In this document: in pieces, positions 1-48,148 of the stretch
Layout of the letters: the number at the start of each line of letters is the position of its first letter
Numbering within the stretch: the stretch's first letter is position 1
Virus record (IMG/VR): IMGVR_UViG_3300049448_000568
Span: 1-48,148 of that record
Source: a virus
Reading direction: 5' to 3' (one strand)
Length of the DNA stretch: 48,148 bases
The notes under the pieces: generated by a model
Seen by the model: the letters and a program-made list of their open reading frames with translations, nothing else
The model's database searches: none
What the model was told of the DNA's origin: nothing
Position numbers and translations under genes: made by a program

Positions 1-66
1 CGACGGGTCGGTGTGGAACTGCTCGGCGGTGACGGGGAGGTGGTAGCGAGTGTTGGGGTCGGTCAT
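1..66 (-). CDS. 5' end of an unknown gene, cut by the window edge
   Basis: Only the first 22 codons are visible (MTDPNTRYHLPVTAEQFHTD, then PS), so no function can be assigned. The ATG overlaps the TGA of the upstream gene as ATGA, as in the next three genes of this operon. An AAGGAT sequence seven bases before the ATG can serve as ribosome binding site. The frame is open to the edge. Confidence 0.6.
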   Translation of the reverse strand, partial: MTDPNTRYHLPVTAEQFHTDPS

Positions 67-383
67 CGGGCATCCTTGAACAGCGGCAGCCAGTTCTCGT
101 AGACGGTGACCGCGAACGCGCCGGGCCCCTGGTCGGATTCGATGAACTTGAAGCCCTCGCCGAAGTTGACTTGGTCCTCCTCGCGCCCCGCGCGGACTTT
201 TCGCCAGTAGAGCTGGCGCACCTTCCGGATGTCGAACGGAATCAGCTTGCCGCGCTCCCGCTTGTGGTGGTCCAGGACCGCGACGCCGAAGTGCAACGGC
301 TGGTGGTGGCCGCGGGCCCAATACTGGACCTGGCAGGAGTCGTCCATGGCGATGGACTCTTCAATGGGGATCTGGGCGGTCAT
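63..383 (-). CDS. hypothetical protein, 106 aa
   Basis: I do not recognise this protein. It is rich in charged and aromatic residues, with a basic middle (KVRQLYWRKVRAGREEDQ) and no membrane segment or cysteine motif. The start was chosen at the ATGA overlap with the upstream gene, preceded by AGGGGAG. It is the fourth gene in a translationally coupled series downstream of the polymerase, so a replication-associated or accessory role is possible but only by context. Confidence 0.6.
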   Translation of the reverse strand: MTAQIPIEESIAMDDSCQVQYWARGHHQPLHFGVAVLDHHKRERGKLIPFDIRKVRQLYWRKVRAGREEDQVNFGEGFKFIESDQGPGAFAVTVYENWLPLFKDAR

Positions 384-721
384 GCCTTGCTCCCCTGCCG
401 CAGCAGGTACTCGCCCCAGAGGCGCTTGACGTCGTCGTAGGGGTGGGCGAAGACGATGCTGTCGGTGTTGCCCTTGAACCAGAGCAAAGTGGCGGCGATG
501 CGAAGCTCGACGGGGTCGTCCGCAGTGACCGCGGAGGGCGAAGCCAGGAAGACCATCATCCGGTCCCACGCTGAGATGCGCCACAGCTGATCCAGCGACA
601 CGGCACATCGGTACGCCTCGGTTCGGCGAGCTGTGGTCTTCGTGGTGATGTGGGTGCCCTCGAGGATGCCGGCGGCGTCGAGGGACAGGGGGTAGAGCGG
701 GGTGAAGAGGGGGTCGGTCAT
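380..721 (-). CDS. hypothetical protein, 113 aa
   Basis: No family is recognised. The start used here (MTDPLFTPLYPLS) overlaps the upstream stop as ATGA and has GGAGAT upstream. The longer frame reaching further upstream is a shadow of the neighbour. The opening MTDP resembles that of the partial gene at the left edge, but the rest cannot be compared. The body is a mixed alpha/beta-looking soluble sequence without catalytic signatures. Confidence 0.6.
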   Translation of the reverse strand: MTDPLFTPLYPLSLDAAGILEGTHITTKTTARRTEAYRCAVSLDQLWRISAWDRMMVFLASPSAVTADDPVELRIAATLLWFKGNTDSIVFAHPYDDVKRLWGEYLLRQGSKA

Positions 722-1341
722 GGCAAGATCTCCGCGCAGCGTTGCAGTGCGACCAAGGCGTCTCTCAGAGCGTTGAGGTCGGCGCCGGCCGGCGGCGGCA
801 CCAAGAAGCGCGTGAGCACCTCCGCGTGCTCCAGGGTCATCCTCCGCTCGTTCAGCCACTGCAGCCGACCGCTGATGCGGCAGCCGTGCTTGGCGTTCTC
901 CTCGGGGAAGGGGTCGGAGGGGACTTGGTATTCATCGAGGCGGCGGTGGACGAAGGTCTTGAATTTGCGGAGGTCTGCAGCTTCGTCGATGGCCGCCGAA
1001 CAGCGTGCCTCGGCTTTGCGGGCAAGCTGGATGATCGACTTCAGTACCGCGCTCCGGAGTTCGGGCTTGAGCGTCACCGGACCCGGGTCCAGGATCGCGA
1101 GCGCGTCGCGGATGAACTCGTCGAGGAGGTCGGCGGGGAAGATGTCGGGGATTGGTTCGGGCGGTCGGAGAAGCGCGAGCACAGCGTCGCGCACCATCTG
1201 GCCTTCGTCCATGGTGCCCAGCAAGCACGCGTCCTCGGCCGCCCGGTAGGCCCGCGCGCTGTCGCCGCCGTAGCGCTGCAACAGCTCGTTCGCGATGAGC
1301 TGGGCGCGCCGCTTGATGTACTCGGTGTTGAACAGGGGCAT
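718..1341 (-). CDS. hypothetical helical protein, 207 aa
   Basis: Unknown function. The sequence is predominantly helix-forming with many Ala, Leu, Arg and Glu residues, and has no signal peptide. The start MPLFNTEYIK is preferred over an upstream ATG because GAGGA lies about eight bases before it. It is separated from the preceding gene by 82 bases holding a candidate promoter, so it may head its own transcript together with the three coupled genes that follow. Confidence 0.6.
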   Translation of the reverse strand: MPLFNTEYIKRRAQLIANELLQRYGGDSARAYRAAEDACLLGTMDEGQMVRDAVLALLRPPEPIPDIFPADLLDEFIRDALAILDPGPVTLKPELRSAVLKSIIQLARKAEARCSAAIDEAADLRKFKTFVHRRLDEYQVPSDPFPEENAKHGCRISGRLQWLNERRMTLEHAEVLTRFLVPPPAGADLNALRDALVALQRCAEILP

Positions 1342-1373
1342 GGCAGAAGTCCTCGGCGGGTGCAGGTGCGAGC

Positions 1374-1401
1374 CTTGTACGGGGGCTATGGAGGGATGCA
1401 A
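1374..1401 (-). promoter_or_regulatory. candidate promoter for the 1341-1 operon
   Basis: On the minus strand TTGCAT (-35) is followed after 16 bases by TACAAG (-10). The -35 is embedded in CCCCCTTGCAT, an 11-base string that occurs again upstream of the polymerase. Two CTCCATAG elements like those in the right-half promoters also lie here, at about 1386-1418. Neither hexamer is close to consensus. Confidence 0.35.
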
Positions 1402-1423
1402 GGGGGAACTATGGAGTCAGGGC

Positions 1424-2098
1424 TTAGCGAGGTTCCTCGGGAAAAAGGCGCTTGAACACCCCGTCGGGGTAATCGATCAGATGCTGCGTGAGCTCCCAGG
1501 TGTGCAGCCATCCCCCATCTATCAGCGGAAGGTGGGAGAGGAAATCTAGCCTGTTGGGGAGACCGTCATCAGTACGGAACGAGAAACCGTCTCTCGTCAC
1601 CATGGCTTCCAGCTTCAACACATCGATGTCGTAGAAGGCGATCTTGTGCTCCGCGCAAAAGCGCCGCTTCTGCGGAGTTGGGGCCGTTGTCGCAGTCAGC
1701 TCGAACACCGCGCTGATGCCCAGGTTGCTCTCGCACGCCACGTCGAAAATGAACATGGGCTTGAGATTACTGTCGAACGCTGCTTCTGCCGTTGGGTAAT
1801 GCGGAAAACCATTCTCGTGCAACCAGTTACCCGGGCCGAACTTCACCCCGAGCTGCGACCAGGAGAACAGCCGCCCCTTTGCTTTATGCGCGACCGGATA
1901 CACGTACTCAACCACGGTCGCCCCGTTGGTGTGGTCACTGCGGATTGGCCCGTACCGAGTCCACACCCTCTTGACGACGCTCTGCACCACCAGCTTCGCG
2001 TCGAAGTGTGCTTCCGACTCCCGATTTCGGAACGCCGTCTTTCTGCGGTACTCGGACGCGGACATGCCGTAATCAGAGTAGTCGGAGTAGTCGTTCAT
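1424..2098 (-). CDS. hypothetical protein, possible PD-(D/E)XK-like nuclease, 224 aa
   Basis: The N-terminus is Tyr/Asp-rich (MNDYSDYSDYGMSASEYRRK). The C-terminal half contains FDVACES, then AVFELTATTAPTPQKRRFCA and AFYDIDV. This order of a buried acidic strand, a second strand ending in Glu, a Lys-rich helix and a final strand recalls competence CoiA-like PD-(D/E)XK proteins, but the match is by eye and weak. The ATG overlaps the polymerase stop as ATGA and AGGAGAT precedes it. Coupling to the polymerase fits a DNA-processing role. Confidence 0.55.
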   Translation of the reverse strand: MNDYSDYSDYGMSASEYRRKTAFRNRESEAHFDAKLVVQSVVKRVWTRYGPIRSDHTNGATVVEYVYPVAHKAKGRLFSWSQLGVKFGPGNWLHENGFPHYPTAEAAFDSNLKPMFIFDVACESNLGISAVFELTATTAPTPQKRRFCAEHKIAFYDIDVLKLEAMVTRDGFSFRTDDGLPNRLDFLSHLPLIDGGWLHTWELTQHLIDYPDGVFKRLFPEEPR

Positions 2099-5000
2099 TT
2101 GCCGTATCTCCTGGACATGATTTCTGGTTTGCTGAAAACAGGCATACCTTGCGCCCACGCCGGCGCGGTCCGCATCTCGCGTTCCAGCCAGTCGCGCCAC
2201 GCCGGGCCGTGCTGCTCGGGAACCTCGAGGACGATTTCGTCGTGCACATGGAACGCGATCGACGCTCCCGCGCGGTCGGCGCGCAGCATGACGTCGGCGA
2301 GCAGGTCGCGACAGAAGCCCTGCACCGCGTTCTCGTAGATCTTCCCACTGTAGGTCCGGCGCTGCAGGACCTTGCCGTTGACCGCGTTGTCGTACACGAT
2401 CACCTGCCGCCGATCGTCGAAGGGGTCGCGCTCCATCCGCGCGTTCCAGTAGGTGATCACGCGCCCGCTGGGCAGACGCATCTCCACGCAGTCGGGCTTC
2501 CTCTCGAAGCTCAGCTTGCCCGCCGGGAGAACTGTGGTGCGGTTGCTCTGCAGCAGCGCCGTGAACTGGTTCTGGCACTCGTGCCACTTTTTCACGACTT
2601 TGTCGTATTTCATCCGGTATCCGTTGATGATCGCCTGCGGGTCGATCCCCAGCCCCTTCAGGTCGACACCGAGCGGACCCGCCATTCGGATCACCGCGTT
2701 CGGGCCGCCGCCGAAACCTGCGCTCAGAATTCCAATCTTACCGCCGCCACGTTCGCGCTTCGTGACCGTCAGCGGGTTCTTGCCGAAGATGGTGCCGGCC
2801 AGAATCTGGTAGGTGTCGGGAACGTTCGGATCCTTGCCGTCCGGGTGAACTTCGTCGGCCGCGTCCTTGCGCCGGTAGTCCACCAGCCCTTCTTCGTCGT
2901 CGGCCAGCCAGAGCACGCCGCGCGCTTCGACCGACGCGAAGTCACCGACCACGAACACGTTGCCCGGCGCCGGCACGATGATGCCGCGGATCAGGCTGCC
3001 GAGCAGCTCGTACGGCGGTTGGCCCTTGCATAGCTCGTTGAACTTCTCACGATCCTGATTCTCCACCGCCTGCGCGGCGGCCGCCAAGTCGAACTCTTCG
3101 TTCGGCCTCTTCATGTTCTGAATTTGGATCTGGTATCCACTCCACCTGCCGGTGGACGCGCCGTGATAGCGCAGCTGCCCCTTGGCGCGCCCGTCGGCTG
3201 ACACGCACTTCAGGGCCTTGTCGACCTTGGCCAGCGCGGCGCGGCTGACCGCCAGCCGGCACCGAATCACCTCCACCACCTCGTGCGCGATGATCCCGGT
3301 CTGGTCCGCGGCGCTCTTGGACTCCTCCTGCTCCTCGTACAAGTTGACCAGCTTCTGCAACGTCTCCAGCTTCATGTCGGGCAGCTGGAGCTGGCTCGGC
3401 AGGTTGAGGTTCAGCTGCTCGCGCAGGAAGTCCCCGCGGGTCAGGTCCGCGCGGGTGACGGACCCGTCGGTGAGCTGCTCGACGTAGGCCCCAGCCACCA
3501 CCTTGAACTCTTCGTCGAAGTCGCGCAGCGTGGTGGCGAACTGCTTGTCGATGCAGATGCCCCAGTAGTTGATCTTGTGGTGGAGATCGCAGACGTCCTG
3601 CTCCCACTCGGGCGTGGCGTTGAGTCCGAACTTCTGCGCGATCCCGTAGCTGATGTCGGTGTCCCGGAAATTGTAGTTCAAGATGTTCTGGATAACGTAG
3701 TCGGTCAGCGGCGGCAGGTCGCCGGTGTCCGGATTCGGGCCCCAGATCCGACTGATGAACCGCTTGCCCTCTTCATCCTTACCCATGCCGAACAGGGTGA
3801 GCCCCGCTTCGTCGGCGCCGGCGGCCAGGCCTTTCGACAGGGTGCGGTCCATCGTATCGCGCCATGCCAGGGGCTCGGGGAGCTTGAGCGTGCGGGTCCA
3901 GATCGCGCGCTCGAACCCGACGTTGTGGGCCACGATCACGCAGCCCGCCGGGTCGGTCACCATGTCGCGCAGGAAATCGAGCCCGTGCTCGTACTCGACG
4001 CCGGTCGGCATCGTCAGCTTGTACTCGAGCTCGGTCCAGTAGATCCGCCGGCCGTCGACGATGATCGCCGCGCACATGACCTTGGTCGACGGGTGCTCGG
4101 CGTATACGTAGCCGCCGTGCCACCGCAGGTTGCAGGCCGACTGGGTCTCGAAGTCCAGGTAGGCAATGACCGGGTCGGTGAACTCGGTGGGGTCCAGCAC
4201 GAAAGGCTCCTCGTCGCCGAGCTCGGGCAGGGGTTGGAGCGCTGCCGCCGCGGCGGGCGCGACTGTGGGGGCCTCTGCCGGCGCAGCGCGTCGAACCGGC
4301 GGCCACGTCGCAAACAACTCTGCGTTGACGCTCCGGGCTCGAGATCGCGCGCGACCCGCCTCGACCAGCCGGACGTACGAACGCGCGCCCCACGACCGGA
4401 TGTCGAACTCGACCGCCTTCACCCCGTCCCTGAAAGCGTACATCTTGGGCAAGTGCAGTTGGAAGGGGTCCAGCACATGCTTCAGGTTCTCGGCTGCGTG
4501 CAGCCGGTCCTCGTCGCGCTGGCCGCTGCTGCCTTTGCCGAGCGACTCCACCAAGAGTTGGCAGGTCGCGCCGACGGTCCCGGCCTTGTTCCAGTCGATG
4601 AACCGGCTGCCGCGGCCCACGCGCTTCTGAGTCGTCCCGTCCTCCTCGGGGCTCGCTGCGATCCGCTCGATCAGTTCGACCACCAGATCCTTGACCGCGT
4701 CGTGAGTGTCGGTGCCGCCGGCTTCGGCCTCCAACAAGGGGATGTCCAGCATCGCCATCTTGACCGCGAACGACGTCTTGCTGCCGGGCGGGAAATACTC
4801 GTCGATGACCCACGAGTGTAGCGCATGGGCCGCCTTGGTGAGCTCCGGTGTCGCCATCCACCACTTCTCGACCATGTGGCCCATCTTCTCCCAGCTGGTA
4901 GTCAGCCGGCTGTCGAGGCGCAGCAGGTGGACGCGGCGTCCGAACTGCTGGTCCTGGGAGAAGAACGCCGGGATGCGCCAATCGGTGAAGATCACCGCGT

Positions 5001-6987
5001 TGTTGAACGGCGGGCTCTCGGCCCCCTTGTAATTCTTGTAGTGGGTGAACGCGGCCCGGTTCAGCCGGGTGGTGAATGCGTGCAAGTGCCGGTAGTCGGC
5101 CGGGTTCTTGGCGAAGTCGTCGAACACCAGCAGGCGCGACAGGCGCATCGCGTCGCCGACCGACTGGTTGAGCCGCTCCTCCTGGATGCCCGACAAGTCC
5201 TGGAACAGTTCCCCATACATCTCGGTGACGATCCGAATGGTGGTGGTCTTGGCCGCCTCGGTTGGGCCCGTGGCCCACAGCATCGGCGGCGGTCCTTCGC
5301 CCGACTCCGCGCAGCCCATGGCGATGATCAAGGCGCGGATGTATTGAAGATTGGCCCCCGGAAAGTAGGCAGTGATCGCGGCCTCGGCTTCGGCCAAAGG
5401 CATGCGGTTTTTCAGCGCCACGTAGCTGACCCGGGCCTGGGTCGTCCGTACCTTCGGCTTGCACCGGATGACGCTACCGCTGGACGCGTCCCGGTTGTGC
5501 ACCAGGAAGATCGGCTCGAACGAGTAGGCCTGGATCGGGATCCAACCGGGCAGCCGCCCGTTGTTGGTGTGTGCCGTGATGTAGGCCTGTCGCGGCTTCG
5601 ACACGTCCTCCTCTTTGTCGTAGCGCTGGCACGACGGCAGGATCGACACGTCGGCGCCGGTCAGCCGCTGGGCTTCGAGCAGCGTGTCCTTGTGGAGCCA
5701 GTGGCCGTCGCCGCGGACAAAAAAGAACGGGTGGAACGCGGCCTCGATTCGCTGGATGCTGTCCTTCTTGACTTTGAGTGCTTCTTTGTGGGTCGCCTTC
5801 AACTGCGCCGAGTACAGCGGATGCCGCAACGACTCGGGCAGGTTGGGGAACAGCTCGGTGAACAGGTAGTCCACATGCTCGACGTGGACGATGTTCTCGA
5901 ACGCGTAGCGGATCGGCGCCAGCGCGTACTGGTTCTCGAGTGCCATGCCGCGCGAGCGCCGAATGTAGCCCCAGGTCATGTTGCCGCGCCCGATGCGCCC
6001 GTGGCAGGAGTGGCAGTACAAGCCGTGCTTGTCGACATAGATCGGCGTGGGGCTGGTTGACTTGTGCTCCGGGTCGATCAGGCAGTACGAGTGGTCGAGC
6101 CGCTCGCCGCCCTTGAGCCCCATCAGGTCCATGATCTCGGCGACCTCTTCCTCGGTCGCTTCGGCTTTCGAGAAACGCTCCAGCACTTTCAGGTGGTCCG
6201 TAGGGATGGAGTCCATCACCCGGCCGCAGCGTTGGCCTTTCTGCGGGGACCCCGGGTGGCGCGTCTTGTTGATCACCTCCACGGTGCCGCGAGCTCGGAG
6301 CACCGGGATCAAGGTCAACAGCTGAGCTGCCGCCGCCGCGGCGAGTTCTTGCGCCGTGTACAGGTCGTTCGGGGTAGCGGTGTAGATCGCTTTCAGGCCG
6401 CCGCCTTGCGTGCGCCACCAGCACAGCGGCGCCGGTGCGAGCTCGCGGCCAAGCTCGTCGAGGCCTTCGTTGTCCAACCGCTCGGGCGCCTCGTGGTCGT
6501 GGAAGTCCACGTCCAGGCACGCCAGGTATTTCAGGGTCTCGGCGTCCCACTCCAGCAGCGTGTCCGGGGCCTCGATCTGCTTGTGCAGGATCGCCAAGAT
6601 CCCGACCGCGCTGGAGATCTCTCCATAGACCAGTGCTTCTTTTTTCGGCTGCTGGATCGTCCGCTGGGTGAGCTGGTACGGCGGGGTCGGCTTCCAGGTT
6701 TTCTCTTCGGGCTTGCCCGCCTCTGCTTTTTCCTTTTCCTTGATCTCGGCCAGCCAGCCCTTGTACAAGCGGGTCAGCTGCAGGAACTCGCCGGCGCTCA
6801 GGTTGATCTCGCGCTCCAACTGTCGCGTCGCGGCGCCGCCGCCCATGTTGAACGCGGCAAACAGCCGCTCTTGGCCTAAACCGTCCTGGTACTCGATCCG
6901 GACGAAGTCCGGGAATCCTTTTTCTGCGGGGGTGAGATGCAGCGTCCGACCTCCGACGAGGTCGACGATCAGCGGCTCGATTGGCAT
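2095..6987 (-). CDS. fused primase-helicase-family A DNA polymerase, 1630 aa
   Basis: The chain carries several replication motifs in order. D159xD161 (CLDVDFHD), then WWRTQGGGLKAIY (about 190-203) and RHPGSPQKGQ (about 241-250), resembles the archaeo-eukaryotic primase fold. C302, H308, C325 and C328 form a CHC2-like zinc site. GPTEAAKT (574-581) and LLVFDD (D623, D624) are Walker A and B of an SF3/VirE-like helicase. LDFET (D945, E947), HNVGFE (E1026) and FRDTD form a DEDD 3'-5' exonuclease. DFASVEAR (D1349), K1417 and HVHDE (H1582-E1584) are polymerase motifs A, B and C. Phage family A polymerases are usually 600-800 residues with helicase and primase as separate proteins, so this fusion is unusual. 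Start ATG has GGGAAGG upstream. Polymerase and exonuclease assignments are firm, helicase good, primase tentative. Confidence 0.9.
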   Translation of the reverse strand: MPIEPLIVDLVGGRTLHLTPAEKGFPDFVRIEYQDGLGQERLFAAFNMGGGAATRQLEREINLSAGEFLQLTRLYKGWLAEIKEKEKAEAGKPEEKTWKPTPPYQLTQRTIQQPKKEALVYGEISSAVGILAILHKQIEAPDTLLEWDAETLKYLACLDVDFHDHEAPERLDNEGLDELGRELAPAPLCWWRTQGGGLKAIYTATPNDLYTAQELAAAAAAQLLTLIPVLRARGTVEVINKTRHPGSPQKGQRCGRVMDSIPTDHLKVLERFSKAEATEEEVAEIMDLMGLKGGERLDHSYCLIDPEHKSTSPTPIYVDKHGLYCHSCHGRIGRGNMTWGYIRRSRGMALENQYALAPIRYAFENIVHVEHVDYLFTELFPNLPESLRHPLYSAQLKATHKEALKVKKDSIQRIEAAFHPFFFVRGDGHWLHKDTLLEAQRLTGADVSILPSCQRYDKEEDVSKPRQAYITAHTNNGRLPGWIPIQAYSFEPIFLVHNRDASSGSVIRCKPKVRTTQARVSYVALKNRMPLAEAEAAITAYFPGANLQYIRALIIAMGCAESGEGPPPMLWATGPTEAAKTTTIRIVTEMYGELFQDLSGIQEERLNQSVGDAMRLSRLLVFDDFAKNPADYRHLHAFTTRLNRAAFTHYKNYKGAESPPFNNAVIFTDWRIPAFFSQDQQFGRRVHLLRLDSRLTTSWEKMGHMVEKWWMATPELTKAAHALHSWVIDEYFPPGSKTSFAVKMAMLDIPLLEAEAGGTDTHDAVKDLVVELIERIAASPEEDGTTQKRVGRGSRFIDWNKAGTVGATCQLLVESLGKGSSGQRDEDRLHAAENLKHVLDPFQLHLPKMYAFRDGVKAVEFDIRSWGARSYVRLVEAGRARSRARSVNAELFATWPPVRRAAPAEAPTVAPAAAAALQPLPELGDEEPFVLDPTEFTDPVIAYLDFETQSACNLRWHGGYVYAEHPSTKVMCAAIIVDGRRIYWTELEYKLTMPTGVEYEHGLDFLRDMVTDPAGCVIVAHNVGFERAIWTRTLKLPEPLAWRDTMDRTLSKGLAAGADEAGLTLFGMGKDEEGKRFISRIWGPNPDTGDLPPLTDYVIQNILNYNFRDTDISYGIAQKFGLNATPEWEQDVCDLHHKINYWGICIDKQFATTLRDFDEEFKVVAGAYVEQLTDGSVTRADLTRGDFLREQLNLNLPSQLQLPDMKLETLQKLVNLYEEQEESKSAADQTGIIAHEVVEVIRCRLAVSRAALAKVDKALKCVSADGRAKGQLRYHGASTGRWSGYQIQIQNMKRPNEEFDLAAAAQAVENQDREKFNELCKGQPPYELLGSLIRGIIVPAPGNVFVVGDFASVEARGVLWLADDEEGLVDYRRKDAADEVHPDGKDPNVPDTYQILAGTIFGKNPLTVTKRERGGGKIGILSAGFGGGPNAVIRMAGPLGVDLKGLGIDPQAIINGYRMKYDKVVKKWHECQNQFTALLQSNRTTVLPAGKLSFERKPDCVEMRLPSGRVITYWNARMERDPFDDRRQVIVYDNAVNGKVLQRRTYSGKIYENAVQGFCRDLLADVMLRADRAGASIAFHVHDEIVLEVPEQHGPAWRDWLEREMRTAPAWAQGMPVFSKPEIMSRRYGK

Positions 6988-7183
6988 AGACCTTCCCTAG
7001 GCGTCAGCTCGGCGCCCAACGCACCACCCTACCAGGGTCGGTTGCCGCCGACCAAACCCCGGGAAGGTGTTAGGGCGGTGGGGCAGTGCGTAGAGCGTCG
7101 AACAGCTGGTAGGCAGTACCAGCGTGCCCGCACTGTGTGGCCCGGGATGGGCGCGTCAAGTGGCGGGCTGAGGTGGACCGGCA

Positions 7184-7212
7184 ACACTACGCGTCCGGGA
7201 TTTCAAATGCAA
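7184..7212 (-). promoter_or_regulatory. candidate promoter for the polymerase operon
   Basis: TTGCAT, 17 bases, TAGTGT on the minus strand. The -35 sits inside CCCCCTTGCAT, the same string found in the candidate promoter at 1374-1401. The -10 is poor, so support comes mostly from the shared string and from the position about 200 bases before the polymerase start. Confidence 0.3.
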
Positions 7213-7369
7213 GGGGGCTTGCCCTGGTGCGGTCTGTCTGGGCCTACTGGAAAATTGGAGGCGACTTTTGTGCTAGTCAGGCCACCCGCGGGCCCGGTAG
7301 TAAGCTAGGGTAACCTACTTTCCATTGTTTCTCGGCAAGTGCTTGCGGTTACAGGCCGGAAATTCGACT

Positions 7370-7567
7370 GCTACACCGCACAAGTGTCAGTTGTGCAAAT
7401 AGGTCCTGTAGCCTCAAGCACATACCCCAGACCGCTACAAAGCAGCAAAAAGAAGTTTGCATACAACTCTTTCTTGATTTACCAGTATTGGTTCAACTGT
7501 TGCAAAGCCGGGGCGATCGGGGACCCTCACTCACCCCCAGAATAACAATAGGGGGTGGTTTTGTAGC
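7370..7567 (+). ncRNA. candidate structured non-coding RNA (or structured origin)
   Basis: Complementary segments nest without conflict. GCTACA 7370-7375 pairs with TGTAGC 7407-7412 and encloses GCACAA 7378-7383 with TTGTGC 7391-7396. GCTACA 7434-7439 pairs with TGTAGC 7562-7567 and encloses TTTGCA 7456-7461 with TGCAAA 7501-7506. That stem in turn encloses TTGA 7474-7477 with TCAA 7493-7496 and ACCA 7481-7484 with TGGT 7489-7492. A 7-bp hairpin followed by TTTT closes the 3' side. No RNA family is recognised, and short stems can arise by chance. Confidence 0.35.
7532..7562 (+). terminator. terminator-like hairpin
   Basis: CACCCCC (7532-7538) pairs perfectly with GGGGGTG (7551-7557) around a 12-base AT-rich loop and is followed by GTTTT on the plus strand. 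No plus-strand protein gene precedes it, so either a small RNA from the intergenic region ends here or the structure belongs to an origin. Confidence 0.5.
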
Positions 7568-7675
7568 AGTTCCGGCTAACTGCTTTCGCCGCAACGGATT
7601 GACTGAATGTGCGACCCTTGTGCAGTGGGTTGTGCAGTTCGCTCCGCGGAGACTGAGCTTGCACTAATCCAGCGC

Positions 7676-7693
7676 TAGACTAGAAGCAGTCTA
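7676..7693. promoter_or_regulatory. palindrome, candidate operator of the adjacent RHH gene
   Basis: TAGACT and AGTCTA form perfect 6-base arms around six bases, ending seven bases before the ATG of the ribbon-helix-helix gene. A weak promoter (TTGCAC 7659-7664, 16 bases, TAGAAG 7681-7686) has its -10 inside the palindrome, as expected for autorepression. Confidence 0.4.
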
Positions 7694-7699
7694 CCTACC

Positions 7700-8056
7700 A
7701 TGCCCAAACCCACGCAGCTTCCCGTCCAGTTCCCGCCGGACGTCCTAAGTCAACTTCGTCGCCAGAGCGCCGAGTCCGGCCGCAGCATCGCCGCCCTGGT
7801 CCGCGAGGCTGTCGACCGCTACCTGAACCCGACCGAAGCGAAGATCTCCGCTTCGGCCCTGTGGTCGATCCTGCGCGACCCCGCCCACTGGCTCGAGTTC
7901 AAGCGGATCGCCGCCGAGATGGAAGCCGCGACCCCGCCCGAGCTCCCCGCTGCTCCGCCAGCACCCGCCGAGCCGCCGGCGCCGGCCTACCGATTCAAGC
8001 GGGCTGAGGGTGTGGCTGCGCGAGCTGTGGCCGAGGAAGAAAGGCCGCCATTTTGA
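7700..8056 (+). CDS. ribbon-helix-helix DNA-binding protein, 118 aa
   Basis: Residues 7-43 (LPVQFPPDVLSQLRRQSAES, then GRSIAALVREAVDRYL) have the beta strand plus two helices of CopG/Arc-type proteins. Such proteins bind palindromic operators as dimers. The C-terminal half is a Pro/Ala-rich linker (about 72-95) with a basic end. No clear Shine-Dalgarno precedes the ATG, so the transcript may be leaderless-like or the site is weak. The palindrome at 7676-7693 is a natural candidate target, and the toxin-antitoxin pair follows directly. Confidence 0.7.
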   Translation: MPKPTQLPVQFPPDVLSQLRRQSAESGRSIAALVREAVDRYLNPTEAKISASALWSILRDPAHWLEFKRIAAEMEAATPPELPAAPPAPAEPPAPAYRFKRAEGVAARAVAEEERPPF

Positions 8057-8106
8057 CGTCGGTTGACTTCGCCCGTACGTTTGTACAAAGACAGCAGGAG
8101 CACCTC

Positions 8107-8343
8107 ATGCCTGCAGTCGCCGAATTCCGCAAGGCCATCCCCCGCAGCCTGCGCCGCGTCAGCCAGGGCCAGTCCGTCCGCCTCACCAAGCACGGCCGCC
8201 TGGTGGCGGTGCTCCGTCCGCCGACCGAGGACGAGCTCGACGAGGAGCTGGGCAAGAACTGCGTCCGCGAGCTCAAGCGCATGAAGGGCAAGAAGTGGCT
8301 GGTGGTCGAGGACGCCCGCGACCTGAACAAGATCTTCGGATGA
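8107..8343 (+). CDS. Phd/YefM-type antitoxin, 78 aa
   Basis: The sequence MPAVAEFRKAIPRSLRRVSQ, then GQSVRLTKHGRLVAVL, follows the Phd/YefM fold, where an N-terminal DNA-binding half is followed by a toxin-wrapping tail (here acidic then basic, ending NKIFG). In this family the antitoxin neutralises its partner and represses the shared operon. The start was chosen at the ATG with AGGAG nine bases upstream rather than a TTG inside the previous gene. The stop overlaps the toxin start as ATGA, the usual coupling of such pairs. Confidence 0.7.
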   Translation: MPAVAEFRKAIPRSLRRVSQGQSVRLTKHGRLVAVLRPPTEDELDEELGKNCVRELKRMKGKKWLVVEDARDLNKIFG

Positions 8344-8612
8344 TCCGCCACAAGGTCATATTCGCCACGCAAGCTCAGCATTGGCTCGCTTCCGCTGAAG
8401 CCCCGGTTCGCGGCGCCATCGGGCACGCCTTGTACAAGCTGCAGTGCGACCCGAGCGACGGCGACGTCTCGCTGCTCCGAGACGTGAAGCACGACGGCAA
8501 ACCGGTACGACGCCTGCGGGTCGGCAGCTACCGGGTGGGCTTCCAGCTGGTCGGCAACGTGCTGGTGGTGATCTCGGTCCTCTGGATCGACAAGCGCGGC
8601 GATTCCTACTAG
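8340..8612 (+). CDS. RelE/ParE-family toxin, 90 aa
   Basis: The C-terminal half, VRRLRVGSYRVGFQLVGN followed by VLVVISVLWIDKRGDSY, matches the conserved end of RelE-superfamily toxins, where the basic RxRxGxYR strand is central to activity. Length and coupling to a Phd-like antitoxin fit a type II toxin-antitoxin module. RelE-type members cleave mRNA on ribosomes and ParE-type members poison gyrase; the sequence alone does not separate them here. In a phage this could stabilise a prophage or exclude competitors. Confidence 0.75.
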   Translation: MIRHKVIFATQAQHWLASAEAPVRGAIGHALYKLQCDPSDGDVSLLRDVKHDGKPVRRLRVGSYRVGFQLVGNVLVVISVLWIDKRGDSY

Positions 8613-8627
8613 GCTTCGGGGGTCGCG

Positions 8628-8897
8628 ATGCCCTCCGCCGACCTCCCACCCACCCCCACCCTCTACGAGCTGCGCACGACGCCCCTGCCGATCTGCGTGG
8701 ACATCATCGACGCCCGCTGGGGCTACGACCAGCACACCAAGCTGCACACGGAGATGACGCTCGAAGAAGCACAGCGCTGGTGCCCGGGGCTGACGCCGGG
8801 GCGCTGGCTGCTGATCTGGTACTGGACGATACCCATGCACGCGGGAGACCCGCCGACCTACTACACGGTCACCATTCGTCTGGTGCCGGACGCGTGA
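8628..8897 (+). CDS. hypothetical protein, 89 aa
   Basis: Unrecognised small protein with many Trp, Tyr and Pro residues (GRWLLIWYWTIPMHAG near the centre). It follows the toxin gene by 15 bases and may be co-transcribed. Its stop faces the convergent minus-strand operon only six bases away, with no obvious terminator between them. Confidence 0.55.
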   Translation: MPSADLPPTPTLYELRTTPLPICVDIIDARWGYDQHTKLHTEMTLEEAQRWCPGLTPGRWLLIWYWTIPMHAGDPPTYYTVTIRLVPDA

Positions 8898-8903
8898 GCG
8901 CCC

Positions 8904-9152
8904 CTACTTCTTCGCCTTGACCTTCCCCTCGGTCATCACGTAGTAGACCTCGCGGCACAGCCGCCCGGTGTGGATCTTCTTCCACCCGTCGACCTGCTCG
9001 GCTTGCCCGTTCGCGATCGCTTCCTTCACCACCCGGCGCGCGTGGTTCTCGGTCCACTGGTACTTCGCGGCGATCTCGATGACGGTGAGTCCACCCTTCG
9101 GCCGCTGGCAGCGCTTCTGCTTCATCGTGTCGTCGATGTCGGTCCACGACAT
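8904..9152 (-). CDS. small helix-turn-helix protein, 82 aa
   Basis: The central segment GLTVIEIAAKYQWTENHARR, then VVKEAIANGQAEQ, looks like a helix-turn-helix followed by a helix, and the ends are strongly basic (C-terminus EGKVKAKK). This suggests nucleic acid binding. The ATG has TAGGAG upstream. It lies directly downstream of the metallophosphoesterase in the same operon. No specific family is recognised. Confidence 0.6.
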   Translation of the reverse strand: MSWTDIDDTMKQKRCQRPKGGLTVIEIAAKYQWTENHARRVVKEAIANGQAEQVDGWKKIHTGRLCREVYYVMTEGKVKAKK

Positions 9153-9160
9153 GGCGTCTC

Positions 9161-10414
9161 CTAGCTGATTTTCTGCAGGGTTTGGTCGAGGAAGTCGCGC
9201 GCGGCCTCGAGGCCGGCTTTCCGGTTGGCCCACACGCTCGGCGCCGGCGGTGCCGTGCGCGGCTCGCCACGCATCACCTCCGGCAGCAGCGAGACGCCGT
9301 CGATGATCGGGATGTGGACGTGATTGAAGAGCTCCGACCGGGCGACGAACTGGATGTCGTGGCCGTGGCCCCAGTCGTTGGGATCGGTGTGCCGCCACCG
9401 CGGATTCAGGTCGCTGAGGCAGCCCGGCGACCACGCCGCGAAAGGCCCGTGCGCCACGGTCTTGTCGTAGTGGCCGTAGGGCCGGTGGCCGTGGCCGGTG
9501 CAGATCGGGCCGCCGATCTTGCGGGCGTGCGCCGCCGCCGCGGTGCGACCGATGGCGAAGCCGTGGGTGTAGAAGCATTTCCCGAGCTTGATGACCCCGC
9601 GGGTTTTCACCCCGTCGTGGAAGTCCCCGTCCTTGGCGTACCGGATGCCGCGACCCTTGTAGTCCAGGGCGTTCTCCGGGCAGATCGCGTCGTAGAGCAG
9701 CTGCGCGTCCTTCTTCTTGCCGAGCGACTCCTCGACCGCCCAGCGCTCGATCCGGTGCAGGTGGTTGCCCTGCAGCAGGTGGATCTTGGCGCGCGGCGCC
9801 ACCGACATGAGTTCGTCGAGCTGGCCGTGCCAGGCCTCGAGATCGTCGGCGTAGCTGCACTCGTCGATCTGGGCCACGTACCCGAGCACCTGATGCTGCG
9901 CGAGAAAACCCCCGCAGTCCATATAATCGCCTAAATGGACAATCTCGTCGGGATCGAGCGCCTTGATGTCGGCCATACAGGCGGCCCACGCCGGCTTGTC
10001 GACGTGGGAGCCGTGGCTGTCCGGAATGATGCACCGCACCCAGTCGTCGCGCCCTTTGCGCTTCGTCACCTTGACGGGTTTCCACGGCTTCGCGCGTCTC
10101 TTGTCGGTGAGGTGCTGGCGCAGCATCTCGTTCTCGCGGCGCAGCTGCCCGAGCTCGCTGTGCTCGTCCGCGCGCTTGACCGCGCCGGCATCCGGGACTA
10201 CAGCCGCGACTTCTTCCGGCGTGAACCGCCGGCGCGCGGCATGCATGCGCTGGCGGTGGACACCGAGCGAGACGCCGGCGAGCTTGGCTGCGACCTTCTC
10301 TTTGCCGTTGGCGGCCGCGAGGAAGTCCAAGGTTTCGCGGAGCAGCTTGTCCGGAAACTTCTCGCGATCGATCTCATCCGCCACATCACCCCAGCCGGGA
10401 GTCGGGGATTTCAT
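9161..10414 (-). CDS. calcineurin-like metallophosphoesterase with N-terminal HTH, 417 aa
   Basis: The catalytic domain shows the metal-binding set: PDSHG (D132, H134), LGDYMD (D163, D166), GNH (N217, H218), then YTHG and GHGHRPYGH further on. These match the DxH, GDxxD, GNH and GHxH motifs of metallophosphoesterases. The first 70 residues resemble a helix-turn-helix, and 86-105 could be a coiled coil. Phage relatives are often annotated only as phosphoesterases, with nucleic acid or nucleotide ends as possible substrates. Its ATG overlaps the HNH endonuclease stop. Confidence 0.85.
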   Translation of the reverse strand: MKSPTPGWGDVADEIDREKFPDKLLRETLDFLAAANGKEKVAAKLAGVSLGVHRQRMHAARRRFTPEEVAAVVPDAGAVKRADEHSELGQLRRENEMLRQHLTDKRRAKPWKPVKVTKRKGRDDWVRCIIPDSHGSHVDKPAWAACMADIKALDPDEIVHLGDYMDCGGFLAQHQVLGYVAQIDECSYADDLEAWHGQLDELMSVAPRAKIHLLQGNHLHRIERWAVEESLGKKKDAQLLYDAICPENALDYKGRGIRYAKDGDFHDGVKTRGVIKLGKCFYTHGFAIGRTAAAAHARKIGGPICTGHGHRPYGHYDKTVAHGPFAAWSPGCLSDLNPRWRHTDPNDWGHGHDIQFVARSELFNHVHIPIIDGVSLLPEVMRGEPRTAPPAPSVWANRKAGLEAARDFLDQTLQKIS

Positions 10415-10998
10415 ACGACGTGCGCCCAGGTGTGGCGGTTAAGTATATCGCTGACGGTCTCGCGGCAGACACCGAATAGCGCAGCGATTTGTGGTTGGGG
10501 GCGGCGCCCTGCTAAGCGCCGGATTAAGCGCACGTGTTTTTCGGTCAACCGGGCAAAGCAGTGCTCCTCGCCGCGTTTTTTGCCTAAGATCCGGGTAGAG
10601 TGCAAGAGGTTTTCCTGGGGCGTTATATACTCCAGGTTACCGGGTTGGTTGTTCCAGCGGTTGCCGTCCTTGTGATTGGTCTCCAAACCCGCCGGGCATT
10701 TCCCTAGAAACGTGCGCGCAACCAAGCGATGAACAGTTTGACTGCGCCTTTTCCGGCCTTCCGTGGGGATAACGACGATAGCGTAGTTAGCCCGACCGGC
10801 AGCGATACTAGGGTGAAGAACTAAAGGTATTGCGCGCGCAAAACTTCGGATGCGTCCGTGCGAGCTAGCTTGGTAGATGCCGCTGGCCCCCGGGATATCG
10901 CGCCATTCCTCTTCGCTTCCCGGGGGTATAGCCGTGGCCTGAAGCTGTCGCCACCGCTCACTGAGCGATACATGGACAACAGCACGCTCGTCCGGCAT
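10411..10998 (-). CDS. HNH homing endonuclease with NUMOD4 motif, 195 aa
   Basis: Residues 30-54 (EEWRDIPGASGIYQASSHGR, then IRSF) are a NUMOD4 DNA-recognition motif. Residues 89-134 contain VHRLVARTFLG, NHKDGNRWNN and NLEYITPQENLLHS, the HNH core of phage homing enzymes. The C-terminus (about 145-195) is a helix-turn-helix, probably for DNA binding. Such enzymes cut a cognate site and spread by repair. It heads the minus operon and overlaps the metallophosphoesterase by four bases, so it is free-standing rather than in an intron. Confidence 0.88.
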   Translation of the reverse strand: MPDERAVVHVSLSERWRQLQATAIPPGSEEEWRDIPGASGIYQASSHGRIRSFARAIPLVLHPSIAAGRANYAIVVIPTEGRKRRSQTVHRLVARTFLGKCPAGLETNHKDGNRWNNQPGNLEYITPQENLLHSTRILGKKRGEEHCFARLTEKHVRLIRRLAGRRPQPQIAALFGVCRETVSDILNRHTWAHVV

Positions 10999-11019
10999 TG
11001 TTGGCCCTCGCAGTCAGGC

Positions 11020-11048
11020 GACCAATCTACGTGGTCACATGACCAATC
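11020..11048. promoter_or_regulatory. direct repeat and palindrome between divergent genes
   Basis: GACCAATC occurs at 11020-11027 and 11041-11048, 21 bases apart (two helical turns). Between and overlapping the second copy is GGTCA-CA-TGACC (11033-11044). The arrangement looks like an operator controlling the divergent HNH and small-gene operons. No convincing promoter hexamers were found in the surrounding 170 bases. Confidence 0.35.
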
Positions 11049-11171
11049 GCAAGGGAAGACTGATAAATGCGCGGTTCCCGGTTAAGATACCGAGAAGCCC
11101 CGGACGGGGGAGACTGTTGCTTCCGCGGGCACGCCGGTAGGCTGCGCGCTGACCGAGCAGGAGCACCGACC

Positions 11172-11387
11172 ATGGCACCCGACGGCATCACCAGCCGAGT
11201 CTTCGACCGGAGAACCGCGAGCTCTATCGTGCAGATCACGACCGGCAACAGGGTCAGGCTCTTCGATGGTGTCGAGAGGGAGCGGCCCGAGATGACGCTG
11301 ACGCTTCGTAACCTCCCCGCCATGGAGCCGCCGAAGCCCAAGCCGCGCCCCTGCCCGCCGCCCCGCGGCGCGTGGTGGAACCGATGA
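11172..11387 (+). CDS. hypothetical protein, 71 aa
   Basis: No family recognised. A short beta-looking core (ITSRVFDRRTASSIVQITTG) is followed by a Pro-rich basic tail ending in RGAWWNR. AGGAG lies ten bases before the chosen ATG; a longer in-frame extension to 11067 lacks such a site. It is the first gene of an eight-gene plus-strand operon and is coupled to the next gene by ATGA. Confidence 0.55.
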   Translation: MAPDGITSRVFDRRTASSIVQITTGNRVRLFDGVERERPEMTLTLRNLPAMEPPKPKPRPCPPPRGAWWNR

Positions 11388-11677
11388 AGCTCACCCCGCG
11401 CCAACGCGACGTCCTCACCAAGATGGCGGCCGCCGAGATCGGCAGCTACGAAGCCGAGCTGGTGTACGAGCACGGCGTCGGCTACCTCGGCGACGAAGTG
11501 GTCGGCGCGAAGACGGTGCTGGCGCTCCTGCGCTTCGCGGCGATCCGCGCGGAGCACCACAACGCCGGCGACATCATGGAGCGCTACAGCATCAACGAGA
11601 CCGGGCGGGAGCTGCTGGCCGGCGGCGACACGCTGAAGGTGATCAAGGCGGCGAGAGCGAGGAGGACGATCGGATGA
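11384..11677 (+). CDS. hypothetical protein, possible winged-helix, 97 aa
   Basis: The opening MKLTPRQRDVLTKMAAAEIG and the later ERYSINETGRELLAGGD resemble a small winged-helix protein that reads 'rQ+dvL..m', then 'y.It..Gr..L'. That would suggest DNA binding, but conservation cannot be checked here. Start and stop are both shared with neighbours through ATGA overlaps. Confidence 0.6.
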   Translation: MKLTPRQRDVLTKMAAAEIGSYEAELVYEHGVGYLGDEVVGAKTVLALLRFAAIRAEHHNAGDIMERYSINETGRELLAGGDTLKVIKAARARRTIG

Positions 11678-11844
11678 GCCACACCGCCCGGAACAAAGTC
11701 TACCGCCGCTGCGGCCTGCTGTCCGTCCCTAAGGCCGCGAAGCGCAGCTACCGCCGCTCGAAGAAGCAGCAGGACAAGCAAGCACTGCACCGCGGCGACG
11801 AGCCCGAGAGCGACCCGCGCAGCGACGCTTGGAACTACCTGTGA
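11674..11844 (+). CDS. small basic protein, 56 aa
   Basis: The product begins MSHTARNKVYRRCGLLSVPK and is strongly basic in its first 35 residues (KKQQDK, RRSKK), ending acidic (GDEPESDPRSD). It is coupled at the start by ATGA and at the end by GTGA, which supports real translation despite its size. Function unknown; nucleic acid or ribosome contact is conceivable from charge alone. Confidence 0.5.
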   Translation: MSHTARNKVYRRCGLLSVPKAAKRSYRRSKKQQDKQALHRGDEPESDPRSDAWNYL

Positions 11845-12005
11845 GCCGCTCCACCAAAGGCCCGCCGAAAGGCCGACGCGGCAACGGCTACGAGTACTGG
11901 ACCGCCAGACCGGGCGGCCGCAACCCGGGCAAGCAGACCAAGGTCCGGACGCATCGGCTCGAGCGCCGCCGGGCCAAGAAAGAGGAGAACCCCGATGCCC
12001 CCTGA
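11841..12005 (+). CDS. small basic protein, 54 aa, GTG start
   Basis: The product (MSRSTKGPPKGRRGNGYEYW onwards) is rich in Arg, Lys and Gly. GTG overlaps the previous stop and the gene ends 11 bases inside the next one. No family recognised. It is accepted because the operon leaves no other space and the frame is open exactly across it. Confidence 0.45.
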   Translation: MSRSTKGPPKGRRGNGYEYWTARPGGRNPGKQTKVRTHRLERRRAKKEENPDAP

Positions 12006-12288
12006 AATCGACTACATGGCCAAGCTGCGCTGGGAGAGCCTGAAATTCTGGGCCGCGGTCTGGGCGATCTTCATCAGCGTTCTGCTGCTGGCCGGGTGCA
12101 TCTTCGTGGTCTGCAGGGCCGACGAGAAACGCCGGGCCATCGAGCGCGAAGCCCGCGCCACCGAGGACGCCAAGCCGGTCTGGATCCAGGCGCCCGACGG
12201 CCACTGGGAGCAGCAGCTCAAGAAGCAGAAGCCCGAGACGCACGACAGCGCCGCGGACGTCGCGATCATCCTGTGGTTCCTGCTGTGA
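11995..12288 (+). CDS. small single-pass membrane protein, 97 aa
   Basis: A hydrophobic stretch at about 18-40 (FWAAVWAIFISVLLLAGCIF) forms one membrane segment, followed by a basic patch (RADEKRRAIERE) and a soluble tail containing IQAPDGHWEQQL. A second short hydrophobic end (VAIILWFLL) closes the protein. The tail is reminiscent of the end of the protein at 30834-31142 (VPQVNGHWEKD), which also has one membrane segment. GAGGAG precedes the ATG. Confidence 0.6.
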   Translation: MPPEIDYMAKLRWESLKFWAAVWAIFISVLLLAGCIFVVCRADEKRRAIEREARATEDAKPVWIQAPDGHWEQQLKKQKPETHDSAADVAIILWFLL

Positions 12289-12641
12289 ACCTCACCGTCG
12301 GAAGATTCACACCGTTCCCCACCAAGCCGGTGCAGTGCACCCTCTGTGGAAAAACGTTGGCCCCCGGCGACCGCATGACCCTGAGCGCGCAAGACGAGTG
12401 GCTCTGCGCCGACGCGCACCTGCTCTACAACGGCCCCATCCCCGGCATGATCCGCCTGGGCGACCAAGGCCTGCAGTTGCAATGGTCCGTCAATCACCCG
12501 AGCATCCACGCCGTGTGGTGCGTCGAGTGTCTCCCCAAAGAAGCGGAGACCACCCTCGTCGGGTTCGGAGACTCGCCGGTCACCGCGATGGATGACTTGC
12601 GCAAGTCCTACAAACGCCTACTCGCCTTCCTGGAGACCTGA
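12285..12641 (+). CDS. zinc-ribbon-like hypothetical protein, 118 aa
   Basis: Cysteines at 18, 21, 41, 79 and 82 (CTLC, WLCAD, CVEC) suggest a zinc site folded from two CxxC knuckles. The segment between looks soluble and beta-rich. GTG start overlaps the upstream stop. No recognised family; a small metal-binding phage protein that may bind nucleic acid or protein. Confidence 0.6.
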   Translation: MNLTVGRFTPFPTKPVQCTLCGKTLAPGDRMTLSAQDEWLCADAHLLYNGPIPGMIRLGDQGLQLQWSVNHPSIHAVWCVECLPKEAETTLVGFGDSPVTAMDDLRKSYKRLLAFLET

Positions 12642-12642
12642 C

Positions 12643-12963
12643 GTGATCCCCCTCACCAAACTCAACCCCCGCTGGGTCTCCTCCGGCGGCGACGGCATCA
12701 CCGACAGCCGGACCGGAAAGCCGGTCCCCCAGCGCGAGCGGGTCGGGGTCACCTTCGACTGCCCATGCGGGACGTGCGGTGTCCGCGGCTACATCCCGTT
12801 CAAGAACCCGATCGATCCGCGCGCCGAGGAGAACCCGGCCGGCTGGCACCGCCACGGCGACACGTTCGAGACGCTCAGCCTGCACCCGTCCATCTTCCGC
12901 CCAGCTCCCCACGGCTGCGGCTGGCACGGCTTCCTGACCACCGGCGTATTCGCGCCCTGCTGA
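12643..12963 (+). CDS. conserved phage protein resembling DUF6527, 106 aa
   Basis: The pattern FDCPCGTCG, PFKNP, then FETLSLHPSI and CGWHGFLTTG corresponds to a small phage family with a CxC motif, an SLxPSI segment and a CxWHGFLTxG ending; I associate it with DUF6527 from memory. Function in that family is unknown. Cysteines and His suggest metal binding. GTG start, one base after the preceding stop. Confidence 0.65.
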   Translation: MIPLTKLNPRWVSSGGDGITDSRTGKPVPQRERVGVTFDCPCGTCGVRGYIPFKNPIDPRAEENPAGWHRHGDTFETLSLHPSIFRPAPHGCGWHGFLTTGVFAPC

Positions 12964-12964
12964 C

Positions 12965-13246
12965 GTGCGCCACGCCCCCAACAACCGCTCCTGGGTCGAC
13001 GTCCTGGCCCCCGGCAAGGCCAAGCGCCGGCCGAACGCCGACGGCCGGTCGTTCTCCCAGCAGGTGCTCGACTTCCTCGCCCAGCCCGGCAACTCCCCGA
13101 TGTCGCCGGCGGGCATCCACATCGGCGCCAAGCTCGCGGCCCCAACGTGGAGCCCGCACCACACCGGCCGGCTGCTGGCGTCGCTGGCGGCACGCGGGAA
13201 GATCGCGCGGGTCAGGGGCGGGTTGTATCGGGGTGTGGCGAGCTAG
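12965..13246 (+). CDS. possible winged-helix protein, 93 aa
   Basis: From residue 29 the sequence FSQQVLDFLAQPGNSPMSPA through HHTGRLLASLAARGKIARVR ends in a glycine hairpin (GGLYRGV). This is what a winged-helix DNA-binding domain looks like. GTG start immediately after the previous stop. The TAG stop shares its CTAG with the convergent small membrane gene. Confidence 0.6.
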   Translation: MRHAPNNRSWVDVLAPGKAKRRPNADGRSFSQQVLDFLAQPGNSPMSPAGIHIGAKLAAPTWSPHHTGRLLASLAARGKIARVRGGLYRGVAS

Positions 13247-13350
13247 TCCTTCTTGTCGAACCAGCTGAGCACCCACTGGAACCCGATAACCAGGAGAAGC
13301 GCGGCGATGAGCGCGCCGGCGATGATGTCCTGAACGGTGACGATGATCAT
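13243..13350 (-). CDS. 35-residue membrane peptide
   Basis: The product MIIVTVQDIIAGALIAALLL continues VIGFQWVLSWFDKKD. It is a single hydrophobic helix with a charged C-terminal end, as in small phage membrane peptides and some holin-like proteins. ATG overlaps the upstream stop and GGAG lies upstream. Too small for a family assignment. Confidence 0.45.
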   Translation of the reverse strand: MIIVTVQDIIAGALIAALLLVIGFQWVLSWFDKKD

Positions 13351-13496
13351 AGAGCGTCGCTCCATTCCAGCGTGAAGATCCCGAAATTCATGGCGAGGTG
13401 CCAGCCGTCGTACTGGACCCGGTAGATCCCGATCTGGACGCCCGGGAACCAGTAGAACCGAAAGGTTCCGCGGCGGATGATCTGGTACCAGGGCAT
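13347..13496 (-). CDS. small aromatic-rich protein, 49 aa
   Basis: The product starts MPWYQIIRRGTFRFYWFPGV and is very rich in aromatic residues and beta-forming segments. GAGGGGGA is upstream of the ATG. It overlaps the following membrane peptide by ATGA. Function unknown. Confidence 0.45.
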   Translation of the reverse strand: MPWYQIIRRGTFRFYWFPGVQIGIYRVQYDGWHLAMNFGIFTLEWSDAL

Positions 13497-13497
13497 C

Positions 13498-13644
13498 TCA
13501 GTCCCCCTCGTGGTCGTAGCAGCGCACGTACTGCCCATCCCCGTTCCAGATCAGCGTACCCTCGCAGAGGAACGCCGGGCGACGGGCCGCGATCCACAGG
13601 AAGCGCGGCTTGGTCGGGTCGTAGTACTCGCGGATCTGCTTCAC
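13498..13644 (-). CDS. small hypothetical protein, 48 aa, GTG start
   Basis: The product starts with GTG (MKQIREYYDPTKPRFLWIAA) and contains LCEGTLIW and YVRCYDHEGD. It overlaps the ParB-like gene by GTGA and is one base from the next gene. No recognised family. Confidence 0.45.
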   Translation of the reverse strand: MKQIREYYDPTKPRFLWIAARRPAFLCEGTLIWNGDGQYVRCYDHEGD

Positions 13645-14597
13645 GCCAACTTCCTCCGCCGTTTCTCCTGGGCCACCTGACTGGCCTTCGCCGCGTTCGC
13701 AGCGCGCACGTCCGGCGGTAGCGACATGATCGCCGCCTTGCCGCGCTGGGCCCGTACATCGGCGGGTACTGACGCAGCGGCTCTGGTCCGCACCTCGATG
13801 CGCTTTTTCATCTCGCGGCTGGTGTTCTCGTTGCCGACCATGTCCTTGGCAGCGGCGTAGATGCTGGTCACGGTCACCGACTCGCGATGGCTCTGCAGGC
13901 AGCTCACCGCGCGCCAGTAGTCGATGGTGCGCTTCGTGCCGCGGCTGGTGATCCCCATGGCGTCGTCGCGCATGCGCAGAATCGGCGACCCGTGCTCGAG
14001 CCCGGCGCCGCTGAGGTACGAGTCGATGAACGACTGGGCCTTGCGCTTGTCGACCACGAAGTACATGGCCAGCGCGGCCATCACCCCAGCAGGGCGCAGC
14101 TTGGCGCCACAGCCGTTGAAGTGCTGACCGACCCACATCCACGCCTCGGTATGCCCGTCCTTCAGGAATTCCTCCTCCACGGCTGACGCGCTGATGGCGC
14201 CGCGGCTGGAGGTGGTGGCCGAGAGATAGCCGGTGATCGCCTGGCACATCAGGTGGTTCTGGTTGGTGTCGTCGACGAGGTGCAGCCGGTCCTTCATGGC
14301 CCGGCGTTTGCCGCAGTCCATGGCCCGGAAGTCTTCGTCGTCGAGACCCTCCGTCACCATCATTCGTACCGCCTTGTTGGCCTCGACGACCGCGTGCAGT
14401 CGATGCTGACCGTCCAGCAGGCGCCCGGTGACCGAGAAGGCGATGCCCTGGTGCGTGACCCGCCAGCGGCCCGCGGTGATCTCACCGGCGAGGTAGGTGA
14501 TATGGCTCGATGACAGGTCGCGGTTGTCGTGGTTGATCTTGCCGTCGAGCCAGCGCTGCGCGAGCGAGGGTGTGACTTCCATGGTGGTGGTTTTCAT
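13641..14597 (-). CDS. ParB-like domain protein, 318 aa
   Basis: Residues 30-75 include SSSHITYLAGEITAGRWRVT and the signature LDGQHRLHAV (DGQHRL at 62-67), typical of ParB/sulfiredoxin-like domains in phage and plasmid proteins. In ParB this motif region binds CTP; whether that holds here is unknown. The rest is helical with a Lys/Arg-rich C-terminus (AQEKRRRKLA). No ParA or parS-like site is visible. The start was moved to the ATG with GGAG upstream; a longer frame extends into the neighbour. Confidence 0.7.
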   Translation of the reverse strand: MKTTTMEVTPSLAQRWLDGKINHDNRDLSSSHITYLAGEITAGRWRVTHQGIAFSVTGRLLDGQHRLHAVVEANKAVRMMVTEGLDDEDFRAMDCGKRRAMKDRLHLVDDTNQNHLMCQAITGYLSATTSSRGAISASAVEEEFLKDGHTEAWMWVGQHFNGCGAKLRPAGVMAALAMYFVVDKRKAQSFIDSYLSGAGLEHGSPILRMRDDAMGITSRGTKRTIDYWRAVSCLQSHRESVTVTSIYAAAKDMVGNENTSREMKKRIEVRTRAAASVPADVRAQRGKAAIMSLPPDVRAANAAKASQVAQEKRRRKLA

Positions 14598-14755
14598 GAT
14601 TTTCTCCGGTAGTTGTTTTTGCCGTACTGAAACGATGGTGGGCAGGCCGCGGTGTAGAGCCACCACCCTTCGCCCTGGTTGACCTGTAGCAGGCCTTCGC
14701 GCCACGCGGCCCACATGGCGTGGCGCCAGTCGGTGGGTGGGTAGGGGTTGGTCAC
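14594..14755 (-). CDS. small hypothetical protein, 53 aa
   Basis: The product (MTNPYPPTDWRHAMWAAWRE onwards) is Trp-rich and basic at the end (YGKNNYRRKS). It starts with GTG overlapping the upstream stop and overlaps the ParB-like start by ATGA. Unknown function. Confidence 0.45.
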   Translation of the reverse strand: MTNPYPPTDWRHAMWAAWREGLLQVNQGEGWWLYTAACPPSFQYGKNNYRRKS

Positions 14756-14943
14756 GGCTCGTCCTTGAACCAGCAGACCCGCTCGCGAGGCCAGTGGATG
14801 TACTTGTGTTTGCCGGTCTTCTTGTCGGTCCAGACCACCACGACGAGCACCGTGTTGCCTGCGGTCCAGAACACCGCCTTGACGTCCTGGTAGATGACCT
14901 GGACGGTGCTGTCGTCGCGGTAAATGGTCAGGGTGCGGCTCAC
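14752..14943 (-). CDS. small hypothetical protein, 63 aa
   Basis: A beta-rich sequence with a run of valines (NTVLVVVVWTDKKTGKHKYI), possibly a small barrel or a domain like phage inner proteins of unknown role. GTG start overlaps the dNMP kinase stop, and its own stop overlaps the next start. No family recognised. Confidence 0.5.
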   Translation of the reverse strand: MSRTLTIYRDDSTVQVIYQDVKAVFWTAGNTVLVVVVWTDKKTGKHKYIHWPRERVCWFKDEP

Positions 14944-15554
14944 CGGTACCTCCCCGCGACGAGTCGCCCAAAGTTGACGGTCGCAGCGTGCGACCCGGAT
15001 TGATAGATCTCGTCGATGAGCTCCGGGCTGATCCCGGCTTCGCTCGGGGCGTTGTTGACCTCGGCGCTCGGCACCACCCGGTTGGTGTTCTCGATCTTGA
15101 TCACCCGGCCGCCGAGCATCCGGATGGCGGTCGCTTCGTTGTCGTACCGGACGTCGGGCACGATCATCACCTCGCCGGGCAGGATCAGCCCCAGCTCGAG
15201 CTTGCGCAGGATCTGGTGCTCGGCGATGTAGACCCACAGCCACGGGCTGATGATCTTCCGCAGCCCGTCGCCGAGGTTCTGGAGCTGCTTGCGGCCGTTC
15301 TCCCAGTCCGGGCCCAGGCGGTCGCGCCAGAACTCGTGGATCTGGAGTCGCTCCTCCTGGGTGCCGCAGTAGTTGGCCTTGGTGCCGCCGAACAGCACCG
15401 CCGCGGCTTCCTTGAGCGGTGCGGCCATCGACAGGTCATGGCACGGCAGCCCGGCTTCCCGGATCGCGTGGTAGAGCGTGGTCTTGCCGTCACCGATGCG
15501 GCCGGTGATGCCGAGGAAGCTGATGATCTTGAGACGGGGGTCGGGGAAGGGCAT
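14940..15554 (-). CDS. phage deoxynucleoside monophosphate kinase, 204 aa
   Basis: The P-loop GRIGDGKT at 18-25 follows a hydrophobic strand (IISFLGIT). Later features are the CHDLSMAAPLK segment and PDVRYDNEATAIR, where an Asp-Arg strand is followed by a helix as in T4-type dNMP kinases. The enzyme would phosphorylate dNMPs to dNDPs for phage DNA synthesis. The start with MPFPDPRLKI was chosen because the upstream extension is a shadow of ThyX. It sits directly downstream of thyX, a sensible dTMP-to-dTTP pairing. Confidence 0.8.
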   Translation of the reverse strand: MPFPDPRLKIISFLGITGRIGDGKTTLYHAIREAGLPCHDLSMAAPLKEAAAVLFGGTKANYCGTQEERLQIHEFWRDRLGPDWENGRKQLQNLGDGLRKIISPWLWVYIAEHQILRKLELGLILPGEVMIVPDVRYDNEATAIRMLGGRVIKIENTNRVVPSAEVNNAPSEAGISPELIDEIYQSGSHAATVNFGRLVAGRYR

Positions 15555-15561
15555 GGCGGCC

Positions 15562-16550
15562 TCAGGACACGAGCTGGAGGAGGTTGGCGAGCTTCTCGCG
15601 GTAGTGCATCGCGATCTGCCCGTCGGGGATGCTGCCATCCGGCGCCGGGAAATTCTTCACCGCCTCGACCAGCACCCGGTGCTTCTCCTTGAGCCCGTTC
15701 GGGTCGTAGAGCTCGTAGCCGAGCCCGTCCGGGCAGGGCCGCTGCTTGAGGTGTCCCAGGTACGCAGGCCAGTACGGCAGGGCGCACTCGTAGAGCCGGT
15801 TGGCCAGGATCCGGATCTCGGCGTCGGCCGCTGCGCTCGCCCGCTGCTTGAGGATCCCCTTGAACGCCCGGACGTTGACGGTCCAGACCATCTCGGTCTG
15901 CAGGGCATTGCCGAGGTAGCCGCGGGCCGCGCCGCGGGCTTGCTTGCGCGCGGTGAACTTGTCGACGCCCTTGGCGACGAGCCAGGGCTCGAGGGTGTCG
16001 CGGACCATAGCGTAGGTCTGGTTGTCAGAACCGTGGGAGAGGTCGATCCGGAGTATGTCGCGCTCGCTCTCGCCTTTGTCGGGCTGCGCTCTGCGACCCA
16101 CGCCTCGACCAGCGGGTGATGGATGTACGGGCTCTCGTTCTCGTCGACGTACCGGGTGCTGCGCTGGCTGATCGCGACACCGACGCGATGGCGCACCAGC
16201 TCGTGGGTCAGGCCGCGACTTACGGCGGAAATGAAGAATGTCAACGTCGCGCATTCTTGCACCGACCCGTGGTCCACCTCTTCGATGTGCTTGTGGTACT
16301 CGCTCGACGGCCGGCCCACGCCGTAGGAGTCGTAGCAGTTCCGGCCGGCGCACTCGATCAGGCGGTCAGCGTCGGCGCCCTGGTCCTGGCCCTTCTGCTC
16401 GACGATGCTGCGGGCCCGGCTGTAGATCGCCTGCTGGGTCGGCTGCGCGACGGTGCCCTTGAAGTCCTTCGCCGCTTTCTCCAGCGGCAGCAGGTCGTCG
16501 GGAACCCCGATGAACTTGGTGTGGGCGATGACTTTGACGATGCAGGGCAT
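15562..16550 (-). pseudogene. thyX: flavin-dependent thymidylate synthase ThyX, split by a frameshift
   Basis: The N-terminal frame runs from 16550 and contains ELVRHRVGVAISQRSTRY (R120-Y134), a variant of the ThyX RHRxxS signature that binds dUMP and FAD. Near 16075-16110 the reading must move back by one base, after which the other frame gives DLSHGSDNQTYAMV, EMVWTVNVRAFKGILKQR and AEIRILANRLYECALPYWPA, the ThyX C-terminal half. Downstream of the shift the first frame becomes Ser/Thr/Pro-rich and unnatural. One added base at CCC (16081-16083) or AAA (16075-16077) would join the halves. This may be a sequencing error, a real null mutation or recoding. ThyX makes dTMP from dUMP. Confidence 0.8.
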
Positions 16551-16595
16551 GGGTGATCCTTGGTGATCGAGAGTGATTGAAGATGATCGGGCGGC

Positions 16596-16817
16596 TCAGT
16601 CGTCAGCCAACCCGCTGAGCGCTTCCCGGAGCTTGCGCAGGTCGTGGAAGTTGCCCTCGTAGCGCTCGAGCAGCAGCACCTCGGTGAGCTGGTCGGTCGA
16701 GAACTCCGCAGCCGTCCCGCTCTTCGCGTGGAAGTACAGCAGGTTGCGGGCGATCTCGCCGAAGCTGCGGCGGGACCGGGCGTGGCGGGCGGGTTTGGGG
16801 GCGGTGGCGGTGAGCAT
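16596..16817 (-). CDS. hypothetical protein, 73 aa
   Basis: A basic N-terminus (KPARHARSRRSF) is followed by a helical region (QLTEVLLLERYEGNFHDLRK). Unknown function. AGAGGAC precedes the ATG. Just upstream, TTGACC and one CTCCATAG element with 12 bases between TTGACC and CATAGA resemble an abbreviated version of the promoter family, so this gene may start a transcript that includes thyX and the kinase. Confidence 0.5.
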   Translation of the reverse strand: MLTATAPKPARHARSRRSFGEIARNLLYFHAKSGTAAEFSTDQLTEVLLLERYEGNFHDLRKLREALSGLADD

Positions 16818-16857
16818 GGTATCAGTCCTCTGGGCGGGTGGAGTGTCTATGGAGTCG

Positions 16858-17124
16858 CTACGCGGTCAAGTACCGGATGGTGGGCGACGCCTTGGGGCGG
16901 GACAACCGGCTGAGCTCCTGATAGGGATCGGAGCTGAAGGGCGGCGCCGGGTTCATTCCATAGGCCGCCCCCAGCACCGCCAGCGATGCGACGAGCCGGG
17001 CGCGCTTGGCCTTGGACAAGGGCTCTTCTGCCCCGCGCATCGGGGTGAACGGTGGCCGGTAGCGGCGCCAGTACAGGTCAGGCGACCGCCGACGGTTCAG
17101 GGCTCTGCGGGCGTGGTGCTTCAT
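16858..17124 (-). CDS. basic hypothetical protein, 88 aa
   Basis: The N-terminal third is highly basic (KHHARRALNRRRSP), followed by a short hydrophobic helix (LVASLAVLGAAYGM) that could be membrane-associated. ATG overlaps the stop of the 642-residue gene. The stop codon lies in the TTGACC element of the candidate downstream promoter. No family recognised. Confidence 0.5.
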   Translation of the reverse strand: MKHHARRALNRRRSPDLYWRRYRPPFTPMRGAEEPLSKAKRARLVASLAVLGAAYGMNPAPPFSSDPYQELSRLSRPKASPTIRYLTA

Positions 17125-19049
17125 GACTTTTCTCCGACCTTCCGCTTGCCCGCATGGAAGTCCTCCGCTCCCAGCAGGAACGGGGCCCACTGCAGGTAGC
17201 TGGCCCGGGTGCGCGGGTCGGCGAAGAAGATCTTGTAGTCGCCGGGCGTGTAGGCGCTGGCGTTGAAGATCTGGGAGCGCTTGGCGGTGACGGTCGCGGT
17301 CATCGGCTCACCGGCACGGTGGGGCCACACGCCGCGCTGCCGCAGTTTGGTGTACTCGATGGTGACCGTGTCGCCCTTGATCGCGGCGACGGTGGTCAGG
17401 AAGGCGGGCCCCTTGTCGGGGTACTGCTCGTAGCGGTACTGCGGGCTGTCGTGGCGGCTGTAGCGCAGGGGCACCCGCTCCTTGTCCTTCGCGTCCTCCT
17501 TCTCCTTCCACACTGCCTTCATCCCGATCACCACCGACCCGACCTTGAGCAGCGAGTTGCACTGGGCCCGGAAGACCTCGAAGTCCGGCTTCGCGCCCGC
17601 GTAGAGCGCCCGGTCGCGGTCGTAGACCAACTGGATCATCGACTCGAAGTTGTCGTGCTTCCACAACTGCGCCGGCGGATGCGGGTGGAACACCGGCGAG
17701 CGATCGAGCAACCCCTGCAGGATCAGCACCACCCGGTTGTAGTACTTCATGTCGTCTTCGATCGCCTTCTTGATGTCGTCGTACTTCACGTTCGAGCGGT
17801 CGAAGGGGGTGTAGCGGTCGAGATCGGAATGGTCGTGCCAGTGCCGGTGCGGGTTGTGGAACTCCAGATCGCGTTTGTCGTACTTATCCTTGTTGTCCTT
17901 CAGCCACTGCGCGGATTTCAGTTCGCGCTCGGCCTTATCCTCCGCCCGTTTCTTGACCCGCGCTTCGTACTCGCTCAACGTGATGATATCCTCGACTTTG
18001 TGGCTCCACATCGTGTTGGCCATGAGCGGCTGATTGAAGTCGAACTCGCTGACATCAGGGAACAGCTTCGTCCGCAAGTCGATCGCGGTGATCAGTCGGT
18101 AGACCTTCGCGCCGTTTCGCATGTAGATGAAGGTTCGCTTGTCCGCGTCCTCGAGTTGGATCTGGACGAAGGCTTCCTCGATCGTCGTGCAGCGGTCGCG
18201 CTCCTTGGTCCTGCGCCGCACCTGGAACGCCACCATGCAGCGTTGGAACGGCAGGGTCGCGACGAGATTGTGCGGCCGCAGCAGCCACTTGTCGAATGCC
18301 CGGATGTTTTTGAATTCCATGCCGCCGGCGTCGTAGTCGATCAAGCACTCCTCGTCCATGTAGAGCCGACCCTGCATCAGGCGCAGCTTCTCGCTGAGCT
18401 CGGCGGGCTTGCCGTCCTGGATCAGCTCGATGTCTTCAGTCAGCCCGGCGTAGAGCTCGACGTGGAAGATCCGCTCCTCGACGATCTCGACGTAGGCCTG
18501 GAGGTTGCCCATCGTCGCCTTCAGGCTGAGGATGTCGGCGCTCATCCACAGGGCGAGCGCCTTGTTGCTGTCCTCGACGCTGCGGAACAGGTCGGGCAGG
18601 GTCTTCTCCTTGGCCTTGATCAGGCTCGTCTTGTAGGACTTCATGTCGCCGTCGGTCGCGTTGCGGGTCGACAGGGACCGGGTCTCGCCTTCCTGCTCGG
18701 CGCCGGTGGTCGGCGACACGCCGAGCCGGGCCGTCAGCTCGCGGATCTCGCCGAGGTAGCCTTCGACCTCGCCCTTGTGCTGCAGCACGTTCTTGGCGAT
18801 CACCGCCCGCGGGTCCTTCTCCAGGGTGCAGCGTTCGAGGAACTCGTCGGTGTGGATGCGCTCGTCCCCGCCGTTGGGGTGCTGGAGCTCGAAGTAGTTC
18901 GAGCCGATCTCCATGACGCAGCCGAACCACCGGTACTTCTTCGGTGGGTCGCCCTTCTCGTCGTTGACCCAGTACCACTCGCCGAGCTTGACGGTCGCGC
19001 CTTCTTGGAAGCGCTGGGGGTCCTGGCCGGGGGAGGCGAGGGTGCTCAT
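17121..19049 (-). CDS. large protein of unknown function, 642 aa
   Basis: One of the largest proteins in the window and not recognised. Residues 15-75 (VKLGEWYWVNDEKGDPPKKY, then RWFGCVMEIGSNYFELQHPN) look like a small SH3/Tudor-like barrel. A helical region follows, with likely coiled coils near 90-200 and a very charged stretch (YEARVKKRAEDKAERELKSA) near 390. The C-terminus has another beta-rich piece (AAIKGDTVTIEYTKLRQRGV). No Walker, nuclease or protease motif is evident. Placement with nucleotide genes hints at DNA metabolism or a structural scaffold. The start was chosen at MSTLASPGQD. Confidence 0.75.
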   Translation of the reverse strand: MSTLASPGQDPQRFQEGATVKLGEWYWVNDEKGDPPKKYRWFGCVMEIGSNYFELQHPNGGDERIHTDEFLERCTLEKDPRAVIAKNVLQHKGEVEGYLGEIRELTARLGVSPTTGAEQEGETRSLSTRNATDGDMKSYKTSLIKAKEKTLPDLFRSVEDSNKALALWMSADILSLKATMGNLQAYVEIVEERIFHVELYAGLTEDIELIQDGKPAELSEKLRLMQGRLYMDEECLIDYDAGGMEFKNIRAFDKWLLRPHNLVATLPFQRCMVAFQVRRRTKERDRCTTIEEAFVQIQLEDADKRTFIYMRNGAKVYRLITAIDLRTKLFPDVSEFDFNQPLMANTMWSHKVEDIITLSEYEARVKKRAEDKAERELKSAQWLKDNKDKYDKRDLEFHNPHRHWHDHSDLDRYTPFDRSNVKYDDIKKAIEDDMKYYNRVVLILQGLLDRSPVFHPHPPAQLWKHDNFESMIQLVYDRDRALYAGAKPDFEVFRAQCNSLLKVGSVVIGMKAVWKEKEDAKDKERVPLRYSRHDSPQYRYEQYPDKGPAFLTTVAAIKGDTVTIEYTKLRQRGVWPHRAGEPMTATVTAKRSQIFNASAYTPGDYKIFFADPRTRASYLQWAPFLLGAEDFHAGKRKVGEKS

Positions 19050-19381
19050 ACCGTTTTCCCGTTCAAGCGGGACAGCTCCTCGCGATCCGCCTTGATCCGC
19101 TTCTGCGCCCGCGCAGCCCGCTCGCGGTCCCACTCGCCGCGCCGCTGCTCCATGATCTTGTAGGCGCGATCATATTCCTTCGTCATCGGTGCCCCGACCG
19201 TGATCGCGGGGCCGTCGCCCTCCGGCCCCTCGGTCCACAGCAGGACCTGATGGTTGTACTTGATCGTCGAGCCCTTGCCGAAGTAGTGGGCGCACAGGCA
19301 GAGCGCGGCCATCGGGCCCTTGGTCGCGGCGCGGTAGCGGCCGCCGGCCTCGTAGATCTTGAAGCGTGGGGTGTCGGGCAT
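19046..19381 (-). CDS. hypothetical protein, 111 aa
   Basis: The first half is compact and beta-rich (RFKIYEAGGRYRAATKGPMA, then CLCAHYFGKGS). The second half is a long charged helix (EQRRGEWDRERAARAQKRIK) probably forming a coiled coil. GGAG lies upstream. Its stop overlaps the ATG of the 642-residue gene as ATGA. Function unknown. Confidence 0.55.
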   Translation of the reverse strand: MPDTPRFKIYEAGGRYRAATKGPMAALCLCAHYFGKGSTIKYNHQVLLWTEGPEGDGPAITVGAPMTKEYDRAYKIMEQRRGEWDRERAARAQKRIKADREELSRLNGKTV

Positions 19382-19382
19382 G

Positions 19383-19520
19383 TCAGTGCTCCATGTCGGC
19401 GAGAAGTTTGCGCGCCCAGTCCGACAGGCGCTCGTGGGTGATGCTGCCGCGGATGACCCGCAGCAGGAAGCGCTTGACGCGGCGCTGGTCGATCGGCTTT
19501 TTGCGGGGGCGGCTGGCCAT
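19383..19520 (-). CDS. small basic protein, 45 aa
   Basis: The product begins MASRPRKKPIDQRRVKRFLL and ends DWARKLLADMEH. It is short and basic, possibly a single helix-turn-helix-like unit. It fits tightly between its neighbours (one base to the downstream gene's start codon). Supported only by spacing and composition. Confidence 0.45.
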   Translation of the reverse strand: MASRPRKKPIDQRRVKRFLLRVIRGSITHERLSDWARKLLADMEH

Positions 19521-19521
19521 G

Positions 19522-20166
19522 TCAGTACACCAGCCCGAGTGACTCGACCGCGCTCTTGAACTCGGCCATCAGCGCCGGCAGCCGGGCCAGCAGCGCCGCG
19601 GTCAGCTCCTCCTTCGGCGCCAGCAGCTGCGCGTCGGTCGCCTCGGGCCAGATCGCGCAGTCGCGCGCAGCGGCGAGGTCGCGGTCCTTGCCGTCTTCCA
19701 GGACCGGAAAGTAGTGGAGGGTTATCGACTCCGGCTTCTCGGCCTGGCAGACCAAGTCGATGCGACCCGGCAGGTAGCCCAGCTGCCACATCGGCTTCCC
19801 GGCGCGGTCGCAGCGCTGCTTGCCCTTGTCCCCGTCGCCCGCGTGGTAGACGGTGTTGGCGACGTAGTGCAGCGGCCCGTCGCTGCTGCACAGGTGCCAC
19901 TTGAGCAGCGGGGCGAGCTCGGGGAAGTGCTTGGCGACGTCGTCGTGGCACATGCCGCCGCAGTCGTCGCGCCAGAAGTCGTGGCCACGGATGTCGATCT
20001 GCGCGGTGATGGCGAAGCTGTTGTGGCCGTTGCCGCACGAGTCGTCGTAGCGGATCGTCGCGGTGATTCGGTACTGCTCGCCGTCCTTGGCGAAGTAGAC
20101 CGGGCCTTTCTTCTTGACCTGCTTCTTGGTCAGGACGGAGGCGGGGAGGTTGGTGGTGGCGTTCAT
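19522..20166 (-). CDS. hypothetical Cys/His-rich protein, 214 aa
   Basis: Contains several Cys and His residues in DDSCGNGHNSF, DFWRDDCGGMCHDDVAKHF and WHLCSSDG, suggesting a metal site, plus a helical Ala/Leu-rich C-terminus. No family recognised. It uses the shared CCTGGAAAGGG leader six bases before the ATG, tying it to the co-regulated early genes. Confidence 0.6.
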   Translation of the reverse strand: MNATTNLPASVLTKKQVKKKGPVYFAKDGEQYRITATIRYDDSCGNGHNSFAITAQIDIRGHDFWRDDCGGMCHDDVAKHFPELAPLLKWHLCSSDGPLHYVANTVYHAGDGDKGKQRCDRAGKPMWQLGYLPGRIDLVCQAEKPESITLHYFPVLEDGKDRDLAAARDCAIWPEATDAQLLAPKEELTAALLARLPALMAEFKSAVESLGLVY

Positions 20167-20172
20167 GGGTTG

Positions 20173-20183
20173 CCCTTTCCAGG
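20173..20183 (-). promoter_or_regulatory. shared leader / ribosome binding site CCTGGAAAGGG
   Basis: This copy of the recurrent leader stands without its own promoter, only 26 bases from the preceding stop. It therefore seems to act at translation rather than transcription. Confidence 0.6.
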
Positions 20184-20192
20184 CTTGGCGGG

Positions 20193-20528
20193 TTAGCGGA
20201 CGCGGATCGAGTAGACAGTGACCTTGCCGCTGCGGCGCGGCGTCTTGACCGTGAAGGTCTTCAGTTCGGGGAGGGCGCCCAGGGTCGAGCCGGGCAGGTG
20301 GCTCTCCGGCATCTTGTACCAGACCGGCTTCGCCCGCTCGGTCTCGGCGAAGGTGAGCGGGTCCAGCAGGATCCCGACGCGGCTGCGGGCCGGCGCCGGC
20401 ATCTTGGGGTCGATGTAGAACACCCCGTCGATCGGGCTGTCTTCCGTCTCGCGGAAGAACGTCACCGTGCGGCCGGCGCGGCGCGCTTTGTCTTGCAGGT
20501 CGAGGAGCTCGCGGCGATCGGTGCTCAT
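20193..20528 (-). CDS. hypothetical protein, 111 aa
   Basis: Unrecognised. Segments include RRAGRTVTFFRETEDSPIDG and a beta-rich C-terminus ending in TVYSIRVR. It has both the shared promoter (20562-20590) and the shared leader, so it heads a transcript that continues into 20166-19522 and beyond. Confidence 0.6.
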   Translation of the reverse strand: MSTDRRELLDLQDKARRAGRTVTFFRETEDSPIDGVFYIDPKMPAPARSRVGILLDPLTFAETERAKPVWYKMPESHLPGSTLGALPELKTFTVKTPRRSGKVTVYSIRVR

Positions 20529-20561
20529 GGGTTGCCCTTTCCAGGCTTGGTGTCGAGGAGG

Positions 20562-20590
20562 ACTATGGAGGATCTAGGGAGCGATGTCAA
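20562..20590 (-). promoter_or_regulatory. family promoter TTGACA-N17-CATAGT with leader
   Basis: TTGACA and CATAGT are 17 bases apart, with the tandem element CTCCCTAG then CTCCATAG in the spacer and -10. CCTGGAAAGGG follows at 20545-20535, six bases before the ATG of the 111-residue gene. A 64-base block here (20533-20596) is repeated with one mismatch at 20931-20994. Confidence 0.75.
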
Positions 20591-20599
20591 GAGCCGGGT

Positions 20600-20926
20600 T
20601 CACTCGTCGAAGGACACGACTACGCGCGCCGAAGCCCGCATGACGCGCCCGGTCCAGAAGTACTCGTTCCCGACCTGGACGACGCCGAACACCTCGTGGC
20701 CCACTCCGTCGCCCGACGCGATCTCGCGACCGATGTACGAGAACTCGCTGCCATCGTCGCGATCCTCGTAGGTCTCGACCAGCGCGAGACGGACCGCCTC
20801 GTCAGGCGTGGTCGCCACGCGGCCTCCGCTCATGCTGGTGCAGTGCCGCATGCTCTCGCACGTCCAGTGCGTCGGGGTCTCGCCCTTGTAGCTGCGCGGC
20901 GAGGTATGGAAGCGGAGTGACGTCAT
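20600..20926 (-). CDS. hypothetical protein, 108 aa
   Basis: Unrecognised soluble protein. The middle (GGRVATTPDEAVRLALVETY) and the end (VFGVVQVGNEYFWTGRVMRA) look like a small alpha/beta domain. It has its own copy of the family promoter and leader, so it can be expressed independently of the next gene. Confidence 0.6.
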   Translation of the reverse strand: MTSLRFHTSPRSYKGETPTHWTCESMRHCTSMSGGRVATTPDEAVRLALVETYEDRDDGSEFSYIGREIASGDGVGHEVFGVVQVGNEYFWTGRVMRASARVVVSFDE

Positions 20927-20959
20927 GGGATGCCCTTTCCAGGCTTGGTGTCGAGGAGG

Positions 20960-20988
20960 ACTATGGAGGATCTAGGGAGCGGTGTCAA
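20960..20988 (-). promoter_or_regulatory. family promoter TTGACA-N17-CATAGT with leader
   Basis: Same elements as the copy 398 bases to the left: CTCCCTAG and CTCCATAG with 17-base spacing, leader CCTGGAAAGGG at 20943-20933. The promoter overlaps the TAG stop of the upstream gene. Confidence 0.75.
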
Positions 20989-21241
20989 GAGCCGAGGCGC
21001 GCTGCGCCTGCACCTCTGCCCATTTCGCCTCGTAGTCGGCGACGGCCCGCGCGGTGAGGTCGATGTCTTCTTGTGGGTGCGGGCCCGAGCGGCCGGCGTA
21101 GTCTTCGCCAGCCCGCAGCTTCCGTAGGTCTTCGCGGTAGGTCGCGATGATCCGCGGCAGCCGGTCTTCGTCGGCCTGCGCCAGCGCGGCGGTCTCGAAC
21201 TGATGACCGAGGACGCTCTGGTAGATGGTCAGGATCTTCAT
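20972..21241 (-). CDS. hypothetical helical protein, 89 aa
   Basis: The sequence after MKILTIYQSVLGHQFETAAL is mainly helical and charged, with YREDLRKLRAGEDYAGRSGP in the centre. No family recognised. It is first in the minus-strand early operon and has the family promoter and leader immediately upstream. Confidence 0.6.
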   Translation of the reverse strand: MKILTIYQSVLGHQFETAALAQADEDRLPRIIATYREDLRKLRAGEDYAGRSGPHPQEDIDLTARAVADYEAKWAEVQAQRASALDTAP

Positions 21242-21271
21242 GTGCTGCCCTTTCCAGGCTGGTACGACAGC

Positions 21272-21300
21272 ACTATGGAGCCTCTCCCTAGCCCTGTCAA
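21272..21300 (-). promoter_or_regulatory. family promoter TTGACA-N17-CATAGT with leader
   Basis: TTGACA and CATAGT are separated by 17 bases that contain a diverged first repeat. Leader CCTGGAAAGGG at 21258-21248 precedes the ATG by six bases. It is divergent from the plus-strand promoter at 21347-21375, so the 169-base gap drives both strands. Confidence 0.75.
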
Positions 21301-21346
21301 CACCCTGTTTCTACGACCCAGGTAGTAGATGGATCCGGGTCGGCGC

Positions 21347-21375
21347 TTGACTTCTCTCCATGGACGCTCCATAGT
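21347..21375 (+). promoter_or_regulatory. family promoter TTGACT-N17-CATAGT
   Basis: CTCCATGG and CTCCATAG fill the spacer and -10. Unlike the minus-strand copies the following leader is different (AAAAGGAAACC before ATG), so promoter and leader can be uncoupled. It is the first promoter of the long plus-strand block. Confidence 0.75.
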
Positions 21376-21410
21376 GCCGGTGTCAACCCAACTCCGAAAA
21401 GGAAACCTCC

Positions 21411-21776
21411 ATGGGCCAGTACCACAAAGTCGTCAACCTCGACAAGAAGCAGTTCCTCCACCCGCACCGCCTCGGCGACGGGCTCAAGCTCGGCGAGTTC
21501 GGCTGCTCGTCCCACGGCACCATGACCGCACTGGCTTACCTGCTGGGCGTGTCCACCGGCCGGGGCGGCGGCGACTTCGACCGCGGATCGCTGGCCGGCA
21601 CCTGGGGCGGCGACCGTATCGCCATCATCGGCGACTACGCCGAGGCGAAGGACCTCGCTCCGGAGCACGACGCCGCGAACCTCTACGAGAAGCTGAGCGA
21701 AGAAGCCGACGGCTGGAAGGACATCAGCGGCTTGGTCGCTGGCGAGCTGCCCGGCGACATCAGCGCGGAGCGCTAG
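21411..21776 (+). CDS. conserved MGQYHKVVNLDKKQ-type protein, 121 aa
   Basis: Begins MGQYHKVVNLDKKQFLHPHR and continues GDGLKLGEFG. I recall this opening from a small conserved family in actinobacteria and phages whose function is not known. The remainder includes GGGDFDRGSLAGTWGGDRIA and IIGDYAEAKDL, an alpha/beta-looking sequence with many acidic residues. It is the first gene after the strand switch and has its own family promoter. Confidence 0.65.
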   Translation: MGQYHKVVNLDKKQFLHPHRLGDGLKLGEFGCSSHGTMTALAYLLGVSTGRGGGDFDRGSLAGTWGGDRIAIIGDYAEAKDLAPEHDAANLYEKLSEEADGWKDISGLVAGELPGDISAER

Positions 21777-21778
21777 CC

Positions 21779-22063
21779 ATGCCCTCCCCACCCGCCACCC
21801 TCCTCGGTCAGCTCGGCCCCTACTCGTTCTACCTGCCCCAGTCCGGCGGGAAGGCCGGCAAGGGCTGCAACAAGACCAGCTCGATCCAGGTGTTCAAGGA
21901 CGGCTGGATCCGCCGGTACTTTCGGTTCACCTTGGCCAACGACGGCGCGATCGAAGCCGTGCGCCAGGCGAAGGCCTGGGCCCAGGCCGAGATCGACAAG
22001 ACCGTCGCCAGCCGCGAGCTCGCGCTCAATGACCTCAAACGCGACCCAGGAGCACCGTCGTGA
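21779..22063 (+). CDS. hypothetical protein, 94 aa
   Basis: Starts MPSPPATLLGQLGPYSFYLP and contains FKDGWIRRYFRFTLANDG then a long helix (EAVRQAKAWAQAEIDKTVAS). Not recognised. GGAG precedes the ATG two bases after the previous stop, and the gene ends in a GTGA overlap with the next. Confidence 0.55.
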   Translation: MPSPPATLLGQLGPYSFYLPQSGGKAGKGCNKTSSIQVFKDGWIRRYFRFTLANDGAIEAVRQAKAWAQAEIDKTVASRELALNDLKRDPGAPS

Positions 22064-22449
22064 ACCAGAAGACCCGTGCCGTCATCCGGAACCTGATCGA
22101 TGCCGTCAACCGTGGCCAGTATGGCATGCGGACCGCAGAGCAGGCGGCCATTGCCGCGGTCGACGCCGCCGAGAAGCTGCTCAACCCGCCGGTGCGGTTC
22201 CTGTGGACGTCACCGGGCGCCACCTCGCTCGGGCGCTACTACCGAGCCGACGTCGGCGGGTTCATCTACCACATCGAGCGCAACGGGGACACGCGGGACA
22301 CCCTCGGTTGGTCGAGCTGGGTCGGCCCGTCGGGCGGCCCCGAGCCCGGCGGCCCTGAACAGTACATGGGTGTTGTGCATCCCACCCTCGCTGCCGCCAA
22401 GCAAGCCTGCGTCGACTACGGTGTCGCTCACCGTCGCCCCACCACCTGA
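22060..22449 (+). CDS. hypothetical protein, tandem paralog 1, 129 aa
   Basis: Shares order and wording with the next gene: an N-terminal helix, AAVDAAEKLLNPPVRFLW, a beta segment (GRYYRADVGGFIYHIER) and the end PTLAAAKQACVDYGVAHRR. Function unknown. GTG start with AGGAG upstream. The pair probably arose by local duplication. Confidence 0.6.
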   Translation: MNQKTRAVIRNLIDAVNRGQYGMRTAEQAAIAAVDAAEKLLNPPVRFLWTSPGATSLGRYYRADVGGFIYHIERNGDTRDTLGWSSWVGPSGGPEPGGPEQYMGVVHPTLAAAKQACVDYGVAHRRPTT

Positions 22450-22463
22450 AAGGAACCCCAGCC

Positions 22464-22919
22464 GTGAACGCCAAGCTCAAGACCGCGCTCGACCACCTGC
22501 TGAAGACCGCCGACGAAGGCGCGGGCTGCATCGACGACCCGCACAGCCGCGTGGCGAGCAAGCTGTTCGCCGCGGTCGACGCCGTGCGCAAGCTGGTCAA
22601 CCCGCCGGTGAGGCTTGCATGGTACCGTACCTTCAGCGACGGTTCCTACCGCGCGGTGGTGGGTGTCGTGACCTATACGATTCGCCGCGCCTCGGGAAAG
22701 CGGCTCGCATGGCGCACCGTCGTGTCCGTCGAGGGTAGCGACGTCAAAGCCCTCTACTTCCCCACCCTCGCCCTCGCCAAGCAAGCCTGCGTCGACTACG
22801 ACGTCGCGCGTCACCGCGCCGCCGCCAAGTCTGCGCAGCTTCACACCGACCCCGCCATCCGCAAGGCGCTCACCCCGAGCCCGTTACCCCCACTAACCCG
22901 TCGAGGACCACCATGCTGA
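22464..22919 (+). CDS. hypothetical protein, tandem paralog 2, 151 aa
   Basis: Matches its left neighbour in AAVDAVRKLVNPPVRLAW, SYRAVVGVVTYTIRR and PTLALAKQACVDYDVARHR. It differs by a Pro-rich C-terminal extension after residue 120. GTG start with AAGGA upstream; the stop overlaps the following gene by seven bases. Function unknown. Confidence 0.6.
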   Translation: MNAKLKTALDHLLKTADEGAGCIDDPHSRVASKLFAAVDAVRKLVNPPVRLAWYRTFSDGSYRAVVGVVTYTIRRASGKRLAWRTVVSVEGSDVKALYFPTLALAKQACVDYDVARHRAAAKSAQLHTDPAIRKALTPSPLPPLTRRGPPC

Positions 22920-23095
22920 AGCTGAAGAAAACCGTCACCGCCATCATGCGCCTCCCGACCATCGAGCGCTGCGCTTCCTGGTGGAGAGCCGAAGGCTTCC
23001 CCGTGCCGCCCGACGTCCCGGGCCGGGCGCTGGGCAGGCTCAGCGGCGACACCGTCACGTTCACCTGGATCGCCGTCACCAACGACGGCGACTGA
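22913..23095 (+). CDS. small hypothetical protein, 60 aa
   Basis: Basic start (MLKLKKTVTAIMRLPTIERC) followed by a Pro-rich turn and a beta-like end (LGRLSGDTVTFTWIAVTNDG). Unknown. GAGGA precedes the ATG. Confidence 0.5.
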   Translation: MLKLKKTVTAIMRLPTIERCASWWRAEGFPVPPDVPGRALGRLSGDTVTFTWIAVTNDGD

Positions 23096-23105
23096 AGGAC
23101 CCACC

Positions 23106-23222
23106 ATGCTCGAATGCACCGTCATCATCCTGGTCGCCGCCGGCCTCCTCGCCCTCGGCGTCAAGCTCGTCTTCATGCTCGACCGGAAGATGCGCAAGGA
23201 AGACGCGGAGAACCAGAAATGA
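23106..23222 (+). CDS. 38-residue membrane peptide
   Basis: A single hydrophobic helix (MLECTVIILVAAGLLALGVK, then LVF) followed by a charged tail (DRKMRKEDAENQK). AAGGA is upstream and ATGA couples it to the next gene. One of several very small single-pass membrane proteins in this genome. Confidence 0.5.
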   Translation: MLECTVIILVAAGLLALGVKLVFMLDRKMRKEDAENQK

Positions 23223-23428
23223 GAACCGACATCATCCTGAGGGACACCGTCTACATCACCCTCCCCGGCGGCACCGGCGAGTCCTGGCGTATCTCGGTGG
23301 ACCCGGTCTGGGGCATCCGGGTCGAGGCGGTCGGAGCGTCTCGGATCCCGTCGTGCCCCGACCTCGTCAACCGTCCCGATCTCGTCGCGCAGCAGCGCAA
23401 AGCCCGGCGACCGCGAGGCGGCGCTTGA
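23219..23428 (+). CDS. small hypothetical protein, 69 aa
   Basis: Beta-rich N-terminal part (MRTDIILRDTVYITLPGGTG, then ESWRISVDPVWGIRVEAV) and a basic tail (AQQRKARRPRGGA). Not recognised. Its last codons overlap the -35 of the following family promoter. Confidence 0.5.
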   Translation: MRTDIILRDTVYITLPGGTGESWRISVDPVWGIRVEAVGASRIPSCPDLVNRPDLVAQQRKARRPRGGA

Positions 23429-23453
23429 CAAAGCTCCGTAGCCGCTCCATAGT
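23425..23453 (+). promoter_or_regulatory. family promoter TTGACA-N17-CATAGT with leader
   Basis: CTCCGTAG and CTCCATAG repeat in the spacer and -10. Leader CCTGGAAAGGG at 23470-23480, ATG six bases later. The TTGACA overlaps the stop codon of the preceding gene. Confidence 0.75.
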
Positions 23454-23486
23454 CCTGCCAACCGCCAAGCCTGGAAAGGGCACCCC

Positions 23487-23699
23487 ATGATCGACCTCGC
23501 CACCCTCAGCACTGAAGACCTGACCAAGGAGCTCTGCCGCCGCATGGCGGCCGGTAAGGAGATTCCGGAAGACGATTACGACCAGTGCGGCGTGCCGGGC
23601 GAGCTGGACACCGTCGGCGCCGCCAAGGACGTCTGCCACGCCGTTCTCAAAGCCGCGAAACGCAACAGCCTCGGCGGCTGCTTGCTCTGCTGCTCCTAA
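23487..23699 (+). CDS. small hypothetical protein, 70 aa
   Basis: Acidic N-terminal half (TEDLTKELCRRMAAGKEIPE, DDYDQCG) and a Cys-rich C-terminus (GGCLLCCS), which might bind metal or be lipid-anchored. Unknown. Expressed from the family promoter with the shared leader. Confidence 0.5.
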   Translation: MIDLATLSTEDLTKELCRRMAAGKEIPEDDYDQCGVPGELDTVGAAKDVCHAVLKAAKRNSLGGCLLCCS

Positions 23700-23708
23700 A
23701 CCTACCAG

Positions 23709-23719
23709 CCTGGAAAGGG
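23709..23719 (+). promoter_or_regulatory. shared leader / ribosome binding site CCTGGAAAGGG
   Basis: A second promoterless copy of the leader, nine bases after the previous stop codon and six bases before the next ATG, again pointing to a translational role. Confidence 0.6.
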
Positions 23720-23725
23720 CACCCC

Positions 23726-24298
23726 ATGACCCAGCTCACCGACGCCGAGATCCTCACCCTGGCCAAGACCCCGAGCTTGCCGTGCACCTCGTGCAAGGGC
23801 ACCGGCACGTACGTCTCCCCGGCCTGGAGCTACGAAGGCACCGACTACCCGGAGCGGACCACCAAGTGCTACGGCTGCGACGGCCGCGGGTCGTTCACCT
23901 GCCCCGACACCGCCGCGATCGTCAAGCTCCTGTCGGGCAAGTCGAAGGGCGGCCTGCGCTCCGCCAAGCCGAAGCAGGACACCGAAGCCGGCAAGCGCGC
24001 CGCGTACGTCTGGCGCTTCGCGCGCTTCCACGGCGGGGCCGACGTCACCATGCCGTGCACGGTCGACGCCCAGGGCGACCCGTACAAGGTCCTGCTCGAC
24101 CTGATGGCCGACGCGGTCGCCAGCCGGGCCTTCGGCACCAACATGGCCGCGGCCTACCGCTGGGGCCGGGCGCTCGGCTTCACCAACAAGGCGACGCCCG
24201 AGGGGCTGCCGGCGAGCGCCTACGAAGGTGGACCGGAGCACGATTGGAAGGACCAGGACACCATCACCATGCTGCGGCTCAGCAAGAAGGAGACTTGA
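23726..24298 (+). CDS. DnaJ-type zinc finger protein, 190 aa
   Basis: CTSCKGTG (C20, C23) and CYGCDGRG (C48, C51) are two CxxCxGxG units like the DnaJ Cys-rich domain, with a further Cys at 59. No J domain is present. Phages often carry isolated DnaJ-type fingers of unknown role. The C-terminal part is helical (VLLDLMADAVASRAFGTNMA) without a known signature. Shared leader upstream; co-transcribed with the preceding small gene. Confidence 0.65.
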   Translation: MTQLTDAEILTLAKTPSLPCTSCKGTGTYVSPAWSYEGTDYPERTTKCYGCDGRGSFTCPDTAAIVKLLSGKSKGGLRSAKPKQDTEAGKRAAYVWRFARFHGGADVTMPCTVDAQGDPYKVLLDLMADAVASRAFGTNMAAAYRWGRALGFTNKATPEGLPASAYEGGPEHDWKDQDTITMLRLSKKET

Positions 24299-24300
24299 TC

Positions 24301-25074
24301 ATGGGGACCACGTACAAGCCCGCAGAGTTGCGGATCGTCATGCTGCGCAGCGGCAGCATCCCGCCAATACGGGTGGTGTGGGGAGTCGAGCTGTGGTTCG
24401 CGGCAACGTCGTCGCCGCAAGACCGCGTGCTCGCCCAGGGTACCGCCGAGACCTACAAGCTCGCCTGCGCGGCCGCCGGCGAAGCGTTCGACCGGCTGAC
24501 GGCGCCGAAGGTCGAAGTGAAGAGCGCCACCCAGCCGTGCGACGGCTGTGGAAAGGACCCAGCCATTGGTCTGGTAGGAGACGGGGTTCAAGTCAAGTGC
24601 TTCAACAAGGCTTGCCCGGCGCCCCAGCAAGGAGCCGTCCGGTCGCGCCCACTCGACGCGATCGACTCGTGGAACGAATCGCGGTGCACCGTTCCGCGCG
24701 AACCGGGGGAGCTCGACATCATGCAGCGCATGAAGGAGTACCAGCAGAAAACCTGCGGTCCCGACTGGCAGGCCGAAGCCCAACGCGCGACCCAGCAGTA
24801 CAACGACCTGCTCGCCACGGTGACCGCAGCGCTCGCCGAACTCGACGCCTTCCCGGGTAAGTACGATTACGGCCTGGGGGTCTGCGACGCGATCAAGGTT
24901 TTCCGTCGGCACCTCACTCCGAAGCCCACCAAAGACCCCGCCATCGTCCGCGCCTTGCAGGAAGCCCTGCGGGCGTACCGCGAGGTCTCGCACGACCGAG
25001 TCAACGGCGACGATGTCAAAGCGATGGCGGCGGCCATCGCGGCGTACGAGACCGAGAAGGCGAAGAACCCGTGA
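24301..25074 (+). CDS. zinc protein with Lar-like segment, 257 aa
   Basis: CDGCG (C80, C83), KCFNKAC (C100, C105) and then LDAIDSWNESR (W124, N125) match the pattern of Lar/restriction-alleviation zinc proteins, which end their finger with an 'A...WNxR' helix. In Rac prophage, Lar modulates type I restriction; most phage homologs are untested. The remaining regions are an N-terminal beta segment and a long helical C-terminus. GGAG precedes the ATG, and GTGA couples the next gene. Confidence 0.6.
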   Translation: MGTTYKPAELRIVMLRSGSIPPIRVVWGVELWFAATSSPQDRVLAQGTAETYKLACAAAGEAFDRLTAPKVEVKSATQPCDGCGKDPAIGLVGDGVQVKCFNKACPAPQQGAVRSRPLDAIDSWNESRCTVPREPGELDIMQRMKEYQQKTCGPDWQAEAQRATQQYNDLLATVTAALAELDAFPGKYDYGLGVCDAIKVFRRHLTPKPTKDPAIVRALQEALRAYREVSHDRVNGDDVKAMAAAIAAYETEKAKNP

Positions 25075-25202
25075 AAGCCCTGTGCTCCTTCACCCTCAAC
25101 GTCTCGCTGCTGGTTGCCGCCGCGTACCTGGCTGGGACCGGCCACCTCTGGTGGTGCGGGCTCGCGCTCCTGTTCGTGCTGGAGCGGGAGGTGCGGTCGT
25201 GA
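25071..25202 (+). CDS. 43-residue membrane peptide, GTG start
   Basis: Two short hydrophobic stretches (FTLNVSLLVAAAYLAG and HLWWCGLALLFVL) joined by a turn, ending LEREVRS. Likely a hairpin in the membrane, a shape seen in small holins and other phage peptides, but there is no direct evidence for lysis. Coupled on both sides by GTGA. Confidence 0.45.
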   Translation: MKALCSFTLNVSLLVAAAYLAGTGHLWWCGLALLFVLEREVRS

Positions 25203-25420
25203 ACCTCGAAGACCCAGCCGCGCGAGATCGCGAGACCAAGATCGCCGGGCTGGTCAAAGGCGTGACCGCCTGCAACCGCGAGGCGTGCCAGTGCCGGCTC
25301 ATCATCGGGCAGCGGTGGTGGAACCTGTCAACGCAGCAGTGGTACTGCCGCGGCTGCGCGAACCGAATCAACAACCACAACCACGAGCGGATCTGCGTCC
25401 GCGAATCGGAGAAACCGTGA
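25199..25420 (+). CDS. small Cys-rich protein, 73 aa
   Basis: C25, C30, C32, C50 and C53 (CNREACQC and CRGC) with nearby His residues suggest a zinc ribbon. The segment RWWNLSTQQWYCRGCANRIN looks like a zinc-ribbon hairpin. Not assigned to a family. GTG start and GTGA ending overlap the neighbours. Confidence 0.5.
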   Translation: MNLEDPAARDRETKIAGLVKGVTACNREACQCRLIIGQRWWNLSTQQWYCRGCANRINNHNHERICVRESEKP

Positions 25421-25788
25421 GCCAGTTCGCCGCTATCGACATCGAAGCCCTCGCCAAGCAGATCAACCAGATCGGCGTCAGCGTCGAGCTGGAGAAGCTG
25501 CAGGCGCTCGTGGCCCTCAAGCAGCTGGCGATCGAGGCGTTGAAGGACGCCGCGGCCGAGAGCGCCAAGTGCCTGGACAAGATCAACGACGACATGCGCG
25601 CGTTCTCGAGCATCGCCTACGAGCTGGAGCCCGATGCCCGGGTCGCGTATCTGGTCAAGCGCTTCGGCAGCACGACCGCCGCGGCCGAGAAAGTCGAGCA
25701 GATGCTGGTGGAGGCCGCGCGAGTCGCGCGCTGGGTCCTGGTGACCAAGTGGGCGGAAGTGCTGATGATCATCGGCCCGGCGAGGTGA
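25417..25788 (+). CDS. helical hypothetical protein, 123 aa
   Basis: Almost entirely helical with heptad-like Leu/Ala spacing (ELEKLQALVALKQLAIEALK), so probably a coiled-coil protein. The C-terminal VARWVLVTKWAEVLMIIGPA is hydrophobic enough for membrane contact. Function unknown. A small hairpin (AGTCCT and AGGACT, 25803-25818) follows without a T tract. Confidence 0.55.
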   Translation: MSQFAAIDIEALAKQINQIGVSVELEKLQALVALKQLAIEALKDAAAESAKCLDKINDDMRAFSSIAYELEPDARVAYLVKRFGSTTAAAEKVEQMLVEAARVARWVLVTKWAEVLMIIGPAR

Positions 25789-25830
25789 TGGTGGTGTAGT
25801 CCAGTCCTGACAAGGACTTACGTCCACCCC

Positions 25831-25859
25831 TTGACTTCGCTCCATAGATCCTCCATAGT
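25831..25859 (+). promoter_or_regulatory. family promoter TTGACT-N17-CATAGT with leader
   Basis: Perfect tandem CTCCATAG in the spacer and -10. AGGACTTACG lies eight bases upstream of TTGACT, as it does at the promoter 27416-27444. Leader CCTGGAAAGGG at 25876-25886. Confidence 0.8.
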
Positions 25860-25892
25860 GTGGTCGTACCACCAGCCTGGAAAGGGCACCAC

Positions 25893-26846
25893 ATGACCAA
25901 CATCGCCACCATCCGCGCCCACCTCGACTCGCCGCTGTACGACGCGGTCAAGCTCGAGTCCCGTCGGAGTTTCGTCGCCTGGGTCGGCGAGCGGCTGGCC
26001 CACTGGAGCAAGGAAGTCCTGGCCTACGTCCCGGACCCGAAGGACCCCTGGCAGCGGAAGTTCCCGGGCGCTGGCTACCCCGGGATGTTCTTCGTTAAGC
26101 CGGCCTCGGTCGAGGCGGTGAAGACCGCCCACCCCACCAGGGGCCCGCGTGAGGACCACGTCGTCAACGCCGTCGTGATCGCCGCAGTCAAGGCCGGCGA
26201 GTATGCGGTCAACGTCGTCAGGGCTGAGAAGCAGGCCGACGACAACTGGGCCGCCAACAAGGATTTCTACGCCCACCGCGTCGGCATCAAGCTCGACGAG
26301 ATGCTGCAGGCCGACGCCCAGATCGAGTGCAATCTGGAGCGCTCGGTTTACCTGATCGGCACCGTGACCGCGGTTGTCGACGGCAAGACCCTGGTGCTTC
26401 GTACCAACCTCAAGACCAACTACCGGTACGGCGAGTTCTCGGCGAACGGCGACATCACGATCTACCGGCAGGTGCCGACGGTGATCCAGAGCGCCAAGGG
26501 CTTCGACGTGGCCGCGCGGGAGCGGCAGATCCGGTACGAAGCGACCGCCGCGAAGACGGAGCGTGCCGCCAAGTGCGAGGCAGCTGCGAAGGAGCTTCAG
26601 ATCCTGGAGCGCCGCAAGTCGAACTGGGACGACCTGTACAGCACCCTGCGCTACGTCGCAAAATACACCGGCGGTCTTCCGCAGAACGGCAACCTGTCGT
26701 ACGCGCAGGAGCGCTGGGCCAAGCTCGGCGGCGAAGGCAAGCCGCTGCCCAGCCTGAACGACGCCAAGCTCCAGGTCGCCGACCTGCGGGCCCAGGTCAA
26801 GGCCGCCAAGCTGGCGCTCAAGGCGGCGCGGGCGGTGAAGGCATGA
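25893..26846 (+). CDS. hypothetical protein, 317 aa
   Basis: Not recognised. The first half is alpha/beta (SRRSFVAWVGERLAHWSKEV, later EDHVVNAVVIAAVKAGEYAV). The middle has a beta-rich part (YLIGTVTAVVDGKTLVLRTN), and residues from about 205 form a long charged helix (REAAAKELQI-like Ala/Glu/Arg-rich sequence). Strong promoter and leader suggest high early expression. Its stop overlaps the next ATG. Confidence 0.65.
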   Translation: MTNIATIRAHLDSPLYDAVKLESRRSFVAWVGERLAHWSKEVLAYVPDPKDPWQRKFPGAGYPGMFFVKPASVEAVKTAHPTRGPREDHVVNAVVIAAVKAGEYAVNVVRAEKQADDNWAANKDFYAHRVGIKLDEMLQADAQIECNLERSVYLIGTVTAVVDGKTLVLRTNLKTNYRYGEFSANGDITIYRQVPTVIQSAKGFDVAARERQIRYEATAAKTERAAKCEAAAKELQILERRKSNWDDLYSTLRYVAKYTGGLPQNGNLSYAQERWAKLGGEGKPLPSLNDAKLQVADLRAQVKAAKLALKAARAVKA

Positions 26847-27091
26847 CCCTCCACACCTTCCTCGGCGAGACCGAGCTCCGGAACCGGGTCAGCTTCGAGC
26901 AGCCCGACCCGGAGACGGTCGAGGAGGACCTGCTGCGGGCGCGCCGCCGGCGCGAGCACTACGCGGCCCGGCTCAAGGGGCTGGCGCTTGCCGATGCGTT
27001 CGAGCAGGTCACGTTGCGCGAGCTCGAGAGCCTGCCGTGGAAGCTGGTCGCGGCCGGGATCCGGGCGGTCTCACAGGCGGCGCCCCGATGA
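26843..27091 (+). CDS. hypothetical protein, 82 aa
   Basis: Helical and charged (EEDLLRARRRREHYAARLKG, LREL). Unknown function; ATGA-coupled to both neighbours, so probably produced in a fixed ratio with them. Confidence 0.55.
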   Translation: MTLHTFLGETELRNRVSFEQPDPETVEEDLLRARRRREHYAARLKGLALADAFEQVTLRELESLPWKLVAAGIRAVSQAAPR

Positions 27092-27390
27092 CCCGCCGCC
27101 CACCCAAGAAATTCGTGTTCACCCAAGGCAAGGACAAGCCCATGACCGAGAAGCCCATCACCATCGCCGGCAGCGGCGACTTCGAGCTGTGGACGGAGAA
27201 GGCCCTGGCGCAGCGGCGGGCGGTAGAGACCGCGCGGGAGCAATACCGTCAGGCAGCGGCGAAAACGCCCAGAGAGTCGCAGGAGTTGCTGGCGCGGGCG
27301 ATCCGTGCCGAAGCCGAGGCCCTCCGGATCGAGGCCGCCCTGGCGGCGTACACCAAACAGCGGCAGGCGGGAGAAAATTACAAAGGTTGA
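27088..27390 (+). CDS. hypothetical helical protein, 100 aa
   Basis: Basic N-terminus (MTRRPPKKFVFTQGKDKPMT) followed by a long helix (AREQYRQAAAKTPRESQELL, then ARAIRAEAEALRIEAAL) likely to be a coiled coil. A second possible start is the Met at residue 19, but the ATGA overlap favours the first. Unknown function. Confidence 0.55.
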   Translation: MTRRPPKKFVFTQGKDKPMTEKPITIAGSGDFELWTEKALAQRRAVETAREQYRQAAAKTPRESQELLARAIRAEAEALRIEAALAAYTKQRQAGENYKG

Positions 27391-27415
27391 TGCTTACAGG
27401 ACTTACGATTGGTCA

Positions 27416-27444
27416 TTGACTTATCTCCATAGACCCTCCATAGT
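27416..27444 (+). promoter_or_regulatory. family promoter TTGACT-N17-CATAGT with leader
   Basis: Tandem CTCCATAG present; AGGACTTACG is eight bases upstream of the -35 as at 25831. Leader CCTGGAAAGGG at 27462-27472. It drives the UvrD-like helicase and the following genes. Confidence 0.8.
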
Positions 27445-27478
27445 AGTGTCATCACCGCTAGCCTGGAAAGGGCAAACC

Positions 27479-29041
27479 ATGATCAAGCTCGCCACCATCA
27501 CCGAGACCCCCGCCGCCGCTCCGGCCCGCGTGTGGAGCCCTTACCAGGAGGCCATTTTCCGGGCCTTCACCGAGGGCAGCGGCAACATCACGGTCGAAGC
27601 AGTCGCCGGCGGGGCCAAGACCAGCTCGCTGCTGGAGGCTCTGAAGCGCTGGCAGGCCGTCCCGGCGAACCGCGGCAAGCGCGCCATGTTCTGCGCGTTC
27701 AACAAGTCGATCGCTGACGAGCTGAGCCGCAAGGTCCCGGCTGGCGTTGAGGCCCGCACCTTGCATTCCCTCGCGTTCAGCGCGGTGGCGCGCCGGTTCA
27801 AGGGCATCAAGGTCGACGACTACAAGCTGCGCGACACGGCGCACATGGTGGCGGTCGCCGCTCTCGGCCAGCAGGACGCGGAGCGGGTCAACACCGCCGT
27901 GGCCGACATGACCAAGGTCTACGGGCTGCTGCGCGGCACGATGACCAACCTGACCGACTCGGATGCGGTGGCCGAGACGGTCGCGGCCTACGGCACCGGT
28001 CTGGACGCCCCGACCGATAGCCTGCCCCTGCTCAACGAGCTGGACCAGGCGATGAAGAGCGACACCGGTCGCTGCACGTTCACCGAGATGCTGACCTTCG
28101 CCATCGACTTCAGCATTCCGCTCCCGCGCTACGATTTGCTCTGCATCGACGAGAGCCAGGATCTCAACCGCCTGCAGATCGAATTGCTGAAGCGCGCCCT
28201 GGCGCCCGGCGGCAGGCTCGTCGCCGTAGGCGACTCGAGACAGAGTTTGTACCTATTTCAAGGGTCAGACGCCCGCGCGATGGAGCGGATCCGCGAGGAG
28301 TTCGACGTGTCGCAGGGCAACCAGTTGCCGCTCAGCGTGACCTACCGTTGCCCGCGCGCGGTGGTGGCGTTGGCGCAGACCTGGGTGCCGCACATCCAGG
28401 CCGCGGACGGCGCGATCGAGGGGGAAGTGATCCAGCGGACCGGCAAGCAGTTCGCCGAGACCCTGAAAGGCCTGGAGCCTGAGAGCATGATCATTTGCCG
28501 GGTCAACGCTCCGCTGGTGGGCGTGGCGCTGCGCCTGATCGCCATGGGCAAGAAGGCCTGCGTCCGCGGTCGGGACATCGGCAAGAACGTGTCGAAGCTG
28601 GTGGCCAAGCTGTCCAAGCGGATGGACGATCGGGACGTGGTGGCGTTCGTCGAGCGGGTCACGGCTTACGGCGACACCGAGTCGGCCAAGCTGCTGAAGG
28701 CCCGGAAGGACAGCCAGGCCCAGCAGGTGCAGGACCTGTGCGAGACTCTGCTGGCGCTCTTGGAGGGGATCGACACGATCAGCGCCCTGCAGCGCCGGAT
28801 CGACGCGCTGTTCTCGGACGAGCGGGTCGGGATCACCTGTTCGTCGGTGCACAAGGCAAAGGGCACAGAAGCGGCCGTCGTCGTGTGGTTGGGCCCCGAG
28901 AAAAACGACCAGATGGAAGAGCGGGCCCGCAGCGAGAGCGCACGGATACAGGAATCGAATAATCGCTACGTCGCGGTCTCGAGGGCGATGAGGACCCTGA
29001 TCATCCAACCGCTGCCCCCGAAGAAAGGTGAGGACGAATGA
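27479..29041 (+). CDS. UvrD/PcrA-like superfamily 1 helicase, 520 aa
   Basis: All SF1A motifs are in order: WSPYQEAI (Q23), Walker A AVAGGAKTS (41-49), TLHSLAFSA (motif Ia-like), CIDESQDL (Walker B), VAVGDSRQSLYLFQGSD (III), LSVTYRCPRAV (IV), SSVHKAKGTEA (V) and RYVAVSRAM (VI). Length is shorter than UvrD (about 720), so accessory domains are reduced. The Walker A has Ala in place of the Gly before Lys. Such enzymes unwind DNA 3' to 5' in repair, recombination or rolling-circle replication. Its stop overlaps the next gene, a likely endonuclease. Confidence 0.9.
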   Translation: MIKLATITETPAAAPARVWSPYQEAIFRAFTEGSGNITVEAVAGGAKTSSLLEALKRWQAVPANRGKRAMFCAFNKSIADELSRKVPAGVEARTLHSLAFSAVARRFKGIKVDDYKLRDTAHMVAVAALGQQDAERVNTAVADMTKVYGLLRGTMTNLTDSDAVAETVAAYGTGLDAPTDSLPLLNELDQAMKSDTGRCTFTEMLTFAIDFSIPLPRYDLLCIDESQDLNRLQIELLKRALAPGGRLVAVGDSRQSLYLFQGSDARAMERIREEFDVSQGNQLPLSVTYRCPRAVVALAQTWVPHIQAADGAIEGEVIQRTGKQFAETLKGLEPESMIICRVNAPLVGVALRLIAMGKKACVRGRDIGKNVSKLVAKLSKRMDDRDVVAFVERVTAYGDTESAKLLKARKDSQAQQVQDLCETLLALLEGIDTISALQRRIDALFSDERVGITCSSVHKAKGTEAAVVVWLGPEKNDQMEERARSESARIQESNNRYVAVSRAMRTLIIQPLPPKKGEDE

Positions 29042-29922
29042 GCGTCGAAGTAGGCACACAGGTAGCCGCCCCGATGGGCAACTACTTCCCCCTGGCCAAG
29101 GATCGGCAGGGGGAATCGGTGGTGTCGTTCGACCGGCACGGGCACTACTTCGTGGGGCGTACAGCCCCGATCTACGAATTGGTGAAGGTGGTCGAAGAAG
29201 ACTACACGGGCCCTACCTATCTGGTGGAGGCCGGCGCCTACAGCGTTCGCGCGTCTCCGGGGCAAAAGTGGCTCGCGAAATTTACTTCCCGAGACCAGGC
29301 TCTGTGGGTGAACTACCTCATGAAGCGCGGCTCCGACTTCCGTGTGGGTTGGTGCCAGTTTTTCGACGGTAACGGGTCCAACCACCTCACCCTGCGTACA
29401 CGCATCGAGTGCGCCGACTCCATGTGGGTGCTGAAGGTGCACCACTCGAAGGCCGACGCGTCGCTCGAAGAAAGTTTCGTGGCCGCGCGCTTTGGTCTTC
29501 CCCTGGTCATGTTCAAGGAATCGCATCCGGTCGGGTCGCCCGTTCCGGCGGTGTACACGCAGAAGAGACTCGACCGTTTCTTCAAGGACTACCGCGCCGC
29601 CCTTGGCTCTGAGGTCGATGAACGTGTAGCAGCTTGCTTAGCGCACTACCAGCGCGATCTCCGATATCCCTTTGCGCGTGTGGGCGCGTGGGAATATCGG
29701 CGCGGGCGCACCACCAATTTCTGCACTGAGAGCTGCAATCTCCTGACCGACGTCATGAGCGTTGCGACGCGCGTAAGCGAGGGACGTGAGACGCACTGGC
29801 TCAAGGTCTCCGCTGCGCGGGAGCCCAAGATGCTCCGCCGCAGAATGTGCTCCGCTGCCGCGTCCAAGCACGGCTACATCCTCGTCAATGGTATCCTCGC
29901 TGCACCCAACGAAAGCCGCTAA
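29038..29922 (+). CDS. Hint/GIY-YIG-like homing endonuclease, 294 aa
   Basis: Residues 60-80 (YLVEAGAYSVRASPGQKWLA) resemble the Hint (intein) block B, but Gln replaces the usual His. WVNYLMKRGSDFRVGWCQF is GIY-YIG-like (Y..YLM..G..RVG), followed by RTRIECADSMWVLKV and LEESFVAARFGLPLVMF carrying candidate catalytic Arg and Glu. The C-terminal SKHGYILVNGIL resembles the end of Hint domains. Together these suggest a free-standing homing nuclease derived from Hint plus GIY-YIG parts, not an active intein. The assignment is by pattern and moderately secure. It overlaps the helicase stop by ATGA. Confidence 0.55.
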   Translation: MSVEVGTQVAAPMGNYFPLAKDRQGESVVSFDRHGHYFVGRTAPIYELVKVVEEDYTGPTYLVEAGAYSVRASPGQKWLAKFTSRDQALWVNYLMKRGSDFRVGWCQFFDGNGSNHLTLRTRIECADSMWVLKVHHSKADASLEESFVAARFGLPLVMFKESHPVGSPVPAVYTQKRLDRFFKDYRAALGSEVDERVAACLAHYQRDLRYPFARVGAWEYRRGRTTNFCTESCNLLTDVMSVATRVSEGRETHWLKVSAAREPKMLRRRMCSAAASKHGYILVNGILAAPNESR

Positions 29923-29923
29923 C

Positions 29924-30514
29924 ATGCCCACCGTCATCCACTCCAACCTCCTCAAGCTCCGCCCCGACATCCTCCACTGGCTCAAGACCTGCGGCTACAA
30001 GCGCCTCGCCGAGGTCGGCGTCCGCGAAGGCCACCATCTCAAGACCTGGATGACTGCCCAGCCGACCAACGTCATCGCGGTGGACATCTGGGCCCAGACC
30101 GAGATCAAGAGCAAAAATGACAAGGGGCACAACCAGGCAAAGTGCGACGCGATGTACGCGCACCTGCAGGCCTACGCCAAGGATCTCCAGCTCCAAGGCA
30201 TCAACCTCCAGCTCCTGCGCGGCGACTCCGTCAAGATGTCATCCGCGGTCGTCGACGGCGAGCTCGACTTCGTCTACCTCGACGCCGACCACACCTACGA
30301 AGCGGTCAAGGCCGACATCGCGGCGTGGTGGCCGAAGGTCCGGGTCGGGGGCACCCTGGGCGGCCACGACTACATCGGGATCGAGCGGTTCGGCGTCACG
30401 TTCGGGGTGATCCGGGCGGTCGATGAGTTCGTCGCGTCGCTCGGGATCGCGGAGAAGGTCCACACTACGGCCGACTCGTACGCGAGTTGGTTCGTCACCA
30501 AGGGGGCGGTATGA
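29924..30514 (+). CDS. class I SAM-dependent methyltransferase, 196 aa
   Basis: RLAEVGVREGHHLKTW (about 27-42) is motif I, and FVYLDADHTYEAVKADI is motif IV with an Asp-Ala-Asp that is typical of Methyltransf_24-type enzymes. The later GGTLGGHDYIG is the usual post-strand loop. These enzymes often act on sugars or small molecules and occur with glycosyltransferases in phages. Substrate unknown. It is coupled to the next small gene by ATGA. Confidence 0.8.
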   Translation: MPTVIHSNLLKLRPDILHWLKTCGYKRLAEVGVREGHHLKTWMTAQPTNVIAVDIWAQTEIKSKNDKGHNQAKCDAMYAHLQAYAKDLQLQGINLQLLRGDSVKMSSAVVDGELDFVYLDADHTYEAVKADIAAWWPKVRVGGTLGGHDYIGIERFGVTFGVIRAVDEFVASLGIAEKVHTTADSYASWFVTKGAV

Positions 30515-30837
30515 ACGGAGCCATCTCATCACTGCTCTGTGTGGCGGGCTTCCTGGTAGGGTGGTGGATCACGGACCGCGTGATAACGGCGTCGAAGAAG
30601 GGCGAGCAGCAACCCGCCCCTGCCGCCTCCGTCTCCATCCCCGCCAGCAGCACCCCCGGCTTCATCCTGGTCCACCAGCGCAACGAGCCGGTCTACCTCG
30701 CCGTCTCGAAGCTCGTGACCTTCAGCAAATACGCCGACGGCACCCGGCTCGACCTGATGGACGGGTCGGTGGTGATGGTCGGCGAAGGCGTCGACGTCAT
30801 CGTCCTGATGCTGCAGAATGCGGAGAAAACCAAATGA
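30511..30837 (+). CDS. membrane-anchored small protein, 108 aa
   Basis: One hydrophobic segment at the N-terminus (SSLLCVAGFLVGWWITDRVI) with few charges before it, then a Pro/Ala-rich linker and a beta-looking domain (FILVHQRNEPVYLAVSKLVT). This is the shape of a signal-anchored protein exposed outside the cytoplasm or a spanin-like anchor, with no further support for lysis. ATGA on both sides. Confidence 0.55.
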   Translation: MNGAISSLLCVAGFLVGWWITDRVITASKKGEQQPAPAASVSIPASSTPGFILVHQRNEPVYLAVSKLVTFSKYADGTRLDLMDGSVVMVGEGVDVIVLMLQNAEKTK

Positions 30838-31142
30838 CCCCCGAGCAAGAAGATCGCGTCCGAGAGATCAGGGCCGAGATCGAGGCCCGCTGGAGCAGCC
30901 CTGAGTTCGAGCAGGCCGCGATGTCGTGGGCCTCGGATCAGCTACGGGGGCAGCTACGCAAAGCGCGGGCTCCGCAGCGCCAAAGCTGGACGGATGTTGG
31001 GCTCATGGTGCTGAGCGCGACCCTGATCCTGCTCGCGATTGTGCTGTTCGCCGCTTGGCTGGACGGCCTTCCCGCCAAGCTGCACCCCGGCATGCACTGG
31101 GTGCCGCAGGTCAACGGGCACTGGGAGAAGGACACGCCATGA
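30834..31142 (+). CDS. single-pass membrane protein, 102 aa
   Basis: A charged N-terminal helix (EDRVREIRAEIEARWSSPEF) precedes one membrane segment (VGLMVLSATLILLAIVLFAAW), then a short tail with HPGMHWVPQVNGHWEKD. The tail resembles that of the protein at 11995-12288. Function unknown. Confidence 0.55.
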   Translation: MTPEQEDRVREIRAEIEARWSSPEFEQAAMSWASDQLRGQLRKARAPQRQSWTDVGLMVLSATLILLAIVLFAAWLDGLPAKLHPGMHWVPQVNGHWEKDTP

Positions 31143-31450
31143 GCCGCGACATCCGCATCACTGACACCAACCGCGGCTTGCTCGCGGTGATCGGCGCCTG
31201 GATGGACCAGCTGCCGCCCGACGTGGTTACGGCGCTACAGCAAGCGGCACGAGATCTCGCCAAGAGCCCGTGGAAGACGGATGGATGGAATGACGAACCT
31301 GCCTCGGGCGCGACGGTGCTGATTTGGGCAAAGTCCCGGCTCTTCACCATCAGGAGCTACGCCGGTTCCTGGCAGACCGACGAAGGTACCGCGCTCGGGT
31401 CCGAGGACATCGACCGGTGGATGGAAGTACCCGAGCACGACGAGGCTTGA
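31139..31450 (+). CDS. hypothetical protein, 103 aa
   Basis: Soluble, with Trp residues at regular intervals (SPWKTDGWNDEPASGATVLI, then WAKSRLF) and an acidic end (DRWMEVPEHDEA). The second half, from 'W.D.P.sG..VL...' to 'DIDRWMEVP', resembles a DUF551-type phage domain. Its stop is part of the -35 of the next promoter. Confidence 0.55.
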   Translation: MSRDIRITDTNRGLLAVIGAWMDQLPPDVVTALQQAARDLAKSPWKTDGWNDEPASGATVLIWAKSRLFTIRSYAGSWQTDEGTALGSEDIDRWMEVPEHDEA

Positions 31451-31475
31451 CTCCGCTCCATAGAGCCTCTATAGT
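31447..31475 (+). promoter_or_regulatory. family promoter TTGACT-N17-TATAGT
   Basis: The best -10 of the family (TATAGT). CTCCATAG and CTCTATAG form the tandem element. The TTGACT contains the stop codon of the upstream gene. The leader here lacks CCTGGAAAGGG and has CAAGGACC instead. Confidence 0.8.
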
Positions 31476-31503
31476 CGGGCAACACCAAACCAAGGACCAG
31501 CCC

Positions 31504-31947
31504 ATGAACGCCTCCCTCTCCGCCCTCTCCCCCGCCGCCATCCTGGCGCTCAGCAAGATGCTGACCGAGACGGTCGTCAACGACGCCCGGGATCAGATCA
31601 CGGCCGGCGACCACGACGTCGAGTGCATCGTCCACGTCCGTGGCGAGCTCCACGTTGACGACGACAGCATGACCCAGCAGATCAACAAGCTGCAGCCGGC
31701 CCTGCTGCTCAAGCTCGCGATGGACAAGCTCAACAAGGTGTCGATCGACTCGCTGATCACCGAAGCCCTGGAGATCCTCGAGAAGAGCAAGGCCCAGGGC
31801 GAGAAGCAGACCGAGGTCGAACCGGAAGGCCTGGAGAAGTTCAAAAAGCGCACCGCCGCGGCCTGGAAGCGGCTGGCCAAGGCGACCTCTCAGCGTCGCC
31901 GCGGCGCGGTGGTGTTCGAGGGCGACATCACGCCGGCGGAAGCATGA
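31504..31947 (+). CDS. hypothetical helical protein, 147 aa
   Basis: Helix-rich throughout with a central beta strand (ECIVHVRGELHVDDDSMTQQ) and a basic C-terminal stretch (KRTAAAWKRLAKATSQRRRG). The central 'G.l.V..Ds...' segment with many Asp residues may be a small domain, but it is not recognised. It has its own strong family promoter. Confidence 0.55.
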   Translation: MNASLSALSPAAILALSKMLTETVVNDARDQITAGDHDVECIVHVRGELHVDDDSMTQQINKLQPALLLKLAMDKLNKVSIDSLITEALEILEKSKAQGEKQTEVEPEGLEKFKKRTAAAWKRLAKATSQRRRGAVVFEGDITPAEA

Positions 31948-32004
31948 GCGCCGCTTCCCCGAGGCGGGCGCCGCGGTACGCTGCTCTCCAGGAGCTTGCG
32001 CGCC

Positions 32005-32238
32005 ATGGCACCCGCCCACAAGGTCTACCAGACCACTGCCAACGTCCTGCCCAACCAGGCCCACCCGGACATGCTGATCGTGGTGGTCAACCTGTCCAAG
32101 TGGCAGGCCATGACGGAGGCCAGCCGGCAGGAGACCGGGCGCGCCGTGGCCGAAGCGCTCAAGGTTTACAACAGCCAGGCGGAGACGGTTCTGCTCAAGG
32201 CGTTGCCGGCCGCGAAGCCGGGGACCGACAAGCCGTGA
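32005..32238 (+). CDS. hypothetical protein, 77 aa
   Basis: The product MAPAHKVYQTTANVLPNQAH continues with a beta strand (MLIVVVNLSKWQAMTEA) and helix. AGGAG ten bases before the ATG decides the start. An alternative frame from 31944 that overlaps the previous stop reads as an antisense-like Gly/Arg sequence and was rejected. Confidence 0.5.
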   Translation: MAPAHKVYQTTANVLPNQAHPDMLIVVVNLSKWQAMTEASRQETGRAVAEALKVYNSQAETVLLKALPAAKPGTDKP

Positions 32239-32317
32239 GCGAGACGCGATCCGCACGGTAAAAACGCTTGCTTTCGGAAAAGATGCCTACAATGGCACTG
32301 TTCTAAGGAGCACTCCT

Positions 32318-32908
32318 GTGTCCTACAAACGCACCATCACCTCCGCGAAATCTGAGAGAGCTATTCCCACCGAGGTGGGGCTGCGCTTGGCCAAGCAGGT
32401 CATCGCGAAGGCCGAGGAGCAGGGCATCCCGTGCTGCTTGGCGGGCGGCATCGCCATCCACCTGTACGGCTTCCTTCGCGCCACCAAGGACGTCGACCTG
32501 ATCGCCCGCGACGAGGTCATTGGCCCGTTCCCCTTCAAGCGACCGCTGAGCTTCGGCGGCTCGGCGTTCACCGCCACCGTCAAGAAATGGGGAAAGGTCG
32601 ACGTCGACGTTATCGTCCGAAGGGACGAGCAACAGCGGCTGTACGAAGACGCGTCGCAGTCCCCGGTCTACATCAACAAGATGCCGGTCGTCAGCCCGGA
32701 GCACCTCGTCATCATCAAGTTCCTGGCCGGTCGTGCCAAGGATCTCCTCGACTTCCAGCACCTCGTCACCGCGCCGCGGCTCGTCGACATGAAGCTGCTC
32801 AGGCGCATGATCAAGCGACTCTTCGCCAACCAGTGGTATCTGGCGGAGGAGATCGAGGCGGCGATCGTCGAGGCCAAATGGCGTAAGTCTATTGAGAAAG
32901 GCAAGTAA
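32318..32908 (+). CDS. nucleotidyltransferase, AbiEii/MNT-like, 196 aa
   Basis: LAGGIAIHLYGFLRATKDVD (42-60, G43 G44, D58 and D60) is the GG-x-DxD core of polymerase-beta-type nucleotidyltransferases, and the later KVDVDVIV supplies the third acid. The C-terminal KFLAGRAKDLLDFQHL resembles AbiEii-type substrate domains. Such enzymes modify tRNA, proteins or antibiotics, and many act as toxins or antitoxins in abortive infection. GTG start with AAGGAG upstream and a possible -10 TACAAT near 32290; it seems to be transcribed alone. Confidence 0.75.
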   Translation: MSYKRTITSAKSERAIPTEVGLRLAKQVIAKAEEQGIPCCLAGGIAIHLYGFLRATKDVDLIARDEVIGPFPFKRPLSFGGSAFTATVKKWGKVDVDVIVRRDEQQRLYEDASQSPVYINKMPVVSPEHLVIIKFLAGRAKDLLDFQHLVTAPRLVDMKLLRRMIKRLFANQWYLAEEIEAAIVEAKWRKSIEKGK

Positions 32909-32917
32909 GGAGCGGGC

Positions 32918-32946
32918 TTGACTCCCTAGCCTCTCCATAGTATCCT
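32918..32946 (+). promoter_or_regulatory. shortened variant of the family promoter with leader
   Basis: TTGACT is followed by CTAGCCTCTCCATAGT with only 12 bases before CATAGT. With normal 17-base spacing the -10 would be TATCCT (32941-32946). The leader CCTGGAAAGGG is intact at 32961-32971. Confidence 0.55.
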
Positions 32947-32977
32947 CAGTCATACTCCAACCTGGAAAGGGTACCCC

Positions 32978-33622
32978 ATGGGCCGCTTCACCACTCGCGA
33001 CATCATCCTCTCACTGATCTGCTTCGCCTGCTTCCTGGCGGCGCTGGTGCTGATCGCGCCGCAGGTGCACGCCGACGACGCGCTGCCGGCGACGATCCCC
33101 TCGACCTTCGACCTCGATTCCCTCGGCGTCGACTCCCGGCTGCTGCCCGGCGTGCCCGCCCTGACCCAGTACCAGAACGAGGTCGCCAAGGCCAAGACCA
33201 ACTACGAGACCGCGGTCCTGAAGGCGGCCGAGGAGCTCCGCAAAAAGCTGGCAGCCGCGCAGGAGCAGGCCACCAAGAGCGGCGATCTCGACAAGGCCTT
33301 GGCGATCCGGGCTGCGATGGACAAGCTGCCCAAGGCGCCGAAGGCGGTGGCGGCAACTGCCCCGACCGACCCCATTCACCGGCTCTTGGGCAAGTGGCGC
33401 GTGACGACCGGCGGATACGCCGGAGTCTGGACGATCGCCGACAAAGGTCGGGTCGTGAACAACACGGGGGACACCGGCTCTTACAAAGCCGCTGCGACCG
33501 GGATCGAGATCCAGTGGTCGAACGGGCGGCTGGAGACAGTGACCTACCCGGAGGACGGCGCAGCGGCGACTGCGGGCGTCGGCGGTAGCGGCGCCCCGTT
33601 GGCCTTGAACCGTATACCGTGA
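32978..33622 (+). CDS. exported protein with Planctomycetota-like domains, 214 aa
   Basis: An N-terminal signal peptide is clear: charged start, hydrophobic SLICFACFLAALVLIA, then a VHA site near residue 32. The middle is a helical hairpin ending GDLDKALAIRAAMDKL, and the C-terminus reads LGKWRVTTGGYAGVWTIADK followed by GIEIQWSNGRLETVTYP. I recall both segments from secreted planctomycete proteins of unknown function. A phage carrying it suggests host-derived cargo, perhaps altering the cell surface. It uses the shared leader and ends in a GTGA overlap with a glycosyltransferase. Confidence 0.7.
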   Translation: MGRFTTRDIILSLICFACFLAALVLIAPQVHADDALPATIPSTFDLDSLGVDSRLLPGVPALTQYQNEVAKAKTNYETAVLKAAEELRKKLAAAQEQATKSGDLDKALAIRAAMDKLPKAPKAVAATAPTDPIHRLLGKWRVTTGGYAGVWTIADKGRVVNNTGDTGSYKAAATGIEIQWSNGRLETVTYPEDGAAATAGVGGSGAPLALNRIP

Positions 33623-34374
33623 CCTTACCGTCCGTCGCGATCCTCATTCCGACGTACGCGCGCGTTCGGTGGCTGCGCCAAGCGCTCTGGTGTGCGACCC
33701 ATCAACGCTATGCAGGCACGAAAGCGGTGCTGCTGCTCAACGACTGCCCGGAGCAGTGCCTTTGGGTGAAGTCTCCCCAGGTACTGGTAAGGAACTGGGC
33801 GACGCCGTTCCCCACACTGGGCGACAAGCGCAACGCGCTCCTCGCGTGGGCCGCGCAGATCGGGTTCGAGTATGTGACGTGGCTCGACGACGATGACCTT
33901 ATGTTGCCAACACAGGTGGCGCACCTTCAGCGGCAGACAGCGACTGGTACGGACCTCCTCGGCCTCAGCTGCTGGTCGCTCTACGGCAACAAATGGGTTC
34001 ACGCTTATCAGGCCCTAGAGTCCTTCGTTCGCCCCGGCCCTTTCCTACGCGCGGGGGGTTTTCCGGCGGTGGATGTCGGCGAAGACCAAGCCGGGCGAGC
34101 TCGGCTGGTGGAACTCGGCGCGAAGGAAGCCCAGGAACGCGGGCACTACGTCTACTGCTGGGACAACGGTACGTGGCACATCAGTGGCCGCGGCGTGCGC
34201 GATGGTGCGTGCGCTGAGTATCACCGGGATGCAGCGGAACGCCTGCGCAGCGGGCAAGAACCGCGCGACGATGTGTTTGTTGTGCCAGAGCCGCCTACTG
34301 CGGCCCGCGCATCCGCGCCCGACGATGTCGCGAGTCTGATCGGCGATAGCTGGGGCGCACATGCCGTGGAGTAG
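33619..34374 (+). CDS. family 2-like glycosyltransferase, 251 aa
   Basis: Starts VAILIPTYARVRWLRQAL, the usual GT-A entry strand, and has WLDDDD at 89-93, the metal-binding DxD-type motif. LGDKRNALL precedes it, as in GT2 enzymes. The C-terminal 50 residues are Ala/Asp-rich and may be flexible. It would transfer a sugar from a nucleotide donor to an unknown acceptor. It overlaps the next methyltransferase by 14 bases. Confidence 0.8.
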   Translation: MTLPSVAILIPTYARVRWLRQALWCATHQRYAGTKAVLLLNDCPEQCLWVKSPQVLVRNWATPFPTLGDKRNALLAWAAQIGFEYVTWLDDDDLMLPTQVAHLQRQTATGTDLLGLSCWSLYGNKWVHAYQALESFVRPGPFLRAGGFPAVDVGEDQAGRARLVELGAKEAQERGHYVYCWDNGTWHISGRGVRDGACAEYHRDAAERLRSGQEPRDDVFVVPEPPTAARASAPDDVASLIGDSWGAHAVE

Positions 34375-34876
34375 CCCTGAAGGTAAGATGCAGATGATCG
34401 CCGCCGTCAAGGCCGCGCTGCCGCGAGGCCGCGAAAAGATCTTGGACGTCGGCGCCGGCGCCGGCACGTACGCGCACTTACTCAAAGGAACCGCCTACCG
34501 CATACACGCCCTAGAAGTATTCGCGCCCTACGTGGAGCGTTTCCATCTGCGGGACCACTACGAATGCGTACTGCTCGGCGATATCCGCGCCTTTCGTCCC
34601 AGCACTCGCTACGATCTCGCGATTCTCGGGGATGTCCTCGAGCACTTGACCGCAGCGGAAGCTCAGGCCCTCGTGGCTCGACTCCCGACAATCGCGAGCC
34701 AGTCGCTTTTTAGCGTGCCCTGGTCGTATGAGCAAGGACCAATGGAAGGCAACGACGCGGAGATACACCACCAACCCGACCTGACACCGGAAACCATGCG
34801 GCTGCGCTTCCCGACGCTGCGCCCGGTTTGGGCCGGTCCTATCATCGGGATATACGCTCTCGACATCGCTCCCTAG
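34361..34876 (+). CDS. class I methyltransferase, 171 aa
   Basis: ILDVGAGAGTYAHLL (27-41) is motif I, and LAILGDVLEHLTAAEAQALV is motif IV with the Glu-His pair of Methyltransf_11/23-type enzymes. Phage genomes often pair such genes with glycosyltransferases to decorate polysaccharides. The overlapping start inside the glycosyltransferase suggests translational coupling. Confidence 0.8.
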   Translation: MPWSSPEGKMQMIAAVKAALPRGREKILDVGAGAGTYAHLLKGTAYRIHALEVFAPYVERFHLRDHYECVLLGDIRAFRPSTRYDLAILGDVLEHLTAAEAQALVARLPTIASQSLFSVPWSYEQGPMEGNDAEIHHQPDLTPETMRLRFPTLRPVWAGPIIGIYALDIAP

Positions 34877-34884
34877 ATTCCCCC

Positions 34885-34910
34885 TTGACCCTCAATGGCC
34901 CCTCAATAGC
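34885..34910 (+). promoter_or_regulatory. diverged family promoter
   Basis: TTGACC is followed after 14 bases by AATAGC, with the tandem element present as CTCAATGG and CTCAATAG. It lies in the 88-base gap before the Pro/Ala-rich protein gene. The shorter spacing makes its activity uncertain. Confidence 0.4.
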
Positions 34911-34964
34911 GTCACCGTCCTACCCGTTCCCCAATTCTTCCCTCAACGTCTGCAGGAGTCTCTC

Positions 34965-36035
34965 ATGGTGTGGAAACGCAACGCCCCCGCCGCGGCATCA
35001 GCCGCCGCCCCGTCCACCGGCGCACCGCCGCCCCCGACCGCTCCGCCGGCTCCGGCTGCCACCGCGCCCGCGGCCCTGCCGCCCGTCGCCACCCCACCGC
35101 CCACCGCCCCCGCCGCGGCAGCTCCACCGGCGGCCGCCGCACCGCGGCGCAGTCGTCGCACCGCGGCCCCTGACGCGACTGCGCCGGCAGCCGCGACCGC
35201 CTCGGTGCTCGCCCCGCCGCCGGCATCCGTCGCCGTCCCGGCCCTGCCCGGCTTCCTGGCGCTCCTGGCCCCGAAGAACCCGCAGGCCAAGTCGGCCCTG
35301 GCTATCCTGGTCGACGGCCGGACGTCCGCCGGCGAGCCGAACATCTTCCCGACCCTCTACATGCAGGGCGGCGACACCGGCGGCTCGATGCTGGCCCACG
35401 ACATGAACGTCGAAGGCGCCAATGAGGACCTGCCGGTCGGCAAGGAGCCGGTGCTCTGCATCCTGCTCGGCGTCCGGTTCGAGATCCTGCTGTGGCCGAA
35501 GGCCTACCAGCGCGGGGTCAAGATGGTGCCCAGCAGCAAGGCCGTCCTGGCCTACGACGAAGCCGAGGCGGTCGACGCTGCCCAGATGGCGGCCCAGCGC
35601 TACGCCTTCCGCCAGCGCGCGACCCAGGACCAGTACGACGCCGTCGGTCACCCGACCCTGGCGCTCGAGATGCTGGTGTACGACCCGCAGGCCGGGGTGT
35701 ACGCGATCCAGACCCCGTCGAGCTACGACAGCGTGTTCAACACCGGCAAGGAGCTGCTGACGGCCTTCCCGGAAGTCCGACCGACCCCGGTGATGATCCA
35801 GCCGATCACCTACATGACCAAGGGCTCGAAGGGCAACGCCCCGTGGGCGGAGCACTACTACAAGGTCGCCCAGGCGTCCAACGCCGCGGGCATGGAGGAG
35901 ATCAAGGCCGAGTTCAACAAGTTCCTGGCGCAGAGCGGCAGCGACCCCGAGCTCAACGCGGCCATCGCGGCGTGGTCCAAGCACACGCTCACCGCCGACC
36001 AGCTCGCCAAGCTCAAGCAGATCGCGACCACCTGA
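34965..36035 (+). CDS. Pro/Ala-rich N-terminus protein of unknown function, 356 aa
   Basis: The first 80 residues are a low-complexity Ala/Pro/Thr-rich tail. The conserved-looking part starts at LPGFLALLAPKNPQAKSALA, continues with ILVDGRTS, PTLYMQGGDTGGSMLAHD and VLCILLGVRFEILLWPKAYQ, and ends in a helical region (LNAAIAAWSKHTLTADQLAK). Neighbours are a Cys-rich protein and a Cas4-like nuclease, so a single-stranded DNA-binding or recombination role is conceivable, but nothing in the sequence proves it. AGGAG precedes the ATG and a terminator follows the stop. Confidence 0.7.
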   Translation: MVWKRNAPAAASAAAPSTGAPPPPTAPPAPAATAPAALPPVATPPPTAPAAAAPPAAAAPRRSRRTAAPDATAPAAATASVLAPPPASVAVPALPGFLALLAPKNPQAKSALAILVDGRTSAGEPNIFPTLYMQGGDTGGSMLAHDMNVEGANEDLPVGKEPVLCILLGVRFEILLWPKAYQRGVKMVPSSKAVLAYDEAEAVDAAQMAAQRYAFRQRATQDQYDAVGHPTLALEMLVYDPQAGVYAIQTPSSYDSVFNTGKELLTAFPEVRPTPVMIQPITYMTKGSKGNAPWAEHYYKVAQASNAAGMEEIKAEFNKFLAQSGSDPELNAAIAAWSKHTLTADQLAKLKQIATT

Positions 36036-36069
36036 AGTCCAGACAGTAGAGAATACGCAGATGGTGAAT

Positions 36070-36100
36070 GCCACCCCTTCGCAAGGAGGGGTGGCTTTTT
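36070..36100 (+). terminator. intrinsic terminator
   Basis: GCCACCCCT (36070-36078) pairs perfectly with AGGGGTGGC (36087-36095) over an eight-base loop, followed by TTTTT. It ends the transcript of the 356-residue gene, and readthrough would supply the Cas4-like operon. It also argues that the next gene starts at 36115 and not at the ATG at 36061 inside the hairpin leader. Confidence 0.85.
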
Positions 36101-36114
36101 GCGCAGAGGACCGC

Positions 36115-36309
36115 ATGGCCGACAAAGAACTCTCCGACGAAGATCTCGCCAAGGCGAAGGCCGACAACCTGCGCGAATTCCCGCACCACATCGTGGATGG
36201 CGACCCGACCAAGCAGGTCTACACCTGCGAGACGTGCGACGCGCGTCGGATCTGCCCGTTCAGCATGGACCCGTACAACACCGACTGCGAATGCTTGGCG
36301 AGCAAGTGA
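36115..36309 (+). CDS. small Cys-rich protein, 64 aa
   Basis: C38, C41, C47, C58 and C60 (TCETC, ICPF, CECLASK) suggest a metal site. The N-terminal half is acidic and helical (KELSDEDLAKAKADNLREFP). AGAGGA precedes the ATG. It is coupled to the Cas4-like nuclease by GTGA and may be a partner of that enzyme. Confidence 0.6.
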   Translation: MADKELSDEDLAKAKADNLREFPHHIVDGDPTKQVYTCETCDARRICPFSMDPYNTDCECLASK

Positions 36310-37307
36310 GCACCGCGGCGAAGAAGCCCTGGAAACCCCGCGCCTCCGCGCTCGGCTTCTACGCCAACTGCCTGTGGCGCGCGGCCCAGGACCGGGCGGT
36401 CTACGAAGGCGAGCTGCCGGAGCCGGCACCGCAGGCCGAGACCTCCGCGGCGTCGCTCGGCACCTGCATCCACTTCACCCTGCAGGACGGGATCCGGTGC
36501 ACGTTTCCGCGCAAGACGCTGCAGGTGAACCCGCAGCAGTTCGGCGCCGACCTGGACCAAGCGGATGCGCTGGGCCAGCCCATTACGCCAGAAGAGCTAT
36601 CACCAGACGAGCAGCAGCTGCTGTCGCTCGCCGACGAGCACTTCAACGGTGACCTATCGGAGGCTCACGCAGCCCTCGCCGCCGGCGACCCCCGCTGCTA
36701 TCAACCGACCGCAGCTGAGTGGGAAGACGCCGCCAAGCTCTGGGGCGGCAACGTCGACACGGCGCGCGAGCAAGTCCGGTCCGCCGCCACCCTCGGCGCC
36801 GCGACGGTGCCGCCGCTGCCGTCCGGCGAGCGCTGGTGCGCCGAGGACGAGTTCGAGAACGACTACGTCAGCGGCCACACCGACTTCCTGATGGCCAACC
36901 GCAAGGTCCTCGGCGACCTGAAGACTACCGCTAAGCCTCCGCAAGGCGGCTGGCTCAAGCCGGCGCACCTGCTGCAGATGACGGCCTACCAGCGGCTCAC
37001 CGGTGCCGAGCGCGCCTGGGTGCTGTACCTCGACTCGATGAAGGGCCGGTGGACCAACATGGTGTGGATCGACTTCACGACCGACGCCATGAAGTTCTAC
37101 GCCGACCAAGTCGAAGCCTTCTGCCGGTTCCTGATGTCGGACCAGCTGTTCGACGTCGCCTACCCGAACCTCGGGGACCACTGCGTCTACTCCTGGTGCC
37201 GGTACAAGGACGAGTGCTACTCCAAGATCATGCCCCGACCAGGATCTCTTTACAATCTCTCCATAGCCCGTAAAGCTGTAGGACCGATCCAACTGTCCCC
37301 CCTCTAG
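36306..37307 (+). CDS. Cas4/RecB-like PD-(D/E)XK nuclease with Fe-S cysteines, 333 aa
   Basis: GHTDFLM (D193) and LGDLKT (D204, K206) are the PD-(D/E)XK core, and an upstream LGTCIHF may supply the conserved His. Cysteines at 22 and then 293, 298 and 304 (CVYSWCRYKDEC) have the spacing of Cas4/AddB-type [4Fe-4S] clusters. Such nucleases resect DNA ends in recombination. The GTG start overlaps the previous stop. The last 30 residues after the cluster are not conserved-looking and overlap TTTACA plus a CTCCATAG element, possibly a promoter for the next gene. Confidence 0.85.
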   Translation: MSTAAKKPWKPRASALGFYANCLWRAAQDRAVYEGELPEPAPQAETSAASLGTCIHFTLQDGIRCTFPRKTLQVNPQQFGADLDQADALGQPITPEELSPDEQQLLSLADEHFNGDLSEAHAALAAGDPRCYQPTAAEWEDAAKLWGGNVDTAREQVRSAATLGAATVPPLPSGERWCAEDEFENDYVSGHTDFLMANRKVLGDLKTTAKPPQGGWLKPAHLLQMTAYQRLTGAERAWVLYLDSMKGRWTNMVWIDFTTDAMKFYADQVEAFCRFLMSDQLFDVAYPNLGDHCVYSWCRYKDECYSKIMPRPGSLYNLSIARKAVGPIQLSPL

Positions 37308-37316
37308 GGAGTTCCC

Positions 37317-37619
37317 ATGGTGTCATCCGCTCCGAAAACCAAGAAGCCGAAGAAGGCCAAGGTGTCGAAGGCCAAATCCAAGGCCAAGCACCCCAAGCTC
37401 AAGCTGGCCGGGAACCCGGGCCGCAAGAAGGCGGTGTCGCTCTGGACCAGCGGGCCCGACCGCAAGTTGTTCGATCGCGCCCGCAAGCGCTTCGGCGACT
37501 CGCTGTCCGAGCTGGTGCGCGTGCTGATCGCGGCCTATGACCGCGGGGACATCGCCCTGACCGACGGTACGGTCAAGGTCCAGGCCCCGGCGCCGGCCCC
37601 GAGCCTCGCCGTCGGTTGA
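37317..37619 (+). CDS. basic protein with RHH-like centre, 100 aa
   Basis: The first 40 residues are extremely Lys-rich (APKTKKPKKAKVSKAKSKAK), histone-tail-like. Residues about 55-80 (LFDRARKRFGDSLSELVRVL) look like the helix pair of a ribbon-helix-helix. The C-terminus is Pro/Ala-rich. It probably binds DNA non-specifically or as a regulator. GGGAG is upstream of the ATG. Confidence 0.6.
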   Translation: MVSSAPKTKKPKKAKVSKAKSKAKHPKLKLAGNPGRKKAVSLWTSGPDRKLFDRARKRFGDSLSELVRVLIAAYDRGDIALTDGTVKVQAPAPAPSLAVG

Positions 37620-37621
37620 CC

Positions 37622-37861
37622 ATGACCACCCCCGCCGGCGCCGCCACGGTGCCGCAGCTGCTGGCGTACCTGCGGGAGCACCGGCAGCAGTGGCCGATCG
37701 CCGCCATCGCCAAGGCCGCCAAGCTGCCGCGGTCGGTGGTGCGCAAGGCGATCGGCCCCGGCGGCAACCCGACCCTGCGCACCCTGACCGCCATCACCAC
37801 GGTGCTCGGCGGCGAGCTGATGGTGGCGATCTCGCCGGGCGCCAACCGTCTGCTTGACTAG
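37622..37861 (+). CDS. small helix-turn-helix protein, 79 aa
   Basis: HRQQWPIAAIAKAAKLPRSV followed by VRKAIGPGGNPTLRTLTAIT and VLGGELMVAI is an XRE/Cro-type helix-turn-helix with the final Gly-rich beta turn used by HigA-like antitoxins and repressors. Two tandem palindromes start at its stop codon and could be its operators. No toxin-like neighbour is obvious. Confidence 0.6.
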   Translation: MTTPAGAATVPQLLAYLREHRQQWPIAAIAKAAKLPRSVVRKAIGPGGNPTLRTLTAITTVLGGELMVAISPGANRLLD

Positions 37862-37886
37862 TGACTCGTCACGCGTTACGAGTAAC
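37861..37886. promoter_or_regulatory. tandem palindromes, candidate operators
   Basis: GTGAC-TC-GTCAC (37861-37872) and GTTAC-GA-GTAAC (37875-37886) share the form GTKACnnGTMAC, with centres 14 bases apart. They lie between the HTH gene and the nuclease gene. No clear promoter hexamers are visible in the 30-base gap. Confidence 0.5.
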
Positions 37887-37891
37887 ACTCC

Positions 37892-38290
37892 ATGAAACAG
37901 CCGGAAGCGACGTTCAAGAAGCAGCTCAACGAGGCGTTCGCCGCGGTGTTCCCCGATGGTTGGTGGGCTTACGTCAAGGCGTTGGCGCGGGACGGGGCGC
38001 CGGACTTGCACTACCAGCTCTCCGGCCTCAAAGCCCTCTGGGTCGAAGCCAAGGTGGGCACCAATCCACTGCGCAAGTCGCAGGAGCGAGAAATCTACCG
38101 AATGGTGGCGGCAGGGGCGCGCGTCAAGGTACTGCGCCTTCTCAAGGACGGCGATGGCCCCCGGCAGATGTCGATTCAGCTGATAGGCAGATGCCACGCC
38201 ACAGAAAAGATCGCTGTCGCGCAAGAGACGACGGTCGACTGGAATGACCGCGCGAACCGGCGCTTCTGGTATCCGATCCTCGACCTATGA
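37892..38290 (+). CDS. VRR-NUC-like PD-(D/E)XK nuclease, 132 aa
   Basis: GAPDLHYQLSGLKALWVEAK (D38, E52, K54) and then SQEREIYRMVAAGARVKVLR (Q64) form the VRR-NUC signature, a small Holliday-junction-resolvase-like fold. Phage members are proposed to process branched or flap DNA. The length fits a single-domain enzyme with an added C-terminal beta part. Its stop overlaps the next ATG. Confidence 0.75.
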   Translation: MKQPEATFKKQLNEAFAAVFPDGWWAYVKALARDGAPDLHYQLSGLKALWVEAKVGTNPLRKSQEREIYRMVAAGARVKVLRLLKDGDGPRQMSIQLIGRCHATEKIAVAQETTVDWNDRANRRFWYPILDL

Positions 38291-39033
38291 ACACCCTGCT
38301 CACCCTCCTCGCCGGCGCCGCCCTCGCCATCGCCCTGCTGTCCCTGCGCAACGTCCGGCGGTTCTACTGCCCGAACTGGCTGCTGCGGGCCCTCGGCGAG
38401 GTCCCGTGGGCTCCGGGCCTGGCGCGGCACATGCGGGCCGTCGGCAACGAGCACGCGCAGCCGACCCACGAGGTCCACTTCGTCGCCCGGCAGGATATCG
38501 CCGAGTGCGGGGTCGCCTGCCCGAAGTGCGGGACCGACGTCGCGGAGCGCGGCGATTTCTCGCGGATCGTGCGGGCGATCGTCGACGGCCAAGAGAACGA
38601 GGTGATCAAGTGCCAGGGACTGATCGACCTCGGCGATGGGGCGAAGCCGCGGCCGTGTCCGGCCTGGCTGGCTGCGTCGCCGAACACCGAGCACGGCGAT
38701 AACCTGATCGACGGCGACCCGCTCGAGTTCTACGTGTTCAACCGGATCACGCCCGAGCAAGCGCTGCGCGAGAAGTACGGGATCGATGTGAAGGCCGGCG
38801 TCGAAGGCCTGGCAGTCGACCCGGCCGCGCGGCCGGAGGGCTCGACGCCGAATGAAGATGTGATCATCGGAGCGTTCGTGCCGCCGTCGCCCGGCGCCGA
38901 GACCGCGAGCCCGATCGGGGTCACCATCCCAGCCGACGCGGTCATCATCCCGCCGCTGCGCCCGCACCCGTCGGAAGCCGAAACCCGCCAACTCCCTGCC
39001 ATCCAATTCCCCCTTCCGCCGAAGGAACCCTAG
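38287..39033 (+). CDS. membrane-anchored Cys-rich protein, 248 aa
   Basis: N-terminal hydrophobic helix (MNTLLTLLAGAALAIALLSL) followed by a basic patch, then CGVACPKCG and later KCQGLIDLGD, PRPCPAW, a possible zinc ribbon. From residue 150 the sequence is Pro/acid-rich and probably disordered. No family recognised. It could anchor a cytoplasmic metal-binding domain to the membrane. Confidence 0.6.
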   Translation: MNTLLTLLAGAALAIALLSLRNVRRFYCPNWLLRALGEVPWAPGLARHMRAVGNEHAQPTHEVHFVARQDIAECGVACPKCGTDVAERGDFSRIVRAIVDGQENEVIKCQGLIDLGDGAKPRPCPAWLAASPNTEHGDNLIDGDPLEFYVFNRITPEQALREKYGIDVKAGVEGLAVDPAARPEGSTPNEDVIIGAFVPPSPGAETASPIGVTIPADAVIIPPLRPHPSEAETRQLPAIQFPLPPKEP

Positions 39034-39034
39034 C

Positions 39035-39445
39035 ATGGAACTCTTCTGCTTTTCCCCGGACGGGGCCGAGACCCTCGACGCGTTCAACGCCCGACTGGCG
39101 GCGTTCGCCACGGCCAACGATGTCACCGGGATCGTCGCGTCGGTGCTCGACTCGGCCCTGGTCCTGTCGCTGACCGTCGCCGACGACATCCCGGCTCCAC
39201 TGCTGCTGCGGCCGTACGTCGTGCAGCTGCTGCAGGGGATCGAGCCGCAGCTCGAACAGGCCCTCACCCACCTGCTCAACGGCATCCGGGCCGAGGACGG
39301 GGCCAAGACGCCCGCCGGCGACACGATCACGTCGCTGCCGGTCGAGGTCCAGGCCCTGACCGCGATCTCGGTGGTCCACAAGCAACTCGGGTTCGCGGTG
39401 TTCAAGATCGTGGTCGGCGACCTCGAGTTCGCGGACGGAGACTGA
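39035..39445 (+). CDS. hypothetical protein, 136 aa
   Basis: Alpha/beta-looking (MELFCFSPDGAETLDAFNAR, VLDSALVLSLTVADDIPAPL), no cysteine or charge motifs. Unknown. GAAGGA precedes the ATG. Confidence 0.55.
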   Translation: MELFCFSPDGAETLDAFNARLAAFATANDVTGIVASVLDSALVLSLTVADDIPAPLLLRPYVVQLLQGIEPQLEQALTHLLNGIRAEDGAKTPAGDTITSLPVEVQALTAISVVHKQLGFAVFKIVVGDLEFADGD

Positions 39446-39447
39446 CC

Positions 39448-40038
39448 ATGGCGCGCATCATCGACCCGACCCAGCGCGTCCAGCCAGAGCGCACCCTCAA
39501 GTACTGGCTCGAGTCGTTTGGCTGCGTCCAGGAGTGCGCCGCGGACGCGTCCGACAACTCCGAGATCAAGCGCAGCGTCGACGACAATATCAAGCTGCTG
39601 CGATCCCGGGTGAAGGAGAAGGCCGACCCGCAGGCCCCGCAGCTGCTGGAGCAGCAGCTCCTGATCCGGGCCCAGATGTGGGTGCGCCGGCCGGAGATGC
39701 ACAACGAGATGATGAAGCTCTGGCGCCAGGCCGCGCAGGAGATCAAGATCTTCGGCTGGGACCTCGGCGAGCCGGTGCACTACGAGGAGGTCTCGAAGGG
39801 CGGCAAGCTCCGGTTCTGGCAGGGCGACAAGGACAAGCCGCCGACCGATCGCAAGTACCAGATGGACCGGCTCACCGCGGTGATGGCGATCAAGTTCCTG
39901 AAGTTCGTGGCGGCCGAGAGCCAGACCAACGACCCGGTCGAGTACACCAAGCAGACCCTGCTGAAGCAGGGGATCAACGCCGACAACTTCCACCTCTACG
40001 CGGACCGGCTCGCGTTCCCGAACCCGTGGACCTCCTGA
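39448..40038 (+). CDS. hypothetical protein, 196 aa
   Basis: Mostly helical with charged stretches (LRSRVKEKADPQAPQLLEQQ, MHNEMMKLWRQAAQEIKIFG). The segment KGGKLRFWQGDKDKPPTDRK is basic. It has the feel of a phage DNA- or protein-binding factor but matches no family I know. GGAG is upstream, and its end overlaps the serine recombinase start by 13 bases. Confidence 0.6.
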   Translation: MARIIDPTQRVQPERTLKYWLESFGCVQECAADASDNSEIKRSVDDNIKLLRSRVKEKADPQAPQLLEQQLLIRAQMWVRRPEMHNEMMKLWRQAAQEIKIFGWDLGEPVHYEEVSKGGKLRFWQGDKDKPPTDRKYQMDRLTAVMAIKFLKFVAAESQTNDPVEYTKQTLLKQGINADNFHLYADRLAFPNPWTS

Positions 40039-40991
40039 CCCCGATCACCACCGAAGACGAGCTCTACCGGCGGATCCAAGCAGCGATCAAGCCGGCGATC
40101 TGGGGCTACGTCCGGGTGTCGTCCGACAAGCAAGAGGACGGCCAGTCACCGGAGGTCCAGTGCGACGAGATCCGGGCCTACTGCGCCGACCGGTTTCCCG
40201 GCGAGCCGGTGATCCTGGTGCAGGAGGCCGCCAGCGCGGCCCTGCCGATGTTCACGGTCACGCTGCCGGGCATGAAGTCGACCGGGCCGTCGACGGTGGC
40301 GGAGGCCCCACGGCCGCTGTTCAGCATGCTGCTGGTCGGGCTGAGCGACCGGCCGAAGTCGAAGCTGGTGGCCTGGAAGTTCGACCGGCTCGCGCGGGTG
40401 GCGTCCGAGCAGGAGATGTTCCTGTCGTTGTTCCGGCGCTACGAGATCGAATTCCACCTGGCGTACGCCGGCGAGCGGCACTTGGTCGAAGGCGGGGCCA
40501 GCGCCGACCAGGACCCGGTGCGCCACCTGATGCGCCAGATCCTGGCGTGCTTCGCCGAGTACGAGCGCCGGATGATCCAGCTCCGGATGAGCATGGGAAC
40601 CCGCAAGAAGAAATCGAAGGGTGGATGGATCGGCGGGTCGATCCCCTACGGGTACGCGGTGCGCGCCGGCGAGCTGGTCGTGGTGCCCGAAAAAGCCCCG
40701 GTCGTGGTGGCGGTTTTCCGGTACCGACAGGTGTACCGGTACACCTACCGGCAGATCTGCGAGTTGCTGGCGGCCCAGTTCGGCGACGAGACGTGGTACC
40801 CCATGCGCATCATGCGGATGCTGGACAACCGGGAGCTGTACGCCGGCAAGCTGTACTCGTCCCTGCGCCCCGACCTCAAGATCCTGCCCGACACCTGGGA
40901 AGCCGCGGAGTCGATCATCGAAGCCGCATCGCGCTACCCGAAAACCCCGAACGAAGAGGCACCATCGTATGGCCACACCGCAGAACAATGA
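40026..40991 (+). CDS. serine recombinase, 321 aa
   Basis: WGYVRVSSDKQ carries the nucleophile Ser (S32), KFDRLARV and EYERRMIQLRMSMG complete the resolvase catalytic domain, and GGWIGGSIPYGYAV begins the recombinase domain. Large serine integrases are usually 450-600 residues with a zinc ribbon and coiled coil; this protein ends after the recombinase domain, so it is either a short form or truncated. A 30-residue insertion-like region (TVTLPGMKSTGPSTVAEAPR) lies in the catalytic domain. GTG start without a clear ribosome site. Confidence 0.85.
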   Translation: MDLLTPITTEDELYRRIQAAIKPAIWGYVRVSSDKQEDGQSPEVQCDEIRAYCADRFPGEPVILVQEAASAALPMFTVTLPGMKSTGPSTVAEAPRPLFSMLLVGLSDRPKSKLVAWKFDRLARVASEQEMFLSLFRRYEIEFHLAYAGERHLVEGGASADQDPVRHLMRQILACFAEYERRMIQLRMSMGTRKKKSKGGWIGGSIPYGYAVRAGELVVVPEKAPVVVAVFRYRQVYRYTYRQICELLAAQFGDETWYPMRIMRMLDNRELYAGKLYSSLRPDLKILPDTWEAAESIIEAASRYPKTPNEEAPSYGHTAEQ

Positions 40992-41283
40992 CGCGGACAT
41001 CGACGCGTTGTCCGAGACTTTGATCACCATCGCCGACGACCTGCTGATGGGCCGCGGCTTCGCCGTCCCGGTGGGACGCGTGATCAGCGCCGGTATGGCG
41101 GGCAAGCGAATCACTGGCAAGGACGGCGCCGGCAAGGAGGTCGTCCGCCGGTTCATGTCGACCCTGGTGACCCAGCACCCGGAGGTGATCGACCTGGCGT
41201 TCGCCGGCATGAGCGAAGTCGCCAAGGCCCGGATCCGGAAGATGGCGGGCGAGAAGCCGCTCAAGGACGCGGAGAAGGCGTGA
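40969..41283 (+). CDS. hypothetical protein, 104 aa
   Basis: Acidic start (PQNNDADIDALSETLITIAD) and basic end (KMAGEKPLKDAEKA), helical. It overlaps the recombinase end by 23 bases and GAGG lies upstream. It might assist the recombinase but has no recognised domain. Confidence 0.5.
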   Translation: MATPQNNDADIDALSETLITIADDLLMGRGFAVPVGRVISAGMAGKRITGKDGAGKEVVRRFMSTLVTQHPEVIDLAFAGMSEVAKARIRKMAGEKPLKDAEKA

Positions 41284-41399
41284 CGCAGAACGGCAAGGGC
41301 TCGACGCCGCGCGGGCAGACCAAGGCCGAGCGCGAGGCGTACGAGCGGGGATTCGAGCGGGTGTTCCGGCGGAAGAAACCGAAGAAGGGAAAACGATGA
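41280..41399 (+). CDS. small basic protein, 39 aa
   Basis: The product starts MTQNGKGSTPRGQTKAEREA and ends FRRKKPKKGKR, very Lys/Arg-rich. GTGA and ATGA overlaps connect it to both neighbours. Unknown. Confidence 0.4.
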   Translation: MTQNGKGSTPRGQTKAEREAYERGFERVFRRKKPKKGKR

Positions 41400-41917
41400 T
41401 CGCGGCGATCCTGTGCCCCGGGCCTTCTCTGGAACGGACCTGTCCGAGCGCCGGCGGGCTCGACTGCTTCGACGTGGTCATCGCGGTGAACCGGGCGATC
41501 CTGCATCCGTCCGCGCGTGGCCGGGTGCACTGGCACGCCTGCGGCGACTGGGATACGTTACGGGCGATCAATTGCCCGCCGAAGATCGGGATCTGCACGA
41601 CGATCGACTCCGCTCGGGTGACCCGGCAGGGGCTGCAGCGCCGCCAATTCGACGGTCTGGCCTGGATCGTTTGGGAGAGCCTTCTGGTCGCGCCTGGGTT
41701 CTCGACGATCGCGGCTCTGGGGCTCGCCAGGCGGTTGAACATGACCGACGCCACCCTGTTCGGGGACGACAAGCAGGGGAAGCTCGACTGGGATAGCGTG
41801 GCGGCGGGACGTAACCGGGCCGACGACCGATGGGCGCGCGAGCGCGAGCTGCAGGCCGCCGCGATCACCAAGCTCGGGATCACCGTGCAGTACGCCAAGG
41901 ACAAGGCCAAGGTATGA
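41396..41917 (+). CDS. GPSL-motif protein, glycosyltransferase-like, 173 aa
   Basis: CPGPSLE near residue 7-13, DVVIAVNRAIL, and WHACGDWDTLRA match the GxGPSL, IxVNRA and D-type strand pattern seen in DUF115 and sialyltransferase-like proteins of phage surface clusters. Together with two following GT-A enzymes it forms a small glycosylation module. The exact reaction is unknown. ATG overlaps the previous stop. Confidence 0.6.
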   Translation: MIAAILCPGPSLERTCPSAGGLDCFDVVIAVNRAILHPSARGRVHWHACGDWDTLRAINCPPKIGICTTIDSARVTRQGLQRRQFDGLAWIVWESLLVAPGFSTIAALGLARRLNMTDATLFGDDKQGKLDWDSVAAGRNRADDRWARERELQAAAITKLGITVQYAKDKAKV

Positions 41918-42486
41918 AAAACGTTCCCTACGTGGTCTGCGCGTTCCACACCGACGACGAGATCTACAACGCCGAGATCGGGCGGCTGCGCGCGTCGCTC
42001 GAGACGTTCGAGCTGCCGCACGAGATCCGGACTATCAAGTCGGGCCATCGCTGGAAGGACGTGTGTCGGATGAAGCCCCAGTTCATCGCCGACATGCTGA
42101 GCAGCAACGGCGGCAAGGACGTGCTGTACCTGGACGCGGACGCGGTGGTGCTGCAGCACCCGACGCTGTTCGACCATTTCGCGGGAGACCTGGGCGTGGT
42201 GCTGCGGCCGCCGGGTGAGCTCTTCGCGTCGACGATCTACGTCAAGAACAGCCACTACGGTCTGTCGCTGGTCGCCGAGTGGATCCAGGAGCTGAACAAG
42301 GACACCAAGAGCATCGACCAGACCTTGCTGCAGCGAGTCGTCGACCGGCGGATGTCCGCCGGCGGCATCGTCAGCCTGCCCTGGACCTACGCCCACAAGT
42401 TCGCGGAGCGCGACAGCGGCGCGGTGATCGGGCAGTACCAGGCGAGCCGGAAGGTGCGGGCCAAGGCCGGCGGCGCGCCGATATGA
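41914..42486 (+). CDS. GT-A nucleotide-sugar glycosyltransferase-like, 190 aa
   Basis: VLYLDADAVVLQHP (D74, D76) is the DxD-centred strand of GT-A enzymes, and KPQFIADML before it and TLLQRVVDRRM after it resemble the GT8/GT77-like arrangement. Short for a full glycosyltransferase, but the fold core seems complete. ATGA-coupled on both sides. Confidence 0.7.
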   Translation: MKNVPYVVCAFHTDDEIYNAEIGRLRASLETFELPHEIRTIKSGHRWKDVCRMKPQFIADMLSSNGGKDVLYLDADAVVLQHPTLFDHFAGDLGVVLRPPGELFASTIYVKNSHYGLSLVAEWIQELNKDTKSIDQTLLQRVVDRRMSAGGIVSLPWTYAHKFAERDSGAVIGQYQASRKVRAKAGGAPI

Positions 42487-43172
42487 GCGACGTCCCGATC
42501 CGGGTGTTCATCGGCATGGAGCCCCAGCAGCGGCTCGCGTGCGAGGTGCTGAAGTTTTCGATCGATCGGCGCTGCGGGGTTGCCGTGGAGTTCACCGAGA
42601 TCGGGGACGTTGACGAGCCGCTACCACAGCAGCAGACCGGTTTCTCGTTCGCCCGCTGGCAGGTGCCGCAGCTGGTCGGGTACGCCGGCCGGGCGATCTA
42701 CCTGGACGCCGACATCGTGGTCATCGGCAGCATCGAGGCGCTGTGGGCGGAGGAAATTCCCGAGGACTGCGGCGTGCTCGCTCGGCCCACACCGGACGAC
42801 CGGTACTTCACCAGCGTCATGATCATGGATTGCGGGAAGCTCAAGCACTGGGACTTCGCGCGGCTGCACGAGTACGTCCAGCACGGGGCGTTCCAGGGGG
42901 TGATGTGGGCGTCGAAGACCTCGCCCTACCGGAAGGACTTCGCGCCGCTGGCCAAGGCCTGGAACACGCTCGACCGGCGCGATCTCGAGACCCGGGCCGT
43001 GCATTACACCGACCTGCGCCGGCAGCCATGGCGTTATGCAGGGCACCCGGCAGCCGCGACGTTCCAGGACGAGCTCCGGGAGGCACTGGCCGCCGGCAGC
43101 ATCGCGCCGGAGCTGGTCAAGGCCGAGATCGCGAAGGGCCACGTTCGGCCCGATCTGCTGACCACAGCGTAA
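42483..43172 (+). CDS. glycosyltransferase family 8-like protein, 229 aa
   Basis: Begins IRVFIGMEPQQRLACEVLKF, as in GT8 starts, followed by AIYLDADIVVIGSIEAL (D75, D77) and YFTSVMIMDCGKL. HYTDLRRQPWRY contains the C-terminal His usually helping metal binding. It is likely to transfer a hexose to an acceptor on phage or host. It is unclear which. Confidence 0.8.
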   Translation: MSDVPIRVFIGMEPQQRLACEVLKFSIDRRCGVAVEFTEIGDVDEPLPQQQTGFSFARWQVPQLVGYAGRAIYLDADIVVIGSIEALWAEEIPEDCGVLARPTPDDRYFTSVMIMDCGKLKHWDFARLHEYVQHGAFQGVMWASKTSPYRKDFAPLAKAWNTLDRRDLETRAVHYTDLRRQPWRYAGHPAAATFQDELREALAAGSIAPELVKAEIAKGHVRPDLLTTA

Positions 43173-43188
43173 CCATTAGGAGGAGTGT

Positions 43189-43356
43189 ATGTCGACCGAG
43201 GCTGAAATTGCCAAGCTGTTGAGATTCGCGGGCTTTACGGTCAACGAGACGGTCCGGGATGCGGTCGCCGAGTTGATCGAGGTCGCCGAGGAAGAGACCG
43301 AGGAAGCCGAGGAGTCGGACGACGAGGACGAGTTCGGGACCGACGACGAAGACTGA
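43189..43356 (+). CDS. small highly acidic protein, 55 aa
   Basis: After a short helical N-terminus (MSTEAEIAKLLRFAGFTVNE) the protein is dominated by Glu and Asp: 22 acidic against 3 basic residues overall. Such composition is shared by DNA-mimic anti-defence proteins and by simple acidic tails, and the two cannot be told apart here. TTAGGAGGAG is an excellent ribosome site, suggesting strong translation. Confidence 0.55.
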   Translation: MSTEAEIAKLLRFAGFTVNETVRDAVAELIEVAEEETEEAEESDDEDEFGTDDED

Positions 43357-43363
43357 GGCTTGA

Positions 43364-43379
43364 CCTGTAGATATACAGG
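43364..43379. promoter_or_regulatory. palindrome in a promoter, candidate operator
   Basis: CCTGTA and TACAGG flank GATA. The palindrome overlaps TTGACC (43360-43365) and precedes TATTGT (43381-43386), 15 bases apart. It is upstream of the ribbon-helix-helix gene, so autoregulation is likely. Confidence 0.5.
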
Positions 43380-43406
43380 ATATTGTGGGGGCACAGGAGA
43401 CATCCA

Positions 43407-43790
43407 GTGCCCAAAGTACTCATAACGCTTAGCGATCCTCAAGACACCTGGCTACGCCGCGAAGCGCACCGCCTCGGTATCCCCATCTCGGAGTTGGTAC
43501 GGCGCACGGTCGATAGTCGACGCGCGGCGGAACCAACGAAGGAGCGACTGGCCGCCGATCTTGAGGCGCCTCTGTACGAGACGGAGCTGCGGGGGAAGGG
43601 GTTGTTCGACGGGTGCACCACGCTCGTCGAGATGCAAGGGCGCTGCGACGCGATGAAAGAGGAGATCCAGCAGTACCTCACTGCGGGCGTGGCGCTGGCG
43701 GGCGAGGTCGAGGACGATTACGCGCTGCTGGCCACGGACGACGCCAAGCTCGGCAAGCGGATGAAGATGTTCCGCCGCGAAGGAGAGTAG
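43407..43790 (+). CDS. ribbon-helix-helix protein, 127 aa
   Basis: MPKVLITLSDPQDTWLRREA followed by HRLGIPISELVRRTVDSRR is a CopG/Arc-like domain. The rest is helical (EMQGRCDAMKEEIQQYLTAG). The GTG start is supported by AGGAG eight bases upstream. Probable regulator of its own promoter and the following endonuclease and methyltransferase genes. Confidence 0.65.
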   Translation: MPKVLITLSDPQDTWLRREAHRLGIPISELVRRTVDSRRAAEPTKERLAADLEAPLYETELRGKGLFDGCTTLVEMQGRCDAMKEEIQQYLTAGVALAGEVEDDYALLATDDAKLGKRMKMFRREGE

Positions 43791-43792
43791 CC

Positions 43793-44845
43793 ATGTCCGG
43801 CAAGCCGAGAATTCCGCCCGAGCAGAACCAGGCGATTGTCGACCGGTACAAGGCTGGCGAGTCCGCGCTGCTGATCGCCAGCAGCTATGGAGTGAGCCGC
43901 AGTTCCATTCACCTCGTGCTGTTCAAGATGGGTGTGGCGCGGGACCATAGAGGAGGCTGCGCGCCGACCTCACCAGAGGTTCGCGCACAGATGCTGAAGA
44001 TGTACGTCGAGGACAAGATCGGAGCGACTACGATCGCTCGGAAGTTCGGGGTGGACAAGGGCACCGTCTACAACGTGATCACTGCGGCGGGTCACGGTAC
44101 AAGGCCGCGCAGCAACCGCTGCGGCGATGAGTACCAAGTCTCGGAAGCACGGCAGGCGAAGATCGATCGGGTACGACTCCCGCCATCTCGGCACCGGCAG
44201 TTGCCCCTGAACGACGCGGCCTTCGACGTGCTGACCCCGGCGGTTGCGTACTGGATCGGTTACTTGCTCACCGACGGCAACGTGCACCGCACCATGAACC
44301 AATCGCGCCGGATATCGTTGCCGCAGTCGCGCGCTCACCGTGGTCAGCTAGAAAATTTCCGTGCGTTTGTAGGCGCCCAGAACGTGATCCGCGACACCAG
44401 CAAGGTCACCTTTGGGAAGCTCCGGGACTTCAGCTCCTTCGCGATCACGTCGGAGCGGATCGCTGCGGCCCTTGAGACGTATGGCATCGGCCCCGCAAAG
44501 ACCGCGACCGTCGAAGCTGTCCCAGCGGTCGTGGACAGTTTTGATTTCTGGCGCGGTGTGATCGACGGCGACGGCAGCGTCTATGCCGACAAGATCGTCA
44601 TGTACTCTTCGTCGTTGCGCCTCGTCGATCAGTTCGACGCGTTCTTGCGCCGCCACTTTGCCGGCATCATTCCGTACCGTTACTACAACGAGGACAATGG
44701 CGTTTGGTCGGCCGCGGTAGCCACCCAGTTTTACGGGGCGGCGGTGGCCGAGCGGTTATACCGTGGCGCGACGGAAACAACGGCGCTACCTGATAAATGG
44801 GAGCGGGCGCGCATCCTCATGCGCTGTCAGGAAGCCCGTGGGTAG
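43793..44845 (+). CDS. LAGLIDADG homing endonuclease with HTH repeats, 350 aa
   Basis: AYWIGYLLTDG (152-162) and FWRGVIDGDG (252-261) are the two LAGLIDADG helices with their catalytic acids, so a single-chain enzyme. Two helix-turn-helix units precede them (about 12-47 and 65-100: TTIARKFGVDKGTVYNVITA). Homing enzymes of this kind cut long DNA sites. It sits directly before a DNA methyltransferase whose N-terminal HTH resembles its own. Confidence 0.85.
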   Translation: MSGKPRIPPEQNQAIVDRYKAGESALLIASSYGVSRSSIHLVLFKMGVARDHRGGCAPTSPEVRAQMLKMYVEDKIGATTIARKFGVDKGTVYNVITAAGHGTRPRSNRCGDEYQVSEARQAKIDRVRLPPSRHRQLPLNDAAFDVLTPAVAYWIGYLLTDGNVHRTMNQSRRISLPQSRAHRGQLENFRAFVGAQNVIRDTSKVTFGKLRDFSSFAITSERIAAALETYGIGPAKTATVEAVPAVVDSFDFWRGVIDGDGSVYADKIVMYSSSLRLVDQFDAFLRRHFAGIIPYRYYNEDNGVWSAAVATQFYGAAVAERLYRGATETTALPDKWERARILMRCQEARG

Positions 44846-46208
44846 GCGCGCCATCCTCCCCGCGCAGTACGCAGAGATCGCGGCAGCCTACCGGGCCGGC
44901 GCGACCACCGTGGCATTGGCGGTTCAATACCGCGTCTCCGAAGGGACCATTCGGATGGCGGTGATCGCGCGCGGAGAAAAGATCCGTCCGCGCGCAGAGC
45001 GGTCTCGGCGCATGCACGCCGCGGCCGGGCGGGGTACGAAGCGGAAACCCCCCGGCCGCGGCGTGTGGCCGCGCATCCCGGCTGACGAGTGGGCGCAGCT
45101 CCGCGCGACCAAGTCGGAAGACGAGTTGGTCGCGCACTTGGAAGCGGTACTGAAGGGCTGCCCGATTCCGTACCCCAAGATATCGGACCAGAAAGCCGCA
45201 GAGGCGTTCGACGACTTGTGCATGCTGCCGTTCGATCGGCTGTTCGGCGAGGGGCCCATCGCTCTGTTACGAAGCCCCGACGCACCGCAGGCGCCCTACC
45301 ACTTGGCGCTGAAGCCTCCCGGCAATGCGGCGTCCAACCAGTTGTTCTACGTTCAGCGTTGGGCAACACCGCGCGCCGAAGCACCGAGCGTAGAGCGGCG
45401 CTGGCACGACCCCGAGCTCCGTCGCAAGGTATATCGCCGCTTCTTGAAGCTGAGCGGCGTGCACGAGGTATCGCCGGCCACCATGCGTCAGGCCTTGTGT
45501 GTGACGGGCGGCACCCCCTCGCAGTTCAAGCCGGGCGTGGCGCGGGCGCTGTACGAACTCACCGGTGCGCAGGACGTGCTCGATTTCAGCGCCGGCTGGG
45601 GCGATCGGCTGGTCGGATTCTGCGCCGCACCAGGCACGCGCCGCTACGTAGGCATCGACCCTAACCGTGCGCTGCACCCGCTCTATCAAGAGGTGGCGGC
45701 GCGGTACGCCAGAGGCAAGAGCACCGAGTTCATCTGCGGACCCGCCGAAGAGGCGCTTCTGCCGGCGGCGAGCTTCGACCTGGCGATGACCAGTCCCCCC
45801 TATTTCGGGGTTGAGCGCTATGCGGCCGGGGCCGAGTGGGCTCGAGACCAATCGTGGGCGCGCTACGCCACTGCCGAGGCGTGGCGGGCGGGCTTCTTGG
45901 CCCAAGCTATCCGGCGGGTATGGGCGGCGCTGCGCCCGGGCGGGGTGCTGGCGGTTAACCTGGCAGACGTCAAGGTGCGTGGCGAGCAGATTCCTCTGTG
46001 CGCATGGCTACGGCAGGAGGTGACCGCCTGTGAAAGCTCGGTGCCGCTACCCGTCATCGGCCTACGGCTGCAGGCGGGCAACTACTCCACGATTGACCGT
46101 ACGCGCCTGAGCGGCGAGCCGGTGTGGATGTGGTCGAAGGGGGCACTGGGCCGGCCATTCAAGTCGGTGCATCGTAACATAACTGAGGAAGTGCGGCCAG
46201 CGCTTTGA
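44838..46208 (+). CDS. DNA methyltransferase-like protein with N-terminal HTH, 456 aa
   Basis: TSPPYFG (SPPY at 319-322) is motif IV of amino-DNA methyltransferases, and VLDFSAGWGDRLVGF (247-261) is motif I. VGIDPNRALHPLY follows as motif II. The N-terminal HTH (LPAQYAEIAAAYRAGATTVA, then LAVQYRVSEGTIRMAV) may give targeting. Base specificity (N6-A or N4-C) cannot be told. The start at GTG with CAGGAAG upstream is preferred over an ATG at 44763 lying inside the endonuclease gene. No cognate restriction enzyme is adjacent. Confidence 0.8.
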   Translation: MGRRAILPAQYAEIAAAYRAGATTVALAVQYRVSEGTIRMAVIARGEKIRPRAERSRRMHAAAGRGTKRKPPGRGVWPRIPADEWAQLRATKSEDELVAHLEAVLKGCPIPYPKISDQKAAEAFDDLCMLPFDRLFGEGPIALLRSPDAPQAPYHLALKPPGNAASNQLFYVQRWATPRAEAPSVERRWHDPELRRKVYRRFLKLSGVHEVSPATMRQALCVTGGTPSQFKPGVARALYELTGAQDVLDFSAGWGDRLVGFCAAPGTRRYVGIDPNRALHPLYQEVAARYARGKSTEFICGPAEEALLPAASFDLAMTSPPYFGVERYAAGAEWARDQSWARYATAEAWRAGFLAQAIRRVWAALRPGGVLAVNLADVKVRGEQIPLCAWLRQEVTACESSVPLPVIGLRLQAGNYSTIDRTRLSGEPVWMWSKGALGRPFKSVHRNITEEVRPAL

Positions 46209-46235
46209 CGGCCCAGGATGCTGACATGAACAAGA

Positions 46236-46263
46236 AAAACCCCGGCCTTTCGACCGGGGTTTT
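46236..46263. terminator. bidirectional intrinsic terminator
   Basis: AAAACCCCGG (46236-46245) pairs with CCGGGGTTTT (46254-46263) around eight bases. T runs occur on both strands, so it can end both the plus block and the convergent minus genes. Confidence 0.9.
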
Positions 46264-46282
46264 GTCGTCCAGCGCAGCGTAA

Positions 46283-46300
46283 CGCCTGCCGTAGCAGGCG
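46283..46300. terminator. second hairpin between convergent genes
   Basis: CGCCTGC and GCAGGCG form seven base pairs with a four-base loop just past the end of the 189-residue gene. Without a T tract it may act as a partial terminator or a 3' stability element. Confidence 0.4.
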
Positions 46301-46306
46301 CTTAGC

Positions 46307-46876
46307 TCACTGGATTTCGCGCAGCAGCTCGCCTTCCAGGAAGAGATGGAGCGTCAGGGTGACGCTCAGGCCGGTGGCGATGTCCAGCTGGACATAGAAG
46401 TTCTGCACCGGGGGAAGGTAGATGGAATGCAGCAGCGAGTAGATGTTGCGCTGCTCCGGGCGACCGGCGTTGGCGTAGACGGTCGAGGCGGTGATCGCCA
46501 CGGCCGGGACCACGGTCTGGGCTTCGAGGCCAGTGCCGGCGGTCAGGATGAAGGCGGGGATGGTCAGGTAGACCTTCTCGCCGACCTGCACCTTGTAGCT
46601 GCCGCGCTGGAAGAACGCGGAGGCATCGGCGTAGGTCGCGACCGAGGCGTAGCCCAGCACCTGGCGCAGGGCCCGGATGCTGAAGCGCTTCGGCCAGCTG
46701 AGCTGTCCGGCGGTCTGCAGGTTGGTCAGCAGCGCGCTGCGGCCGGCCGAGCCGGTCGAGAACAGCGTGACGCTGGTCTGTGAGGTGAGGGCGACGCTGT
46801 CGTACAGCGGCTGGTGGATCGCCTCGAGGCGGATGGAGCCCGAACGGGCGTCCTTGACGGTGCGGAAAACGGGCAT
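46307..46876 (-). CDS. possible virion protein, 189 aa
   Basis: Beta-rich, Ser/Thr-rich and nearly Cys-free (LTSQTSVTLFSTGSAGRSAL, VYLTIPAFILTAGTGLEAQT), ending EGELLREIQ. The look is that of a small capsid or decoration protein, but no family is recognised. GGAGGAG is the strongest ribosome site in this part of the window, consistent with high expression. It lies downstream of the gene at 47071-47856, which may be co-transcribed. Confidence 0.6.
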   Translation of the reverse strand: MPVFRTVKDARSGSIRLEAIHQPLYDSVALTSQTSVTLFSTGSAGRSALLTNLQTAGQLSWPKRFSIRALRQVLGYASVATYADASAFFQRGSYKVQVGEKVYLTIPAFILTAGTGLEAQTVVPAVAITASTVYANAGRPEQRNIYSLLHSIYLPPVQNFYVQLDIATGLSVTLTLHLFLEGELLREIQ

Positions 46877-47070
46877 GTGAAACTCCTCCCCGAGGGGATT
46901 GGAAGTGAGGTCTCGCCGAGGGGCTTCCTGCGGCTACGACCGGTGGGTACGGTTCGCTGTCGGTCCTGTCCGCGAAAGCGGGAGGCAGCGCTCCGAATGA
47001 AGACGGGAATGTGAAAGAGCGGAAGAGCGGAGAAGGGGCCGTGGGCGCCCCGTACGCGCTACCCGAACAC

Positions 47071-47856
47071 TCAGTTCAGGTAGGTCTCCATGTACTTGCT
47101 GGCGTCGGTCAGGTAGCCGTCCACGCCGGCGAGGTCGTCGCTGGCCAGGTCGTCTTCCATGTCCCCGGTGCCCTGGTAGGCCTTGGCGTCGACGTAGCCG
47201 TCGACCGAGTCGTCTTCCATGTCCCCGGTGCCCTGGTAGGCCTTGGCGTCCACGTAGCCGCCGGTGCCCTGGTAGGCCTTGGCGTCGACGTAGCCTTCCA
47301 TGCCGTTCACCGGACCGCGGACCGCGGCGGCGGGGGCGGAGGCGACCGCGGCGGGGCCGACGATCGGGGTGCGGTAGACCAGCGAGGCGATCATGCCGGG
47401 CGAGACGAGCTCGACGATCGAGGCCGCGGCGCCGCCGACGGCCAGGGCCTTGCCGATGTTGCCCTTGACGAACTTCGAGGCCAGGAAGCCGATGGTGAAC
47501 GGGGTCAGGCCGCCGACCACCCGCTTGCCGATCGGGCTGGTCAGGATCGCGCCGCCGCCGAAGCGGGCCAGCATCGGGGCCACGAACTGCGCGGTGAGGA
47601 TGCCGCCCAGCGCGTAGGTGCCGACGGCGCCGCCGGCGGTGAACAGGAGGGTCTTCAGCTTGTGGTGCTTGACCACGCTGAGGACTTCGGAGGGAGCGCG
47701 CTTGAGAGCGCCGACGTACTGCTTGGCGATGCCCATGGTGGGATTCCTTTTGCTGTGACGGTGGTGGCGACCGCCACGGCGCGACGTGCGGCGTGAACGC
47801 GGGTTGCCGAGGAGAGCGAGATGGAGGCCAGGGTTGGACAGCAGCATGAGCGGCAT
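47071..47856 (-). CDS. basic, hydrophobic, repeat-containing protein, 261 aa
   Basis: The N-terminus has NPG...GNPRSRRTSRRGGRHHRHS and RNP, an Arg-rich 'NPxxRR' pattern I have seen in phage proteins of unknown role. Two Gly/Ala/Val-rich segments (about 68-93 and 112-142) could insert in a membrane. Residues 188-231 contain three GYVDAKAYQGTG units, two followed by DMEDD. It could be a membrane-bound virion or injection protein. An alternative start at residue 41 (MGIAKQYVGA) has AAGGAA upstream and is also plausible. Confidence 0.6.
   Translation of the reverse strand: MPLMLLSNPGLHLALLGNPRSRRTSRRGGRHHRHSKRNPTMGIAKQYVGALKRAPSEVLSVVKHHKLKTLLFTAGGAVGTYALGGILTAQFVAPMLARFGGGAILTSPIGKRVVGGLTPFTIGFLASKFVKGNIGKALAVGGAAASIVELVSPGMIASLVYRTPIVGPAAVASAPAAAVRGPVNGMEGYVDAKAYQGTGGYVDAKAYQGTGDMEDDSVDGYVDAKAYQGTGDMEDDLASDDLAGVDGYLTDASKYMETYLN
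47164..47295 (-). repeat. in-frame tandem repeats encoding GYVDAKAYQGTG
   Basis: Three 36-base units at 47260-47295, 47224-47259 and 47164-47199. The two left copies with their DMEDD extensions are nearly identical over 51 bases (47209-47259 and 47149-47199), so the duplication is recent or maintained. Confidence 0.85.
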
Positions 47857-47959
47857 CGGGAACCTTCAGCCCTAGGCGGGCGCGTCCTGATCGACTCACT
47901 AGGCTGCTGGCCGGGCGATTGCCTTCAGGCTATCGCGCTGCTACATGCTGACCCCGCCG

Positions 47960-47988
47960 ACTCTAGGCATCGGGAGTCTCAGAGTCAA
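47960..47988 (-). promoter_or_regulatory. candidate promoter TTGACT-N17-TAGAGT
   Basis: TTGACT and TAGAGT with exact 17-base spacing on the minus strand, about 100 bases before the 261-residue gene. It lacks the CTCCATAG element of the family, so it may follow different timing. Confidence 0.55.
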
Positions 47989-48101
47989 AACTATTTCGGG
48001 ACGTGCAACATGCGCATACCGCGCATTGTGACGGGGTCGCGCAAAAGCGTGAAAACCCGGTCAAGCGAAATGTTCTCGCCAGTGGGGCTCAGGAGTTGCG
48101 A

Positions 48102-48141
48102 GCGATTTGACGGTAAAAACAGCCTGTTTTTGAAAAATCGC
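48102..48141. repeat. nested inverted repeats in an AT-rich end
   Basis: GCGATTT (48102-48108) with AAATCGC (48135-48141) encloses AAAAACA (48115-48121) with TGTTTTT (48125-48131). Another hairpin ATGCGC/GCGCAT is at 48010-48026. The 292 bases after the last gene hold these and the promoter at 47960 and no gene that I can support. Confidence 0.55.
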
Positions 48142-48148
48142 AAAATCC

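Follow-up and report, generated by a model that had tools for sequence, protein, structure and literature searches.

The apicoplast replication enzyme of Plasmodium (Prex) has a primase, a helicase, an exonuclease and a family A DNA polymerase (PolA) in one ORF. Its priming and unwinding parts belong to the T7 gp4/Twinkle type, not to the AEP/SF3 type. Among phages, GP55 of Lactococcus phage 1706 unwinds, primes, proofreads and copies DNA in one chain of 1,317 aa (Zhang et al., NAR 2025, PMC12205980). GP55 itself matches DUF5906, and a scan for its relatives returned only phage 1706. The Pol of Pyrovirus OS3173 (Thermocrinis Octopus Spring virus) is described as a 1,606-aa polyprotein made of a primase/helicase-like part and PolA; in the sections of that source that deal with it, relatives are fused in some cases and encoded by separate genes in others, and Prex is likewise cited as a polyprotein (PMC7689252). 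Priming and helicase functions also share one chain for the replication of whole elements in NrS-1 PrimPol, pRN1 ORF904 and the TV-Pol/D5 helicase of Sputnik (PMC2579912), though these chains carry no additional proofreading polymerase of family A. The order AEP, ZnBD, ATPase, winged helix is known for PrimQH-like AEPs (PMC5862659).

We analyzed 48,148 nucleotides of an IMG/VR virus record (the window). An earlier sequence-only reading had proposed that primase-like, helicase and DNA polymerase domains are fused here in a single open frame of 1630 codons. The frame is indeed uninterrupted and starts with ATG, though it lies on the minus strand; a plus-strand reading of the same interval is ruled out by stops. 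A ribosome-site-like stretch, GGGAAGGT, is found upstream of the ATG. The motifs named in the earlier reading are present in the 1,630-aa protein, with two small deviations: Lys199 in AEP motif II, where AEPs have His, and a final Glu for Asp in exonuclease motif II. The features are listed in Table 1.

Table 1. Features of the replicase ORF, in coordinates of the window
Feature	Coordinates	Strand	Basis or remark
Whole replicase ORF	2095..6987	-	1,630 aa, ATG, no internal stops; full-length relatives in 3 contigs
N-terminal domain, residues 1-95, with four strands followed by helices	6703..6987	-	AlphaFold2 pLDDT ~80-88
AEP-like primase core, residues 146-275	6163..6552	-	conserved motifs, pattern test, in-register alignment to GP55 AEP
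AEP motif I, D159xD161	6496-6522	-	conserved in 4 relatives
AEP motif II, RTQGGGLK, residues 192-199	6382-6414	-	conserved except His/Lys
AEP motif III candidate, TVEV..RHPG	6250-6285	-	candidate only
Zinc-binding (CHC2-like) motif, residues 297-345	5953..6099	-	C302-x5-H308-x16-C325xxC328
SF3/D5-type helicase, residues 521-720	4828..5427	-	motif set, profile alignment to GP55
Post-helicase region, residues 780-897, possible winged helix	4297..4650	-	predicted helix-helix-strand-strand, pLDDT ~50-60
Ala/Pro-rich linker, residues 898-940	4168..4296	-	least conserved part; length differs between relatives
Possible internal start GTG930	4198..4218	-	in-frame GTG, GAGGAG 6 bases upstream, linker/exonuclease junction
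DEDD-type 3'-5' exonuclease, residues 941-1125	3613..4167	-	phrog_17 match, conserved motifs
Family A DNA polymerase, residues 1126-1630	2098..3612	-	PF00476, phrog_17, motif positions

Stop-free, full-length relatives of the fused protein are encoded in three other IMG/VR contigs, designated L002 (80% identity), L008 (57%) and L089 (54%). Between the window and L002, dS is 0.65-1.04 and dN is 0.07-0.16 in every domain; thus the gene is under selection and a chance frame is ruled out. The resulting dN/dS of ~0.1-0.25 in every domain corresponds to purifying selection, while the linker drifts.

The C-terminal 690 residues can be assigned with certainty, at the family level, to a proofreading exonuclease and a family A polymerase, as had been read from the sequence. 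The polymerase matches PF00476 with an E-value of 4.5e-12 (46 bits against a cut-off of 34.3), and the match to phrog_17 (E-value 1.5e-63) begins at residue 942 and so covers the exonuclease too. PolA motifs A (D1349), B (R1413/K1417) and C (H1582-D1583-E1584) are conserved among the relatives, and Leu1421 occupies the position equivalent to 762 of E. coli Pol I. The DEDD elements Exo I (DxE), Exo II (Nx3D) and Exo III (Yx3D) are represented by LDFET (944-948), NxxxE (1022-1026) and YNFRD (1105-1109). LDFET, AHNxxFE and YNFRD are conserved, except that L008 has IDFET for LDFET and PHN for AHN; the Glu-for-Asp replacement in motif II (NVGFE) is shared with the stand-alone relatives L004 and L006. 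This PolA is matched by 1,566 phage records, and the best solved-structure match of its profile is the apicoplast Prex polymerase.

An SF3-type helicase, also part of the earlier reading, is supported by ordered motifs and by a profile alignment to GP55. The motifs are Walker A (GPTEAAKTTT, 574-583), Walker B (LLVFDD, 619-624), a sensor (NNAVIFTDW, 662-670) and an Arg finger (FGRR, 682-685, with Arg at 684-685); the last Gly of Walker A is replaced by Ala in all four fused proteins. When the helicase profile was compared with 369 sequences (GP55, 60 of its shuffles and 308 ORFs taken from related loci), GP55 ranked first with a pair E-value of 0.0033, and the two Walker A motifs were aligned to each other. 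As a group, primase-helicase proteins scored higher than other ORFs. The region that follows the helicase is possibly a winged helix, which would agree with the PrimQH order, with the winged helix itself predicted at pLDDT ~50-60. Searches for a DnaB helicase and a DnaG-type zinc domain found neither in the four records; since the records are incomplete, another primase or a ring helicase may be encoded elsewhere.

The AEP and zinc assignments are supported at the level of motifs. Motifs I (DxD) and II (sxGG.H) are correctly spaced, with Lys in place of the His in three of the four fused proteins. The distance from the second Asp to this His/Lys is 38 residues, compared with 36 in GP55, and hhalign, uninstructed, superposes both motifs onto those of GP55. 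By total hhalign score the AEP region is not above shuffles (GP55 has rank 9, the best shuffle rank 3). A motif I-II pattern, written after the sequences had been seen, matches 4/4 fused proteins, the GP55 positive and 6/8 Prim-Pol proteins (clusters 4 and 9), against 0/278 other ORFs and 9/20,000 shuffles; it is absent from 22 Prim-Pol/D5 proteins of cluster 3. The zinc pattern occurs in one of 278 control ORFs, and AlphaFold2 gives a pLDDT of ~76-87 for residues 281-330.

Model and structure searches divide the chain in two. The earlier reading named confident AEP, zinc, P-loop and PolA matches as support: the PolA match is confident, and neither an AEP nor a P-loop match came from AlphaFold, Pfam or PDB. 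The AEP and zinc part of that reading stands at the motif level. Residues 1-930 are recognised by no Pfam, PHROG or PDB model, and searches with the N-terminal half found no relatives among phages, plasmids or GTDB genomes. A Pfam search with all four N-terminal halves at E-values up to 10, its sensitivity limited by the HMMER filters, returned no family, including DUF927. In AlphaFold2 models of residues 1-430 and 410-915, based on an alignment of the four sequences, the AEP core and the helicase have pLDDT values of ~20-50, which confirm neither fold; the models can be used only for residues 1-90 and ~280-340. Neither an AEP nor a helicase was among the matches listed by Foldseek and VIA-align. 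The structure matches of residues 151-236 were generic arrangements of low confidence and were given no weight for or against. For residues 1-95, VIA-align gives tied matches to Pur-alpha and polo-box with Z 5.3-5.5, below the tool's own trust level, and the model hints weakly at a PUR/PC4-like ssDNA-binding fold.

Most viral relatives of this polymerase are organized differently. Among the nearest viral PolA loci (best 80 kept), 78 encode a stand-alone PolA, often adjoining an AEP/PriCT/D5/DUF5906 gene. The primase-helicase has a gene of its own in 28 related loci, located downstream of polA or divergent/on the opposite strand, and in none of the 28 is it upstream on the same strand; compared with these loci the order in the fused chain is reversed. 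A plain stop-loss fusion of neighbours was therefore rejected as the whole story, since each related locus that was checked has the separate genes in the reverse order or on different strands. Sinorhizobium phage phiM5 and Caudoviricetes sp. MW202496 are examples of such loci: a phrog_17 PolA, ~30% identical to the fused one, and a neighbouring Prim-Pol/PriCT-2/D5_N/DUF5906 gene together provide these functions from one early region, as two genes instead of a single chain.

We consider it quite probable that the product of the ORF serves a virus lineage as its replicase, with an AEP primase and zinc region, an SF3/D5 helicase, a flexible linker and a proofreading PolA. The lineage is taken to be dsDNA phages because IMG/VR holds the contigs and the enzymes match phage families. 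Its longest contigs are ~97-110 kb, and searches of long contigs found no terminase. As to activities, ring formation and coupling, we infer that the SF3 part would most likely form a ring at the fork and unwind DNA, that the AEP-zinc part would prime the exposed strand, and that the tethered exonuclease-PolA part would elongate the primers. Such tethering would bring helicase, primase and polymerase together without separate recruitment.

The one-chain replisome is not as novel as the earlier reading implied, since GP55 (with PolB), Pyrovirus OS3173 and Plasmodium Prex precede it. Like the fused protein, GP55 has an SF3-type helicase, an AEP primase and a proofreading DNA polymerase on a single phage protein, with AEP motifs I/II and Walker A in register. 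However, its polymerase belongs to family B, its order is helicase-AEP-alpha-helical domain-PolB instead of AEP-zinc-helicase-exo-PolA, and BLAST similarity between the two is not significant. The fused protein may therefore work like GP55, though it falls outside the GP55 four-in-one type. OS3173 Pol, a phage-type chain which we compared by its description only, has a C-terminal exonuclease-PolA and, at the N-terminus, DUF927/P-loop and putative primase and/or helicase motifs; the part of the source that covers it assigns the N-terminal part to DUF927/COG5519 and reports no AEP (PMC7689252). Prex differs in being eukaryotic and reportedly processed by proteolysis. The AEP-zinc-SF3-exonuclease-PolA combination is a new PolA-based variant of the GP55-like idea.

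The linker region is the source of two alternatives, both unlikely. One is that the product is a polyprotein, cut by a protease in the Ala/Pro linker into a primase-helicase and an exonuclease-PolA. No other stretch of the chain varies as much or is as poorly conserved as the linker (49% identity to L002, compared with 76-87% in folded parts), and Prex, reported to be processed, and OS3173 are precedents in that both are described as polyproteins in the relevant part of PMC7689252. Against cleavage, the linkers of the four proteins show no conserved cleavage motif, and GP55, the nearest functional analogue, is active as an intact chain (PMC12205980). The other, equally doubtful, is that the gene gives two products, the full-length replicase and an exonuclease-PolA started at GTG930, by a logic like that of T7 gp4A/4B; it is compatible with the one-chain replicase. 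In all four genes a GTG in the reading frame, accompanied by a purine-rich site, lies just ahead of the exonuclease, its anti-SD energy ranks 4/74, 6/72, 8/90 and 3/75 among in-frame starts, and the predicted free product of ~700 aa matches stand-alone relatives in size. Such a start would relieve the polymerase excess carried by a helicase ring of full-length chains. However, the combined signal is borderline (p ~0.05 by a rough Fisher combination corrected for candidate codons per junction), the window and L002 are not independent in this statistic, and GAGGAG arises by itself from acidic Glu-Glu codons.

The N-terminal 930 residues could instead form an origin-binding and helicase module for replication initiation or recombination, with an AEP that no longer primes and with primers provided by the host, but this is rather improbable. 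The Lys in motif II of three proteins and the lack of fold-level confirmation of the N-terminal catalytic parts by AlphaFold2 would fit such a module; yet both aspartates of motif I, the glycines of motif II and all four zinc ligands are invariant in the four proteins, while N-terminal identity falls to 50%, and L008 retains the motif II His. Finally, although the window is a metagenome record, joining of two genes by an assembly or sequencing artefact is hardly credible and was rejected, since the same junction recurs, free of stops, in the three further contigs, which come from three different sample numbers; this also settles the question of continuity raised in the earlier reading.

A still bolder version of the replicase reading, which we put forward very tentatively, is a complete PolA replisome of separate origin from GP55 and Prex, in which residues 1-95 would bind ssDNA and an internal start would let the one mRNA also yield a free exonuclease-polymerase. 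If true, a single gene would provide primase, helicase and ssDNA-binding functions together with additional polymerase, all in a fixed ratio. The fused chain itself suggests repeated invention of all-in-one replicases with differing polymerase families and domain orders, and GP55, a single curiosity, becomes part of a pattern. The four divergent natural versions could be used to study the coupling of covalently tied priming, unwinding and copying and might provide a single-enzyme tool for isothermal DNA amplification. As relatives have the same parts as separate genes, the tied and untied versions would be directly comparable.

The fused replicase lies in a linear record of 48,148 bases (IMG/VR). 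The single open frame proposed in the sequence-only reading, which would join primase, helicase and DNA polymerase in one chain, was confirmed on the minus strand (see table), with GGGAAGGT 5' of its ATG. No other frame of the window comes near it in length, and its codon signal is the strongest. The plus-strand reading of 2095-6987 was ruled out by the presence of stops.

Full-length relatives were found on three other IMG/VR contigs: at L002 by the IMG/VR scan (80% identity, 109.5-kb contig), and at L008 (57%, 15.7 kb) and L089 (54%, 96.8 kb) by scans with alignments. Each of the four fused genes is a single frame of 1,625-1,654 codons with 0 stops. When the window is compared with L002, each domain shows dN of 0.07-0.16 and dS of 0.65-1.04, against a dN of 0.46 for the linker (residues 898-940). 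Judged by these substitution rates, this is one gene with all its parts under selection and a loose tether between them. Since all domains are selected and the same stop-free frame occurs in three other contigs, the proposed continuity between the helicase and polymerase parts is established and the suggested long reads are not needed.

The polymerase half (residues 942-1630) matches phrog_17 (E 1.5e-63), PF00476 and 1,566 phage records. Its exonuclease and polymerase motifs are kept in 4/4 fused proteins, except that L008 has PHN instead of AHN in exonuclease motif II and IDFET instead of LDFET in motif I. These matches and conserved motifs bear out the family A polymerase (PolA) and DEDD exonuclease domains. 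Leu1421, aligned by the R-x3-K-x3-762 spacing, is the equivalent of E. coli Pol I residue 762; Leu762 polymerases are reported to be slower and more accurate and to occur mostly in temperate phages (PMC6302109).

Searches of residues 1-930 against curated models and against phages, plasmids and GTDB genomes gave no match, so the primase-helicase assignment depends on motifs and on profile alignment. The helicase motifs (Walker A, Walker B, sensor, Arg-finger) are present in order and well conserved among the fused proteins. The profile of residues 410-915 was compared with 308 ORFs of related loci, with GP55 (the helicase-primase-PolB replicase of lactococcal phage 1706, whose helicase is a DUF5906 match) and with 60 shuffles of GP55. 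GP55 ranked first (score 33.6, next 27.4), with Walker A paired with Walker A, and primase-helicase proteins as a class, although mutually related, scored higher than other ORFs (Mann-Whitney p 3.5e-9). Motifs and profile thus favor the claimed helicase, but AlphaFold2, with 4 sequences only as input, gave low confidence for both the helicase and the core of the archaeo-eukaryotic primase (AEP).

An AEP pattern, hhDhD followed after 20-50 residues by [ST]..GG.[HK]..Y, was composed post hoc with the sequences already seen. It occurs in 4/4 fused proteins, in GP55 and, within clusters 4 and 9, in 6/8 Prim-Pol proteins. The counts elsewhere are 0/22 for the Prim-Pol/D5 proteins of cluster 3, 0/278 for other ORFs and 9/20,000 for shuffles of the fused replicase. 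Unprompted, hhalign placed motifs I and II of the fused proteins on those of GP55, but some shuffles equal or exceed GP55 in total score over this region. The AEP-like primase is thus supported by its motifs and their register, not by fold or score. The CHC2-like zinc finger stands in part: its ligands C302, H308, C325 and C328 are invariant in the fused proteins and the region is modelled with fair confidence, but no curated model matches. Residues 1-90 form a small domain with a confident AlphaFold2 model; among solved structures it comes closest to polo-box and Pur-alpha (Z 5.3-5.5, under the tool's advised trust level), and a PUR-like, ssDNA-binding role may be taken as a lead only.

Features of the fused replicase, the window and the long contigs (window positions unless a locus is named; residue numbers for the exonuclease and polymerase motifs)
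Feature	Position	Strand	Remarks
Fused replicase ORF	6987 (ATG) to 2095 (stop)	minus	1,630 codons, open throughout
AEP motif II	6382-6414	minus	Lys199 for usual His; Lys also in L002, L089; His in L008
GAGGAG before GTG930	4198-4218	minus	6 bases 5' of in-frame GTG930; linker/exonuclease junction
Exonuclease motifs	D945xE947; N1022..E1026; Y1105..D1109		
Polymerase motifs	A D1349; B R1413, K1417; C H1582 D1583 E1584		
Thymidylate synthase match	15657-16550	minus	only part of ORF covered
SF1-type DNA helicase	27305-29041	plus	phrog_1967; 61-65% identity to both long contigs
356-aa protein, family unassigned	34965-36035	plus	46-68% identity in both long contigs; adjoins Cas4-like nuclease
Cas4-like nuclease	36099-37307		beside 356-aa protein
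Serine recombinase/invertase-like integrase match	39534-40991	plus	phrog_95, phrog_125
SNF2-type helicases, long contigs	L098:17766-19556; L095:17340-19301		one on each

The window shares with the two long contigs (97-110 kb, L092-L102), among other genes, the SF1-type helicase, the Cas4-like nuclease and several genes without known function, and also has a dNMP kinase match. The integrase match would suit a temperate lifestyle. SNF2-type helicases, present in both long contigs, are common near Leu762-type phage PolA (PMC6302109). On these contigs no terminase was matched by phrog_2 or PF03237, and most long ORFs tried had no PHROG/Pfam match. DnaB and the DnaG zinc domain were not found in the four records (possibly incomplete), as would be expected if the replicative helicase is the SF3 part of the fusion.

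Of the best 80 PolA loci kept from a non-exhaustive scan, which did not return L089, 78 have a stand-alone polymerase (frames of 607-792 codons). In the tree, the polymerases of the fused proteins group together in a single clade (SH-aLRT 100), so a single fusion event suffices, although the long branch of this clade calls for caution. The primase-helicase is a separate gene in 28 related loci (Prim-Pol, PriCT-2, D5_N and DUF5906 matches), downstream of polA in 18, on the opposite strand in 10 and upstream on the same strand in 0. A lost stop codon joining neighbours would not be expected to give the primase-helicase-first order, which is unlike all 28 loci, and was rejected as the sole explanation.

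The implied novelty of an all-in-one chain does not hold: earlier single-chain examples of such a function set are GP55, the Plasmodium apicoplast enzyme Prex and, with primase and/or helicase motifs, the Pyrovirus OS3173 polyprotein (PMC7689252). GP55 is PolB-based, whereas the fused replicase is PolA-based; the AEP-zinc-SF3-exonuclease-PolA combination and order was not found in the literature searched, a coverage that leaves out most subscription papers. Isolated GP55 unwinds, primes, proofreads and copies; its domains influence each other, and action in trans, perhaps inside a dimer, is possible for its primase and its polymerase (PMC12205980). By analogy with GP55, the SF3 part probably loads the chain as an oligomer, the AEP-zinc part probably primes and the tethered PolA probably copies. 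An SF3 ring, if formed, would carry one polymerase per subunit, in excess of the fork's need. An in-frame GTG with a purine-rich site lies just before the exonuclease in 4/4 fused genes (with borderline statistics), and an internal start at GTG930 may be one solution to this excess.

Follow-up and report, generated by a model that had tools for sequence, protein, structure and literature searches.

The AT-rich stretch at 7320–7567 of an uncultivated GC-rich phage is, on balance, better read as a double-stranded DNA control region that binds proteins than as a structured RNA, and we judge the chances that it holds a replication origin to be about even. This makes the region an origin or operator candidate for a group of uncultivated GC-rich phages with a fused replicase. 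The window, meaning the whole stretch of DNA analysed, is the 48,148 bp of IMG/VR record IMGVR_UViG_3300049448_000568 (65.7% GC). Positions 7320–7567 fall within a 712-bp non-coding gap (6988–7699), flanked by the replicase gene (−) on one side and by a ribbon-helix-helix (RHH) gene (+) on the other:

2095–6987, minus strand: replicase, 1630 amino acids, with a family A DNA polymerase at the C-terminus (PF00476, phrog_17)
7320–7567, unstranded: non-coding AT-rich stretch that forms the core of the control region or origin proposed here
7431–7505, unstranded: AT-rich tract (37% GC), a candidate unwinding element; the window has its lowest-GC 75 bp here
7700–8056, plus strand: RHH DNA-binding protein, weak Antitox_RHH match, with a counterpart (54% identity) beside the region in the relative described below

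The first 940 amino acids of the replicase matched no Pfam or PHROG family; helicase-like motifs (a Walker-A-like GPTEAAKTTT, and LLVFDDF) can be read in this N-terminal part, and AlphaFold models of residues 1–500 and 500–935 gave no usable structure (mean pLDDT 37 and 32, respectively). The protein may be a fusion of primase, helicase and polymerase, in which case it would compare with the four-in-one replicase GP55, the polymerase of which belongs to family B (PMC12205980). Downstream of the RHH gene, at 8053–8612 (+), lie a weak Phd/YefM-like antitoxin and then a RelE-like toxin; this pair was not seen at the corresponding place in the relative, though the RHH gene is kept there. An integrase/DNA-invertase-like protein at 39534–40991 (+; phrog_95, phrog_125) suggests a temperate lifestyle. 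A serine-recombinase att site was also considered for the stretch, the recombinase-like gene being 32 kb off.

Relatives were sought in viral contigs with the replicase, a replicase alignment, the helicase part, the RHH protein and three DNA patterns, and in genome contigs with the replicase and one DNA pattern. The sole close relative was IMGVR_UViG_3300005617_000004 (109.5 kb; hereafter L002), which has a polymerase/replicase 80% identical to that of the window and the same intergenic layout. A more distant contig, L015, also came from these scans (polymerase 27%), and searches of phage and plasmid collections for similar DNA returned chance-level matches only. All conservation evidence given here is accordingly a comparison of two genomes, the window and L002. 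The GGGTCGGTTGCCGCCGACC hairpin is not diagnostic on its own, since this sequence is also present in two unrelated contigs (L011 and L012).

An initial annotation had described 7320–7567 as AT-rich and lacking any protein-like frame, and both descriptions hold. Its GC content is 49.2% against 65.7% for the genome, and the lowest-GC 250 bp (7301–7550) of the window, like the lowest-GC 75 bp, are found here. The GC minimum of the 109.5-kb L002 (105441–105515) falls in the homologous region, among equivalent boxes. In the open reading frame at 7339–7545, substitutions relative to L002 are spread evenly over the three codon positions (31/33/27, compared with 33/23/93 in the polymerase control), ruling out a coding function for the stretch. 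A tRNA/tmRNA search found none.

Repeat boxes around the AT-rich tract

Most of the conserved blocks can be derived from a single motif, CYGC(T)ACAA, or from its inverse TTGTGCAG. The fuller box consensus is about GACYGC(T)ACAA (again with the inverse TTGTGCAG), and copies stand on either side of the AT-rich tract. The boxes and other conserved elements are:

7366–7375, plus strand: repeat box GACTGCTACA, identical in L002
7376–7397, unstranded: palindromic box pair CCGCACAA ... TTGTGCA (GCACAA-N7-TTGTGC), with the same spacing in L002
7430–7440, plus strand: repeat box GACCGCTACAA (L002: GACTGCTACAA); its distance to the first box is 64 bp in each phage
7485–7503, plus strand: small conserved inverted repeat GTATYGGTTCAAYYGTTRC, with one-side changes compatible with pairing
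7543–7556, unstranded: TAACAATAGGGGGT, the longest conserved block of the stretch; the arm proposed to pair with it on the 5′ side is not conserved
7559–7571, minus strand: repeat box TTTTGTAGCAGTT (= AACTGCTACAAAA), inverse orientation
7607–7640, minus strand: three tandem TGTGC[AG] boxes at 7608, 7619 and 7631, period 11–12 bp (11 bp in L002)

Blocks identical between the window and L002 are:

7365–7375: CGACTGCTACA
7377–7383: CGCACAA
7391–7397: TTGTGCA
7434–7440: GCTACAA
7490–7496: GGTTCAA
7543–7556: TAACAATAGGGGGT
7559–7567: TTTTGTAGC
7631–7638: TGTGCAGT

In the spacer between these blocks, identity with L002 drops to as little as 42%. Identical runs of at least eight bases exceed those of shuffled columns (11 of 1000 shuffles), and from 7268 to 7562 the distances from box to box match within 1–2 bases, as for the two GCTACA boxes 64 bp apart in both phages. 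The window contains seven copies of CYGC(T)ACAA, five of them clustered here within 255 bp; of the 12 in the 109.5-kb L002, four fall in the corresponding region. The pattern was picked after viewing the region. Because the box motif was chosen from the region itself, a motif-free test of repeated 7-mers was added, in which only 3 of 500 shuffles scored as high as 7360–7660 and none of 500 as high as L002. The excess needs the tandem boxes up to 7660; 7320–7567 taken alone showed no excess of repeated 7-mers (z −0.07). Elsewhere in the window, 47101–47400 has strong internal 7-mer repetition (z 18); it is a repeat block within a reading frame.

The near-fixed spacing, the presence of boxes in both orientations, the occurrence of the motif outside hairpins and the lack of a maintained overall fold (see below) point to protein-binding sites in double-stranded DNA. 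That proteins bind the boxes, and which proteins these are, we infer from the sequence. An initiator would bind the boxes cooperatively, an effect favoured by the near-constant distances, after which the AT-rich tract they enclose would open, allowing the replicase to load. Through the boxes, chiefly the tandem trio by the RHH gene, the neighbouring promoters could also be tuned by a DNA-binding protein, for which the RHH protein is the simplest candidate. The trio immediately precedes the RHH gene in both phages, an arrangement that suggests autoregulation.

Origins are usually built in this way, as an AT-rich region with repeats beside a replicase. The elements of an iteron origin can be recognised here: multiple short repeats in non-coding DNA, clustered in both phages; an adjacent AT-rich tract in the window and in L002; and an adjoining replication gene, the replicase starting at 6987 (−). 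GC skew, in which a switch would support an origin but is not essential to one, gave no clear switch at the region in the window or in L002, both of which may be fragments. The initial annotation had offered, as one option, a structured origin between the replicase and a regulator. The origin is plausible and fits better than the RNA, but as AT-rich, repeat-bearing DNA and not as a structured element.

The same boxes could instead form a purely transcriptional operator, at which the RHH protein, or some other regulator of the phage, would repress or couple the divergent promoters while replication starts elsewhere. Several features are in keeping with this arrangement: in each phage the tandem trio, spaced at the helical period, immediately precedes the RHH gene; that gene is retained beside the region; the flanking genes diverge, and L002 has a candidate promoter for either side; and no clear GC-skew switch is seen. 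However, the boxes are spread over 275 bp, beside the replicase and around the AT-richest tract in the genome, which exceeds the needs of a simple operator. We regard an operator with no origin as a rather unlikely alternative.

Folding potential of 7320–7567

Nested stems ending in a terminator hairpin had also been noted in the stretch, with a structured phage RNA as the other suggested reading. The predicted fold (−84.5 kcal/mol) is indeed better than dinucleotide shuffles, with z-scores of −3.55 (+) and −3.14 (−), and is thus about equally strong on both strands. Since 1.9% of the 258 windows of 248 nt in this phage reach a z-score of −3.55 or below, the fold is unusual without being exceptional. 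Stronger z-scores (−3.8 to −5.5) were seen at 45013–45260 and 29017–29264 (both strands) and at 46129–46376 (−).

The pairing is not maintained in the relative. The homologous stretch of L002 has z-scores of only −1.6/−1.5 and a different fold. Laid on the L002 alignment, the window fold retains 43 of 71 pairs (28 unchanged) and loses the other 28, and the 15 of 43 pairs with a changed base that still pair in L002 are about what chance would give. The main stem loses 10 of its 18 pairs and the closing, outer stem all five. The helices that survive in L002 are mostly those built of repeat boxes, and pairing between inverted box copies accounts for part of the fold. A strong intergenic fold in a single sequence therefore need not mean an RNA where inverted repeat boxes are present.

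The proposed terminator does exist as a 7-bp hairpin (CACCCCC, 7532–7538, with GGGGGTG, 7551–7557), followed by one G and then TTTT (7559–7562). As a terminator with a U-run it fails: the T run is limited to four, the loop is 12 nt, three of the seven pairs are broken in L002 and a terminator scan did not report it. A scan for promoters and terminators within 7320–7567 found neither.

A structured non-coding RNA transcribed on the plus strand through 7320–7567 and ending at the GGGGGTG-GTTTT hairpin would draw on the z-score of −3.55 for that strand, on a 10-bp stem of two boxes and a GCACAA/TTGTGC hairpin that can form in both phages, and on the helix at 7471–7523, which keeps 12 of 16 pairs in L002 with six double changes. 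Two 120-nt alignment windows over the region also reach z-scores of about −3, and the plus-strand alignment window 7366–7484 has a z-score of −3.5. Set against these are the weak and different fold of L002, the broken main stem and terminator, the survival of changed pairs at the chance rate, an opposite strand that folds as well, the absence of a promoter or terminator from the scan and the lack of an Rfam match. This makes such an RNA improbable. Slightly less probable still is a chance origin of the signal, in which the stems are accidental and the few similar motifs are remnants in an AT-rich, fast-evolving spacer. In its favour, equally good folds occur in about 2% of windows and parts of the spacer are 42% identical; against it stand the conserved blocks and repeats at near-fixed spacing with near-random divergence between them.

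Candidate replicase promoter and leader RNA

A promoter type of the phage's own, TTGAC[AT]-N17-CATAGT, occurs seven times without mismatch in the window, and in most cases AGCCTGGAAAGGGCA and a start codon come after it. The combined element TTGAC[AT]-N17-CATAGT ... AGCCTGGAAAGGGCANNNCATG, a promoter plus ribosome-binding element before many genes and common to L002, is apparently the phage's own expression cassette. These sites, together with the elements upstream of the replicase, are:

20590–20515 (−), 20988–20918 (−), 21300–21233 (−), 21347 (+), 23425 (+), 25831 (+) and 27416 (+): promoter plus ribosome-binding element
7132–7159, minus strand: candidate replicase promoter, −35 TTGACG (7159–7154), spacer 16, −10 CACAGT (7137–7132)
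7105–7123, minus strand: leader hairpin P0, GCUGGUACUGCCUACCAGC, 7 bp, identical in both phages
7007–7103, minus strand: leader long stem P1 plus inner hairpins, with four double compensatory changes and zero broken counted pairs
7061–7068, minus strand: ACCUUCCC, a leader loop that could form a pseudoknot with the ribosome-binding site, to which it is complementary
6990–6997, minus strand: GGGAAGGU, likely replicase ribosome-binding site, complementary to the leader loop

TTGACG-16-CACAGT is a good match to the phage promoter type and precedes the replicase, and the equivalent position of L002 has TTGACG-16-CATAGT. A second candidate, TTGCAW-17-TAGWGT, was set aside in favour of the phage-type TTGACG-16-CAYAGT. 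On the other side, a TTGCAA-17-TAGACT site in L002 faces the RHH gene. With the candidate promoter at 7159–7132, the replicase message should start near 7125 and so exclude 7320–7567, which lies about 200 bp upstream. Together with the pairing lost in L002 and the unconserved hairpin, this position argues against the structured RNA of the initial annotation.

That annotation had noted that its structure needed covariation. In 7320–7567 the fold as a whole lacks this signal; it appears 200–300 bp away, in the replicase leader (7007–7123, −), which by its conserved pairing is a structured RNA separate from the stretch. The consensus fold of the two phages has z-scores of −6.0 (−) and −7.2 (+) against column shuffles, with polymerase coding windows far weaker; the leader strand is assigned from the gene and promoter and not from folding energy. 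On the minus strand all 40 pairs are kept, with four double compensatory and two one-sided changes. Slid controls gave zero double compensatory changes, and column-dealing shuffles, a weak control with two sequences, equalled the result in 34 of 500 cases. A covariance model of the leader retrieved just the two leaders (and their reverse strand) from both genomes, and Rfam covariance models matched nothing in the window or L002 save one chance-level fragment. The loop ACCUUCCC can pair with GGGAAGGU over 8 bp (6 bp in L002), at −13.7 and −9.6 kcal/mol, values equalled by 3 and 22 of 1000 shuffles, respectively.

A conserved RNA structure in the 5′ leader is what an autogenous operator would have, and by analogy the role of the leader is probably translational control of the replicase. 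It is a candidate for control of a replicase by RNA structure, so far detailed mainly in T4-type phages. More speculatively, and with considerable doubt, the leader may represent an undescribed class of riboregulator, in which a branched stem and a loop–ribosome-binding-site pseudoknot set translation of the giant fused replicase, coupled with the adjacent RHH-read origin or operator. If so, replicase supply and origin firing would be set together through the leader and the RHH-read boxes.

Comparison with known systems

Typical iterons are 17–22 bp long and tandem. The boxes described here are short (8–11 bp) and scattered, and a RepA-type initiator was not recognised. What it shares with the iteron or AT-rich origins of phages, satellites and plasmids are non-coding repeats near a replication gene, in direct and inverted orientation, and an AT-rich tract; one example is the origin of the PLE satellite, which has a repeat bound by RepA (PMC7145576).

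The tandem trio resembles another class of site. Operators of RHH autoregulators of the Arc/MetJ/CopG type are short boxes repeated in tandem about once per helical turn, located just upstream of the RHH gene. The sites here are predicted, and further boxes lie as far as about 250 bp upstream of the trio. The box sequence is not known to match any named operator.

For the leader, the nearest parallels are in T4. The T4 gene 43 DNA polymerase is of family B, and its operator, like the leader described here, is an RNA structure in the message of a phage replicative polymerase, beside the ribosome-binding site. The T4 operator is an 18-base hairpin, for which evidence of a pseudoknot is absent (PMC3014915). 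By comparison, the leader here is branched, about 100 nt or more in length, has a possible pseudoknot between loop and ribosome-binding site and precedes a family A polymerase, with regulation as a candidate function. The leader of T4 gene 32 contains a pseudoknot (PMC3014915), as is proposed here for the message of another phage replication protein; the present one is predicted from just 6–8 complementary bases, and both the protein and the architecture differ.

Follow-up and report, generated by a model that had tools for sequence, protein, structure and literature searches.

A tandem of two octamers, CTCCATAG-N3-CTCCATAG, was found within the promoters of the 48,148-nucleotide stretch of viral DNA analysed here (the window), and it is a genuine element. 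One sequence element thus recurs at several promoters of a single phage (nine sites in the window). The tandem probably serves as a dispersed operator for one phage repressor, which would occlude the early-region promoters. This repressor is most likely phage-encoded, and its best candidate is a ribbon-helix-helix (RHH) protein, RHH-A, which may act like Arc. The promoter sites, conserved leaders and candidate regulators are listed in Table 1.

The promoter pattern TTGAC(A/T)-N17-(C/T)ATAGT was present at all eight positions proposed by the sequence-only reading, five on the plus strand and three on the minus strand (20562, 20960, and 21272). Its remark that recognition occurs on both strands was correct in that the promoters face both directions, and in no further sense. 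The octamer was said to occur twice in most of these promoters, which was borne out: seven of the eight carried direct tandems of CTCCATAG or a one-letter variant. The repeat distance had been given as 12 bases; the measured distance was 11 bp from start to start, one turn of the helix. At 21272, copy 1 was inverted in place (CTAGGGAG), so this site is not a direct tandem. A ninth promoter, at 32918–32946, was absent from the earlier list, having been overlooked because its TTGAC overlaps copy 1. Its tandem lay 5 bp closer to the −35 box than the tandems of the other window promoters.

The chance expectation was investigated with the pattern CTCCNTAGNNNCTCCATAG, allowing at most two mismatches. 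It gave nine matches in the window, whereas 100 dinucleotide shuffles averaged 0.01 (at most 1); the reversed-pattern control gave none. All eight direct tandems lay 29–37 bp upstream of a same-strand start codon, in non-coding DNA or overlapping a gene end by 8 bp. By our own simple gene caller, 11.6% of the window was non-coding. Matches equally common inside genes, named beforehand as evidence against the element, were therefore not seen; apart from the 8-bp overlap with a gene end, the direct tandems were intergenic. None of the window's direct tandems was a stoperator-like site away from a promoter. A degraded tandem at 16847 was also found in a close relative.

Table 1. Promoter sites, conserved leaders and candidate regulators in the window.
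Feature	Coordinates	Strand	Details
Promoter TTGACA-17-CATAGT	20562..20590	-	tandem CTCCCTAG/CTCCATAG (copies 20574-20581, 20563-20570); serves gene 20193-20528
Promoter TTGACA-17-CATAGT	20960..20988	-	with tandem; serves gene 20600-20926
Promoter TTGACA-17-CATAGT	21272..21300	-	copy 1 inverted, copy 2 CTCCATAG; serves gene 20972-21241
Promoter TTGACT-17-CATAGT	21347..21375	+	tandem CTCCATGG/CTCCATAG; divergent from 21272
Promoter TTGACA-17-CATAGT	23425..23453	+	tandem CTCCGTAG/CTCCATAG
Promoter TTGACT-17-CATAGT	25831..25859	+	perfect tandem
Promoter TTGACT-17-CATAGT	27416..27444	+	perfect tandem; precedes UvrD-like helicase gene
Promoter TTGACT-17-TATAGT	31447..31475	+	tandem CTCCATAG/CTCTATAG
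Promoter TTGACT-17-TATCCT	32918..32946	+	tandem CTCCCTAG/CTCCATAG at 32922-32940
Degraded tandem	16847..16865	-	CCGCGTAG/CTCCATAG, TTGAC overlapping; upstream of gene 16596-16817
Leader	23468..23482	+	AGCCTGGAAAGGGCA; first base to start codon, 19 bases
Leader	25874..25888	+	
Leader	27460..27474	+	
Leader	32959..32973	+	variant AACCTGGAAAGGGTA
Leader	23707..23721	+	without own promoter, operon-internal
Leader	20171..20185	-	without own promoter
Leader	20533..20547	-	
Leader	20931..20945	-	
Leader	21246..21260	-	
RHH-A	7700..8056	+	candidate tandem-binding repressor; Pfam Antitox_RHH 7.6e-5, below the curated cut-off
Small protein, winged-helix look by eye	12965..13246	+	rival candidate regulator; window, G1, G2, G3
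RHH-B, RHH-like	37317..37619	+	weaker candidate; RHH_1 E 0.18; window, G1, G2, G4
Small helix-turn-helix protein	37622..37861	+	weaker candidate; IclR-type HTH E 1.9e-4; window, G1, G2

The leaders before start codons were picked by leader sequence, independently of the tandem. A tandem-type promoter was located upstream of seven of the nine window leaders, six with a direct tandem and one with copy 1 inverted. The orthologue of the gene behind the 20171 leader had a tandem promoter directly upstream in the relatives G1 and G3.

The tandem was shared by four related phage contigs (G1–G4), one of which was apparently complete (109.5 kb) and held 12 octamer pairs at 11 bp. Across the five genomes there were 32 pairs at this distance; no other distance up to 40 bp had more than two. 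Gene identity among these genomes was about 65–80%; the flanks, N4 and the N3 linker had diverged, and both octamers were kept. Because the motif itself served to find most of the tandem sites, their per-base conservation is in part a circular result.

The position of the promoter relative to the tandem was variable. At 17 sites TTGAC was 9 bp upstream of the tandem; each of these had C/TATAGT at 17 bp, and the −10 box lay inside copy 2. At four sites TTGAC was only 4 bp upstream, with the −10 box directly after the tandem; TANNNT occurred exactly 17 bp on in all four, against a background of 0.1–0.3%. TTGAC was at −6 or −7 at another five sites. Two tandem sites without TTGAC were reversed in orientation. 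In G1, two tandems pointed the opposite way to the gene that follows them and had no clear promoter, which counts against the operator reading. In-place inversion of an octamer also occurred at G2 35791/35856. Since the promoter moves relative to the tandem, the tandem is recognised separately from RNA polymerase, which cannot account for the sliding by itself. The proposal that a conserved spacer points to a second protein that recognises it was thus supported by the window and its relatives together, in which the tandem was kept while the promoter slid, a separation that one window could not have provided.

The phage family is little known and comes from soil. Megablast of 20300–31700 against annotated phages gave no match, and protein searches yielded nothing closer than remote helicase and polymerase matches, spread over many hosts. 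With the exception of one short record (3300028909_000447), the IMG/VR records found to have a relative of the helicase (at least 62% identity) or of the polymerase were all previously known tandem carriers. Lone pattern matches in viral contigs (e.g., L009, L012, L014, and L016), which had no promoter or leader context, were judged to be chance. Matches in Pyrodictium and Marinimicrobia MAGs (L081 and L084) were left uncounted because one or two chance matches were expected by our own estimate.

The host of the family may well be a member of the Planctomycetota, because contigs nearly identical to G4 occur within a Planctomycetota MAG. Three of the four exact tandems in this MAG were on contigs matching G4, and the fourth (C174) had a tandem sequence identical to that at G4 10840. 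The remainder of the 5.9-Mb MAG gave two 2-mismatch matches, the same number as the reversed control. When gene 32978–33622 was compared with 149 Planctomycetota genomes, weak matches were found in four, one being the phage contig itself.

The overlap of the −10 hexamer with copy 2 at the 17 sites would suit octamers that form an extended core promoter, read by RNA polymerase or a special sigma factor, with no operator. This is quite improbable, since the −10 box follows the tandem at four sites, TTGAC is at −6 or −7 at others, two reversed sites lack it, and the octamer order can be inverted in place. Hardly any credence was given to duplication of one promoter-leader cassette as the source of the sites, which would leave the tandem no function of its own. 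The leaders are indeed shared, and the 20960 unit is a recent near-duplicate of the 20562 unit (97% identity over 72 bp). Elsewhere, however, both octamers stay where flanks and linkers have diverged, and the promoter register differs between sites.

The tandem might also be bound by an activator or a polymerase-retargeting factor, the promoters then being a middle-gene class like that of T4 MotA. The two sites without TTGAC keep the tandem, and such promoters might need help. An activator would require a fixed geometry to polymerase, yet the promoter is displaced by 2, 3 or 5 bp relative to the tandem. The spacer or the −10 box, which the tandem covers, is the territory of MerR-type activators only; these act at long spacers of 19–20 bp, whereas the spacers here are 17 bp. 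An activating role is therefore unlikely. Binding by a host regulator, with the phage tapping a host regulon, is compatible with the phage data, in which the phage regulator is a candidate only. It is nevertheless very improbable: the exact tandems in the MAG belong to G4-matching or G4-identical sequence, and the rest of it is at control level. This evidence is tempered by the uncertain link of the MAG to the host.

The preferred reading is a repressor operator. One sequence-specific phage regulator would read the tandem at many early-region promoters of the family. With the operator placed between the −35 and −10 boxes, or overlapping one of them, its occupancy would block RNA polymerase; repression by occlusion is suggested because the tandem is placed in the core promoter. 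Sigma-70 promoters with a 17-bp spacer and a near-consensus −35 box need no activator, and these promoters, having both, would need none. A single repressor could silence about a dozen short transcription units together, either once the first minutes of infection have passed or during a quiescent state. The binding protein, the repression and its timing are the parts of the model that we infer.

The repressor is most likely phage-encoded, and RHH-A is the best single candidate predicted from the sequences, with a presumed action like that of P22 Arc. RHH-A was conserved in all five genomes, with one copy truncated. It adjoined the DNA polymerase gene in the window, G1, G3, and G4; in G2 its C-terminus was at a broken contig end. 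The top matches in a structure search were CopG and Arc, from a low-confidence AlphaFold model (pLDDT 57). No tandem was found upstream of RHH-A in the window, G1 or G3; the RHH-A promoter had only TTGTGCAG repeats. The usual autoregulation was thus not seen, which weakens the assignment of RHH-A and leaves the operator claim unaffected. Other small DNA-binding candidates were nearly as widespread. The protein at 12965–13246 had no Pfam match and was not found in G4. RHH-B was rejected as the repressor, its fold being unsupported by structure search (AlphaFold pLDDT 61). The low confidence of both RHH models is attributed to the four sequences available and to RHH proteins being obligate dimers. 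An RHH-like ORF at 43407 was rejected, as it was not found in the relatives.

The tandem was compared with known systems. The P22 Arc operator lies between the −10 and −35 boxes of its promoter, with half-sites about one turn apart, and the phages here likewise encode a conserved predicted RHH protein. The half-sites of Arc are inverted and belong to a single promoter, whereas those here are mostly direct, at about 8–13 promoters. OmpR/PhoB-type winged-helix regulators bind head-to-tail direct repeats at an 11-bp phase, as in the tandem; PhoB boxes, however, are upstream and activating, and in-place inversion of one copy fits them less well. Dimers of the RHH protein omega each bind one 7-bp subsite, in direct or inverted order (PMC9499535). 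This freedom fits the in-place inversions at 21272 and in G2.

In Cluster A mycobacteriophages, one phage repressor has many stoperators, which are asymmetric and dispersed (PMC9283540). The sites here are also dispersed and assigned to one, putative, phage repressor; stoperators are genome-wide and also stop elongation, whereas the tandem copies are in core promoters. SPBRE of prophage SPbeta, a repeated element also in intergenic promoter regions (about ten), was first found in silico and later identified as the site of the master repressor MrpR (PMC10516654). It differs in being a single 15-bp motif, with another protein class and another host. The SAS of Cluster K mycobacteriophages is a short conserved sequence that immediately precedes start codons, and a longer repeat, ESAS, lies upstream of about half of them (PMC3203893), much as the leader here mostly has a tandem upstream. 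ESAS are 17-bp imperfect inverted repeats with a variable spacer (mostly 4–13 bp), whereas the octamers here are direct, keep a constant distance of 11 bp and lie inside a promoter that can be recognised as such. A search of the literature turned up no paper on 11-bp direct-repeat operators at early promoters of phages. The tandem is a new element that, by analogy, would work like dispersed phage operators such as stoperators and SPBRE, with an Arc-like geometry. A new kind of phage-wide switch, in which a floating operator of two octamers (direct, few inverted) at a fixed 11-bp phase takes at least three core-promoter registers and is read by an RHH repressor in Planctomycetota phages, is conceivable but doubtful.

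The results describe a clean candidate regulon in an uncultured phage family for which the annotated phage collection has no DNA-level match. Promoters that slide against a fixed operator provide a natural experiment, in which sequence alone separates recognition by polymerase from that by a regulator. Fragments of the family can be located and linked through the tandem motif, as was done here. To our knowledge, very little is known of phage gene regulation in Planctomycetota; if that host is true, the tandem hints at gene timing in their phages.

The sequence-only reading listed eight TTGAC(A/T)-17-(C/T)ATAGT promoters, most with a repeat of two copies 12 bp apart. All eight were present in the window as described, and seven carried the octamer CTCCATAG or a one-letter variant twice, but the copies were 11 bp apart, not 12. 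At the 21272 promoter, copy 1 was inverted in place. A ninth promoter was absent from that list. The 19-bp tandem pattern with up to two mismatches occurred nine times in the window against 0.01 expected from dinucleotide-preserving shuffles; a control scan with the pattern read backwards gave no match. Direct tandems in which neither copy had more than one mismatch were not equally common inside genes: 8/8 lay in non-coding DNA (11.6% of the window), one with an 8-bp gene-end overlap, and all had a same-strand start codon 29–37 bp downstream. The tandem family in the window is real and well defined.

The tandem scan of viral contigs returned 27 stretches, many of them single chance matches. 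Several records with two to seven sites were real relatives (G1–G4). G2 is a close relative of the window, and G1 (109,520 bp) is apparently complete, since it has 110-bp terminal repeats. Helicase and polymerase searches returned, at high identity, the same tandem-bearing records and the short record 3300028909_000447, which was left out of separate tandem scanning. In the window and G1–G4 together, 32 same-strand octamer pairs had the 11-bp distance, and none of the other distances up to 40 bp had more than two pairs. As 11 bp is about one helical turn, both octamers would lie on the same DNA face. The window spans the full length of its IMG/VR virus record (48,148 bp), has about 66% GC and contains replication genes. 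A subset of its proteins was scanned and none of these was identified as a capsid or tail protein, so the record is probably a fragment.

Features of the window and related records (G1–G4)
Feature	Record	Position (strand)	Remark
Listed promoters	window	20562, 20960, 21272 (-); 21347, 23425, 25831, 27416, 31447 (+)	
Ninth promoter	window	32918-32946	
TTGAC 4 bp ahead of copy 1	window; G1; G2	32922; 14202; 24418, 35215	
Leader at genes without own promoter	window	23701-23725, 20163-20190	
GTGTGATACAC	G4 (L079/L080); G1; G3	around 84384, 85133, 88127; 6249, 108596; 6671	
RHH-A	window	7700-8056 (+)	
TTGTGCAG repeats	window	7600-7699	matching regions in G1, G3
Small protein	window	12965-13246	
HTH protein	window	37622-37861	
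1,630-aa protein	window		C-terminal half DNA polymerase
UvrD-like helicase; Cas4/RecB-like nuclease; serine recombinase	window		other replication-type genes
Neighbouring genes	window	22060-22449, 22464-22919	diverged tandem duplicates (repeats D10, D19)
Protein gene	window	47071-47736 (-)	near-identical GYVDAKAYQGTGDMEDD repeats near C-terminus; homologues in G1, G2, G4
No called gene, 787 bp	window	10385-11171	adjoins metallophosphoesterase gene; may hold uncalled gene
No called gene, 765 bp	window	33623-34387	coding-like by eye, perhaps broken glycosyltransferase-like gene

A mere promoter part would hold a constant position relative to the -35 and -10. The tandem position varied among sites of the window and relatives. 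TTGAC started 9 bp ahead of copy 1 at 17 sites, with the -10 (C/T)ATAGT within copy 2 in 17/17. At four others it started 4 bp ahead, with none at -9; the hexamers 17 bp on were TATCCT, TACCCT, TACACT, and TACGCT (TANNNT in 4/4; background 0.1–0.3%). All of these except G2 35215 are probably orthologous. TTGAC lay at -6 or -7 at five further sites, and six lacked an exact TTGAC. Two of the six (G1 6286 and 108633) were oriented opposite to the gene downstream, with a conserved GTGTGAtACAC element upstream. In-place inversion of copy 1 was found in the window and in G2. Because the register varies and copy 1 can be inverted, the tandem is, on sequence evidence, recognised independently of the promoter. 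The sliding of the promoter supports the earlier inference of a second recognising protein besides RNA polymerase. In the relatives, several promoters that lack TTGAC had a second repeated element, GTGTGATACAC, far upstream. This element resembles a CRP-type activator site, and in G4 it belongs to a longer conserved promoter block.

The tandem could be bound by an activator or be an extended polymerase motif. Its core-promoter placement, the good -35 boxes and the several tolerated registers argue against both, and favour a repressor, which would block the core promoter by occlusion.

The ribbon-helix-helix protein RHH-A is the best candidate binder, though less likely than not to be the actual one. 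In the window, G1, G3 and G4 its gene adjoins that of the polymerase; in G2 its C-terminus sits at the broken end of the record. Residues 1–45 matched ribbon-helix-helix families: the Pfam Antitox_RHH match had 7.6e-5, short of the curated cut-off, and ParG and CopG chains matched at E 0.03–0.2. A fold search with a low-confidence model had CopG and Arc among its best matches. Proteins of this type, omega among them, recognise two subsites whether these are in direct or inverted arrangement (PMC9499535), which would fit the mixed octamer orientation if RHH-A is the binder. Against it, the region upstream of its gene had no tandem and carried TTGTGCAG repeats instead. The small protein and the HTH protein in the table are rival candidates. 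The TTGTGCAG repeats sit inside a non-coding region of about 700 bp adjoining the polymerase gene, possibly an origin or autoregulatory site.

The promoter-plus-tandem scan of bacterial and archaeal genomes gave five stretches. Three were from one bog Planctomycetota MAG, on contigs up to 99.9% identical to G4, and the remainder of that MAG showed no tandem excess. On this evidence Planctomycetota are the likely hosts of G4, and kinship extends this to the window; the assignment leans on MAG binning, which can err.

The leader AGCCTGGAAAGGGCA (up to two mismatches), which contains a Shine-Dalgarno-like GAAAGG, was common to nine window genes, with the start codon 19 bases past its first base. 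It followed a direct tandem in six and the inverted form in one; two genes had no own promoter. Since the leader also occurs at the latter, it has a role separate from the tandem, probably in translation start. The layout of leader and tandem is like SAS/ESAS of Cluster K mycobacteriophages (PMC3203893), from which leader sequence and repeat geometry differ. Dispersed phage operators are a known class, and the tandem would be a new form within it.
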